From the NCBI GenBank assembly GCA_907163375.1, contig CAJQUW010007290.1, forward strand, positions 62,001 through 126,000: a stretch of DNA of 64,000 bases, read 5' to 3'. The stretch comes from Prostheceraeus crozeri (taxonomy: Eukaryota > Platyhelminthes > Polycladida > Euryleptidae). Below, piece after piece: positions 1 to 64,000 of the stretch. A model generated the notes under the pieces. That model did not search any database. It saw only the letters and a program-made list of their open reading frames with translations, and had not been told where the DNA came from. Each line of letters starts with the position of its first letter. Positions within the stretch are counted from its first letter, which is position 1. Made by a program: the position numbers and the translations under genes.

Positions 1-3000
1 TATGCTTTTTGATAAGCTAAATTATGAATACCCTAAAGGCAGAGAGAAATCATCATTTTAAAAGATGATTTTGAAATTTTGCACATATTCAGTGCGTTTC
101 AATTTCAATGTTATTGATATGTAGTTTTATTTCAGTTAATGTTGATGTAGTTTGGATCCAGTCATAACTGGGCTGTTAGAGGCGAATTTTGCTCAGAGAA
201 TCATGATTGCATTCATGTAATATGTGGTAATGACTATTTTTATTTTTTTTTAATTTTAAAAGAAAAGTATGTTTGTTCCAACTGTCGAAGTATCGTATAT
301 CACAACGGCTTCTGAAAATGCGATTTTTGAAAAAATATTACATACTCATTTTTACTCATCTGAGATATATTCTTTTGCTCTTTATCTTTAATCAGCTATC
401 ATTTGCGTCGTCTTTGATAAGACATGTGTTTGAGGAACCTTCAAGCATCTTTTGAATTGCATGAATGCCGCAATGATAGCACAACGACTTGTCCAACTGT
501 TCGTACCTATACTCAATAATGAAAAAAGGTGTGTACATGATATTGGAACAATCTCTTAACACACAGCTAGGTGAAGTCCTTACACAATTTAAGCTGAGAA
601 GAGCAACTGTATTACTTCATCATCTGTCAACTGAAAGACTTGCACTGCTATTGCACAAATTCAACTACACTATTCACTTCCGCAGATTATTATTTACAGA
701 TTCCTAATTTATGCCACTATTTATGCACTCACATATATTCATTATTTATTGATTTGTATGTTATTGAATAGTAAGTGATAAGTCTCAAATGCGCTTCATT
801 CTGATAATTCACATAGGTGCCAATAAAGCAAAACCTATTAAGAAAAGATGCATGTACATTATTTGTACATGTGTCTTCATGATGTCAATTTCAAAGATTT
901 TTCTGTTATATTTGGTAATCCGCGGTACAAGAGTCTACAGATAAATTGCTTAAGTGGAATTCAGACTTCATGGAGTGAAATATTTGAATCCCATCGTTTA
1001 AACAAGAAGCGTTTCTTGTTGAATTGGTAGCAATGCCAATTTTGTGATCGTAGCACACTTGTGACTCAGGGACGTCTTGTGTCATCAGAATATCTTAGAT
1101 GTACATGTAGGTAGCTACATGTACTCTAAAATCTGGCGTCGAAAATCTCTGCCTGTAGCACTTCACATGTGTTTTCATGATACTTCTAGGCTCTTCTACC
1201 TACAGGCTTTCAAAGTTGTCATCTGCACAACTTTCTCAATCACCACTGAACTACAGGTGAATGTTCAAATTTCATGCAGATTGGATTCGTGCTTTATGAA
1301 ATAGAGAGGCAGTGAGTGCAAAGTGCAAATGCTCATGAGATAGCCTGAGTGATCCTCATCGCACCAACGTGGCTGAAAAGTTTCACTAGCTTTTTAACAA
1401 CGCAACATATTTTCGCGTAGATCTGTTTGAGAATGATTGGGATTGATTTTGCACACCTCTGATCATTCACATTTGGTCAAATTTTGTTATCTTGCTCATT
1501 TATTATGTAAGTGTCGTCGACATTAACCCATCACCAAACAAATTTAAAAAGTCAAAATTCATTTTTCAAAACCTTTATCAAGCGCAATTTGGTCATTGCA
1601 TGAGGTTGGAAATGGTGCCATTAGAATTGTGCCTATCAAATCTTACATTCGGTCACTTTTGGGTCACTCTGGGGAATGCCTCTCTTCGATACGTTATTAC
1701 AAAAATGTTGAGTCGGAATCAATGTATTCGTTTGCATTTGAAGCTATGTCAAAATGAACGCTCATCAATCACAAAGTTAAAGAAATAGTGATATTGTAAC
1801 CTAATCACAAATCGTGACTCCACTGACTGAAGATGTCATATTCTCATTTTTTAATCAGATATACTAGTGTTTGTCATCTTAAGAATCCTTGCGATGAACG
1901 GAGAAATATTAAGCAAGTTTTATCAAAATTAAAGCAATTAAATCAATCTTTCGACGCACAGATATCACTCGTTCAGTTCATATTGCTAGAAATTCATCAA
2001 AATCAGTTCGATAATTCTTTTTCAAACTTCTTTCAACATTTTTCTCAATGCTGCAAAGCGCTATACAGTGAATGCACAATTGATGAATAGTGAACATTTG
2101 GCACAGTTGGTGTGATGAGAGAACAAAGACACGCGTGTACTCTGCAGCGACAATATGACATTTTCAGCCATTATACTCGTAGTTGCCATTTTGTGATAAT
2201 TTAACAATATCAGTATTTCTTTCCTAATCCTCTGATTTCCATGAGCAACATATCAAAACAAAACTCAGAAAATGATCATTCACCTCTTGCTTGATTCTCT
2301 TTCATATCCCATGTTTTCATATTGAAAAATTACGATTTGTAAATTGAGCGATTGTCATATTTTGACCACTGTACAGCAACCACAATGACGGATACAAGTT
2401 AACCATAGCTTACTAAAATGCTGAGAACGCAAGCTCTCGAATGATGTGTGACATGATTGGAAGGCATGAGAATCGATTGAATCTCGACATAATGTAAGTG
2501 GTTCGTCTTTTGTGATCAATTTAATACATCGATGATGAAGCATTAGTGAGAAGTCCCTAGTGAGCCACTGCAGCTAAGTAACTTACTAACTAAGCCAGTG
2601 GTTTTCTGCGAAACATTTAGTCAAATTTTTGCATTCAAAAATCGTAAATGTCGTCGCGATTTCGCATTCGCGAAAACCATTGGCCCAACCTGCTGGTTAC
2701 TTCGAAATGCATGCACGAGCATCGTTGCCTAGAATATTGCTGGTAAATAAGAGGAAAATATTCTCACTTGAAATTACTTTCATAATTTCGACGAAAACAC
2801 GAAATACATTCGATATCATTATCAAAAGTCAAAAATGTTTATTTCCAAGAACACTGGAAAGCAGGAGCATGTACGCTCACATAATATGCACAAAAACATA
2901 ATTTGATGGCAGAAAACAGCATGCCGTCGGTGTTGTTGAAAAAACATATTCTGAACAGGAAGGAGAGGAGAATTGACAAAAATAAATTTCCAGTTTACAT

Positions 3001-3340
3001 ACTTATTGATTAGTGATTTCTTTAGTCATTGTTCGCAAATCGTTTGCTTTCTTGAGAAACTTCGCGATGGATTTTGCCAGTTTTGGAGTTATAATATTCA
3101 GCAATTTATTGAATTCCTTTGTATTGTTGCAATTGCATAACAAAGGCGATGTTTCTTGTCGTACAATAGTCTCCACTTTTGAATTATCACATAGCTCACA
3201 TAAACGCTCTTCGTATCGCAATCGATTTCCGCAACTGCCAGTCACGAAATCTAATTTGTGATTTTTGTTCGAAATTTTAATAATATATTGATGTCATCTG
3301 TTATATATCACTGGAAAAGATGCATGAATAAACTTATCAA
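1..3340. other. Gene-free AT-rich stretch
   Basis: I see no supported gene, RNA or mobile element here. The open frames are all under 100 codons, lack recognisable motifs and have random-looking composition. Short introns or regulatory DNA of a neighbouring gene cannot be excluded. Confidence 0.6.
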
Positions 3341-4240
3341 GCCTCGTTTACACTAGGCCACTGAGTGTCGGGACAGTTGACTTGAAATGACACACATTCT
3401 TGCCACATAAAAGCGCGCGCGACGCCCCTCGATGCGCCATCGCAGTGGCATGTCGTAGGTGTTTACACGACTGTTTTTTAAGTCGCAAGACACTAGACTA
3501 TGGAGACTCTTTTATGAACAATTTTGATAATGTCAGACGAACCTTTACTGGCTGCTTCAAATGTTGTCCGAATCACTAACATCCCTTTTTGATTCATTTT
3601 AACGTTTAAATTGTTATGATAATAGTGTAAAGGATTGGCATATATTTGAATTTTCATGCGACTGTTTGATTGTTATGTACGGTAATGTGAACGAAGCACC
3701 AAGTTATCCGTTCATTAGAAAATTTCCGATGACTTAATTGATCTTCATAATCGTACCCCTCTTTCTCCAAGGATTGTAACACAGTTTAGATCGTCGAAAT
3801 CTGTTCTGTGTTAGCGGAGAAATCACAAAAATACATTTTGAACACATAACTTGATGAACAGCTGACTAATTAAAAAACTTAAAACAATATCACAGTCGTT
3901 CACAGTCGTTGAAGACCACAGAAGTTGTTGTATTGCATAACTTTCCATCTACAGTATCGATTTCAATGAAACTAACTTCATTTTGATCAGTGCGAGATAA
4001 CAAATGCATTGACCGCATCGAACATACATTTCTATGAGAATTTTTGCACCGCGAACGCATGATAATCGTTTAGTGTCAACATCATCTCAATTTAGTGTCT
4101 CGATTCTCTAGTCGACAAGTTCCCTCACGCTACGCCCACACCCATTTCTCGTGTGAGAACGCAGGTGCGCGCGTGTGACGGCGAAGACTGACGTTCCAAA
4201 TCTAATGTCCCGACATTCAGTGGCCTAGTGTAAACGAGGC
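3341..4240. mobile_element. Non-autonomous DNA transposon (MITE-like), 900 bp
   Basis: The two ends are near-perfect inverted copies of about 35 bp. The left end is 3341-3375, starting GCCTCGTTTACACTAGGCCA. The right end, 4206-4240, is its reverse complement with one mismatch (GAGTG against GAATG). The interior has no coding frame, so it would depend on a transposase supplied elsewhere. A 10-bp direct repeat (CACAGTCGTT) lies near 3892-3910. I could not define a clear target-site duplication, so the superfamily is open. Confidence 0.78.
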
Positions 4241-7131
4241 ATAATATATACATACAATATACGCGCATGTATAATGTAAAAAGCATCGTAAAATAAAATA
4301 TTTTGTCTCCTCTTTAATTGCAAGTGTATACTCCAATAAGCAGGCCTAAATATCTATGAGGTGCTTGTTTGAAATATAGAAAAAATGCGAAGTCTTGTGT
4401 TGGACGTCTCAAGTTGCGTTATATTTATCTAATATAAAAAATATCACGCATTGCACGCATCAAATGTTGGCAACCCTGCAAATGCACATTGGGCTGATCA
4501 AAAGTAACTTCCTGATGCAATATTTTCATTATTCCTACTGCAAGAAAGTAATAGACATGAATAGCATTTTTTCATGACGGAAACTTACTGGGATTTGATT
4601 AGAAATGAAAAGCAGATGCCACGGAAGTTTTACTCAGGGGGTATCAGACACACATCAGCAGTATAATTTATTCAACTAGGAGAGCATTATTAAATTATTA
4701 TTGCATTAATAAGTTATTTAATTCAAACTGTCAATTTCTGTGTATCATGAAGGTGAAATTTCTTGAAAACCACGGCTATATCTATTTCTTGGCGGTGAGA
4801 AAAGTGTGAAAGAAGTGGCGACAATTTGATGATTCAAGTTCATGACAAATCATTTTTGGCCACGAATACTCTCAAAATATTTATTATTACGCTGTGAATA
4901 CTCAGCGGTTGCTCCTCTTGCTAATGTGTAGGTTATGTTTATTTGCATTGAACAGTTTGCTTGTAATAAAATAGGCTTCATTGTCAATTTTGATTAAGAA
5001 GCTGCCGATGCCTTAAAATATTCAAAATGTCAAAATAAACTCAATTCATCTATTTTCATGCATGAATATTCGGATACATGTCAAACGTTTCTCGGTCAAT
5101 TAGGAACTCAACGTCGCATAGGTCCAAGTCCTCGTCGCGGGACCATGTGTTCCCATACCATTGGGCATCCCTGCAACTTACAGCATGAAATTATGTGCAA
5201 TAACGCATTGTTTATTCACAGTATTTTGAACACTGGCGACCGGTTCTTGTCTTAGTAGCATTTACATTATGGGCAATTGTACAAAAAGTTAGACGGGTGG
5301 GATTTAAGAAATTTGTTTAAGCTCCTTTTTTCCAAAGATAGTGTTGAAATTTTAAAATTTAGAATTGATATTCTCTCATCTCATCTGATGACTGTCACAG
5401 CAGTTCGCAAAATAATGAGTTCAGCTTACTTATTAGTTTGGCTAAACTTCTTCAAGATTAGTTTAACTAAATTTCAGTAATTCTCTATAAATTCAAAAGT
5501 AATTCGTATGAAACGACCGCAATCAAGCATTTTGAGATTTGATATCTGCAGACGATTTGAGAGCATAAAATAATTTAAATATTTATGATATTGTTATAAG
5601 AGGGTATAAAATGTATACTTTAGAGATGCCATAACGTGCAGCAACTGCTCAGAAACATCACTTTGTGTACAAGGAATCGAGAAGCCTGTCTTTTTTTGAA
5701 ACGACCGTTACCGGGTACATTTAGTGCTATAAAGGGAAGACAGCACGAAGTGGTTGCATCAAAACTGTTGAGTAGCGACAATTTTTAGTGTATGACTATC
5801 GTGGGAGCAATTCGATTTCGAAAAGAATTTTTCCTGAGCATGAAACCTCTACTGTAAATAAGTCAATCACTCAAAATGAAAAAAATAATGCCGTGGAATG
5901 ATCGATATATGAATGTGAAGTTTTATTTAAGTCAACTCGGTGTTCGAAGTTCGTTGTGACTTTTAATGTAGCGACTCTACACAGATTGAAAATAGCAAGA
6001 ATTTCTTTACGCAACAAGGACGTGGAAAATTCGAAACATGTGTCCCGTTGCCTGAGGTCGCTTCTTACTCGTATACGATCTCTAGTCTTCATTGAGGTAA
6101 TCTGTGACGAACACATTCATGTTTACCTCCATTGCAATGCCTGCAGATCTGATTTTCTGATATTTGCAAATCTTCCTGTGAAAGTTTGTTGAATAATCCT
6201 TCTCTCGAAAACTCTCGAGAGTTGTTATATCAACAATTTTGAAAATGAAGTTTGTTGAATGCTCTCTTGAATTTAGATGTAGTAGCTATATTCCTTTGGC
6301 CAAATTTTACAACGTCATGTTTGAAACCAAGAAATTTCTAGGGATCAATTTCCACTTGGGAAATGCGTTCATGAATTAGAGGAGAACCATGGCTGAAGTT
6401 ATCACTGTAAAACATTGAAAATGAAGATTGGAAAATATTATGAAATTTTCATCACGTTTGCGCAATCTTAGAAATAACTTGTTATTGAATTACACAAGAA
6501 TGACATCTAACATTTTCTTTGAAAACGGCACCATTAGTGTATAATGCATATCGATACAGTATTTACATTTTCTGCCAGTTTTTTTCGTCTTGGATTGGAT
6601 TCTGCTTTGATTCAATGGAATGCATTGAGTTGTGAAATGTAAAAGGTATCGATTAAAAATCCCGAGTTATGACTGTGCCAGAAGCATGAATGAAAACAGC
6701 GAAAAGTAAGGTAAGATAATGTGAGGACATATATAAATGCAATAATCACAGTTTCGCTGAAAGCCACGAGACCGACCGACCGACTACCACGCGTAATGTT
6801 TATAAAATGCGTTCTAATAACAATTCGACTGCTTCCAAAATTCAAATGGAAGCACGAAGAAAGAAAGCTTTAAAATGAAGATATGGCCTAGTTCAGTTGG
6901 ACCATTTGACCTACATCCATATTTTTAGGCCATACATATCATCAATATAGCCTTCATGTATCACACTTACTCATTTGAGCTATTATTTGACCAAATTGCG
7001 TGCTCTTCAATGCGGCATTATGCAAAGCACACAGGCATGCAAATAAATAGTATGAACTAATCATGCTTAAAGTGAAATGTCATTGAAAAGATATAGATTG
7101 TAATTTTATTATGTGATTGATTGTATATGTA
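4241..7131. other. Gene-free stretch
   Basis: Nothing supportable was recognised. Overlapping short frames near 5.9-6.2 kb on both strands look like chance ORFs, with no domain and no matching start context. Confidence 0.55.
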
Positions 7132-7855
7132 CCCTCACGAAAATTTTTCATGAGAACTCATGAAATTTAATGCGGATTCATGAGATTTTTATGAGAGCTC
7201 ATGAGATTATTATGAGTCTCATGATATTCTCATGAGAAAATATTTAACTCATGATGTTCTCATGATGCTTTGATTGCGTTCATGAGAAAATCATGAGCAT
7301 TTATGAGGTTTTCGTGAAAATTAGCTTATAAGTAGTAAATTATGCATGCTAGCCGCGAAAGGAAATAACCATAAAAAAGCTTATTCAATCGATCAAGATC
7401 TTCAAGGTTAGTCCATAAAAGATAAAAATAAAAATATATAGGATGTATCATGGCGATGTGCGACAGCATTTTCGAAATGATGCATATATAATTTGACTTT
7501 GCAATTATCATTACTATGCAAGATGTTGAAAATAGACATATGCAATCACAGTTAAACATAAGATCATGATAAATAGCGGTCTATTTTTGCGAGTACTGAA
7601 ATAGCACTGTGGACATGGCATGACAATGCTTTGGGGCAATGTGGCTAGGCCAAGAAAGCTTCAATAACTACATGCGAGAAAAATAAATTCAGAAGTATGA
7701 AAAAGCAGCTGTTAATTAATTAATGAGATTTTCATGAGAAAGCTCATGGAATTTGATGAGATGTTTCATGCGAAAACGTTCCAAATCCCATTAAATTTCA
7801 TGTGATATATATGAGTAAAAATCTCATAAAAAATCATGAGGAATTTTCGTGAGGG
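7132..7855. mobile_element. TA-flanked MITE packed with TCATGA palindromes
   Basis: The left end starts CCCTCACGAAAATT (7132) and the right end finishes with its reverse complement AATTTTCGTGAGGG (7842-7855). Each is flanked by TA (7130-7131 and 7856-7857), the target duplication expected of Tc1/mariner-type elements. Both subterminal regions (about 7150-7320 and 7725-7845) are crowded with CTCATGAG/TCATGA palindromes. The interior encodes no recognisable protein. Confidence 0.78.
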
Positions 7856-10800
7856 TATATTCACAGCAGTCAGAATCCAAAAGTTTTGAAGATAAAAGAA
7901 TAAAATCCACTATTACATGCTGGTACTAGACTGCTAAGTAGAAAGATCAATTGGGTGGATAATTAATTCAGTTGAATATTAAATGCTTAAAACTAATTAT
8001 ACAACATTAAAACAAATAATATCAGTCATTATTCTGCTTCTCGTAAATGAATTATCTCAAAAATGATTTTTATGCGTATTACTAATAAGTTCCTCAAGTT
8101 GTCTTGAATATCTTCTTTGATAATAAATGAAACCAGGCAGTTTGAGAATACTTCAAATATTGTTTCGATTCAATCATATTACTACGTGTATGTATGGAAG
8201 CAGCATCTTGCTTACGGCATAATTAGGTGGCTCAAATACTGACGTCTGTAAAGACATCTGATTATGAACGTCTAAAGAATTTATGCGCCATCTTGGAAAG
8301 AATGATCTCAAGACAGTCTAATTAATAGACTTAACAGCAAACACCTAGAGACAGAAATACATAGCGTAGCAAATAGTACAATTGACAGGCAGTAAGGTAA
8401 CAAATAACATAAAGTACATACGGTATAAGTAAGCACAGTTAAAAGGTTGTAGCGAGTATGATATAATCATCATTTTGTTATTGCAGTTATTAAGATGATT
8501 AATTACTGTCTTGATTCGATTAGACTCATCAGCTTATTTGCTTTTTCCTGTGATCTCATGTTAATCGCATGCACAAGCATCCCGTGATTTACATGTACTA
8601 TTTCATGAAGTCATAATATCTCTGACAGAACCTTTGCTTAGATTTGTCAGCCACCCTTTAAGACCACTATTGAGTTCAGGGATGCAAAACTTATCGGCCT
8701 GCTTATGTCCCATGTTGTAGTAAGAAATGTAATAGCCCATTGTCTCGCTTTCAAGAGATAAGTTCTTGTTTACGGAGCAATGAAAGAATGGAAAGCATTT
8801 TATTCAATTTAACCTGGTGGATCGGTGCGATGCGATGCAGCAGACTGCAGGTTTCATCATGTCAGAAAAAAGATGAATTTTAAATTCAATTCGACTTCAA
8901 ACCGACTTTTGACTTGGGCTGCAGTGTTAAGCAAGTGAATTAGAAATCTCCGGTTGCGTATTTTCATAAGATGATGAGTTATACCAAATCATCATAATGA
9001 GATATCAAAGGATTTTGTTTGTGTACAAACTGTAGTTAGCAACCACATGTTTTCTATGTAGACTATTAACATAGTTCTTATGCGTTTAATTTTCATACAA
9101 TTATCGCTAGTTGTAAATTCTTGCAAAATATTGTAAGATTATAATATCATGATAAGATTATAAATTTGTTATAAAATTATCGCTAATAAAACTATATTTT
9201 AGCTATAAATGGCATTTTAAACACTGATAGGGTTGTCGTTGCGCGAGGTCAGTCATGATGAGACTAGGAAAAATAGGTTCTCCTCCCCCCCCCAATTTTC
9301 GACGACTTTTTATTGTATTAAAAGCACATGCAATTCACCCGAACGCGTTTCATCTATTCTCAGACTGTCTCAAGGATTGAATTGTCACTGTATAAGTCGG
9401 TTTTTACATATAAATAAGTCAGTGAAAACAACTCATCTGGTCATCTCATGACATTTGTCTATTTTTGGCATGTTGGTCGCAATATAGCGGGATTAAGCTA
9501 CCCTAGTAGTAATCGCTGTTAGTTGTTGATCAATAATTTTGTAGTCGAAGTCTCTGTATAGGGATAATCTATTTAATAATCTGCTCATTTTATAGCAGCA
9601 CATCTGTATTTTATATGATATTTTACATGACATTAGTAGCATATCTACATGTATGTAGTACAATTAATTGAAATCCTTGCTAGAAATGTTTAGTCTCTAC
9701 CCCGCTTCGAAAGTCTATTTCCACCGGGACACAAAAAAAATCAAATTATTGCGGTCTATTACAGATTGCGCTCTCTGTTACTGTAGAAGTGATATATTTT
9801 TCAATATCTGCGAGTCAACAAGTATTGATAAATATCGCTTCAATAAGGCTTGTATCTACATGTATATTCCATCCGTGAAACTCTCAAACAACTAAATGTT
9901 TCACAAAATTCCCGACATATTACTGTATAAGATTATTTGAATTAGTACATATTAGTATACATGTAAATATCATCTCATTGAACCTTAATATGATTGATAC
10001 TAAATGCATATTTGATTGATATTCAATGGATTTTGATGGAAATATTCAATACATATTTGATCGATGTTCAATTCATTGATTTAGGTATCATTGAGAATAA
10101 TTGTTTAGGCTTCATTCACCCGCGTTGTAGTAATGAAGTCTCAACATTTACACTCAACATGATGGTGTTCCATAACTACATGTATCCAGTATATTATGCA
10201 CGCCAGATGACTTCATCACTTTTCATGAATTACAGGAATACGAATAAATGAAGTTCACTGTTTTCCAGATTGTCAAATTATCATGGGTCAAACTGGTTGG
10301 AAGTGGTTGAACAAAGTCTGACCCACGACCCACCTGACCCACAAATTTTTCATGTCACATGTCCCACGTGACCCACGCGATTTTGTGACCCACCTGACCC
10401 ACGACCCACTTCCAACTGTGACTAAAGTACTGATTTGGCTGTTAAATTGTGTGTTAAGTGGCGGTGTGCCGTTTGAAGTGTATGCTTTTAGCAATGAAAT
10501 CTCCAAAACATTTCATGCAGTCTATCTTCTTCATGTCGTCAGTGAAGAAAGTCATCGCAAGGATTAATAAAGCTGCATTAATATGATAGAATAGTGATGG
10601 AAGGAGGAACTAGGCACAATAATTATTAAGGCACTTTGAATTCAGTAGTCACTTGAAAAACATGAGTTATTTGGGAGATTTCACATTAAGTCATTATCAT
10701 TGCTTGATTGAGAATTGAGAACGCAATGTGATTAGTGTGTCATTTTTTAAAATCTGTTCAATAACAATAGTCTCAGCATGTGCTAATACACATTCATCTG

Positions 10801-13800
10801 TGTCCATGTTTATTGATTTTCGTATAGAAGTAAATTTCATGAATCATCAGCTGTTTCTCCTCATAGGAAGACAGTCATTCAGAGTAATGTGAGACAGTGT
10901 TTCTCAACATCTTTTCTTATCGCGACACCCTTGATCGTAGTCTTATTTGTAATGGCATCCCTAACGTACGAAATTCGTTTAACAAGCCAAATGATTTGAG
11001 CAATTTGCACATGGATATGTAAAGCACGTTAAACACCATGCAGAAAAAATCGATGTAATCATAATTTAGGAATTTACTCAAGCATATTTGATGCATTCGC
11101 GGAATAATGACTGCTCTCTATCAATTAAAGATTCTCGCCTCTTCTTTTTTTGAAGATAGTTTTGAGATTATGGCTATGATAAAATAATGTAATACATGGT
11201 TCATGGTTGTGAAAAGTCTTGGGAAATTTGGTTCTATTATTTTACAACGTAGCACAATGAGCTTCGTGAATAGCAATTTCATAAATAAGTCATCAGAATT
11301 AGAGCATACATCGTCATCGTGGTAATTATGCAAAATTCTATCAAGCGAAACAGATGAGAATCCGTGTGAATTTGCCGGCAAAACAGTGTCTGTCAGTGAC
11401 GTCACAACAGCAACTGACTAATCCAGTGATCTGAAATGTAGAATTAATGACCTATATAGCCGTTCATAAAAACGGCAGCTTATGGTTCTCGGTGCGAGCG
11501 CACTGTTTTAGGTATTAGGTGCGTGCAGACTGCAGCGTCGATTCTCAAAAACCTAAAATATTTTGTAGGTGCACATGAACTTATCCAAATGCTACAGTAA
11601 TTTCTATACATCATTGAACACACGCAATGCTATCACATAATTATCAGAATCCGATGATTTGACAAACACACAGCAGGTATTAATCAACTTTGATTCATCA
11701 GTTTGTGAGTTAAATATACAGTAATAAATGTGCGTAGCCTTGTTATAGCATAGTTGTGGATCGCATCAAAGCCTATCATTTTTGCATATCACATCAAGCC
11801 TCGTGTTATAGAAGAAGTGGCAGACTGTATTCCACAGAGTTGTGCTACTTCATATATTTCACATTTTCATTTGATCACCTTGAGTCGCAATTAACGCTGC
11901 TACTTCAGTGATTTACGCATTTCATTCAAGGAATTTGAGGAATACTTCTGGGTCAATTCATGACCAGAAAGTCACAATAATCTTCAATCCACCTGAAATT
12001 GTTTCAATTTTCGTTATACTATTCATCAGCTTCCTATCTTTGATTCCTCGGAGACAGATCTGAAAATAGGATAATGATTAAGTCTGCAAAATGTACGCAA
12101 ATCCCTAAGCTTAAATTTGATAACATTGTAAATAAGGAAGCCTTTGATCCAGTGTGGAAATAATTTACCAATAGCGAAGTAATAATTTTGATTGTACTCA
12201 AATGTCGATTGCATAGTGTACATCAGTCAGTATCTATTGCGTCCATCAGTCATGTGACAATGTTTGATACATTCGTGCATTTATTATCTCATCGTCAACT
12301 CTCTTAAATGTCAAACCCTCAGGAAATCTGGAATGATGATACATGTGCAATAATAATTTGCATGAATCGAAAACAAATCAGCAAAATGATGTTCTGGAAT
12401 TCAATTTTCTTATTTTCTTGACGATTCGGAAGAATTGCACACATAGGAGCAATGCGAGAAATGCTCGAAGCTGGAAGCTGCCAATTCAACTTACTTTTTT
12501 TCATGCAAAATTCATTCAGACCAGCTTCCCAACTGAACATAGCTAAATCTGATATAAAACATGATTAAAATGTAAAATTTGCATTATATTGCGCCATTTT
12601 GTTATGATTTAGACAAAATTGACTAATTCTTACATTTGAAAAACGCTCAAAATCATACAGAGGTTTGACTTCAGAATCACCTCAGGTCGACCCAACGACA
12701 GTTACGTTAAGATAAGGACAAATGGACAAACATAGCTTCCATGTGATTTGTTGCTCCTGTTCCCGCAGGTTTCCCGGGTCTGATAACACATTTTCTTAAA
12801 AAAGATGCGTTGAAAGTTGAAACACCAATTGCCACATGGCTGAAAAATAAGTTGTTTCTCATTATTCATTGTTTTGTGATAGTTCGGGCCTAACCAAGAG
12901 CCTACTCAAAATCTCTGCCTCTTGTGGTTGTTAATATTTTCTAGAATCAAATGATAGCAACGCAAAGTTCCAGGAAAATTTCAACCCCTTTGCGACCGAA
13001 GTGGAATTCATTGCATTGTCTTAAGTCATCACGACGTGTATTGCACCCACAACATAAATATGCTCTAATGATGTCTTCACAATCGTTATGACATTGAAAA
13101 ATTCATGCATGATGTGCTGTGCACGCATTGGTCGTCAGAGTTTTAATTTTCCTAATGAATTAAAAACAACCCTTAGTGGGCCAAAATATAAGTGCAGCAG
13201 AAAGCGCTCAACATTATCTAAAAGAACATTACGTCATGTCACTGTGAATGGTGCGAGTTGTTGTCGATCCGAATTATCTCGTCATTTATTATCCACCCGA
13301 AGATGGAGCAGGTCTCCGCAACATGCCGCATGCTGCTATTAAATCTAATTTGGCAGATTGGTCTCTTCACTATGAACTCTTTCTTTTGATTAAATCATGC
13401 GTCTGCCTACTCATGCCGTCTCCGCTCTGCAATTATCTAAAAAAAAATCTGCTATTATAGCTGCGAAAACTTACTGCTTTCGCCGTAATATTGTTGCCAG
13501 CTATTTATGAAACGCACTACTTGTCTGGATCAGTCATTCCTTAGCAGACAGGGCCCAATATAATCATGTGACAGATCGGTAGTCAAGTATGTGCATGCCT
13601 TAAGTGTGCATAAGTCTTTCTCATAACGGTTTTTATTAAGCATATTCACCCCCAAGTTAATCTATTTTATACCATTCTCCTACACTTCCGTCGTTGAATC
13701 TACGTGGGAATTTAGTGTGGAATATTGAAAGTTTTCCTGGTTGTTCAAAAAACATTCAATTTATTAACTATAATTAGATTAATCACATAGTTAAAATATG

Positions 13801-13824
13801 CTGGCTGAATCCATTTATGCAGAT
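7856..13824. other. Mostly featureless non-coding DNA
   Basis: No gene was recognised. The stretch contains the GACCCAC-rich fold-back at about 10.3-10.4 kb and a short poly-C run near 9287. Other open frames are short and motif-free. Confidence 0.5.
10281..10420. repeat. GACCCAC-rich fold-back repeat
   Basis: GGTTGGAAGTGG near 10295 pairs with CCACTTCCAAC near 10406. Between them the words GACCCACCTGACCCAC and GACCCACGACCCAC recur. This gives an imperfect hairpin of about 130 bp. It may be the remnant of a short transposon or a minisatellite; no target duplication was identified. Confidence 0.5.
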
Positions 13825-14367
13825 TTATGCTAATGTGAACATTTCTTTAAATCTGTGTTCGTCAGCCATGTAAACATAAGAGAGCAATTCATGTGCACGT
13901 AATGTGTAGATCTTCAAATCTTGTCCCCTGTGTAAAAAATGCATCGGTCCATTAATGGCCGATTGCCGTCGCATTGGGTGAGTGTCGATGGTGGACGTCA
14001 CTGCCGGCTGACAGATGGCAAGGTGATGGTAAAATTTTCTCTCTCTCCCTCTCCGAATTGCAAGACTAAGGCCTGTCATGGATAAATGTCTATCATTATC
14101 CACAAGCGATGCTCTGCAGGAATCACATTTTTTTGTCTTGTAGACTGAGCGGGCACAAGCACCACATACATATGTGAGGGCAAAAAGATCTTCGTCTGTC
14201 GGAATGCTGTTAAAAAGGAGCTCGCCTGAAATTTCTCTCACTATATCACTGTGGTCGATCTGCGAAGTTTCAGTCGATTCGATTGTCGACAGTCGATGCA
14301 TTGTCGATATCACTAACAGTGAAGCCGGAGAATCGCAGTAGAGATATGGCCCGAATCTTGCGCTCAC
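13825..14367 (-). pseudogene. P-element/THAP9-like transposase, C-terminal remnant
   Basis: This 180-codon frame has no credible ATG start (it opens at GTG), so it is a fragment. Its centre reads like the zinc-binding C-terminal segment of P-element-type transposases: an 'LTYVCGACARSV' stretch followed by KKCDSCRASL, with a Cys-x2-Cys pair. It directly abuts, in another frame, the THAP-domain ORF at 14367-14720 on the same strand. That order, DNA-binding domain then C-terminus, is that of a THAP transposase, but the RNase-H-like catalytic middle (usually several hundred residues) is absent. I infer an internally deleted copy. The family call rests on motif recall, not a search. Confidence 0.45.
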
Positions 14368-14720
14368 TATGCTCCAGTTGTAGGTCTTTCAGATTTAGTC
14401 GAAGAGAAATAGGATGGTAATTCCGGAAAAACAGACGGCACAGCGCCGGATTTCAATCTTCGCAGTAGTTTCTTTCGACGTTCACCGAACTTTTGAAACC
14501 TACTCTTGTTCGAGTCCGTAATATCAGTTAAAAAGTCCGATTCCTTGAAATGATGTGAGCACAATCGTGAATACTTGGTCGGCACAAAGTTTTCACGAGA
14601 TAGCCATAGTTTCAGAATCTGAGGATTCTCCAGAGGAAATCGATGCAAAGTTGCAGTCGTATTTTCTAACTCCGAGTCGTATCGCGTTTTGCAGCCCACT
14701 GCACAACACTTGTAAGGCAT
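14367..14720 (-). pseudogene. THAP-domain protein fragment (transposase N-terminus)
   Basis: The ATG at 14720 opens a typical C2CH THAP zinc finger: start MPYKCCAVGC, then LHRFP, a Trp in KLWLSREN, a Pro in FVPTKYSRLCSHHF and the following ESDF. These are the Cys, HrFP, W, P and C-x2-H positions that define the fold, spread over about 85 residues. The frame ends after about 117 codons with a Ser/Thr-rich tail. THAP domains bind DNA in P-element-type transposases and in host transcription factors. The transposase-like C-terminal fragment immediately downstream makes a transposon remnant more likely than a host gene. An upstream in-frame ATG exists at 14813, but the domain starts at 14720. Confidence 0.7.
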
Positions 14721-14813
14721 TACGGCGTTGGATAAAGTGTGAAACAGTGAATCTGCTAACTGTGCATTTCGCTCACAGGTGATGTAATATAAGGGAAACA
14801 TGTGGTGAATCAT

Positions 14814-17800
14814 CTATTCAGCTTCCCATCCTAACGCCTTTTACTTAATGTGCTGACCAGCGAGCAACTATCATCAAGCGAGCCAAAACCTGTCCTCTGT
14901 TCAGGCAGCCTCTCATCGTACAGCGAGAGGAAGAAATTTAGGGAATGTCCATTCCAGGTGTTATTATCTAGAATTCCATGGGTCTGTACATCAGTCACAA
15001 TTACGTAAGAATCCTCTTCACATCTGTGTTCACACACCTCTCCACTAGAGTAAATAACTCGTCAATCGCCTGCCAAACTAATGATACAACCGGCCTTCAT
15101 TCAATGAGTCACATAACAGAGGATGGGAGGCGAGAGAAACTGTATACTGCATCCAGGCGTCATTCATTTGCTCCCGGTCTATCGTGCTGTTTTCACTTTC
15201 ATCAGTCAGCTGAGCACCAGCGTTAATACATGTAGCTACATCGTTCTGCGGTCTTAAGCATGAATTTTCAAAGCTTTTGACGACACCTCCAGTTGTTCAT
15301 TCGTGTTTTGGAGATTTAGAGGATTCTGTCGTATTTCGATGTTCACAACCAATTTTCGTACTATACCGGCGCTTTTTTCATTTTGGAAATAGTTCTCCAT
15401 CTTCATCGCTGGACGTTTTGATTCACATCTTTCCGACTCATCGACCTATAGTCTCTCCATCTTCGCTGAAAACCATTAAGTTGATGTGACTGATATTATC
15501 GCCGAAAAGTCATTTGAAGTGATTTCAAAATGTGATCAAATATTAGAACTACATACCGCTGCAGTCGAATAATCGAATAAAGCAAGGTGAATCTCCGAAG
15601 GAGGATTGGAAAACATGGAAATTATAATGTGAGTTTTTTATGGACCTGTTCAATGGTCAATTGCGTCATGCTACAATTAGATCCGCGTAATTTTAAAAAT
15701 CAGACAAATACAATTTATGATATTCACTTTTCATACATGTAACGTGTAATTCGTGTATTCGCTATAGCTCGCAAATGTGGTAATCGGAAAAACATTTATG
15801 TCCATCTATACATACCGGAATTATGTAACAGAGTATGTAATTGAATTACTAGAATTTGTGTACAGTATGTTAAGAAATCTCTTAAATAATAAATTTTAGC
15901 GATAAATGTAAAAATACTTAGGAAGATAGTACAATAGATGGACAGAAATGTGAATTTCCGATTACTGCATTTGCAAACTATATCGATAAAATATAGACGT
16001 AAAATATAAAAAACTTTTTCGAATGTTGGATTTGAACGTAATGTCGACTTTCAAACTCCAAAAGTCAGTATACTTAAATCTAAAAGATAAAACACCAAAG
16101 TTGTTGAAATCATGTCTTTTGTATCAATTCACATGTCAGGTTGATCCTGATGCCCAATAGGCAAAAAGACAATTTCACCAACGAATAAGTGAATACATAA
16201 AAGGTAACACGGCAGTAAGCACTCACTTAAGTAGATGTACTGCATGTAGCAATAGAATACACAACTGCTTTGAAGTTGAATATCAAGGTAGAAATAACTC
16301 AGAATTCTATTAGAATCATTGAAGCTATCAAAATAAATGAAAAATTACCTACATTGAATAGAGCAATTATGATATAGAGGAAAATCAGTGTTTATAAAAA
16401 TCTTTTAATAAATTTACAGTAGAAGACACGAATTACACTCTCGAGAATTGAATATAATAAATTGCTATTGTTTGATTGTTAAAATTATATGCATACAATT
16501 GTAGTATGACGCAATTTGAACAGTGAACAGACCCTTAAGTACAGTATTTTTAATGAAAGCAATTCACTTTGCATGTATAATATGAGTTTCATTGATTCTT
16601 TCATTTTTAAGTACTGTTCAAAACCTTAAATTCGGTAGCTTTGAATCCTGATGGATGCTTTGATACATCCACCGGACTCAAAATTACACTTGCTTGAGGT
16701 TCGATCGGCATTTCCATTATTTCTCATTGGTTGTAAAGTATCATGAAAATTAGTGCTCGTCTGAGTGCATTGAAAGTTTGAGACCATCACTCTCTCGTCC
16801 TCTGGTGGAATTTAAAAGAACGCTACTTGAATGCATCCGTAATAATTATTATACCTGATGTTACTATTTATATATTATGTATTTATTAACTATTATATAT
16901 AATAAAATACAATTATTATAACATGGATATTGTTGAATTGTCTCAATGCTGCAAACGCAGGTTTTCATGCAGGATTTGTCGTTGGCATATTAATGGGATT
17001 TAGGGCGACAGTTTGATGGCGCTATGTCGATGCAACGTCATTGGCCCGGCATCGACGAATCAGGAACCATAACTGTGTCGACCCAATGTCGACGCGACGC
17101 TGCTGGCCCGGCAATGTTTTTTTCACAGGGTCATACTGTTAACAGACAGACACAAATCACAGATCTCGTATTTCGTTGGATTTCATACAATGTGTTTCAT
17201 TGCAAGATAAAGTAATTTTAGTGTCTTGCTTACTTATCAGAATAAAAGACTCATAACTGACACATCGAAGTTTGGAAAAGTATTATTTGAGTATATTTGG
17301 CTACGAATTCGATTATTATGAATTATATGAACATCCTAACTAATTCCTGACGAACTTACCATCATTTGAAAAAGTCAAAAAAGGAAGATTGAGATGTGCC
17401 ACTCCCAACCACGTACAATGCATATAACGCCCAAAGACGGAATTGATTTTTTTTTGAGAAAATCAAATTTGAAATTAGTTCCAGTGCTACATTTGATGTT
17501 TTCTTTGTAACTGATTTTCCGGGGGAAGCCATTTCTAAACACTTATCTTCTGGCGCGGAAGCTAAAAGCTCTGTTATGAGTTTCCTATCATTTATAGAAC
17601 TGCCTCACTTCCAATGATACTCAAGATTGTTCAGCATTATTTTTTATAATAACTCTTTTGGTTTTATCTCTTAAACTTCATGTGCCCTCAATTTCAAGTT
17701 TGTTTGTAGACTATAATTCACGTGTATTTTAGAAACATTTGAACGAAGCTTGCATTTGTCATCCCGAGAAAAAATTCAAGAGAACGGTCTGTTCATGAAC

Positions 17801-20800
17801 ATACGGCTACATTTGACAAACTCGCATGTTAGCAGTGCACATTCAGAATTCATTCTAATCGTCAGATAACAATGGTTTCCAAACATCGCCTGAATGCGGA
17901 TCAGAGTCAACTGTCATCAACTACCATCAACTGTCTAGGAAATTCTAGCAAGCAATGAAATGTAGAGCAACAGAAATGCAACGCATGACTAATGCGATGT
18001 GCAACAACATCTTCGCGGAAAATATGTAACATTATCTGGACGGAAGATAAAGTACATGGACAATTCCAAAGCTAAAAATATTGGTTTCTATAAACAATAC
18101 AGTATCAATTCGTTAATCCAAACGCGTTGGTTCTGAAAAGTATTACCGGATTATCGAAGTACGTGTTTTCCATGCTGCTTTAAACATATTAACTTTATGT
18201 AGACATAGTTTTGAATAACAATCGTCAACCTTTGTTATTAGTACCTACTTTGCATACATAGATGTACTTTCTTATTTGCCAACAGATTTTGCTATTATAT
18301 ATTTTTATCGGTGCTGTTATCATCATTATTTGAGGCAAAAATTTCGATTGTCAATTTTTGTTGCATCCACTCGTGGAGATATTGACTTCTAGAAAAAGTA
18401 ATGAAAATCTTTCCCCACACCGCCACAATTATTGATAATTGCAATTTAGGAATTAGTGTATGTACTTCCTTTTTTAGTTTTAACTCATCATTAATTGCGC
18501 TCTTGCAGCAAGTGATGTCTAAGAAAGTTTCATCAACTGAAGACAAGTACTAAGTCTTAATCAGTACGTTCCTTGTTACTATCGCAACCTTGCAATTTAG
18601 ACCTAATATTGAAACTGTCTGAGTGAAGCTATTAATATCGTTCATGGAGAATGCGACTTATGATGCTGTAGACTGCCTTAAGGAGCACGTATCAACTAGG
18701 GAAATGATATTTCATCTTTAATAAACTGCAAGCTTGGAGACTTTTATGTTGTGCGGCATTCACTCTTTCCATTAAATGTTTCTGTTGCTATTGCTTAATG
18801 ATATTAGCATCAGACATGCATATGCATGTGAACGACTTTCTTCATAAAGTTATTGATTACCCACTGGCTAACAAAATTGATAAATTTGCTACATACTCGG
18901 TGAAAATCAGTAACTGTTTTAGTTAGCATCAACATTTATCAAATTCAAAAGGTGATATTTCAGCAGACTCATAACACAAAAATTTCGAAATACTCAGAAA
19001 GAATTTATCTTGCATTTGAAAAAGGAAACTCATTGAAAAGCAATTGCATTTTGGTCTAACTTTATTCATTTAAATAATGAGCTAAAGCGTGCCAATGATA
19101 ATTATTTGCTGACTCATGCACATTGTAGATTGTTTATTATATACAAGTAGTTATATTCAATATACATGTAGTTGATAGTCATTGTCACTGACTGTTACAC
19201 CACTGACGATCGGTATTCATAAACTTAAAATGTATCAAAAGTGAAACTATTCTCTTGGATGTCATCTGTTGCACCACTGATTTGAAATGATAAGTAATAT
19301 GCACAATTTGAATAATTAAGTAAGCATATTGAAATTCGTGTTGCGTATAGAAGATAAATGATTTGAGCTTAAATGGCTTCACACTCCCGAATTCAAACAA
19401 AATCGAACTTGGTGCCAAATTAGACACGAGAAGAAGATGATAGGCGTTGAAACGCATCGTGTCAATCTACACCACTAACACGTGTTCGAAAACGTGGCTT
19501 GAAAATATGTTTGAAAACAATATCACGTCTTTAAAGCAACTTTAAAACCTGGTTTTAAGCAGCAATATATCATTCTTCAAATTATGCATTTTGCTAGATG
19601 ATAAACAGTTATTCTCTCTATAAATAGTTATAGTTATTTTCTCTATAAATGTATAAGTAAAATGCCTGTGCTACTGTGAATACAAATTAATAAGTATTAT
19701 TGAGCAAATGCATAGCTTGTAACAATCAGGCTCGTCTAGCACCAAATGGAAGTAGTTATTTAGTATGCTGTTAAAGTCAGGGCTTATTGGCTTGCATCAG
19801 TGAATCCTCAGTCAAAAATCTTTATTTCAAAATTTTCTAAATAGAGAAACAAAAAGAAACTCCTTGAAGAAGAGATCATGTTTTAAAAAGCGCCATTTTC
19901 AAGACATGGTGCCGCTACACAAATTTGAATAGCGATCCGATATTTCTGTAGCCAATGTAATAATTGACAATAAGTGATAATTTGAAGCAAACTAGTCTAT
20001 AAATTAAATTACTGTGTAAACACATTTTTGCAACCATGCAAGCATCTTCAGAAACTGAAGCTCCTCCAGGTATGCTGCTCCGCCTGTCGGAATGGGCTAT
20101 CTAGAGAACTGATTTAAATTTGTGTCATACGATGATAATCCAAAGCAAATATATGTATATTTGAGTTTCATGACATTTTTGCACATCTATCAATTTTAGT
20201 GGAAAATTTGTGCAAAAGTCCAACTGAGTTAATAAGGATCGCAGACTTAGATAATTTGACAACTATATTCCATAGCAGCCGCATGAGCGGTGTGCTGAAG
20301 TCTGTGTGCAATGTACATCTTTCTGGTCAGATGCGCAAGCGGAGAAATAACTCTGCAATGTTTCAGAAAATTGACATCACCTATAGGTTCCGTGTGAGCT
20401 TTCTTTTATCTTAAATTATTATATTTCCATGCTTTCATAGACTTGAACATATTATTAATTTTACCCAATTGATACACTAAGTCTTGGTAAGGAAACAGTG
20501 CAGATGATGTTCGTGGATCTTCATCAACTCGTTGTTATAGCAGTGCAACAAGACAGTTTTTAATGCATTCGCTGAGATCGTGGATTTTTACAACCTCAAT
20601 GTCAGCATGACATCAATTATGAACATTTCCACTTCTTCTGAACAAGGATGTCATTAATTTTCAATCATCAGTGAATCACTTTGTCCTCTTAAAGCGAAAC
20701 AAAACGGAGTTTGACAAGTACAAGTCTAGAAAAACAGACAATAACATGTATGTGCATGTAAATAAATAATGGAGAACATCAATGAACTGAGATTATTTCA

Positions 20801-23800
20801 GAACACCAACTCGTCAAATAGCAATTTCAGAGAATCAGACAGTTGACAGAAAAGCAACTAAAAAGAAACTTTTGAAAAGAATGCATGTTTCAAATGAATT
20901 TTAAACGAACGAATGAAATTTGAAGCTCGAAAAAAGAAACTCCATCTCGGGTTTTTGGATTGGAAACTCATTTCTTTGGAAATCTTCTAGATCTTATAAA
21001 TATTTATTTCTCACAAATGTTGATGCAATTCCATTCTCACATAGTTTCACGAATAGTCTGTGCAACTGATTTGATCAATATTTTTTGTATTGTTCTGCTA
21101 AAATAATAGTGGGAATTTTTATTTCTTGCTTGCTTTAACTCTTTCTCTATCCTTTCATTTAAACTGAAGATTTTCAGAAATAAAATGAAGCATTAGAGGT
21201 GCTTCAATTTTATTTCTTAAGTAACAAGGGATCATCAAATCAGTGCAATGCTATACTATGGAGAGTTAGTGACAATTGAAACTTTGTTAATGCATCATGC
21301 TAAGCTATTACAAGATCAAAATTTAATTAAAATATGTATCTCATGGCCATGATAGAACGATTATATATAGCTGACCAAGATTAAAATTGAAAGCTCCACC
21401 CACACAGATTCGTTTTGAGCAAAAACAGCGCGAGCGACAAGGCGGGGCCTCCTCGTCTCTCTCTCTCTCTCTCTCTGATTTTAATTTACTGATTAAAACC
21501 AAATAGGTGTATTTGAATCTTATTCTAATATATGTAGTCTTAGGATGTACATGCAGTGCGCTTAAAATGCGACTTGTATAAATGACTTGTTTGTATTTTT
21601 AGCACATTAAGTAGAAGTAATTGAAAGTTATGTGTACAGAAAACTAACTGTATCATGATCAATAGTAAGGTAGTATTTGGCAGTTCCAAATTAGCAAATA
21701 CACTGGCGCAATGAACATACCAAAAGGAAGGATGCAAGTGTTGAACCATGTGGGATGCCACATTCATTGTCGATTTATTTGATGAACTGTTCCCAACCTT
21801 GACTTGATGTGCCTTCCATTAATCGTACACGTTAAGATAGAAACACTATAGACAGAGGCCTACAGATAAACGTACAATTGGATTATTTTCTGCATTTTCA
21901 CAGAAATTTGAAATGCAGCATTTTTTCAGATTGGTTTATCCATGAAGGCAAGAACTTAGATACGGTCGTTTTAGAAATTTTGTTAGGGATCGAAAATTGC
22001 TTTCATTGTCAGGTCTTCACATCTACATGTATACTGCACATGCAACTGCAATTTATGACACGGATGTCATTTGTCAACAACTTTTCCAAAATAAACTTGA
22101 AAAAATTTTCACATGGTTCGAAAGCAGCGAACTTTTGCTATCAAAAAAGTAAGTCTATCCCAGACCGGCAGATTGGACACATGCGCATTGCGCACATTGA
22201 CTATGTATAGTCAAGGTTTGACCGGGGCGAACGACAAGTGCATGTAGGAGCATTCATTTTCATTTCTTACATGTACATGGACCCACAGCTTCGTCGTACA
22301 TGCAAAAGGAGCTCGAGAGACGCACTGCATGTACCATGAACCGCCTATGGGAGGTGTAGGTGTCCAGCATGTATACGTGATGCTGAGCTTATTGGTAAGA
22401 TCAGAAATACGCCATGCAACTGATAAGAAAAAACCCTTACCTAGAAAAGTTGAAACTATAGAGGTACAGTACATGAGATTGCAATTTAATACTTCTCGTA
22501 TTTGGTACTGAGGTGATGACCTTACATATATAGCATTCTGTGCATCTCGGATGTAAGTAGTTCGATATTTCAATGATATTTGGATGTCTTGGCGTCGGTG
22601 CAAGTGTTTGATCATTGCTTATCAAGTAGTACGACAAACAAGTGAATTGAAACTTGATGCATTAACTAAGCGCGATTTCATAGTTGTTGTCAAGCATCAG
22701 AGGATGGACAGCTATGAATATGGTATCTGAGCATGCCTGTGCGTTGTGGACGAAACAGGACAAGCAATTGTTTTTTTTTCCTATTTTTTGAATTAAAGTC
22801 TGTTTTGGGAGAAAACTTAAGGACCGAATGCTTTATCCTTTCTGAAATCGTTTCATTATGAATGACCTCCTGTGTCAGATCTTCCAGAGTTTTAAAACCA
22901 GGTTTAAAGACCGCTTTGCAAGTTTTTCGTTTTGTTATAATTTATGCCTCTTTTGGATGTCTTTTGATATAATTGATATAAGAAACTTGCAGCATGCGGC
23001 AGTCATGTCCTGCGTTTTTGTAAATGGTGTTATGTATATTATCACTGCATAATTAGTGGATATCATGGCTGTCTAAGCACTAGCGATGGATACTTCTGAA
23101 AGCTGGTAATATGCTGGTAATGATAATTTCATTCGATCATCTGCGCGGCTGGCAGTTGGTGGTTGCATCTGCCTGCACGCTCGCACCTTACGACGTTGTA
23201 GCAACTTCTTCCCCTTCTTTCTTTGCTTCACGCTAACTGATCATATCCATCTTTTACACATCCACATAGTTCCTGCTGCCTATCTGTTTGAGCTGCTACG
23301 GACCCAGAACTCGCCCTGGTCTGCTCTATCGAGTACCTGCAAAATTCCCTGTGTATTTTACAATCTTTTATTGGCTAATAGCATCCCTATGACCCGGTTT
23401 GCTCGTACTCGTTGACGACATGTACGACACAACAGCTTCCTGCTTCATTTTGAAGCTTCAACACGGCGTTCTTTAGTATCAACGACATTTTCGCTACTTA
23501 ACAGCAAAGTAATCTGTGTACCTACAGCCACCCAATACGTCATCCATGAGTTATCGATTCAATCACTGTTTTAGTCAACGTCAGTGTTCAGCTTCCCAAT
23601 GAACGATTACCCTGCTACAATGTTGTTGACACCGGTCATCATTACTCATACAACATGCATCGCATGTTTGGACTTACAGTCGAAAATCTTTTGCAATGTA
23701 GCGCTAGTGCAACCGCCTGCTTTTTTCATGTGCATTTTCTTCTTACATTTTTGAACTGCAATGTACTCACCGATTTTAAATATGTGAGGCAAATCAACAG

Positions 23801-24280
23801 CTATTTTTATTATTTTCCTTATTATTTATGTTACCAAATTCAATGCTTACTAGGCATTGGTACATCAAGGGTCTGAATCAAAAACTTTCCTTTAAATGAG
23901 TCATGCTTACCTTACGAAAATAACAATACCAAATGAATGCTACCGTCCATCTTCCCTTTTTATTATGCGATTAGATCTATCTGAGCCACGAAAGCCCTTA
24001 ATTGGATATACATAATTTCCACTCTTTAGGAGGCTTACGTATCATTAAGCGACGTTCAATTTACTTTAGCCCTCTATTATCACATTTGACAAATCAATTG
24101 TACAACAAGTACACCAAATTGCTTACTTATCTTATTATTCATGAGGCACTACATAATACATTCGGCATCGTCTCGGCCCGAGCATCTGTTTGTGAAGTCT
24201 CATTCGTCAGTTCATGTCAGCGCAATTCAGGGCCAATAGGGTGCAGATGGACGAAACAATCAGTCAAGTATTAAACTCAA
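14814..24280. other. Long gene-poor stretch
   Basis: I found no supported coding exon or RNA gene. It includes a degenerate tandem repetition around 17.02-17.12 kb (TGGCCCGGCA with a GTCGA-rich spacer, twice), a TC microsatellite at 21.46 kb and several AT-rich patches. Open frames near 14978, 21878 and 22211 look like chance: odd composition, no domain, no start context. Confidence 0.5.
21456..21476. repeat. (TC)n microsatellite
   Basis: An uninterrupted run of about ten TC dinucleotides. Confidence 0.95.
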
Positions 24281-24823
24281 ATGCGTAGCAATTCACTAAT
24301 ATTTGAAACAACCAGCATGCTTCAAAGTATTGTCATTTCCGTTTTGATTGTGGCAGCTACAGTTAACGGAAAGAAAGCAATCCACGAGAAGGATGAAGCT
24401 CAGAACAAATTGATAGAATCTCTATATGATGCTATGGAAGAAAAAAATCTTAAGAAGTATCAAGAAAATTTCGCCAGCAATGAAGAAGATGAGAGTGCCA
24501 ATCGTGACACGGACGACATGAACTACTCGCAATATGCACCTCCTAGGAACAACTATGGCACATCACGGATAATCCCTTCGGTTGTATTACAAAGACGCAA
24601 GGCAGATGGAACGTACGTCATCAATTTGTATAATTCCCTTTACTTTCGACTGCCTCGTCCTAGACCCAGCAGAGCAGCGGAACGTCGATATGGATATGGA
24701 ATAGTGTTTCCCAGACCTCAACAAAAGACACGGTTGCCATTATTCAACAGAGCGACAAATAGTTTACCATTTTATCCTCCGAAAAAATTTCATCGAAATT
24801 GGAGGAACTTCATTTTTAGATAA
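24281..24823 (+). CDS. Putative small secreted protein or peptide precursor
   Basis: This 180-codon single-exon frame starts with ATG and ends in TAA. Met13 (24317) begins a textbook signal peptide: hydrophobic SIVISVLIVAATV, then a small-residue site before KK. Starting at Met13 would give a 168-aa secreted product. The mature part has an acidic, helical first third (about residues 33-80). The rest is basic and rich in Arg, Pro, Tyr and Asn, with dibasic or tribasic sites (residues 105-107 and 135-136) that could be processed. It ends NWRNFIFR. Base composition and codon choice look coding, unlike the surrounding DNA. I do not recognise the family. A neuropeptide precursor, matrix protein or antimicrobial-type peptide are all possible. 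No consensus AATAAA was seen close downstream. Confidence 0.6.
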   Translation: MRSNSLIFETTSMLQSIVISVLIVAATVNGKKAIHEKDEAQNKLIESLYDAMEEKNLKKYQENFASNEEDESANRDTDDMNYSQYAPPRNNYGTSRIIPSVVLQRRKADGTYVINLYNSLYFRLPRPRPSRAAERRYGYGIVFPRPQQKTRLPLFNRATNSLPFYPPKKFHRNWRNFIFR

Positions 24824-25790
24824 CAGATTCATAAAAGGAGGGACTGATCACTTTGTTCTTATAATTATTGTTTGAATATATACTATTGTGTGTAAATAAT
24901 ATCTTTCCAATTCTTTGCAATACAAATCACGAACTTACTGACAGCAGAGAAAGTATGGGTAAAGTAATAAGAAATGAATCCTCGGTCACAGTTCAAAATT
25001 CACAAATGGATTAGATGCTTCAATTGAAGTGCTGAAAATCAGTGGCCTCTTTAAGAATCTCAATTATTAACATGCACTTAAGAATAACTGTGCAAAATGA
25101 TGAATCTGTTGGTCCAGGGGGAGCTATTGACACTTTCTTCCTAAATTCGCGCACAAAGGGCTTAAGAGCTTGGATTTGTAGATCTTGAAACGCTGAATAT
25201 AAAAATCAAATTCTTGAGTGTCACAGCCAGTCGCTTTTGGTTGTAGTTAAGGTTAAAGGATTTCCATTGGAATCCCATGGTAAAATTCAAGAAATATTTA
25301 TGGATTGTGAAACACTTGGCAATTTTCCTACATTTTCTTTTGCAGAAAAGAAACTTTTATCAGAATGTCATGAAATCTGAAACATAATTGAGCTCAGAAC
25401 ATCAACTTCGATATAAAAGTTGAAGTGAGTCACATGATTCAGTATTTGATGTCTGAAAGCCTCTAGAAAACCGATAAATTACTTGTTTTGACTTAATTTA
25501 GGTGATTTTAATCATTTTTGTCTCCAATGTTCATTTTGCCGTAAATGAAATCCGAAGAAGCTTTCAATTCGTAATTGGTAGAGTATGAAAGCACACAGTT
25601 AAGGAATTTTTGTATTCAATTGGTCAGAATTGTTGGATAGCTATGACGAAAGTCAATCATTTGATTCATTTCTCTGTCCGAGATTCTGGCAACTTCGGGC
25701 AGGAATGCGGTAGTGGATCAGCCCAGCTCAACTGCTTGTCACCCGCTAAAATCTCCTATAACTTATAAGCAAGTCGCATGTCATTGCATA
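24824..25790. other. Non-coding stretch
   Basis: Probable 3' flank of the small secreted-protein ORF, followed by AT-rich DNA. Nothing else was recognised. Confidence 0.5.
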
Positions 25791-26308
25791 CACTGTAACT
25801 CGCTGGATACGAAAACTACATGCAAACATGTACCAAATTCACATACAATTTGAAACTAACATCTGATACGAGATTTTGCGTTCATAAATTTTCATGTGTT
25901 TTTATTTCGGATTGATAATATGCTTAATTTCAAAATTACATAATGCAAAATTGTTGATGGTTGAATAGTTGTTGATTATTCATGAAATGCTTTACACTTA
26001 CATGTATTAAAATCGAAAGTATGAAAATTGAAAGTATGACTCTTGAATGTCATTATCTCGCTACTTACAAAACAGTAGTAACATTAGTGTGATCTTTATT
26101 GACAAAAGGCCTTAAATCAAGATACTTTGGACATGATTGATGCTTTCTTTTAACATTGTGCTGGTATGGCTTTCGTATGTAAAGCATGACACATTTGAAA
26201 TAACATACGAAAAGCATGCAACTGTATACCGAGAGAATACAGAAATATACAAAAAAATACTTTGGTATGCACCCTTCGTATGTGGTTGGTATTGAGCGAT
26301 TTACAGTG
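25791..26308. mobile_element. MITE copy 1 (CACTGTAA ends), 518 bp
   Basis: The ends are inverted: CACTGTAACTCGCT at 25791 and AGCGATTTACAGTG finishing at 26308. The left flank is TA; the right flank TT may be a mutated TA. The body is rich in CATACGA/TCGTATG words. The whole element is an inverted copy of the one at 29063-30044, lacking about 490 bp of its interior. No coding capacity. Confidence 0.72.
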
Positions 26309-29062
26309 TTTATGCCCACACGTCTCTGTGTGAACAGTTCAATAGGATTCTTATGGTTCTGAGCGAAGGCTCTGGACGCGTATGAATGGAGATTCCACGC
26401 CGCCCCAGGTGTGAATGAAAACACATGTAATTTTCACACCAACGTGAAACTTTTCAGGGGAACCGGAGTTTTTCTTCTTTTCCTTTTCCAGACGGATATT
26501 CCTTGCATATTCCTTGGATATATAGGTTCCTCGCATACAATTGCTCATCGGAAGAACAGTCCACGCTTGTGGTGTTGATATTAAATTACTGTCTTTTTCT
26601 TCCCCTGAGAATGTTTCCCCCGTAGATCTTTGTCAATATTCGAACTGAAGCTGCAGTGATGCGATACTGCCTCACTCTTCTAATGGACTTCATCAAATTT
26701 GCGTTTACACCTCTGCTAAGATGTAAACTACAGCTTGTAGAAAAATTTATTTACCCCTCTTTTTCCAAGGGAGAAATGAATAACATTCTCTCTAGCTCTC
26801 TCTGATCATTGAAAAGAAGATCATAGCACCAGCCAGCATGGAGCTCGTCCTATCTGGTCTCAATTCTCAAACAAGTGTGACATGTTTTGTGTGTATATCA
26901 GAAAAATCTAACATGATTGCCTGATTAGGTAAAGAAAATCATTCACCCTGATGCCAAACCCAAATAAAACGTATTCTAGAATATCACAAAATAATTGTGA
27001 ATTGTAGAGCAATTAACAGTGCAAAAAAGAATCTATTTAGAGGCATAAAATAACAATGGAAAACAGGGACATTGCAAAGCATTGTTAATGAAAAATTGAA
27101 TAATGCAAAGAAAGTAAGAATTTAATTATAAATATGTTTTTTTCATTTTATTAATGATGTTAATTAATTTAATTTCAACTCATTTAATGTGATGTTTTAT
27201 AATTAATTTTATAAAATTGATAATTAATGATAATTCATAATAATAACTTTTGTAATATGATAAATTTATTTTAATATTTCATATATAATTTATTAATAAT
27301 ATAGTACATAAATTATATTATATGAGGAACAAGTAAACCGATACGGAAGTTAACAAAAAATATACTTCTGTCTAAAGGATAAATAAAAACTAGAAAAGAA
27401 TGCAAAATGATGATATAGACGAATGCTGAAAATAAAATGTAGGTTAGCCCTTATAGGACTGGTTTTGCGCTCTCCTATTAGCAGACTGGGAAGTTATTAA
27501 GGAATTTATTTATGATTTATGTTTCAGCCCGAATTCCAATGTGTAATGTTCATCTCGTCCCTTTTTTGCATGGAACATTCACATCATTTTGATTCTACTT
27601 ATTTTACTATCATTACTTGATTATTTCAGATTGTCAATATATTGTCAAACTCAAATGAAATGAACAATAACCCGACATTCAAATTAGTGCTAATTGTCTT
27701 AACAGAGATAATGAATTTTTAAATTAGGAAATCACTCTATCTCCTGCAAGTAATTTAAGTGAAATGAAAATATTTATAGTTTCCAGACGTTTACAGTATT
27801 CACTCATTCTCGGGGGAAATCACGATAAAATGATGAAAATGATGCCTACTTTCATGCAAATATGAATGAACAACATTCAGAATTGCTTCATTTCAAATCA
27901 ACCCATTGTGTCAGAAGAGAGACAGACGTCTGAATGACTTTTGTCTCAGCTAGGCGTTGCTCGTATCTCACGGCCTATAACCACGTTCCTTTGCACTTTT
28001 AGAATTGGTCAATCCGCGTCTGTTCTCTGTTTTCTAGGACATGCCTCAGTTGAATGCACATGTATTCAATAAGCGAATGTTAGCAAATGTTAATTGCTGA
28101 TAATGCAATTGTCACCTAGCATTACAGTATTAGCCGTGACTTTTAAGTTTGTACAAATTGTACCGACAAAAATTACTTCAAATTTTGAATTCAAATTTGA
28201 GAAATTGATGCTTCTATCAGTGCTACGTAATTTTTGAGTATGTTGTAAAGCATTCTAATGCCATAATTTGAATTCATCCAATAAAAAGAGCGCAGCACCT
28301 CACAGCGCAGTCCCAAATGAACAACCGGTAGGTATATAGCGGAAACCCGTTAACTGAAATAACCGTGTTAACTGAGTGCGTCCAACATGTTGATTCAAAA
28401 AGAATGCTGCTAGTCTGGTGTAAGGCAACGGTGACCTTTGTTCCCATTCCAGGTGGACAGGGTGGTGCATGACACATTTTTATGCGGGTAAAGGAGTCGT
28501 GTTGCTCAATTCATTCGTCTTGGATAAAGCTAATATTATTTCAATAAACGTATAGTGAATGATAAGACTATACAAAAAATCCTCAAAAAAGATGATAAGA
28601 TGGTGCAGAATGAAAGCAGAGAGAAATGAGGGGGAAGGATAGCTAAGTCAAATGGTTCATTGGGATATAAATATAGAATTTAATTTGCATAAGTGACAAG
28701 ATCAGCAAACTAAAATATGATAGTAAACGATACTCAATGTCAATCAATCGGAGATTACAATGAAGATCCGAGTTAGAAAGAATATAATTGCCAACTCACT
28801 CACGAGTCAATGCGGACATCTATTGACCGTGTGGTGGTCTTTGAAGATCTAGTCAAACGTTATCAACATCTCTTCGTCTCCTATTACAGTTGACAATGTC
28901 CTCATCAGTGAAGACTCCGATACCAAGCTCTTTGGAATTGTTTTCAAGGTAATACCAACTGAACACTTCAGAGTGACATGATGAAGGCAAACATACCCGT
29001 CGACTTTTACCACCTCGTTAAATTCGCCAATCTTATTATAACAATGTCATTGTCCGCTTCTA
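26309..29062. other. Gene-poor stretch with an extreme AT tract
   Basis: No gene was recognised. About 27120-27330 is almost pure A/T. The region separates two oppositely oriented copies of one MITE family, so the 3 kb could fold as the loop of a large imperfect inverted repeat. Confidence 0.5.
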
Positions 29063-30044
29063 CACTGCAAATCGCTCAATACCAACCACATACGAAGGAT
29101 GCATACCAAAATATTTTTTTGGTATATTTCTGTATTCTCTTGGTATATATTTGTATGCTTTTCGTATGTTATTTCAAATGTGGCATGCTTTACATACGAA
29201 AGCTATACCGGTACCAGCACAATGTTAAAAGAAAGCATCAATCAATCATGTCCAAAGTATCTTGATAATGACATTGAAGGGTAGTGAGATAATGACATTC
29301 AAGAGTCATACTTTCAATGCTGCATTCGATTTTAATACACGTAAGTCTAAGGCATTTCATGAATAATCAATAACTATTCAACCATCAACAATTATGCATT
29401 ATGTAATTTTGAAATTAAGCATATTATCAATCCGAAATAAAAACACATTATAATTCATGAACGCAAAAATAGTTATGTTTGAGATATATAAGTCGACATG
29501 ATTTCACAAAGGACATTACTTGTATGGAATGATGTTTATCAACTTGATTCATAAAGTAGAGCTAACTAAACATCCTATTAATGTTGCTAGACAAGGAGCA
29601 ACGACAACAGCCTCGTGAAGCATAAAATTCACAACAAATCTTATCTAGTTAAATATCACACTATCAAACAAAAATATTCACGACTGGTATTTCCGAAAAA
29701 AGCTATTTGACAGTAGCATGTAATACATATATTTTTTTGTTATGTGACTTAAAGCTGCACATACGAAATGCATACCAGAGGCATACGAATAAGGATGAAT
29801 TTGCATCGGGTCTCGTATATAAAACATACCAAAAACTCGTATTTCAGTATAAAATAGCCAATCACAGATAGAATAGTTCGTATCGCTACATACCAATCAC
29901 ATACGAAAGAAAGTGAGATGTGGCATGGAAAACATACCAGATCTCTGTAAACATACGAGAATCTCGTATCAGATGTTAGTTTCAAATTGTATGTGATTTT
30001 GGTATATGTTTGTATGTAATTTTCGTATCCAGCGAGTTACAGTG
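29063..30044. mobile_element. MITE copy 2 (CACTG ends), 982 bp
   Basis: It runs from CACTGCAAATCGCT (29063) to AGCGAGTTACAGTG (ending 30044) and is flanked on both sides by TA, the apparent target duplication. 29063-29467 and 29961-30044 match copy 1 in reverse orientation. About 29468-29960 is extra and carries the same CATACGA-type words, suggesting that this is the longer form and copy 1 is an internal deletion. Confidence 0.74.
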
Positions 30045-30379
30045 TACTCGTTGCTCTGATTATTGTATTCTCTCTGTGTGTGGTCTGAAAATTTCTATTG
30101 TAACCTAATACCGCTCAGCATTAGGAAATAAAGTCGATTATTATTATTATTGTGGGGTTCATCAGGGATCTCAAATTGTTAATTTCAAGAACATGCCTGT
30201 CTGGTCGCACGTAGGTGCATCTTGAACCTATTGCACTAGACTTTCGAAAAGAGATAAGCAAACATCAATTGTATTTATTTATTCTCTATACTACAACGGA
30301 AACAGAAGCTGTGATCACATCGCCATCTAATATTGAAATTTATACCATTTCAGTAGTAAGTAAAACTCCACTTCTGGAT

Positions 30380-30675
30380 AGCGCAAGATGGCCGCCATCG
30401 CTGACGCCCCCCCCTCTGGAACGGCAGAGTGTCGTGGTCGGCCGCCGTGGTGCTTTGAGTCTGACGTCCCCCCCCCTCTGGAACGGCAGAGTGTCGTGGT
30501 GTGCCGGCCACGTGCGTCCGTCAGGTTCGCTGACGTCCCCCCCCTCTGGCCGACCGTCGTATAGCGCGCGGTGATGTGGTGTCTAGGTTGGCGTGGTGTG
30601 CCGGCCAGGTTGGCGTGGTGTGACGGCCAGGTTGGCGTGGTGTGCCGGCCAGGTTGGGAGGGTGGTCTGTCGTAG
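30380..30675. repeat. GC-rich minisatellite
   Basis: Two kinds of tandem repetition occur. First come units containing GACG(T/C)CCCCCCCCTCTGG followed by AACGGCAGAGTGTCGTGGT. Then, at about 30590-30660, there are three 22-bp copies of AGGTTGGCGTGGTGTGCCGG plus CC. The GC content is far above the flanks. Reading frames across it are repeat translations, not genes. Confidence 0.8.
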
Positions 30676-32105
30676 CTCACCTGAAAAAATCCTAAGTGTC
30701 AGAGTGGCTTTGTATGGGTAAAATTTTGAAAATTTTCCAAAGTGTGGCATTTCGACCTGGGACCTTCACCAAAACATTTTTCATCAAATTTCACTGACCT
30801 CCCCCCCCCGACAGCAATCTTCTAACTTTGGTTCTAGTGAACGGATTTTGTCTTACAGCTACTCGTTTGAAAGAGGAGAAAAAACTGCTCGACGCCATTT
30901 TTTGCCGCGAGTCAATCGGACCAGCCGTTCAAAAGTTAGAGCGGTTACAAGATTTTAGGTCGGATCTCGCTCACCTGAAAAAATCCTAAGTGTCAGAGTG
31001 ACTTTGTATGGGTAAAATTTTGAAAATTTTCCAAAGTGTGGAATTTCGACCTGGGACCGTCACCAAAACATTTTTCATCAAATTTCACTGACCTCCCCCC
31101 CCCCCTCTGGACAGCTAGCTTCGATCTTGGCTTCTAGTGGACGGATTTTGTCGTGCAATAGCTCGTTTGAAAGCTAAGAGTGAGACAAATTCAGTGAAAG
31201 AAACGGCTTGTTCATATCTGTCTTCGTTCAAAAGTTAGAGCTGTTACAAGATTTTAGGTCGGAGCTCACCTGAAAAAATCCTAAGTGTCAGAGTGGCTTT
31301 GTATGGGTAAAATTTTGAAAATTTTCCAAAGTGTGGCATTTCGACCTGGGACCTTCACCAAAACATTTTTCATCAAATTTCACTGACCTCCCCCCCCCGA
31401 CAGCAATCTTCTAACTTTGGTTCTAGTGAACGGATTTTGTCTTACAGCTACTCGTTTGAAAGAGGAGAAAAAACTGCTCGACGCCATTTTTTGCCGCGAG
31501 TCAATCGGACCAGCCGTTCAAAAGTTAGAGCGGTTACAAGATTTTAGGTCGGATCTCGCTCACCTGAAAAAATCCTAAGTGTCAGAGTGACTTTGTATGG
31601 GTAAAATTTTGAAAATTTTCCAAAGTGTGGAATTTCGACCTGGGACCGTCACCAAAACATTTTTCATCAAATTTCACTGACCTCCCCCCCTCTGGACAGC
31701 TAGCTTCGATCTTGGCTTCTAGTGGACGGATTTTGTCGTGCAATAGCTCGTTTGAAAGCTAAGAGTGAGACAAATTCACTGAAAGAAACGGCTTGTTCAT
31801 ATCTGTCTTCGTTCAAAAGTTAGAGCTGTTACAAGATTTTAGGTCGGAGCTCACCTGAAAAAATCCTAAGTGTCAGAGTGGCTTTGTATGGGTAAAATTT
31901 TGAAAATTTTCCAAAGTGTGGAATTTCGACCTGGGACCGTCACCAAAACATTTTTCATCAAATTTCTCTGAACGAGGGGGGGAGGGGGGGTCCGTGAAAT
32001 TTGATGAAAAATGTTTTGGTAAAGGTCCCACGTCGAAATTCGGAAGTTTTAAATTTTTCAAAATTTTCACCACACTGGAGCTGTCACACTTAGGAATTTT
32101 TTCAC
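30676..32105 (+). repeat. Five ~293-bp tandem units of two alternating types
   Basis: Unit starts (CTCACCTGAAAAAATCCTAA) lie at 30676, 30970, 31265, 31559 and 31850, a spacing of 291-295 bp. Every unit shares a first half with AAAATTTTGAAAATTTTCC, a TTTCGACCTGGGACC stretch and a poly-C run. The second halves alternate between type A (units 1 and 3) and type B (units 2 and 4), so the true repeat is an A-B dimer of about 589 bp. The fifth unit is cut short by an inverted copy. Confidence 0.9.
31854..32105. repeat. Fold-back formed by an inverted copy of the 293-bp unit
   Basis: About 31854-31970 is followed, after a short G-rich centre (GAGGGGGGGAGGGGGGG), by its imperfect reverse complement to about 32105. 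For example, CCAAAACATTTTTCATCAAA pairs with TTTGATGAAAAATGTTTTGG, and CCTAAGTG near the start pairs with CACTTAGG near the end. The structure ends about 170 bp before the first promoter of the virus-like element. Confidence 0.85.
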
Positions 32106-32276
32106 TTGTGGCATGTTACATGGACATGTGCTGACGGACCAACTTCTCGTGGTCATATGAGAATGGTTCAGGTGTCATATGATAGAGAATGATGAGACGA
32201 ATCGTTTGCAACAAACCACATGTCGCTACGATGAATACTTTCGGAGATAGAGTCATTTTAAGTTTTCTTCCGAGCA

Positions 32277-32284
32277 TATATAAA
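32277..32284 (+). promoter_or_regulatory. TATA box of the first element gene
   Basis: TATATAAA lies 31 bp upstream of a plausible initiator (TCACTTC, A at 32308). A strong splice donor (ACGAG/GTAAGC, GT at 32326-32327) follows within 20 bp. This suggests a very short untranslated leader exon spliced to the acceptor TTATCTTACAG ending at 33228, just before the first gene's ATG. Positions are seen; use of the promoter is inferred. Confidence 0.6.
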
Positions 32285-32570
32285 CCCCCGACAACGTAAG
32301 TCTGATCACTTCATCGAAAGACGAGGTAAGCGACGCTCGTCGCTCTGAGCTCCCGATATCGGGTGTTTCAAAGGACTCTATCTTTTGAAGTAGGCAAGCT
32401 ATCTTCTTACTTCAAAGTTTGTATGATAGAGTTTGATAGTGTCTTTACTACTGATAAAATTTTTTAAAAGTAGTATGAGTAGTAAAATGCGGAATTTTTT
32501 AAAAATTCTTAATTTTCAGTTTTTTCAAAGTTTTAACATGTAGACTAAGGTTTTCAAGTATGCTGAGTTT

Positions 32571-32823
32571 AAATCTGCTATCAGATTTGAAATTTAACTA
32601 AGTCTAAGGCAGCTTTGACGGGTTAGATCCCAGCTACTGATCACTACCTTTGACTCGGCGTTCCTGTTACCACTTCGGAGCAGTGACAATGATGTCTTCA
32701 GCTGTAAAGAGCGGGTATCGGGGAAGATCTCTCACTTCCCTAGTGATCAGTACAAGGCCTTCGGGCTGTCGACGGGATCGAGTGCCACTCATTACACTCA
32801 AATCTATCATTCCTCACTAAGTG
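32571..32823 (+). repeat. 253-bp direct duplication, copy 1
   Basis: It starts AAATCTGCTATCAGATTTGA and is repeated almost identically at 32916-33168, offset 345 bp. Both copies lie inside the predicted leader intron. The spacer between them contains short TGTTGAATG tandem repeats. Confidence 0.9.
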
Positions 32824-32915
32824 TTGATATTATGTTGAATGTTGACTAAGTTGAATGTTGAATGTTGAATAAGTGTTGAATGATAACATTATGTTTTAGG
32901 CCGTATGCTACATTC

Positions 32916-33168
32916 AAATCTGCTATCAGATTTGAAATTTAACTCAGTCTAAGGCAGCTTTGAGGGGTTAGATCCCAGCTACTGATCACTACCTTTGACT
33001 CGGCGTTCCTGTTACCACTTCGGGGCAGTGACAATGATGTCTTCAGCTGTAAAGAGCGGGTATCGGGGAAGATCTCTCACTTCCCTAGTGATCAGTACAA
33101 GGCCTTCGGGCTGTCGACGGGATCGAGTGCCACTCACTACACTCAAATCTATCATTCCTCACAAAGTG
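32916..33168 (+). repeat. 253-bp direct duplication, copy 2
   Basis: Near-identical to 32571-32823; the few differences include GACGGGTTAG against GAGGGGTTAG. It ends about 60 bp upstream of the predicted splice acceptor. It could be a duplicated enhancer or unequal-recombination product; no function is visible. Confidence 0.9.
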
Positions 33169-33248
33169 TTATGCTTTAATCTGTATACTACATGATTCCA
33201 AACTTATACAAATTTCATTATCTTACAGTTAACGATAAAATCGCAGCC

Positions 33249-34484
33249 ATGGTCAACAATGACAAAAATAAAAAGTTCCACATTAAAATGTGTGTATGCG
33301 GTCGAATTAACCGCCGAGACGGTCTCAAGGACCACATCAAGAAGGCAGGGGCCGACCACATGGTTATCCTGAGTAGGGTTGCCTGTGTGAAGTGCAGGGT
33401 GCTGTTGGTTGTTGGGCAGGAGGCCGAGTTTTATTTGAGGCATGGTGAGTGCACAGGAGGGTTGGTGACCGATTTGAGATTTGTGGAGTTGATGAATGCT
33501 GAGAAGGAGCGAATGTTGGGGAAAGAGGCCAAGAATGTTGTTGAGAATGCTAGTGGGAATGCTAGTGGGAATGTTGTTGGGAATGCTAGTGGGAATGTTG
33601 TTGAGAATGCTAGTGGGAATGCTGTGGAGAATGAGGTAGAGAATGCTGTGGCCGGTTTGGAGGCTGACAAGTGGCGGAAGAGAGTGTTTGAGAGTGATGA
33701 GGATGATGTGGATTTGGATAGGGAGCGAGTGAGGAAGCGTGTGAGGAAGTTGAGCTCTTCGGCGTCGGAGGTATCCGATATTGTCATTACCGACCCCCCG
33801 CATAGCTCATCTTCCCCAATAGTGAAGGGTGGTGGGGTACGGAAGCAGTCGGCGCGGTGGGATGAGGACATGGAAAAGAAGCATGTGTCGCAGCAAGCGG
33901 TACATGCTTTGTTGGTTGATCGGTACGAAAGTTTGAAGAAGGTGAATGAGAGAACGTTGAGTGAGTTGAGTGAGCTGAAAATGAAGGAGATGAAATGTAA
34001 GGAGGTGGCAGATGAGAATATCCGTATGAGGCGTGTTGTGAAAGAGTTGAAGGAGAATGTGCGAGTGTTGGAAGACAAGAATGATGAGCGAGAGAAGAGG
34101 ACGAGTGCTGCAGAGAGAAGAATGGGAGAGGCAGAGTCGAAGTATGAGGAGTTGATGAAGGAGATGAGTGTATTGAGAGCGAGGAATGCTGAGTTGGAGA
34201 GGAGTGTGAGTAGGCAGGGTGATGAGAGAGAGTCGTTTGCGAAGTTGGAGCGCATGAGGAATGAGTGGAATCGTGTGAATGAGGACAGAATGTTTGAGTT
34301 CCACATCCCTATTCGGGATAACCATCTGGACGGTCAAGTCCTCGTCAACCAAAGCCTAGACGAAAGTATAATCTGCCATAATGGTCATCCGAGTAAGAAG
34401 TGCTTACATGCCACACTAAGAATGCGTGGCCATTTACAAAAATTTTCAGTCAGGAAGCCCGCGAGACTGCCTAAGGATGACTAA
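33249..34484 (+). CDS. Zinc-finger and coiled-coil protein of the virus-like element
   Basis: A 411-aa frame. I chose the ATG at 33249 because it sits in a strong context (GCCATGG) 21 bp after a splice acceptor; an upstream in-frame ATG at 33192 would lie in the predicted intron. Residues 15-68 hold two Cys/His sets (CVCG with H29 and H37; CVKC with H65 and C68) resembling zinc-binding modules. Residues about 95-140 are low-complexity NASGN/VVEN repeats. About 215-350 is a highly charged Glu/Lys heptad-like region predicted as coiled coil. The C-terminal ~60 residues are again mixed. The sense strand is strikingly G- and purine-rich, which creates long antisense frames. A 60-bp intron follows the stop. 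Function unknown; DNA binding or scaffolding is a guess. Confidence 0.75.
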   Translation: MVNNDKNKKFHIKMCVCGRINRRDGLKDHIKKAGADHMVILSRVACVKCRVLLVVGQEAEFYLRHGECTGGLVTDLRFVELMNAEKERMLGKEAKNVVENASGNASGNVVGNASGNVVENASGNAVENEVENAVAGLEADKWRKRVFESDEDDVDLDRERVRKRVRKLSSSASEVSDIVITDPPHSSSSPIVKGGGVRKQSARWDEDMEKKHVSQQAVHALLVDRYESLKKVNERTLSELSELKMKEMKCKEVADENIRMRRVVKELKENVRVLEDKNDEREKRTSAAERRMGEAESKYEELMKEMSVLRARNAELERSVSRQGDERESFAKLERMRNEWNRVNEDRMFEFHIPIRDNHLDGQVLVNQSLDESIICHNGHPSKKCLHATLRMRGHLQKFSVRKPARLPKDD

Positions 34485-34488
34485 CTTG

Positions 34489-34548
34489 GTAAGTGAAAAG
34501 CAAATAAGATAGTATATCCTATTCTAATACATATCATTTTCATTGCAG
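34489..34548 (+). other. Probable 60-bp intron downstream of the coiled-coil gene
   Basis: The donor TTG/GTAAGTG (GT at 34489) and the acceptor ATTTTCATTGCAG (AG at 34547-34548) have a CTAAT branch-like sequence between them. The intron begins 4 bp after the stop codon, so splicing would not alter the protein but would link this transcript to the short ORFs beyond. Confidence 0.5.
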
Positions 34549-34594
34549 ATCTTTGCCTGCCTTCACCACCCCATCAATTCACTCCCGAGAACGA

Positions 34595-34718
34595 GGCTCT
34601 CTTAAGGGCCACCTAGGGGCAAGACATGATAGAACCTCCTCGCGGTTTGCCCTGGGCAGTCTTCGAACTGGCGAATACTATCACTAAGTTGAATCTGCTA
34701 TCAGTCAACTTGAACGTT
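34595..34718 (+). repeat. 124-bp direct duplication, copy 1
   Basis: From GCTCTCTTAAGGGCCACC to CAACTTGAACGTT; about 97% identical to 35123-35245. It carries a short open frame conserved between the copies. Confidence 0.9.
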
Positions 34719-34751
34719 ATGCAGTCGATTGCTATCCCTGAAGCATTCTGA
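34626..34751 (+). CDS. Short ORF A (41 aa), duplicated
   Basis: ATG at 34626, stop TGA at 34749. The first 31 codons (MIEPPRGLPWAVF and a Leu/Asn-rich helix-like stretch) recur in ORF B at 35141. The few differences include one synonymous change, so this may be a real small peptide or an exon. In this copy the codon three positions upstream of the ATG is TAG, where copy B has an in-frame ATG. Unknown function; no known domain. Confidence 0.3.
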   Translation: MIEPPRGLPWAVFELANTITKLNLLSVNLNVMQSIAIPEAF

Positions 34752-34783
34752 TTCGCTGTTGAGCAATTCATTGTTGAAAACCC

Positions 34784-34790
34784 TATATAA
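34784..34790 (+). promoter_or_regulatory. TATA box ahead of the small acidic ORF
   Basis: CCCTATATAAGCC with a plausible start site about 30 bp downstream (CACTTCTCATTC) and an ATG at 34832. The layout matches the promoter at 32277. Confidence 0.5.
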
Positions 34791-34831
34791 GCCAGAAGAT
34801 TGTAGCACTTCTCATTCAATTTGAAGTCACG

Positions 34832-35038
34832 ATGGAAGCGACATCTGCCGACAACATTCCCGTCTTCATCGATGAAGACAACGCTATTCCCTAGTTCGTC
34901 ATCCTCGACGAGTGGGATGAAGAGGATGATAAGAAGGGGAAGATCGAGAAGATTGTTTTGGACGGATGGGGTGTGGACTCCAAATACCACTCGCATCCGA
35001 AAGGTGCCAGATGCACCAGTACGACCTCGGCGGTATAG
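34832..35038 (+). pseudogene. Small acidic ORF with an in-frame TAG
   Basis: The ATG at 34832 lies about 45 bp after a TATA box. After 20 codons the frame meets TAG at 34892-34894. It then continues open for 47 codons with the same acidic character (VILDEWDEEDDKKG, IVLDGWGV) to TAG at 35036. In the neighbouring frame a plausible C-terminus (RPRRYRVYDNLTVIPIDYSS) runs to 35087, so a frameshift or splice may also be involved. No family recognised. Broken copy, stop readthrough or an unrecognised intron are alternatives. Confidence 0.35.
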
Positions 35039-35122
35039 GGTCTATGACAACCTAACCGTCATACCCATTGACTATTCCAGCCAATAGTCAACTTAAATTC
35101 ACACCCCAAGAACGAACCATCG

Positions 35123-35245
35123 GCTCTCTTAAGGGCCACCATGGGGCAAGACATGATAGAACCTCCACGCGGTTTGCCCTGGGCAGTCTTCGGACTGGCG
35201 AATACTATCATTAAGTTGAATCTGCTATCAGTCAACTTGAACGTT
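35123..35245 (+). repeat. 124-bp direct duplication, copy 2
   Basis: About 97% identical to 34595-34718, offset 527-528 bp. Confidence 0.9.
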
Positions 35246-35278
35246 GCAAATGAAGTTCGGTGTAATACTTCCTTTTGA
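35141..35278 (+). CDS. Short ORF B (45 aa), duplicated
   Basis: The ATG sits in an ideal vertebrate-style context (GCCACCATGG); stop TGA at 35276. Residues 5-35 match ORF A with two or three substitutions; the last ten residues differ. Predicted as a short amphipathic or hydrophobic peptide. Unknown function. Confidence 0.3.
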   Translation: MGQDMIEPPRGLPWAVFGLANTIIKLNLLSVNLNVANEVRCNTSF

Positions 35279-35841
35279 CGGGCGTTCCTGTAAAGGGCGG
35301 CGGTGAAACCCGTAGCTATGTATACCGCAAGGGACATTCGGCAATGGTCAATCTTGTTAAACCTCTCTGCGTCATGTTTGCAAGTGATTGCCTCTGTCTC
35401 AACGTAGTATGCATTCGCGTCAGGGCGACATTTAGCCGACTGTCGAAGGTTGCCTAAAACTTTCCATTGCATACGTTATGAGAACCATGAGTTCTACCTG
35501 TCTCTATCAATGAGACGAATTGATGAATGGAATGAAATGGGAGGAAACTCACGCGCAACACGCAACATAACACACTTCTCTCTTCCGTAGTCTAACAAGC
35601 TCTTTACACATGGATCGCAGTCGATTGCTATCCCTGTATCAGAAGTGTAAGCTATCTTAATTTTATTTGACACTATTTCATCTATCATCATCATCGCCCA
35701 TATGAAATGTTTCAAGATTTACAAGTTAGACTAACCGTGCTACTATTTCCAAATGAAAAAGTATACATGGTTAAATCATCCACTGAAGCCCCGTTCAAGT
35801 AAGTCAGTATGAAAGCAAAGATAATACGAAATAAAAATTTA

Positions 35842-36237
35842 TTATGGCATGTATTTCAAAAGGTCTTCATCGTCAATATCGTCCCAGAGTCTGGCTTCAC
35901 ATAGATAACAAAAACAATTCACTTGCTTTAATCGTTCTTCCACTGCGAGCCTCACTTTGTCAATATACTCCCACTCCGCCATAGTTCGTGGCTGGGAGTT
36001 AGGGGTGTACCACTCCCATAATTGGTGGAGGAACTTGGTGCTGGTGATCTCCATCACATCGTCAGTATCGTACTGGAGATACTTCCACCTCACGCTTGTT
36101 AAGTCGGGACACTCCTTCTCACATACACTCTCTTCGTTGTCCACTGGTAATAACACCTTCTCTACCTTCGTTGGAGCGTTTGGTGTTGAGGATGGAGAAG
36201 AGAATTTTGTGTTTGGTGTTGTCGGAGGGCTTGTCAT
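35842..36237 (-). CDS. Unknown 131-aa protein of the virus-like element
   Basis: ATG at 36237, stop TAA near 35842. The first 30 residues are Ser/Thr/Pro-rich and look disordered. The middle has WKYLQYDTDDVMEI and a Trp-rich LHQLWEWYTPNS segment. The C-terminus carries CFCYLC, a possible half zinc site, and an acidic end (WDDIDDEDLLKYMP). An AATAAA on the minus strand overlaps the stop (plus-strand TTTATT at 35838-35843), so the 3' UTR is nearly absent. It diverges from the polymerase gene, and the intergenic region at 36240-36490 holds TATA-like sites for both directions. I recognise no family. Composition and signals look genuine. Confidence 0.6.
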   Translation of the reverse strand: MTSPPTTPNTKFSSPSSTPNAPTKVEKVLLPVDNEESVCEKECPDLTSVRWKYLQYDTDDVMEITSTKFLHQLWEWYTPNSQPRTMAEWEYIDKVRLAVEERLKQVNCFCYLCEARLWDDIDDEDLLKYMP

Positions 36238-36334
36238 GTTGACTGTGAATAATAACTTTGAAATGTTTTCTAATTCTTAAGTATCAACAAGCAACCAATC
36301 AGAATGAACAGCCAATGAATGATGAATATGAAAG

Positions 36335-36388
36335 TATATATGTAAAGTGACATTCGTGTCATTTCACTCTGTCTTTGTGACATATAAG
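36335..36388. promoter_or_regulatory. Divergent promoter region between the 131-aa gene and the polymerase gene
   Basis: TATATA at 36335-36340 is suitably placed for the leftward gene (about 100 bp before its ATG). TATAAG at 36383-36388 is suitably placed for the rightward transcript, whose ATG-bearing exon ends at 36497. No further elements were recognised. Confidence 0.4.
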
Positions 36389-36494
36389 TGAAGTGTTCTC
36401 TGACGAATTCTATATTTGAGGCGTACAAGTAAACTGCTCTCTCGTGAAGTCTCTATCTTGTTGAAGTATCAACCTTAAACTCGATTTCGTTGAA

Positions 36495-37643
36495 ATGGTA
36501 AGTTGAAAATTTCTTCACTCATCTCCGTCAAACGTGTGGTTAATAGCATCTTCCTCAAGTTCAGGCATCTACTTCATCACCAACGCCCTCCCTTCTCGAG
36601 GAAAGTTTAGAGTCGTTGAGTCAAAGTAGGTTGTAACAATACACTGAGACTTGAACAGAGATGATAGAATGATTTCTCTTTCAGGTGATGTGAGTTCCAG
36701 CTCAGGACTCTCGCGACAAGGCAACGAGTGGGAATGTGCCGACTGCGGACATATGTTTACAAGGAAGCACAGTCTCCTTCGACACATCAAACAACGTGTG
36801 TGTCAACGCAAAGCGGCGTCAATCTCCGGAGGTGAAGTTGATTCTGACGATGACATCTCCTTTCCTTGCGATTTGTGCCCTCTTTCTTTTGATAGTCACT
36901 TTCAGCGATCTTCGCACAGACTTCAACACACGCATGCAAATGATCACTACACCAACGGTACCTCTACCATCTCCCTCATTAATGTTTCACATAATAATTT
37001 AGTACGCGACTACTGCATGGAGTCCAATACTCAAATAGTAGATTTTCCTGAGTGGCTCCTTCAAAATTCTAACATTATCGAAGCGCTCTTCAACAATTTA
37101 GACAATTTTAGAATGAAGGCGCTCATCTACCTTAAACTAAAATATATTAAGATAGATTTTCAAACGGGTCAAGTGACGGAGAGAATACAGTTTCATGTTC
37201 CTTCCTCTTCCGCAACCGAAGTTGTAGACTGCGAGTCTTGGCTAAATTTTCACATTCAATGTTTAAAATCAAATGTAGATAAATTCAATCAACGCGACAG
37301 CGCTCTCATTTTTGATGGTGTGGAATCAGCCATATTCAAAATTTCACTATTAGAAAGTCATGCAGCTCGAGGTACATTTAAACTACCAAAAACGTTGTAT
37401 AATAATAAGAAAGCTGTCATCAATGTCGATTGTAAATCACAGTGTTTCAAATATGCAGTCCTATCCATCCTTCACTATAATGATATCAACGCGAATCGAA
37501 ATCATACCTATAGCTATAGACAGTGGGAGGATGAACTAGACTTTGAAGGTTGTGATAGTAACAACATGAAAATCAAAGATGTAGAAACGTTCGAAAAACA
37601 TAATAAGATTAAAATTGTCGTTCACGTGTGGGAGAAGGGTTGA
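36495..37643 (+). CDS. C2H2 zinc-finger N-terminal part of the DNA polymerase gene (spliced)
   Basis: The continuous frame is 36651-37643 (330 aa), but splice signals suggest a different start. The ATG at 36495-36497 is followed at once by GTAAGT. An acceptor ends at 36564. A small Ser-rich exon (36565-36625) ends before GTAGGT, and an acceptor ends at 36684 (TCTCTTTCAG). Phases fit throughout. In 330-aa numbering, residues 29-51 (C29, C32, H45) and 73-93 (C73, C76, H89, H93) are C2H2-type fingers. From about residue 253 the protein has KKAVINVD..CFKYAVLS..H, a block I associate with the region just before the polymerase proper in arthropod and cnidarian protein-primed PolB genes. It stops at TGA (37641) while homology continues in another frame at 37628, so the two are probably one gene broken by a single-base shift. 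Confidence 0.65.
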
Positions 37644-40471
37644 AGGGTGCCCGCTATAATTCACGTTCAACTTGTTATGAACGTGTAGTCAACCTCTTAT
37701 TAGTAAAACAAGATGATAGCGAGGAATGGCACTACTGTGGTATTCCCAAAATCTCGCGCTTGTACACTCACTTGGGGCACTCTAAAAGAGGTGAACATTT
37801 TGTATGCGACCGCTGCATCCGCACCTTTTGGAGTAAAGATAAATTTGAAACTCACTATGAATGGTGCAAGCGAGGTAAATTACAAATGGAACGCATGCCC
37901 AAAGATAAAATATTTTCACATAGGGATAATGGTGACGAATTAAGTCCCCTGCGTGTCATTTACGCAGACATAGAATGCTACATTGATGATATCATCCACA
38001 AGCCAGCAGCCATATCCTGCTATGAAGTATGGCATGACCACTTTAGGAATAGACAAAACAAAATGCATACTTGGCAAGGTGAAGATTGTATTTCAAAATT
38101 TCTAGAATTTCTCGATAAAGCTGCTAAATTTCAACAATCATATGATTCCCAATTGCAGCGTAAGTCACTACATATGTCAGATGAAGACAAACAAAAATTT
38201 GAAAGTTGCACATCCTGTCCTAAATGTCATAAAACGTTTGATGACGATAAAATTAAGAAAGTGCGTGATCATGATCACATCACTGGTAAATTTAGAAACG
38301 CACTCTGCTCCAAATGTAACTTTTCACTTAGGTTGAGACGTCGTGTACTACCCGTCATTTTTCATAACTTTAAGGGCTATGACAGTCATATGCTCATAAA
38401 AGGAGGGTTGAGCCAGATGAAATCGTGGCAGTTCAATGTTATAGCACAAACGAGAGAAAAATTCATGGCAATGACAGCAAAAGTACCAGTAGATAAAACT
38501 AAAGAAAATAAGACAGTCTTCTTCGAAATAAAAATTTTAGATTCATTTCAATTCATGTCAGCGTCACTAGCTTCTCTCGTTCGTAATCTCAAGTTTCTTC
38601 CCCATAGTCAAACTTTGAAGAAACACTATCCAAACTTAACGGATGAAATAATCACTCGCAAAGGAGTCTTTCCTTATGCGTATTTTAGCTCAATGTCTAA
38701 ACTAAATGAAACAACCCTTCCTTCCATTGACAAATTCAAAAACGATTTGACGGGTGAATATTGTCCAGTAGAGGACTATGAACATGCTCAAGAGGCATGG
38801 TTAAAATTTGATTGTAAAACGTTTGGCGATTATATGATCGCTTACTTAGAATTAGATGTCATTTTGCTGGCTGATGTCTTTCAGGAATTTCGACGAGTGG
38901 CATTAGAAGAAGACAAATTAGATTCTGTCCACTTTGTCAGTCTACCAGCCATGTCCTTTAAATCAGCCTTTAAAATGACTGGTGAGACCATTCATCTCTT
39001 ACAAGACCCGGAGATGTATAATATATTTGAGCGCGGAATACGCGGTGGTCTCACATTTGTAAATAAACATCATATAAAATCTGAAACAGTAGGTGATGAT
39101 CATATCCACCTAAAGTACTATGACCAAAATAATTTATATGGCAGTTCACTGTCTAAACCACTACCTCATTCCGAGTTTAGTTGGTTAAATCAAGATGAGC
39201 TTGAGTATTACTCCAACCCTTCAAACATACTGAAGATTCCAGATGAAGGTGATTGGGGATATTATTTTGAAGTGGATTTGATTTATCCAAATAGCATTAA
39301 AAATAAAACTGCTGATTTCCCACTCGCACCTGAATCTGGTGAAGTGACTGAAGATATGTTTTCACCATTCATGTCACAATTTCATAATAACTTAACAGAG
39401 TGTGGACAGCCAAGGTATAAACCATGCCGCAAACTTTTACTCACCCAATATGATAAGAAAAATTATCTCGTACACTTCTGCATATTAAAATTCTATTTAG
39501 AAATGGGCATGCTTCTAAAGTCAGTTCACCGCATTATCAAATTTAGACAGAAAGCCTTCCTCAAACCCTACATAGATAGTAACAGTCAAAAACGTGCACT
39601 CGCCCAAAATAATTTTGAAAAGGATTTTTATAAATATAAGAATAACAGTCTATTCGGAAAGACCATGGAGGATGTTAGAAAACGTATGAATTACAAACTA
39701 GTCGTTGATGAACAAAAATATCACAAATTGACCTCATCACCTCTTTTCATTGATAGAGACATCATCGATGAGGATCTTGTAGGTGTTAAAATGATTAAAT
39801 CAGAAGTTGAGTTGTGCAAACCCATCTATATTGGGCAAGCCGTTTTAGATTATTCCAAGCTTGAAATGTATCAACTCTTCTACAAAATATTAAAACCATG
39901 CCCTCTCGTAAAAGAGGTTCGCTTGCTGGGTGGTGATACAGATAGTTTCTTTTTAGGAATTACCACTCAAAAAGATTTAAATTTTAATGAAGTAGGCAAG
40001 TCATTAGAAAAATATTTCGACACATCTAACTACAATCCCACTCATCCACTCTATTCCATACAGAATAAAGCCAAACTTGGTTGTTTTAAGGATGAAACAG
40101 CAGGAAAGGAAATAGATGAAATGATTCTCCTCCGTCCTAAAATGTATTCCATGAAATTAAAAGAATGTGCAGATAGTATTAAGCGTGCTAAAGGTATATC
40201 AAAATCCATTGTTCATAAAATGAAACATCGCTCCTATAAGAAGGCCTATAAAAATAAAACTATAACGTTTGTCAATATGACAATCTTAAAATCTCAAGTT
40301 CATACTGTGAAAACGTACACGTTCAAGAAACGAGCACTTTCAGCATGGGAGGATAAGAGGTGTTGGATAGGACATAACACATCTCTTCCACATGGACATC
40401 CTGACACAAACATACCTCCACCCAAAAGAATAAAACTCACGCTACCACATTCAGGAGATGTATTGACATAA
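37628..40471 (+). CDS. Protein-primed family B DNA polymerase
   Basis: The 947-codon frame opens at a GTG only because of the frameshift above, so this is not a natural start. It synthesises DNA, in related elements from a protein primer. Visible motifs: zinc-like C60/C63..H76/C80; Exo I YADIEC (D114, E116); Exo II HNFKGYDSH (D252); Exo III YLELDVILLADVF (D410); Pol A YDQNNLYG (D499); Pol B KNNSLFGKT (K671-T679); Pol C GGDTDSFF (D770, D772); and a thumb-region RPKMYSMK. All expected catalytic acidic residues are present. Between Exo I and II lies CPKC..RDHDHITGKFR..CSKCN (198-231), an endonuclease VII-like zinc/HNH module. The length fits polinton/adintovirus-type PolB. A poly(A) signal follows at 40630. 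Confidence 0.93.
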   Translation: MGEGLKGARYNSRSTCYERVVNLLLVKQDDSEEWHYCGIPKISRLYTHLGHSKRGEHFVCDRCIRTFWSKDKFETHYEWCKRGKLQMERMPKDKIFSHRDNGDELSPLRVIYADIECYIDDIIHKPAAISCYEVWHDHFRNRQNKMHTWQGEDCISKFLEFLDKAAKFQQSYDSQLQRKSLHMSDEDKQKFESCTSCPKCHKTFDDDKIKKVRDHDHITGKFRNALCSKCNFSLRLRRRVLPVIFHNFKGYDSHMLIKGGLSQMKSWQFNVIAQTREKFMAMTAKVPVDKTKENKTVFFEIKILDSFQFMSASLASLVRNLKFLPHSQTLKKHYPNLTDEIITRKGVFPYAYFSSMSKLNETTLPSIDKFKNDLTGEYCPVEDYEHAQEAWLKFDCKTFGDYMIAYLELDVILLADVFQEFRRVALEEDKLDSVHFVSLPAMSFKSAFKMTGETIHLLQDPEMYNIFERGIRGGLTFVNKHHIKSETVGDDHIHLKYYDQNNLYGSSLSKPLPHSEFSWLNQDELEYYSNPSNILKIPDEGDWGYYFEVDLIYPNSIKNKTADFPLAPESGEVTEDMFSPFMSQFHNNLTECGQPRYKPCRKLLLTQYDKKNYLVHFCILKFYLEMGMLLKSVHRIIKFRQKAFLKPYIDSNSQKRALAQNNFEKDFYKYKNNSLFGKTMEDVRKRMNYKLVVDEQKYHKLTSSPLFIDRDIIDEDLVGVKMIKSEVELCKPIYIGQAVLDYSKLEMYQLFYKILKPCPLVKEVRLLGGDTDSFFLGITTQKDLNFNEVGKSLEKYFDTSNYNPTHPLYSIQNKAKLGCFKDETAGKEIDEMILLRPKMYSMKLKECADSIKRAKGISKSIVHKMKHRSYKKAYKNKTITFVNMTILKSQVHTVKTYTFKKRALSAWEDKRCWIGHNTSLPHGHPDTNIPPPKRIKLTLPHSGDVLT

Positions 40472-40621
40472 TCAACTTTAACTCAGTATTTTGATGTTGC
40501 TTTTTGTAGATATACATGGTTGTTTTATGTATCGCATGAGATCGTTTCTTCCTTGTGAATATATGCCTACAGTCAGCCCATTCCCCCTATATCTGTGAAA
40601 AGACTTTTTCATATACATATT

Positions 40622-40635
40622 TTTATTTCAATAAA
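40622..40635. terminator. Overlapping bidirectional poly(A) signals
   Basis: Plus-strand AATAAA at 40630-40635 serves the polymerase gene. TTTATT at 40622-40627 is AATAAA on the minus strand and serves the convergent gene ending at 40651. The two signals lie within 14 bp, a compact virus-like arrangement. Confidence 0.7.
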
Positions 40636-40650
40636 CATATCACAATGACT

Positions 40651-42169
40651 TCACTTTGTTTTCCGAAACACTAAAGTTACGAGGGATTTAGTATCTTTCA
40701 CATGGATGCACTCTTGTAAACCATTGGTAATTTTGATAGTAATAGAGGGTATAGTTTGTTTGACGACGGGATGATAGAAAATAGATTCAAACATCTTCTC
40801 GACTATTCCATATGAAGCGTCTTTATCATGAATGAAATCACGTAAAATGTATTCTTTTTTCTCACCAACAGAAATAGGTAAAATCAAATCACTTTGAATG
40901 TAAAGGTGCTGTTCATGTTTATCAAGTGTCATTGGTGTTTCTATACCAATCGTATGCGCAGCAGCAAACACAGTTTGTAGCATTGAAAAACCAAAGAGTT
41001 TTTTCAAATTTTACTCAATTGACATTGAATGTCATCGCCCAGTTTCAGAACAACGCGTTGATTTTCAATTGAAAACGAAATGTGGTGTGTCTTTACATCA
41101 TATTTACTTTTCATCACATGTTTCAACTTCTGTTGTATATAAGGATTTACTACATGAATGAAGCTTTCAACTGTATGATATAGACGCGGCATTATATTGA
41201 TAGCAACTTTACATTCTTGATAAGACTGGTAAATTTTCTTGATGCGATCACCATAGATGTCCACCCACCATTCATCATTAACTGAATCAGCTTTAGTGTG
41301 ATATTCATGAGAACCATACACCACACCGCTTCCAATAATAGGTGTATAATGTCTTATAAAATGACGCAAGGTTGGAGAGAAATAAACTGTAAGCTTGTCA
41401 TTATATTTCTGAATAACCAACTTATCCTTGTCCGCCATAATTTTCTCTCCATACTTTTTACCCACAGTCTCATTCCATCGTTTTATTAACTCAATAAGTG
41501 ATAAAGGTTGAACACCACGCTGTTTCAAAATGATGCGTTCTTCACATTCTACAACATCTTCATCAAATATTTTAAATTTATAATGAAATTTGTTGATTCG
41601 ATTTGAATAAACTTTTTTAACATTTGCAGTAGCAATTGACGTTAGATGTAGTCCATGCCCAAAACCGAGATGTGGATAGAATTCATTATCAACCTCAGTG
41701 TAAGACCTTTAGTAAAAGAATGAAAGCGAAGGAACTGTCTCCCATTCCAATGATAGATAGTAAACTCATAAACTTTCTGATCCTCATTCTTCATGATGGA
41801 AGTATTGCCACTATTGAATGCCTTAATAATTTTTTCATTCCCAAATGGACCATAATAATCTGATTTTATCTGAATCCATTCATAGTTCTACTTTCCATCT
41901 GGCGCTAAATTGTATGGAAACTGGAATGTATTATTCAATGTTATTCCATCATGGATGCGAGGAGTCAATATCATTTCTTCCACATCATTCACATTCTGAA
42001 TATTGCTATCATAGCAAATGCTGGAAACACCTACTTCCCATTCACCTTCTAGATGTAGTGAGCGATTTAATTCTACTCGAAAGGCTGATGGTTTGTTATT
42101 AGGAAATTTATTCATAGAAGCATTAGTGGGTAAGTAAATTAAAAACGAATCTCTATTTTCACTTTCCAT
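40651..42169 (-). pseudogene. 'GEWEVG' family protein, copy A (broken)
   Basis: Start ATG at 42169. Domain 1 has FLIYLPTNAS..FPNN..F and LEGEWEVG. It meets an in-frame TAG at 41888-41890 and stays open to 41642. The reading then shifts frame near 41.70 kb into a segment with LGFGHG. Further on is domain 2 (41528-41004) with WWVDIYGDRIKK, MPRLYHTVESFIHVVN and an LFGF end, and a second shift falls in a T/A run at 41004-41010. Domain 3 (41007-40651) has HLYIQSDLILP..VG and VTLVFRK. The same three domains in the same order make up copy B. I recall such proteins, unnamed, beside PolB in arthropod and cnidarian genomes. A structural (capsid-like) role is a guess. Indels in homopolymers could be sequencing errors; the TAG is harder to dismiss. 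Confidence 0.6.
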
Positions 42170-42208
42170 ATTATTCACATTGGAAAAACATATTAGCATA
42201 CTTTTGCA

Positions 42209-43612
42209 TTAACTCTTCATTCGGAAATGGAGTGTGATACTTGTTACAGCATCTTTATGAAAAGTAATCAACGCACCAGGATCGTCATCAATTGCAATAT
42301 CAATTTGTGGGATGTAGTTTGATTTCAGCTTTGTATAATGCACTTTCTTGAAAGTATGCTCAGATAAAATACTGCAGCTTTTTGGCTGGTATGGTATCAT
42401 TGTTAGCAATGGAGCTTCAACATCTCCCACACGTACATCTTCACCAATATTGGAATATATCTGAAAATAGTTGATACGACGCGATAGTGACATGTCTGCG
42501 CTAGCTGTGGCTACAGTACCACTTTAAAAGATATTTTGATCAAAACCCAAATTGTCCATTAGAGTTTTATCCATAATTAGTTCAATATCTTTCCCACTTA
42601 TAGTGACAGACAAAGCACCTTCTTTTTCAGAAAATGAAATATGTTGGTCATTAATCACTTCATTCAAATAATCTACAACCAATTTAACTGAAGTAATAAT
42701 GCGAGGCATCAACACTCTTGTTTCATGTAATACACCACCTAAAGGCTCTATACGCTTTCTGTATAAAGATACGGTCCATTCTGTATCAAATTGATTTGAC
42801 CTTTCACATGGCAAATGTTGCATATCAAATTTTCCATGAACAGCTGCAGAACGATGGCGTAAGAACTGATGAAAATCTTTTGAACAAACTAATACTAGAT
42901 CATCATCATTTAATTTACTTATTGCAATATGATTAGATGATTTGATATAAGTCAATGTTGCCACTTGTTTACCATCAACTCGAAGGAGATAATTAAATTT
43001 CTTCAATAATGTTTCAGGAGTCATGCTTGTCTTTCTTGGCTTAATCACAATCTTCTTCACCAACGTCTTCTCATTTTTTGGAATAAGATCTACATAATAA
43101 GCTTCTTCTCGATATATTTACTGTTTATGACCACCTGGGTGGTAATTAGCGTTACAGTTATCATAGCTTGTCAAGGTGCTGGTGAGGTAACCTAAATCAT
43201 TTCTTAAACTGGAACTCAAAGCAACATTCCAATCTTTATCAACTACATGATGTACATAATTGTGATCACCATTGTGCGGAGTAAATTGGACAATGTGTTT
43301 ACACTCTTTATTCAGGAAATCATATACGAATTTCTGACATGATGCAAGATCTTTCTTCGGCCATTGTGGAATGTACACTCGACAGCCCTTTTCACATTGG
43401 TAAGCAGCTGTGCGTCTCATATTAATAGTCATCACCTCATGATCAAAAGTATAGACACAGTTACTGTGAACAAGTTGTGTGAACCCTACTTCCCACTCTC
43501 CATTCAGCTGTTGTATGTTATCAATGGGAGTAGAAAAGATAGCGGCTCGATTACTAGCAAATCTATTTGTTGCTGCATTTCTAAGCAAAATATGGTAAAA
43601 CGACATTTTCAT
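42209..43612 (-). pseudogene. 'GEWEVG' family protein, copy B (two in-frame TAA)
   Basis: One continuous 468-codon frame runs from the ATG at 43612 (MKMSFYHILL) to TAA at 42209. It is interrupted by TAA at 43118-43120 and TAA at 42524-42526, with no frameshift. Domain 1 (164 aa) has NAATNRFASN, LNGEWEVGFTQL and RNDLGYL. Domain 2 (about 197 aa) has FDTEWTVSLYRKR, MPRIITSVKLVVDYLN and LMDNLGF. Domain 3 (94 aa, own ATG at 42493) has YFQIYSN, VGDVEAPLL, IDIAIDDDPGALITFHKD and ITLHFR. Domain order parallels copy A, its 40-bp neighbour, so they are tandem paralogues. The pieces may be separate proteins, but domain 2 lacks an ATG next to its start (the first is inside, at TSMTPE). That favours a broken single gene. 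Confidence 0.6.
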
Positions 43613-43650
43613 ATTCTATTGATCTATATATTACCAATTTGCATAACATC

Positions 43651-44046
43651 ATGAAGACTTGGATTTTGGATTCTCAACAATACATCAAAGTTGATCGCAA
43701 TGGAAACGTTCATTTCAAAAATTCTCATGGAAATACATCGAGAGGAATTACATTGACATGGCGGCAATTTTTTAATCTCAATGACATCATGAGAGATTTG
43801 GAATATTTTGAAACGCTAAAATTCATCTCTTTGGGTAATCAAGCTTGGCTTCAACATTACAGAAATGAAATTCAAATCTGTCATTCTGATTCCTCAATCT
43901 ATTTTTCATTTCGCAAATACAATTGGGAAAATATAAAAGATGGATACATCGCTCCATTATGTCATTTATTCGTCGAGAGTTCATCGCTTTGCTATGCAAA
44001 TCTTAATCAGACACCACCTTCAACACAATGTCCCGCTCCTTCATGA
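43651..44046 (+). CDS. PC4-like ssDNA-binding/coactivator protein, copy 1 (putative)
   Basis: 131 aa from the ATG at 43651 to TGA at 44044. The N-terminal half follows the pattern of the PC4 (positive cofactor 4) C-terminal domain: beta-rich WILDSQQYIKVD..GNVHFKN, then SRGITLTWRQFFNLNDIMRDLE, resembling the GIsLt..qw..L helix of PC4. The second half (LGNQAWLQH, YIAPLCHLFV) is shared with the damaged copy at 44043. PC4 binds single-stranded DNA and helps RNA polymerase II initiation; whether this protein does so is inference. It diverges from gene B with only 38 bp between their ATGs, containing TATATATT. The family assignment rests on pattern recall. Confidence 0.5.
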   Translation: MKTWILDSQQYIKVDRNGNVHFKNSHGNTSRGITLTWRQFFNLNDIMRDLEYFETLKFISLGNQAWLQHYRNEIQICHSDSSIYFSFRKYNWENIKDGYIAPLCHLFVESSSLCYANLNQTPPSTQCPAPS

Positions 44047-44368
44047 AGAGTTGGAGATTAGATTCCCTACAACATGTTGAGATTGATTATGATCAAAACG
44101 TTTATTTCAAAGACTATGCTGGAAATATGAGAAGAGAATTTGCTTTATCATATCGACATTTTCAGTGCCTAAATCATATCATGAAGGACTTGAAATAGTT
44201 CTATATGAAAAGACATTCACGCATAGGAAATCGCATATGGTTGCGACTTAAAAAGGCAACGAATACAAATCTATCATTTCCAACTTTCTATATGGTTCAC
44301 ATTTCATGAAGGTAGTTGGGAAAAGTAGAAAAGGAAGATACATCGCTCTATTTACTCATTTCTTCATC
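44043..44368 (+). pseudogene. PC4-like protein, copy 2 (TAG and frameshift)
   Basis: The ATG at 44043 (MKSWRLDS, aligned with MKTWILDS of copy 1) overlaps the TGA of copy 1. An alternative ATG is at 44028. Similarity to copy 1 runs through YFKDYAGNM, FALSYRHFQCLNHIMKDL. A TAG at 44196-44198 then replaces a codon that is TAT (Tyr) in copy 1. Beyond it the frame still matches (IGNRIWLRL) before a frame change leads into RYIALFTHFFI, the counterpart of copy 1's C-terminus. That segment runs without a stop into the TBP-like ORF. It is a tandem duplicate, damaged or recoded. Confidence 0.55.
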
Positions 44369-44915
44369 ATGAGACGTCATCGTTACACCATCGTCAACAT
44401 TCTCCGCCACATCAGACTCTATGCCAAAAACCATTTTGCAACATTACATCAACAAATTCCAAACAGCACGTATTATCCGGGTCGACCGCAAATGTTAGTG
44501 GTGAAGATGAGCAATTTACGGAACCTTCAACTCTTTTTCAAACGGGACGGTACAAATTCTCGGCGCCCTTTCTCATTCATCGGCGTGGTTAATGCGCTTA
44601 GAACTGCAGAAGCTACTACGTCGGATATGGAAGAGGGAGAAGTGTGTGATGTCGAATCTGACTGTGAACAATATGGTGATCTCTACTCAATTGAGTGAAA
44701 ATGTATCGTTTTCGAAGATTCATAGCAGCAGCTGCAGTTCGTGTTATGAGCCAGAACTTTTTCCTGCAAGTCTCATTAATCGCTGGAATCCTGTACATAT
44801 TGCAATCTTTCACAACAGTAAAGTTATCATTACTGGACTGAAATCAGAAGTGCAAGCAGATACAATCCTAGACCATTTAATCGAATATGTACATACCCAG
44901 CGGATTGCGAAATGA
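44369..44915 (+). pseudogene. TATA-binding-protein-like protein, one-base frame break
   Basis: Two overlapping frames together span both halves of a TBP core. Frame one (ATG 44369) matches the first repeat: an N-I start, then YYPGRPQMLVVKM and LRNLQLFF in place of TBP's Y-N-P-R-F..-I-R..P...L-I-F. Similarity then continues in the next frame from the T-run at 44534-44538 (SNGTVQILGALS, like the S-S-G-K..T-G-A segment). The second repeat follows, with VNNMVIS, CYEPELFP, LINRWNP, IAIFHNSKVIITG. YEPELFP and F..SGK..TG are hallmark TBP segments. A TBP core binds the TATA minor groove and recruits general factors. The length (about 180 codons) equals a TBP core without an N-terminal extension. The break may be a sequencing error in T5, a mutation or +1 recoding. 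Ends TGA at 44913. Confidence 0.72.
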
Positions 44916-44923
44916 AAACAATT

Positions 44924-44929
44924 TTTATT
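44924..44929 (-). terminator. Minus-strand poly(A) signal of the protease gene
   Basis: TTTATT on the plus strand reads AATAAA on the minus strand, about 40 bp past the protease stop at 44967. It lies in the 51-bp gap between the convergent TBP-like and protease ORFs. Confidence 0.55.
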
Positions 44930-44966
44930 CCAATATGATGATGTTATATTTCAAATCATTATAGAA

Positions 44967-45407
44967 CTAACAAATCATCTTTTCATTAGAAGATGGGTTA
45001 CATGAAAACTTTTGAATAACAGATTTAAATCGACGTACATGCAAACGTTTTAAGATGAAGTACAGTAGAAAAGCATCACACGTTGATGAAAGTGGATGTT
45101 GTAGTATGCGTTCATTTCGCTGATATTGACGCGTATGTTTTCTCAACCACTGCTGTGTTGGTATATTTGGAGGTTGAGCAAGAGAGTCAAATAGTTCACC
45201 ATGTCGGTCTTCTCCAATAAAGATCGCTTTCCAATGCTCACCGCCTAAATTCTGCGAATGAGTGTTTAGCACAATAAAGATGGGATAGTGATTTACTGCA
45301 GGTGGTAAGGTATCGAGCGAATAGACATTATCGAAAGCTTTCAACGTCGCTTCGTCTGCATTACGCTGTACTTTAGTTTTAATATCGTCATCAGTCAACT
45401 AACTCAT
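44967..45407 (-). CDS. Adenain-type cysteine protease
   Basis: The main frame is 45398-44967 (143 codons). Counting from its first codon, the catalytic set of the adenovirus protease family is in place: His55 in GGEHWKAIF, Asp71 in GELFDSLAQPP, Gln100 in ILQHPLSS and Cys107 in SSTCDAFLLYF. Gln-Cys spacing is seven, as in adenain. FDNVYSLDTLP near the N-terminus is also typical. In adenoviruses, polintons and adintoviruses this enzyme matures virion proteins. The frame begins at TTG. The nearest upstream ATG (45405-45407) is separated from it by AGT and an in-frame TAG (45399-45401). Either the TAG is a mutation, it is read through, or an upstream exon is spliced in (ATTCTTCAG-like acceptor near 45.42 kb). 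It ends in TAG. Confidence 0.82.
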
Positions 45408-45419
45408 TAACGATTATAC

Positions 45420-46200
45420 TGAAGAATCACGTCACGATACTTAGTTATTTTTATTCTAATGTTTTTATTCATATATATTATTTTATATTTCTACTTTGTG
45501 CTATTTGTTTCTTTAGATCTTATCTTATATTTTATACTTCTATATACAATATTGTGTCTTATCTATTTATATTATATTTATATTCATATATCTCTAGATT
45601 TTTCTTTATTTTTATAATTTTCTTGATTTTTTATTCTTTTATTATTTTTTTATTATATCTATTTTTTTATAATTTCATCTTATCTAACCTACACTTTATT
45701 TCTTTTAAAGTCTAGTTTTCTTTATTCAACTACTTTTTTTTCATTTATCTTTATCTTTTTTTCTTTTTTATTATTATAGCTCGTTCTTCCCTTTTTTATC
45801 TTTTATATTTTTTTATTATCGTTTATATTTATTCCTTACATCTATTGAGTTTTATCATTCATTGAATATTTTATAATTTATAATATTTACTTTTTTCTAT
45901 TTTTACTTTTATTTGTTATTATTTTTTTTAATTAAATTTTTATTAATTGTATTTTTATCCATTATTTTTTTTTTTATCTCCCTATTTTATTTTATCTATT
46001 TTTAATTCTACTATTTATCAATCTAATTTATAAATTAGAACCATTTCTTTTATATATAACTGCTATATTTCTATTTTAAGGTTAATTTTTATAATAAGTT
46101 TATATACATTATAACATTTATTTTTCCTATCATCTATATTCTTTTTTTTTTATATATTTTTTTATTTATTTTTTATTATTTTTATTATTTATTATTATTA
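45420..46200. other. T-rich, nearly G-free low-complexity tract
   Basis: Long runs of TTTATT, TTTTTT and ATATA; almost no G on the plus strand. No gene. It starts where the virus-like element's last gene ends, so the element's right terminus is probably hidden or lost here. Confidence 0.8.
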
Positions 46201-47900
46201 ATTTTTTATTAAATATTTATACACAAACAAACAACAACAACTCACAAACCAACAACAACACAAAATCCACAAAAAACCAAAAAACACAACCAACAAAAAA
46301 CACAAAAACAAAACAATTACAAAAAAAAAATCACACAAAACCAAAAACACACAACAAACAAAACAAAACCACAAAAACACAAACACAACAAACAACACAA
46401 CAAATAGAACCAACAACACACCAAAAACAAAAAAAACAACAATAAAAACAACAACCCAAACCACAAACACTAAAAAACCACACCAAAAAAAACCAAAAAC
46501 ACCCTAACAAACAAAAAACTTCAAAACACAACAGGCACACCAACCACACAACCCTCCAACCAGCCCAAAAACATCCACACCACTCAACACCAACACACAT
46601 CAAACCACAAAACCAAAACCCAAACAAGCCCACCCCACACACACAAACAAACCTCAAAATAGACACAAAAAAAAACTCAATCCCACATCCACAACCCCAA
46701 ATCCACCACCCACTCTCTAGGGGTGGGTGGGATCACGGCCAAAAACCCACAAAACACATAACAAAGCAGGTGCATCACAAACACAAACAACAGACCAAAA
46801 AAACCAACAAAACCAACCATGGGGGGGGTGGGGCAAACACAAAAACATACCAACACAAAAAACCAAAAAACCTACAAAAACAACAACAAAAAATAAAAAC
46901 AAACCAACCAAAAACAAAAAAACACAAAAAATACACAAAAACAAAACAAAGGGCAAAAGCAAACAAAAAAACAACAAAAAAAACCACAAACCAAACAGAA
47001 AACTCCTAAAAACAAAAACAACCGCCAAAGCAGCAAAAAAAAAATAAACACGCAACCGGGGGGGGGGGTGGGGGGGCACACCACAACATAAAAAAAACAG
47101 AAAACCAACAATAAACAAAAAAAAACTGCCACAGAAACACGCAAGGAACACACAACATTCCAACACAAAACGAAACAAAAAAATCAACAAAAAGCGGCGC
47201 AAAAACCCAACAAGCAAAAAACATAAAAACAAAAAACAAACCAAACCACACACAAAAAAAACACAAAAAAAAACAAAAAAAACAAAAACAACAAAAAAAA
47301 CAACAAAACAAAAAAAAACAAAAACAAAAAACAAAAACAACAAAAAAAACAAAAAAACAAAAAAACAAAAAAAAAAACAAAAAAAAAAACAAAAAAAAAA
47401 AAAAACAAAAAAAACAAAACAAAAAAAAAAACAAAAAACAAAACAAAAAAAAACAACAACAAAACAAAACAAAACAAAAAAAAAAACAAAAAAAAACAAC
47501 AAAAAAAACAAAAACAAACAAAAACACAATAAACACCCATCAACAAAACAATCACAACCACAACAACATCAACCTATAACAAACCCAAACACCAAAAACA
47601 CAACACAAAGCACCACCCCAAACAACAAAAACAAAACACTATAAACAACCACAACCCAAAGCCAAAACTAAAACACCCAACAAAAAAAAACAACCAGCAA
47701 AACACCACCAAACAAACACACCTCTAACACCTAAAAAACACCCCAAAAAAACCACAAAAATAATTCAACCCAAAAACCCAAAAAAAACCACCCCACAACA
47801 ACAACAAATAACCTAAAACATCAACCAAAAAAGAAAACAACACACAACACACCATCAAAAACCCCCTATCAACCAAACAAAACCCAACAAACCAAACTCA
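46200..47900. repeat. A/C-only low-complexity tract with G clusters
   Basis: The plus strand is almost purely A and C (CAAAA, ACAAC, ACCAA words without a fixed period). Isolated G clusters occur near 46720-46740, 46821-46834 and 47058-47077. Long minus-strand frames made of Phe, Val, Cys, Leu and Gly simply translate this bias. Could be a genuine simple repeat; a base-calling or assembly artefact is at least as likely. Confidence 0.75.
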
Positions 47901-47904
47901 ATCC

Positions 47905-50900
47905 CACCTGCAATGGTTCAAGTGCATAAGTTCAAAAAATCGTCGTGAGTCTTGTACTTGTCAGTCTAACTTAGGACAAATACAGAGGCCTATACAAAAT
48001 AGTGGCCACCTCAATGTACATGGTGCTTAAGTGTCAAAAAAATCGTCGTAGTCTTGTACTTGTAATTCCGAATTAAAGACAAATACAGTAGGCCTGGACT
48101 GTTAAGTGAAACCTCATTATAAAGTGCTTAGTTCAAAAAAAATGCTTCGTAGTCTTTACTTGGAATTCTAACTTCGACAAATATCGATAAGCCGATACGT
48201 TTAGTGGAAACCTGCAATGGGACATATCATAATTCTAAAAACATATTCGTAGTCTTGGTACATGGTGATTTCTAATAAGGAAAAATAGCAGTAGGCCTAT
48301 ACGTGTGAAGTTGATAACCTGCAATGGTACATAGTGCTTAAGTATTCAAAAAAAAATCTTCAAGAGGTCCTGGCTCTGTAATACTAACTTAGACAATCGA
48401 GTAAGCCATACATAGATAATCCACACTCAATTGTACATAGTGCTTAAGTTCAAAAGAAGCTTGTGAGTCTTGTACTTGTGAATCTAGAACTAAGGAAAAT
48501 AAACGAGTAGCCATACGTGTTGAGTGAAACCGCAATGGTACATATGCTTAAATTCAAAAAATCTTCACGAGGTCTTGGTACTTGTGAATTCTACTTAGGA
48601 ACAAATCGAGTCGGCCTAACTGTTTGTGCCACCTGCAATTGTACATAAGTGCTCAAGTTAAAAAAAAAATCTTCGTGAGTCTTGGGCACTTGTGAATTCT
48701 AACTTAGACAATACGATAGGTGGTATACGTATAATTATTGTGGCCACCTTGCAATTGTACTTAGTGCAATAAGTTCAAAAAATTCTCGTGAGGTCTTGGT
48801 ACTATTGTCATTCTAATTTAGGAACAAATACGAGTAGGCCATACAAATAAGTGCCACCGTGCAAATTTTACATTGCTTAATTCTAAAAAATCTCGGAGGT
48901 CTTGGTACTTGTAATTCTAATTTAAACAATACGAGTAGGCCTGTACGGTGTTAATGAAACCTGCAATGGTATATAAGTTCTAATTCAAAAAATCTCGGGA
49001 GGGCGGTACTTGTGAATTCTAACTTCGACAAATACGATAGCCTAAGCGGATATAGTGAAACCCAATGTACATAGTGCTTAGTTCCAAAAAAGTCTGGGAG
49101 TCTTGTACTTTTAAATCTAACTCGGACAAATACGAGGAAGCCTATACTGTTGAGTGAAACCTGCAATGTACATAGTGCTAAATTCAAAAAAATTCTGTCG
49201 TAGGTCTTGTAACTTGTGAATTCTAATTTAAGGAAAAATACGAGTAGGCTCTACGTGTTTAGAGGAAACCTGCAATGGTACATATCTTAAGTCAAAAGAA
49301 TCTTACTGAGGTCTTGGTACTTGGTAAGTTCTAACTTAGACAAATACATAGCCTAATACCTAATATCGCCAAACCATCAATGTACCCAGTGCTTAATTCA
49401 CAAAAAAATTTTTGGTGAAGTCTTGGTACGTGGAAGTCTAACTTAAAATTATGAGTAGCCTATACTTATATATGGCCACCTCAAATTATACATATCATTC
49501 AGTTCAAAAGAAGTCGTGGAGGTCGTGGTAACTTGTGAATTCTAACTAAGGAAAATAAACGAGTAGCCTATACATGGTTTAGTGGAAACCTGCAATGGTA
49601 CAATAGGCTTAATGTTTAAAATTAAGCTTTCACGAGTCAGTGGTAACTTGTGAATTTCGAACTTAGGACACAATAACGAGTAGCCCTATACTGTTTAAGG
49701 GCCACACTGCAATTGTACATAGTCATGCTCAAGTTAAAAAAAAATCTTCGTGAGGTCTTGGCACTTGTGAATTCTAAACTTAGGACAATAAACGAGTAGG
49801 CCCTATACGATAATATAGTGCCCACCTGCAATTGTAACATAGTGGCATAATATTACAAAAAATCTTCGTGAGGTCTTGGGTACTTGTCCATTTCTAACTT
49901 AGAGACAAATAACCGAGTAGGCCTATACAAATATAGTGGCTCACCTGCAATTGTACATGTGCTTAAGTTCACAAAAAAAAATCTTCGTGAGGTCTTGGTA
50001 ACTTCAGTTTCTAACATTAGGACCAATTCACGAGTAGGCCTATACGTATAAAGTGGCCACTTCAATTGGACATAGTGCTTAAGTTTCACAAAAAATTTTG
50101 GTGAGTCTTCGTACTTGTGAATTCCTAACTTTAGAAAATACGAATACTTCCAATACGTATATAGGTGGGCCTCCTGCAATTGTACATAGTGCTTAAGTTC
50201 AAAAAAGTCTTGGTGAGGTCTTGGTTACTTGTGACTTCTAACTTAGGCAAAATAAGAGTAGGCCTATACCGTGTTAGTGGAAACCCCTGCAATAGTACAT
50301 AGTGCTTAATTCAAAAAAAATCTTCGTGAGTCTTGGCACTTGTGAATTCTCAACTTTGACAAATACGATAGCCTATACTGTATTAGTGGCCACCTGCAAG
50401 TGGTACATAAGTGCTATAAGTTATAAAAAATCTTCGTGAGGTCTTGGTACTTGTGAATTCTAACTTAGGACAAATACGAGTAGGCCTATTCGTATATTTA
50501 GTGGCGACCTGTAATTGTACAGTTGTGGTTTAACTTCAAAAAAAATCATCGTGAGGTCTTGGTACTTGTGAATCTATCTTTAGCCACTCCTAAACTGTAG
50601 GAAAATATGAGATAGGCCCTATACGTATATAGTGGGCCACCTGCAATTGTACAATAGTGCATAGTTCAAACAAAATCATCGTGAAGGTCTTGGTACTTGT
50701 AATTCTAACTTAGGAAAATACCAGTAGGCACGATACGGTCTAGTGGAAACCCTTGCAAATGTTACATAGTGCTTAAGTTCAAAAAAAATATTTGTTGTAG
50801 GTCTTGGTACTTGTGAATTCTAACTTAGGAAAATACAAGTAGGCCTATGCGTATAGAGAGGCCACCTTCCAATGGTACATATGCTTAAGTTCAAAAAAAA

Positions 50901-53900
50901 AAATCTTCGTGAGGTCCTTGGTACTTGTGAATCTCAACTAAGTTTGAGGACCAAATACGATAGGCCTGTACTGTGTAAGTGGAAACCTGCAATGTACATA
51001 GTGCTTAAGTTCAAAAAAAATCTTCGTGATGTCCCCTTGGTACTTGTGATTTCCTAAACTTCTGAACAAATACGAGTAGGCCTATAACGCGTATCATAGT
51101 GGGAAACCGGCAATGGTACATAGTGCGTAATTTCAAAAAAAATCTTCAAGAGGTCTTGGCACTTGTGCAATTCTAACTTTATGAACAAATACAGTTAGGC
51201 CCATACGTATATAGTGGCCACTCTGCAATTGGTACACAGTGCTTAAGTTCAAAAGAAGTCTATAGGTGAGGTCGTGGGTACTTGTGAATTCTAACTAAGG
51301 AAAAATGACAGTAGCCTATACGTGTTTACTGGAAAACCTGCAATGGTACATATGCGTCAAATTCAAAAAAAATCGTCACGAGGTCCATGGTACTTGTGAA
51401 TTCTAACTTCGGACACAAATACGAGTAGGCCTAGACTTTTAGTGGCCACCTGCAATTGTACATAGTTGCTCAAGTTAAAAAAAAATCTTCGTGAGTTCTT
51501 GGCACTTGTGAAATCTAACCTTAGGACAAAATTACGATGTAGCGCCTATACTATATATAAGTGCCCACCTGCAATTGTACATAGTGCATAAGTTCAAAAA
51601 AAATCCTTCGTGAGGTCTTAGTACTTGTCAGTTCTAATTTAGGACAAATACGAGTAGGCCTATACAAATATAGTGGGCCACCTTGCAATGTGACATGTGC
51701 TTAAGTGCAAAAAAAATCTTCGTGAGGTCCTTGGTACTTGTGAATTCTAATGTAAAAGACAAATACGAGTAAGGCCTTACGTGTTAAGATGGAAACCTGC
51801 AATGGTATAAGAGTGCTTAAGTTTCACAAAAAATTCTTCCGTTAGGTCTTGGTACTTGTGAATTCTAACTTCTGACAAAACGAGTTAGGCCCTATGCGTA
51901 TTATAGTGCCACCCTGCAATAGTAACATAGTGCTTAAGTTTCAAAAACAGTCTTGGTGAGGTCTTGGTAACTTGTAAAGTCTAATCTTCGACAAATACGA
52001 GTAAGCCTATACGTGTTTAGTGAAACCTGCAATGGTACATAGTGCTTAAGTTCAAAAAAAATCTTCCGTGAGGTCTTGGTACTTGTGAATTCTAATTTAG
52101 GAAAAATAACGAGTAGGCCTATACCGTGTTTAAGTGGAAACCCTTCAAATGGTACAATAGTGCTTAAGTTCAAAAAAAATCTTCAAGAGGTCTTTGGCAC
52201 TTGTGAATTCTAACTTAGGACAAATAACGAGTAGGCCTCATACATATATAGTTTGGCCACCTGCAATTGTACAGTAGTGCTTAAGTTCAAAAGAAGTCGT
52301 TGGTGAGGTCTGGTACTACTGTGAATTCTAACTAAGAAAATACGAGTACGCACCTATACGTGTTTAGTGGAAAACCTGCAATGGTAACATATGCTTAAAT
52401 TCCAAAAAAAATCTTCCTGCGAGGTCTTGGTACTTGTGAATTCTAGCTCGAGACAAATACTGTAGAGCTATACGTGTTTAAGTGGCCACCCTGCAATTGT
52501 ACATAGGGCTCAAGTGAAAAAAAAAAATCTTCGTGAGGTCCCTTGGGCACGTGTGAATTCTAACATAGGACAAATACGAGTAGGCCTATAACGTATATAG
52601 TAGTGGGCCAACCCTCAAATTGTACATAAGTGCATGAAGTTTCAAAAAAAAATATCTCGTGAGGTCTTGGTACTTGTCAAGTTTCTAAGTTAGGACAAAT
52701 ACGAGTAGGCCTATACAAATATAGGCCACCTGCAATTGGACATGGTGCTTAAGTTCAAAAAAAATCTTCGTGAGGTCCTTGGTACGTTGTGAATTCTAAT
52801 TTATAGACCAATAATACGAGTAGCCTGTACGGTGTTAAGTGGTAAACCTGCAATGTATATAGTGCTTAAGTTCAAAAAAATCTCGTCGTGAAGGTCTTGG
52901 TACTTTTGTGAATTCTAACTTCTGACAAATACGAGTAGGCCTAATCGTATATATTGGATAACCTGCAATGGTACATATTGCTTAAGGTTCAAAAAAAGTC
53001 TTGGTGAGGTCTTGGTACTTGTAAATTCTAACTTCGGACCAATATACGAGTAAGCCTATAACTTGTGTTAGAGTGGACAACCATGCAATGGTACATAGTG
53101 CTTAAGTTCAAAAAAAATCTTCGTGAGTCCTTTGGTACGATTGTGAATTCTAATTTAGGAAAAATACTAGTAGGCCTATCACGTGTTTTAGTGGAAGACC
53201 TAACTGCTATGGTAGCAATCATTCTCTAAGTTCAAAAGAATCTTCGTCGAGGTTCTTGGTACTTGTGAATTCTAACGTAGGACCAATACAGAGTACTCCT
53301 TATACCTATAATATTTGCACCACCTATGCAATTTGTACATTATGCTTAAGTTCAACAAAAAATTTTGGTGAAGTCCTTGGTACTTGTGAATTCTAACTTA
53401 GGAGAGAAATGCTATGAGTAGGCCTACTACGTAATAATATGGCCCCCACTCGCAATTTTATACATAGTGCTTTAGGTTTCAAAAGAAGTCTTTGGTGTAG
53501 GTGCGATGGTCTCGTGTGAAGTCCTAGTACTGTACCGAAAATACAGTAGGCCTATAAGTGTTTAGTGGAAACCTGCAATGGTACATAGTGCTTAAGTTTC
53601 AAAAAAATATCTTCACGAGTCTTGGATACTTGGTGAATTCTAAAACTTCGGACAAATACGAAGTAGGCATATACGTGTTAGTGGCCACCTGCAATTGTAC
53701 ATAGTGCTCAAGTTAAAAAAAAAAATCGTTCGTGAGGGTCTTGGCACTTGGAAATTCCTAACTTAGGACAAATACGAGTAGGGCCTATACGTAATATATA
53801 GTGGCCAACCCTGCAATTTGTACATAGTGGCATAATTCAAAAAATAATCTTCGTGGGTCTTAGTACTTGTCAGTTCTAAATGTGTAGGACAAATACAGTA

Positions 53901-56900
53901 GGCCAGATACAAATATAGTGCCACTTGCAATTTGTACATGTGCTTAAGTTCAAAAAAAATCTTCGGGAGGTCTTGGGACTTGTGAATGCTAATTTTAAGA
54001 CAAATACTAGTAGGCCCTGTACGTGTTAAGTGGAAACTCAATGGATATAGTGCCTTAAGTTCAATAAAAATCTTCGTGAGTGACTTGGTACTTGTGAATT
54101 CTAACTTCTGACAAATACTAGTTAGGCCTATGCGTATATAGTGGCCAACCTGCAATGGTACATAGTGCTTAAGTTCTAAAAAAAAAGTCTTGGTGAGGTC
54201 TTGGTACTTTGTAAATTCTGAACATTCGGACAAATACAAAGTAAGCCTATAACGTGTTTTTAGTGGAAACCTGCACATGGTACAATATTGCTTAAGTTCA
54301 AAAAGAAAATCTTCGTGAGGTCTATGTACTATGTGAATTCTAATTTAGGAAAAATAACGAGTAGCGCCTATTACGTGTTTATGAAACCTGCAATGGTAAC
54401 ATAGTGCGTAAGTTAAAAAAAAATCTTCAGAGGTCTTGCGACTTGTGAATTCTAACTTAGGACAAAAACGGAGTAGGCCCATACATATATAGGTGCCCAC
54501 CTGCAATTGTACATAGTCTTAATTCAAAAGAATCCTTGGTGAGTCCTTGGTACTTGTGAATTCTAACTAAGGAACTACGAGTAGGCCTATACGTCTTTAA
54601 TGGAAACCATGCAATGGTACATAGTGCTTAAATTCTAAAAAAAAAATCTTCGCGAGGTCTTGGTACTTGTGAATTCTAGCTGAGGACAAATACGAGGTAG
54701 GCCTATACGTGTTTAGTGGGCCACCTGCAATTGTACATAGTGCTCAAGTAATAAAAAATCTTACGGAGGTCTTGGCACTTGTGAATTCTAACATAGGACA
54801 AATACGAAGTAGGGCCTAATACGTATATAAGTGGCCACCATGCAAAATTGTACATAGTGCAATAAGTTCAAAAAAAATCTTCATGAGGTCTTGGTACTTG
54901 TGACTTCTATATTAGGACAAATACGAGTAGGGCCTAATAACAAAATATAGAGGGCCACCTCCAATTGTACCTGGTGCTTAAGTTCAAAAAAAAATCTTCG
55001 TGAGGTCTTGGTACTTGTGAATTCTAATTTAAGACCAAATACGAAGTAGGCCTGTACGTGTTTAACTGGAAACCTGCAATGGTAAATACAGTGCTTAAGT
55101 TCAAAAAAAAAATCTCGTGAGTCTTGTACTCTGTGAATTCTAACTTCTGACAATACGAGTAGCTTATGGCGTATATAGTGGAAACCTGCAATTGTAGCAT
55201 AGTGGCTTAAGTTCAAAAAAGTCTTGGTGAGGTGCCTTGAGTACTTGTAAAATTCTAACTTCCGACAAATACGATAAAGCCTATAACTTGTTTAGTGGAA
55301 AACCTGGCAATGGTACATAGTGCTTTAAGTTTCAAAAAAAAATCTTCGTGAGGTCTTGGTACATTGTGAATTCTAATTTAGAAAAATAACGAGTAAGGCC
55401 TATACGTTGTTTAGTGGAAACCTGCAATGGTACATATGCTTAAGTTCAAAAGAAATCTTCGAGGTCTTGGTACTTGTGAATTGCTAACTTAGGACAAATA
55501 CATAAGTAGCCTATCCCTATAATATAGTTGCCAATGACCTGCAATTGTACATATGTGCTAAGTTCACAAAAAATTTTGGTGAAGTCTTGGTACTTGTGAA
55601 TTCTAACTTAAGGAAAATATGATAGCGCCTATACGTATATAGTGCCACCTGCAATTATACATAGTGCTTTAGTTCAAAAGAAGTCCTTGGTGAGGTTCTT
55701 GGTACTTGTGAAATTCTAACAACTAAGGAAAATACGATAGGCCTATAAAGTGTTAGTCGGAAACCTGCAATGTACATAGTGCTTAGAAGTTCCCAAAAAA
55801 ATATCTTCACGAGGTCTTGGTACTTGTCGGAATTCTAACTTAGGACAAAAATACGAAGGAGCCTATACGTTGTTTAGATGGCCCACCTGCAATGTAACAA
55901 ATTAGTGCTAAAGTAAAAAAAAATCTTCGTGAGGGCTTGGCAGCTTGTGAATTCCTAACTAGGACAATAACGAGTATGGCCTATACGTATAATATTAGTG
56001 GCCACAACCTGCAATTGTACCATAGTGCATAAGTTCAAAAAATCTTCGTGAGGTCTTGGTACGTGTGTCATTCTAACTTAGGACAAATACAGTAGGCCTA
56101 TACAACAATATAGTGCCAACTAGCAATTGGTAGATGTGCTTAATGTTCAAAAAAAATCTGCGTGAGTTTTGGTACTTGGGTGAATTCTAGACTTAGGAAA
56201 ATGCAAGTAGGCCCTATAATTGTTTATAGGAACCCTGCAATGGTACATAGGGCTTAAGTTCAAAAAAAATCTGTTGGCGAGGCCTTGTACTTGTGAATTC
56301 CTAACTTAGGAAACATACGAGTAGGCCTATACGTGTTTAGATGGAAACCTGCAATGGTTTTTCATAGTGCGTAAGTTCAAAAAAAATCTTCGTGAGGTCT
56401 TGGTACTTGTATCTATTCTAATTTAACAAAATACGAGTAGGCCTATACGTGTTTAGTGGAAACCCTGCAAATGAAAAATTACATAGTGCTTAATTTCAAA
56501 TAAAATCTTCGTTATCTTGGTACTTGTCATTCCTAGCTTAGGAAAAATACAGTAAAAAGGGCCGATAATACGTGTTTAGTGAAAACCTGCAATTGGTACA
56601 TAGTGCTTAAGTTCAACAAGAAAAAATCTTCGTGAGGTCTTGGTACTTGGTGAATTCTAATTTAGGACAAATACGAGTAGGCCCTGTACTGTTAAGTGAA
56701 ACCTGCAATGGTACATAGTGCTTAAGATTCAAAAAAAATCTTCGTGAGGTCTTGTACTTGGGAATTCCTAACTTCTGACAAATACGAGTAGCCTAATACC
56801 GTATAATAGGGAAACCTGCAATGGTACATAGTGCTTAAGTTCAAAAAAAATCTTCAAGAGGTCTTGGCACTTGTGAATTCTAACTTAGGACAAATACGAG

Positions 56901-59900
56901 TAGGCCCATACGTATATAGTGGCCACCTGCAATTGTACACAGTGCTTAAGTTCAAAAGAAGTCTTGGTGAGGTCTTGGTACTTGTGAATTCTAACTAAGG
57001 AAAATACGAGTAGGCCTATACGTGTTTAGTGGAAACCTGCAAAATGTAAACACTAGTGCCTTAAATTTATTGCTTACATTCAAAAAAATCTTCACATCTT
57101 GTACTTGTTGAATTCTAACTTCGACCAAAATACGAGAGGCCTATGCGTGTTTTAGGTTAGTGGCCACCTGCAATTGTACATAGTGCTCAAGTTAAAAAAA
57201 AATCTTCGTGAGGTCTTGGCAACTTGTGAATTCTAACATAGACAAATACGAGTAGGGCCTATACGTTATATATAAGTGGCCATCCCTGCAATTGTACATA
57301 GTGCATAAGTTCAAAAAAAAATCCTTTCGTGAGTCTTGGTACTTTCAGTTTCTTAATTTAGGACAAATACGAGTAGGCCTATACAAATATAGTGGCAACC
57401 TGCAATTGTACATGGTGGTCAAGTTAAAAAAAAGCTTCGTGAGGTGTTGGTACTTGTGAATTCTAACTTAGGACAAATACGTAGTAGAGCCTGTACGTGT
57501 TAAGTGAAACCCTCAATGGTATATACTGCTTAAGTTCAAAAAAATTCTTCGTGAGGTCTTGGTACTTGTGAATTCTAACTTAGGACAAATACGAGTAATG
57601 GCCTATGCGTATATAGTGGAAACCTGCAATGGTACATAGTGCTTAAGTTCAAAAACCAAGTCTTTGTGAGGTCTTGTACTTGTAAATTCCTAACTTCGGA
57701 CAAATACGAGTAAGAGCCTATACTGTTTAGTGGCCACCTGCAATGGTACATAGTGCATAAGTTCAAAAAAAATCTTCGTGAGGTCTTGGTACTTGTGAAT
57801 TCTAACTTAGGAAAAATACGAGTAGGCCTATACGTGTTTAGTGGAAACCTGCAATGGTACATAGTGCTTAAGTTCAAAAGAAATCTTCGTGAGGTCTTGG
57901 TACTTGTGAATTCTAACTTAGGACAAATACGAGCTGGCCTATAGGTATATAGTTGCCACAATGGCAATGGTACTTAGTGCTTAAGTTCACAAAAAATTTG
58001 GTGAAGTCCTTGGTACTTGTGAATTCTAAAACTTAGGAAAATATGAGTAGTCCTATACGTATATAGTGGTGGCCACCTGCAATTATACATAGTGCGTTAG
58101 TTCAAAAGATCTTGGTGAGGTCCTTGGTACTTTGTGAATTCTAACTAAGGAAAATACAGTAGTAGGCCTATAAGTGTATTATAGTGGAAACCTGCAATGG
58201 TACATATGCTTAAGTTCAAAAAAAATCTTCACGTAGGTCTTGGTATCTTGGAATTCTAACTATAGGACATAATACGAGTAGAGCCTATACGTGTTTTAGT
58301 GGCCACCTGCAATTGTACCATATGCTAAAGTTAAAAAAAAATCTTCGTGAGGGCTTGGGCACTTGTGAATTCTAAACTTAGGACAATAACGAGTAGGCCC
58401 TATACGTTAATATATAGTGGCCACCTGCAATTGTACATAGTTGCATAAGTTTCAAAAAATCTTCGTGAGGTCTTGGTACTTGTCAATTCTAACTTAGGAC
58501 AAATACGGAGTAGCCTAATACAAATATAGTGGCCCACCTGCAATTGTAGATGGTGCTTAAGTTTCAAAAAAAATCTTCGTGAGGTTTTGGTACTTGTGAA
58601 TTCTAACTTAGGAAAATGCCAAGTAGTCCCTATACGTGTTTAGTTGGAACCCTGCAATGGTACATAGTGCTATAAGTTCAAAAAAAATCTTTGTGAGGCC
58701 TTGGTACTTGTGAATTCTAACTTAGGTAAAATACGAGTTATAGGCCTATACGTGTTTAGTGGAAACCTGCAATGGTTCATAGTGCTTAAGTTCAAAAAAA
58801 ATCTTCGTGAGGTCTTGGTACTTGTGAATTCTAATTTAGGACAAATACGAGTAGGCCTATACGTGTTTAGTGGAAACCTGCAATTGTACATAGTGCTTAA
58901 TTTCAAATAAATCTTCGTTAGGTCTTGGTACTTGTGCATTCTAGCTTAGGAAAAATACGAGTAGGCCTATACGTGTTTAGTGGAAACCTGCAATTGTACA
59001 TGGTGCTCAATTCAAAAAAATCTTCGTGAGGTCTTGGTACTTGTGAATTCTAACTTAGGACAAATACGAGTAGGCCTATGCGTATATAGTGGCCACCTGC
59101 AATTGTACATAGTGCTTAAGTTCAAAAAAAAATTTTCGTGAGGTCTTAATACTTGTGAATTCTAACTTAGGACAAATACGAGTAGGCCTATACGTATACA
59201 TAGTGGAAACCTGCAATTGTACATAGTGCATAAGTTCAAAAAAAATCTTCGTGAGGTCTTGGTACTTGTCAGTTCTAACTTAGGACAAATACGAGTAGGC
59301 CTATACGTATATAGTGGCCACCTGCAATTGTACATAGTGGTTAAGTTCAAAAAAATCTTCGTGAGGTCTTGGTACTTGTGAATTCTAGCTTAGGACAAAT
59401 ACGAGTAGGCCTATACGTGTTTAGTGGCCACCTGCAATTGTACATAGTGCTCAAGTTAAAAAAAAATCTTCGTGAGGTCTTGGTACTTGTGAATTCTAAC
59501 TTAGGACAAATACGAGTAGGCCTATACGTATATATAGTGGCCACCTGCAATTGTACATAGTGCATAAGTTCAAAAAAAATCTTCGTGAGGTCTTGGTACT
59601 TGTCAGTTCTAATTTAGGACAAATACGAGTAGGCCTATACAAATATAGTGGCCACCTGCAATTGTACATGGTGCTTAAGTTCAAAAAAAATCTTCGTGAG
59701 GTCTTGGTACTTGTGAATTCTAATTTAAGACAAATACGAGTAGGCCTGTACGTGTTAAGTGGAAACCTGCAATGGTATATAGTGCTTAAGTTCAAAAAAA
59801 TCTTCGTGAGGTCTTGGTACTTGTGAATTCTAACTTCTGACAAATACGAGTAGGCCTATGCGTATATAGTGGAAACCTGCAATGGTACATAGTGCTTAAG

Positions 59901-62900
59901 TTCAAAAAAAGTCTTGGTGAGGTCTTGGTACTTGTAAATTCTAACTTCGGACAAATACGAGTAAGCCTATACGTGTTTAGTGGAAACCTGCAATGGTACA
60001 TAGTGCTTAAGTTCAAAAAAAATCTTCGTGAGGTCTTGGTACTTGTGAATTCTAATTTAGGAAAAATACGAGTAGGCCTATACGTGTTTAGTGGAAACCT
60101 GCAATGGTACATAGTGCTTAAGTTCAAAAGAAATCTTCGTGAGGTCTTGGTACTTGTGAATTCTAACTTAGGACAAATACGAGTAGGCCTATACCTATAT
60201 AGTTGCCACCTGCAATTGTACATAGTGCTTAAGTTCACAAAAAATTTTGGTGAAGTCTTGGTACTTGTGAATTCTAACTTAGGAAAATATGAGTAGGCCT
60301 ATACGTATATAGTGGCCACCTGCAATTATACATAGTGCTTTAGTTCAAAAGAAGTCTTGGTGAGGTCTTGGTACTTGTGAATTCTAACTAAGGAAAATAC
60401 GAGTAGGCCTATAAGTGTTTAGTGGAAACCTGCAATGGTACATAGTGCTTAAGTTCAAAAAAAATCTTCACGAGGTCTTGGTACTTGTGAATTCTAACTT
60501 AGGACAAATACGAGTAGGCCTATACGTGTTTAGTGGCCACCTGCAATTGTACATAGTGCTAAAGTTAAAAAAAAATCTTCGTGAGGGCTTGGCACTTGTG
60601 AATTCTAACTTAGGACAATAACGAGTAGGCCTATACGTATATATAGTGGCCACCTGCAATTGTACATAGTGCATAAGTTCAAAAAATCTTCGTGAGGTCT
60701 TGGTACTTGTCAGTTCTAACTTAGGACAAATACGAGTAGGCCTATACAAATATAGTGGCCACCTGCAATTGTAGATGGTGCTTAAGTTCAAAAAAAATCT
60801 TCGTGAGGTTTTGGTACTTGTGAATTCTAACTTAGGAAAATGCAAGTAGGCCTATACGTGTTTAGTGGAACCCTGCAATGGTACATAGTGCTTAAGTTCA
60901 AAATAAATCTTTGTGAGGTCTTGTTACTTGTGAATTCTAACTTAGGACAAATACGAGTAGGCCTATACGTGTTTAGTTGAAACCTGCAATGGTACATAGT
61001 GCTTAAGCTCAAAAAAAATCTTCGCGAGGTCTTGGTTATTGTGAATTCTAACTTAGGACAAATACGAGTAGGCCTATACGTGTTTAGTGGAAACCTGCAA
61101 TGGTACATAGTGCTTAAGTTCAAAAGAAATCTTCGTTAGGTCTTGGTACTTGTGAATTCTAACTTAGGACAAATACGAGTAGACCTATACGTGTTTAGTG
61201 GCCACCTGCAATGGTACACAGTGCTTAAGTTCAAAAAAATCTTCGTGAGGTCTTGGTACTTGTGAATTCTAACTTAGGACAAATACGAGTAGGCCTATGC
61301 GTATATATAGTGGCCACCTCCAATTGTACATAGTGGTTAAGTTCAAAAAAAATCTTCGTGAGGTCTTGGTACTTGTGAATTCTAACTCAGGACAAATACG
61401 AGTAGGCCTATACGTATATATAGTGGCCACCTGCAATTGTACATAGTGCATAAGTTCAAAAAAAATCTTCGTGAGGTCTTGGTACTTGTCAGTTCTAACT
61501 TAGGACAAATACGAGTAGGCCTATACGTATATAGTGGCCACCTGCAATTGTACATGGTGCTTAAGTTCAAAAAAAATCTTCGTGAGGTCTTGGTACTTGT
61601 GAATTCTAATTTAGGACAAATACGAGTAGGCCTATACGTGTTTAGTGGAAACCTGCAATGGTACATAGTGCTTAAGTTCAAAAAAAATCTTTGTGAGGTC
61701 TTGGTACTTGTGAATTCTAACTTAGGAAAATACGAGTAGGCCTATACGTGTTTAGTGGAAACCTGCAATGGTACATAGTGCTTAAGTTCAAAAAAATCTT
61801 CGTGAGGTCTTGGTACTTGTGAATTCTAATTTAGGACAAATACGAGTAGGCCTATACGTGTTTAGTGGAAACCTGCAATGGTACATAGTGCTTAAGTTCA
61901 AAAAAAATCTTCGTGAGGTCTTGGTACTTGTGAATTCTAACTTCGGACAAATACGAGTAGGCCTATACGTATATAGTGGCCACCTGCAATGGTACATAGT
62001 GCTTAAGTTCAAATAAATCTTCGTTAGGTCTTGGTACTTGTGAATTCTAGCTTAGGACAAATACGAGTAGGCCTATACGTGTTTAGTGGAAACCTGCAAT
62101 TGTACATAGTGCTTAAGTTCAAAAAAAATCTTCGTGAGGTCTTGGTACTTGTGAATTCTAACTTAGGACAAATACGAGTAGGCCTATACGTGTTTAGTGG
62201 CCACCTGCAATTGTACATAGTGCTCAAGTTAAAAAAAAATCTTCGTGAGGTCTTGGTACTTGTGAATTCTAACTTAGGACAAATACGAGTAGGCCTATAC
62301 GTGTTTAGTGGCCACCTGCAATTATACATAGTGCTTAAGTTCAAAAAAAGTCTTCGTGAGGTCTTGGTACTTGTGAATTCTAACTTAGGAAAATACGAGT
62401 AGGCCTATACGTGTTTAGTGGAAACCTGCAATGGTACATAGTGCTTAAGTTCAAAAAAAAATCTTCGTGAGGTCTTGGTACTTGTGAATTCTAACTTAGG
62501 ACAAATACGAGTAGGCCTATACGTGTTTAGTGGCCACCTGCAATTGTACATAGTGCTCAAGTTAAAAAAAAATCTTCGTGAGGTCTTGGTACTTGTGAAT
62601 TCTAACTTAGGAAAATACGAGTAGGCCTATAGGTGTTTAGTGGAAACCTGCAATGGTACATAGTGCTTAAGTTCAAAAAAAATCTTCGTGAGGTCTTGGT
62701 ACTTGTGAATTCTAATTTAGGAAAATTGCGAGTAGGCCTATACGTGTTTAGTGGAAACCTGCAATGGTACATAGTGCTTAAGTTCAAAAAAAATCTTCGT
62801 GAGGTCTTGGTACTCGTGAATTCTAACTTCGGAAAATTACGAGTAGGTCTATACGTGTTTAGTGGCCACCTGCAATTGTACATAGTGCTTAAGTTCAAAA

Positions 62901-63228
62901 AAAAATTTCGTGAGGTCTTGGTACTTGTGAATTCTAACTTAGGACAAATACGAGTAGGCCTATACGTGTTTAGTGGCCACCTGCAATTGTACATGGTGCT
63001 CAAGTTAAAAAAAAATCTTCGTGAGGTCTTGTTACTTGTGAATTCTAACTTAGGACAAATACGAGTAGGCCTATACGGGCTTAGTTGAAACCTGCAATGG
63101 TACATAGTGCTAAAGCTGAAAAAAAAATCTTCGCGAGGTCTTGGTTATTGTGAATTCTAACTTAGGACAAATACGAGTAGACCTATACGTATATATAGTG
63201 GCGACCTGCAATTGTACATAGTGCTTAA
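47905..63228. repeat. Satellite array, ~110-111-bp monomer, ~138 copies
   Basis: Conserved words per monomer: GTGCTTAAGTTC, AAATCTTCGTGAGG, TCTTGGTACTTGTGAATTC, GAGTAGGCCTATACG, CCTGCAATGGTACATAG. In the clean part, consecutive CTTAAGTTC words lie at 61671, 61781, 61891 and 62002 (110, 110, 111 bp). Two main variants differ before CCTGCAAT: GTGTTTAGTGGAAA with TGG, and GTATATAGTGGCCA with TTG. Marked variants recur at roughly 1.05-1.2 and 2.2-2.4 kb, indicating higher-order repeats of about 10 and 20 monomers. Because 111 is a multiple of three, both strands show long spurious frames with a 37-residue period. Left of about 58.6 kb most monomers are riddled with single-base indels. Confidence 0.95.
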
Positions 63229-63360
63229 CCCTTTAAACCCCACAAGTAACTGAGAGATAATTTTCTACTTTTTATAGCATAATTCTTGTTGCTTTTGGTC
63301 AATAGAAAGATATCTATATCATCATTGCATAATTAATTTATATAATACCCACACCAGACT

Positions 63361-63376
63361 GGGACACCGGTGTCCC
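63361..63376. repeat. 16-bp perfect palindrome inside the piggyBac end
   Basis: GGGACACCGGTGTCCC, about 130 bp from the terminus. Subterminal inverted repeats are common transposase-binding sites in this superfamily; that role here is inferred. Confidence 0.7.
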
Positions 63377-63501
63377 TCTGGGGCTCAAGTGAAGAAATAT
63401 TATTAAATTTGAACAAATTTATTTGCAATCTCTGTTGATGACAAAGCAACATATAGTTACCAAGCTAAATAATAACTTTTGGAAAACACTAATAACGTCT
63501 T

Positions 63502-63879
63502 TTACGAATGGATATCGAGAAAACAGTTTCTTTCTTTCAAGAGACACAACGACACATCACAAGAAGTGCACTTTACGAAAGTGCGTTGTTCAATTGACTG
63601 TTTTGAACATTGAACACAGCGGCGTCTCGCATTGTTAAACGTGGGCAAATGCACTGCTTGACTGACATTGCTTGGTCTTCTTTTAATGAGAATATTGCTG
63701 CGACTTTGAGGAAAATTTCTCTTTCGAGACGAGAAATTTCTTGTGAGGCCATCAGAAATCGCCTCCTTGAACTGTAATAATGTCAGTTGTCTTGGGAATC
63801 GTTGATTGTATATCAAGTTTGATATGGTGCATCGGATTGACAAGTTCCTCTTTCGATCGATGGTCCCCTGCATTTCCAT
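63502..63879 (-). pseudogene. piggyBac-like transposase, C-terminal fragment
   Basis: 125 codons ending at 63502. The last 40 residues carry the cysteine-rich C-terminal finger of piggyBac transposases: RRRCVQC (C88, C91), KCTSC (C104, C107), DVSLC (C112), then NCF (C119) and H124 just before the stop. The preceding Arg/Ser-rich linker is also typical. The DDD catalytic core, normally several hundred residues upstream, is not in the window; the same frame has a TGA just upstream of the first ATG (63879). So this is either a broken copy or the upstream part is in another frame or exon beyond 64000. Confidence 0.72.
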
Positions 63880-64000
63880 TTGAATTCACGCTTCACATTC
63901 TCGCTCTCGATATTTTTCTACATTTTCCTGTACATGTATGACAGCTTCTAATCCTCTTTCCAGTGCATGATCAGTAGGCCTATTTGATCCTTCTATTTCT

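What the first reader, a model, noticed from the sequence alone, without database searches (positions are those of the whole stretch)
32277..45407. Compact virus-like element encoding PolB, adenain protease, TBP-like and PC4-like proteins
About 13 kb of tightly packed genes on both strands, with protein-primed PolB and adenain-type protease. These are polinton/adintovirus hallmarks, but here they are combined with a TBP-like and two PC4-like proteins and a duplicated 'GEWEVG' protein. No integrase, packaging ATPase or canonical capsid gene is visible. A protein-primed element carrying its own TATA-recognition proteins beside TATA promoters would be a distinct lineage.
Basis: partly seen in the sequence, partly recalled or inferred. 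Interest (0 to 1): 0.9.

Follow-up and report, generated by a model that had tools for sequence, protein, structure and literature searches.

The report
Maverick transposon with its own TBP
This is the truncated left part of a virus-like jumping element (a Maverick/Polinton), very abundant in its host genome, that carries its own TATA-binding protein and may use it to switch on its own capsid genes.

Summary
The genes are real, but 'no integrase, packaging ATPase or capsid' is due to a truncated copy. Other copies in the same 2.05-Gb genome continue past window 45450 into a likely capsid gene, a chromodomain integrase and an A32-like ATPase. One copy measured end to end is 23.2 kb, with inverted (AGT)2-type ends; 8 of 8 copies have 6-bp target duplications. 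It is a Maverick. The genome holds 3,080 exact termini (control 0).

New here: six of 15 right-arm starts have ATGCAAA 29-46 nt upstream; no 7-mer did as well in 500 shuffles. Three left-arm TATA boxes are kept in 10 of 10 copies. Best model: the element's TBP reads TATGCAAA as a late promoter with host Pol II. Identity is near certain; mechanism is inferred.

The parts
30352..45450 (+). Truncated Maverick copy (left 15.1 kb of a ~23-kb element); PolB orientation taken as +
   Evidence: Left terminus exact at 30352/30353; match to all ten compared copies stops at 45450
30352..31971 (+). Left terminal inverted repeat region with a 294-bp tandem array (30669-31971, 4.4 copies)
   Evidence: in copy C5571 left and right ends match over 790 columns at 94.9% (25)
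32276..32287 (+). TATA-like box TATATAAA
   Evidence: Identical in 10 of 10 copies
33192..34484 (+). Coiled-coil-like ORF, 430 aa, function unknown
   Evidence: no Pfam family at its cut-off
34784..34791 (+). TATA-like box TATATAAG before a small ORF
   Evidence: TATATAA kept in 10 of 10 copies
36335..36342 (+). TATA-like box upstream of PolB
   Evidence: Found in 10 of 10 copies allowing two substitutions
36651..37643 (+). PolB, N-terminal piece with C2H2 zinc finger
   Evidence: PF00096 1.5e-5; one 1,273-codon frame in most other copies
37628..40471 (+). PolB, main piece with endonuclease VII insert
   Evidence: PF02945 7.1e-7; Exo I-III and motifs A-C in order
40651..42199 (-). Penton-like protein B (GEWEVG, paralogue), in pieces
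   Evidence: Pieces; intact 514-519 aa in other copies; aligned with penton A
42209..43612 (-). Penton-like protein A (GEWEVG), in pieces
   Evidence: Intact 476-aa frame in other copies; penton fold
43638..43644 (-). ATGCAAA motif upstream of penton A
42203..42209 (-). ATGCAAA motif upstream of penton B
43994..44000 (+). ATGCAAA motif upstream of the second paired small ORF
43639..44046 (+).
   Evidence: No family or PDB support; dN/dS 0.16 against another copy (75)
44306..44698 (+). TBP first-lobe piece (its 3' part is in another frame)
   Evidence: PF00352 0.064; dN/dS 0.22 (75)
44592..44915 (+). TBP second-lobe piece
   Evidence: PF00352 2.6e-10; dN/dS 0.33 (75)
44967..45398 (-). Adenain/Ulp1-type cysteine protease
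   Evidence: Homologue L010:4448-4915 PF02902 1.1e-3, PF00770 0.046

Best explanation
The finding is the left two thirds of a truncated Maverick/Polinton from a family that has recently reached a very high copy number in its host genome. The full element is a virus-like transposon: protein-primed PolB, chromodomain integrase leaving 6-bp duplications, protease, an A32-like ATPase, a likely major capsid protein and two penton-fold proteins (gene content and ends shown; packaging and virions inferred). It also carries a TBP. Proposed mechanism: left-arm genes (PolB and neighbours) use ordinary TATA boxes read by host TBP; the element's own TBP then binds a variant core element, TATGCAAA, some 30-45 nt upstream of several right-arm capsid and packaging genes, and recruits host TFIIB and RNA polymerase II through its conserved C-terminal stirrup, giving element-specific late transcription with very short leaders. 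Shown: TBP fold, its conservation and constraint, the motif and its position. Inferred: that this TBP binds this motif, TFIIB recruitment, and the early/late order.
For: Maverick; ends and duplications as reported for vertebrate Mavericks (PMC8097293, passages). TBP: 29, 32, 66, 69, 76, 96. Intact full frame in 39 of 46 copies, pN/pS 0.44; 150 of 150 scored matches stop-free (129, best-scoring only). Other three kinking Phe 22 of 22, stirrup Glu 21 and 22 of 22. Motif: ATGCAAA before 6 of 15 right-arm starts, -29 to -46; best 7-mer in 500 shuffles 4; kept in the window copy although that region differs by up to 19% per 200 bp. Precedent: KSHV ORF24 is a TBP mimic that reads TATTWAA at late promoters (PMC12529657, passages).
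Against: No binding or expression data. Nine of 15 starts lack the motif in gene orientation, among them the likely major capsid gene, protease and integrase. ATGCAAA is not clearly over-represented in the arm as a whole (near part 6 against 3.46 expected, 30 of 200 shuffles; far part 2 against 1.73, 105 of 200), and its near absence from the left arm is what chance gives. TATA boxes are not over-represented in the left arm either (4 against 2.66, 59 of 200). 6-mer and 8-mer versions of the test are close to the shuffle maxima (7 reached in 2 of 500; 4 in 1 of 500). The TBP gene's own TATAAAA is not kept in the window copy. ATGCAAAT is also the binding octamer of host POU factors (recalled). 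The motif was first seen by eye in the same sequences that were tested.
Confidence: 0.5

Rival explanations
1. The element is a Maverick with a TBP, but TATGCAAA is a host octamer site: host POU-domain factors and host TBP drive the right-arm genes, and the element TBP does something else, such as competing with host TBP to dampen host or antiviral transcription.
For: ATGCAAAT equals the POU octamer (recalled). One Phe of the DNA face is replaced by Pro in 21 of 21 (94), which could weaken DNA bending. The TBP stirrup is kept, enough to titrate TFIIB.
Against: The motif lies 29-46 nt before the ATG in gene orientation, the place of a core element rather than an upstream octamer. Three kinking Phe and both central Asn are kept (Phe 22 of 22; Asn 19 of 19 and 22 of 22).
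Confidence: 0.28
2. The TBP serves DNA replication or TIR recognition rather than transcription.
For: Conserved DNA-binding fold in an element with long, repeat-rich TIRs.
Against: No TATGCAAA in the left arm including its TIR; the TFIIB-facing stirrup is conserved.
Confidence: 0.07
3. The TBP is a captured passenger gene with no role for the element.
For: Polymorphism among copies shows only mild constraint (pN/pS 0.44 for all changes, 0.59 for changes shared by two or more copies).
Against: 21 relatives down to 28% identity keep TBP residues; dN/dS 0.22 and 0.33; 39 of 46 copies keep the full frame.
Confidence: 0.08
4. One reading: a compact protein-primed element that lacks integrase, packaging ATPase and capsid genes.
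For: True of the window copy taken alone.
Against: Ten other copies agree with the window only up to 45450 and continue beyond it; integrase, an ATPase-like protein, a likely capsid gene and the right terminus follow.
Confidence: 0.02

Closest known systems
Mavericks/Polintons (vertebrate Mavericks, PMC8097293; Polinton capsid genes, PMC4028283)
   Same: PolB, rve integrase, protease, ATPase-like gene, penton fold, TIRs with (AGT)2/(ACT)2 ends, 6-bp duplications, size within the 12.7-24.6 kb reported
   Different: Carries a TBP and two penton-like paralogues, with 294-bp repeats in its terminal region; I saw no report of a TBP in a Maverick
KSHV ORF24 and beta/gamma-herpesvirus late vTBPs (PMC12529657, passages)
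   Same: Viral TBP fold proposed here to read a non-canonical box before late genes with host Pol II
   Different: ORF24 keeps four required Phe and has extra domains and five partner proteins; the element TBP is ~180 aa with three of four Phe
Mirusvirus and nimavirus TBPs (PMC10132985, PMC10871703, passages)
   Same: Virus-encoded TBP (59% of mirusvirus genomes; wsv303)
   Different: Large DNA viruses, not Mavericks; sequences not compared here
Poxvirus VITF-3 (PMC12917281, search listing only)
   Different: Works with a viral RNA polymerase; far below cellular TBPs in structural match
Cellular TBPs (2z8u, 4wzs, 7o4i, 1cdw)
   Different: 18-27% identity in the structural alignments; separate long branch from the three cellular TBPs used; first lobe-1 Phe is Pro

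Membership tests
[quoted passage not shown]
   Exo I-III and motifs A-C in order; no profile match, so this rests on motifs
Maverick/Polinton | Retroviral-type (rve) integrase | tested here: met
   PF00665 1.3e-10 plus Chromo 6.4e-7 in L010
Maverick/Polinton | Adenovirus-type cysteine protease | tested here: met
   PF02902 1.1e-3 (under cut-off), PF00770 0.046
Maverick/Polinton | FtsK/A32-like packaging ATPase | tested here: inconclusive
   Walker A motif seen; Pox_A32 only 0.026 (29)
Maverick/Polinton | Double jelly-roll major capsid protein | tested here: inconclusive
   428-aa ORF in the expected place; no family or PDB match; fold not predicted
Maverick/Polinton | Penton (single jelly-roll minor capsid) protein | tested here: met
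Maverick/Polinton | Terminal inverted repeats with (AGT)2 or (AG)3 ends | tested here: met
   AGTAGTAAG ends; criterion from PMC8097293 passages
Maverick/Polinton | 6-bp target site duplication | tested here: met
   8 of 8 copies; in one (C7555) three extra bases AGT stand between duplication and terminus
Adintoviridae | Place in adintovirus polymerase and capsid phylogenies | not tested
   Defining paper not held; no PolB tree made
TATA-binding protein family | Two-lobed TBP fold and PF00352 profile | tested here: met
TATA-binding protein family | Four DNA-kinking phenylalanines | tested here: not met
   Three of four: the first lobe-1 position is Pro in 21 of 21, by alignment to 2z8u and 4wzs; fold membership stands, canonical DNA mode does not follow
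PC4/Sub1 | PC4 profile or fold | tested here: inconclusive
   No Pfam or NCBIfam match, no PC4 chain in the PDB sequence search; fold not predicted

The most novel reading that the evidence does not exclude
A lineage of Mavericks runs a private late-transcription system: an element-encoded TBP with a fixed change on its DNA face pairs with an element-specific core promoter, TATGCAAA, in front of capsid and packaging genes, using host TFIIB and Pol II while early genes stay on host TATA boxes. That would be a TBP/promoter pair in a transposon, reached independently of herpesviruses, in a family with about 1,500 copies bearing exact termini.
Probability: 0.4. Interest if true: 0.86.

Novelty: new variant of a known kind. 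Interest (0 to 1): 0.72.

Why it matters
Mavericks are widely seen as relatives of many eukaryotic DNA viruses, yet I know of little on how they express capsid genes from inside a host genome. A Maverick TBP with a candidate cognate promoter makes that testable with a binding or reporter assay. It offers a small (~180 aa) element TBP to compare with herpesvirus, mirusvirus and nimavirus TBPs, and its fixed Phe-to-Pro change poses a sharp question about how a TBP chooses and bends its box. The family is also very abundant (3,080 exact termini in 2.05 Gb), so its expression control bears on genome expansion.

Tried and rejected
Rejected: 'no integrase/ATPase/capsid' (truncation). Rejected: GEWEVG as unknown (penton fold). 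Not upheld: PC4-like (an adiponectin row in 91 is an 18-residue match).

Led nowhere: scans of viral contigs with PolB, the TBP alignment and the penton alignment found no relative. The likely capsid ORF matched no family or PDB chain. A penton search with the broken window piece found 3 proteins; the full-length query found 35. Polymorphism: first counts (pN/pS 0.99; 119: 0.79) were spoiled by out-of-register or frame-shifted copies; with only the 39 copies that have the 234-codon frame it is 0.44. dN/dS of two apparently diverged copies was discarded: their differences are frame-shifted ends. Of the seven copies without that frame in my stretches, at least one (C7604) is a cut made too short by me: one search lists it as complete. 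C10522 showed no TBP frame and broken frames generally. A sigma-70 scan is not relevant here. The host was not identified and its own TBP not obtained (130, 132, 134, 135, 137, 138, 140 not answered). The tree of 109 has only three cellular TBPs and its support label at the dividing branch is unclear after rerooting. PMC8502044 and PMC11131425 are not held. Absence of a row in the VIA-align lists is not used as evidence.
Full report
WHAT IS THERE. The window lies in a 2.05-Gb genome of 14,165 contigs. Searching it with the PolB ORF gave 48 scored copies (of 28,569 first-look candidates) at 99-100% identity; 43 of 48 have an unbroken frame of 1,273 codons or more (10, recounted in 143). The window copy and two others have the shorter 952-codon frame. 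I compared the flanks of ten other copies (17-20). Eight of them begin sharply, within the fetched stretch, with AGTAGTAAGTAAAACTCC or a close variant (20); in the window this is at 30352 (56). On the right, the window copy's match to all ten stops at exactly 45450 (18), while nine of the ten agree with each other to the end of the fetched stretches, about 3 kb further (20). In copy C5571 the right end is the reverse complement of the left (790 columns, 94.9%; 25) and the element spans 23,153 bp (143). In 8 of 8 copies the element is flanked by 6-bp duplications; in C7555 three extra bases stand between duplication and terminus (56).

COPY NUMBER AND AGE. The 27-nt terminus occurs 3,080 times exactly (1,584 forward, 1,496 reverse), against 0 for the reversed control. 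In the first 100 listed, 30 facing pairs lie 19.5-30.1 kb apart, median 23.5 kb; four other facing pairs lie outside that range. Whether the assembly counts some loci twice as haplotypes is unknown. Nine right halves are 98.1-99.5% identical to one another. The TBP query gave 150 scored matches of 11,886 candidates, all 150 free of stops and 99-100% identical, 68 of them identical to the query; these are the best-scoring ones, so this is no estimate of the intact fraction. In 46 of the 48 PolB copies I fetched the stretch where TBP should lie; 39 show the complete 234-codon frame, and at least one of the seven misses is a cut of mine (C7604; 129). Low divergence and high copy number point to a recent burst.

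THE PROMOTER MOTIF. Reading the bases before right-arm starts (82) I saw ATGCAAA, often as TATGCAAA, before penton A, penton B, the second paired small ORF, the 152-aa basic protein, the ATPase and the mu-like protein, beginning 29-46 nt before the ATG. Testing every 7-mer in the 70 nt before 15 starts, ATGCAAA reaches 6 of 15; the best 7-mer in each of 500 dinucleotide shuffles reached 4 in 37 and never 5. The 6-mer ATGCAA reaches 7 of 15 (reached in 2 of 500 shuffles) and the 8-mer TATGCAAA 4 of 15 (1 of 500). Two more ATGCAAA hits in the right arm lie within the protease and integrase coding regions. Nine starts lack it in gene orientation: TBP, protease, likely capsid, integrase, the first paired ORF (which has it reversed) and four unnamed ORFs, some of which may not be genes. 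The excess is positional: over the whole arm the motif is not clearly enriched, and its absence as TATGCAAA from the left arm and PolB is what chance gives. Three left-arm TATA boxes recur in 10 of 10 copies, the third with up to two substitutions; by count TATA boxes are not enriched there. The motif persists in the window copy, whose divergence reaches 19% per 200 bp in this region.

MECHANISM. I propose that host TBP serves the left-arm TATA boxes and the element TBP serves TATGCAAA in the right arm, as KSHV ORF24 serves TATTWAA late promoters (PMC12529657, passages). A host POU-domain factor reading the octamer is the main rival. Binding and timing are untested.

PRIOR WORK. Searches of the held library for Polinton with TATA-binding protein (33: 3 papers; two opened at passages in 36 and 37, the third seen as listing), Maverick with TBP terms (34: 1, listing), adintovirus with both (15: 0), polintovirus with TATA (128: 2; one opened in 37, the other in 139, where the TATA hits are an author name) and a wider set (127: 1,328, 12 listed) showed no TBP in a Maverick. 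TBPs are reported in mirusviruses (37), nimaviruses (83) and Cymbomonas elements of putative mirusvirus origin (36). Most subscription papers are not held, so novelty is provisional.

Noticed in passing
window 47904-63228: A 15-kb array of a ~111-bp satellite (135 copies) stands downstream of the truncated element.
   Followed up: no
window 46210-47560: A strongly strand-skewed, almost purely A and C low-complexity stretch lies between the element's broken end and the satellite.
   Followed up: no
window 43100-44900 against other copies: The window copy differs from another copy by up to 19% per 200 bp around TBP, the paired ORFs and the start of penton A, but by 1-4% in much of the rest: a mosaic, perhaps recombination between subfamilies.
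   Followed up: partly
L010:3555-4205 and L010:3880-4422, + strand: The frame of the second paired small ORF stays open over about 325 nt of the TBP gene in another frame, possible dual coding.
   Followed up: no
L029:6340-6708:+: A small right-arm protein has a weak match to the adenovirus mu core protein (Adeno_PX 0.0027), a candidate DNA-condensing virion protein.
   Followed up: no
window:36651-40471: The same 952-codon PolB frame occurs in 3 of 48 scored copies (window, C2059, C6036), so the broken form may itself have been copied or duplicated.
   Followed up: no
window 32558-33170: Two 268-nt direct repeats 97% alike stand before the coiled-coil ORF.
   Followed up: no
penton A model, residues ~90-375: The predicted penton seems to carry three similar alpha/beta modules between its jelly-roll strands, by eye from the secondary structure.
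   Followed up: no
P0004 (jgi, contig of 9,318 bases): A JGI metagenome protein is 99% identical to penton A, so DNA of the same or a very near host was probably sequenced there.
   Followed up: no
L029, beyond the right terminus (C5571): Reverse-transcriptase-like ORFs, by eye a LINE, adjoin one element copy.
   Followed up: no
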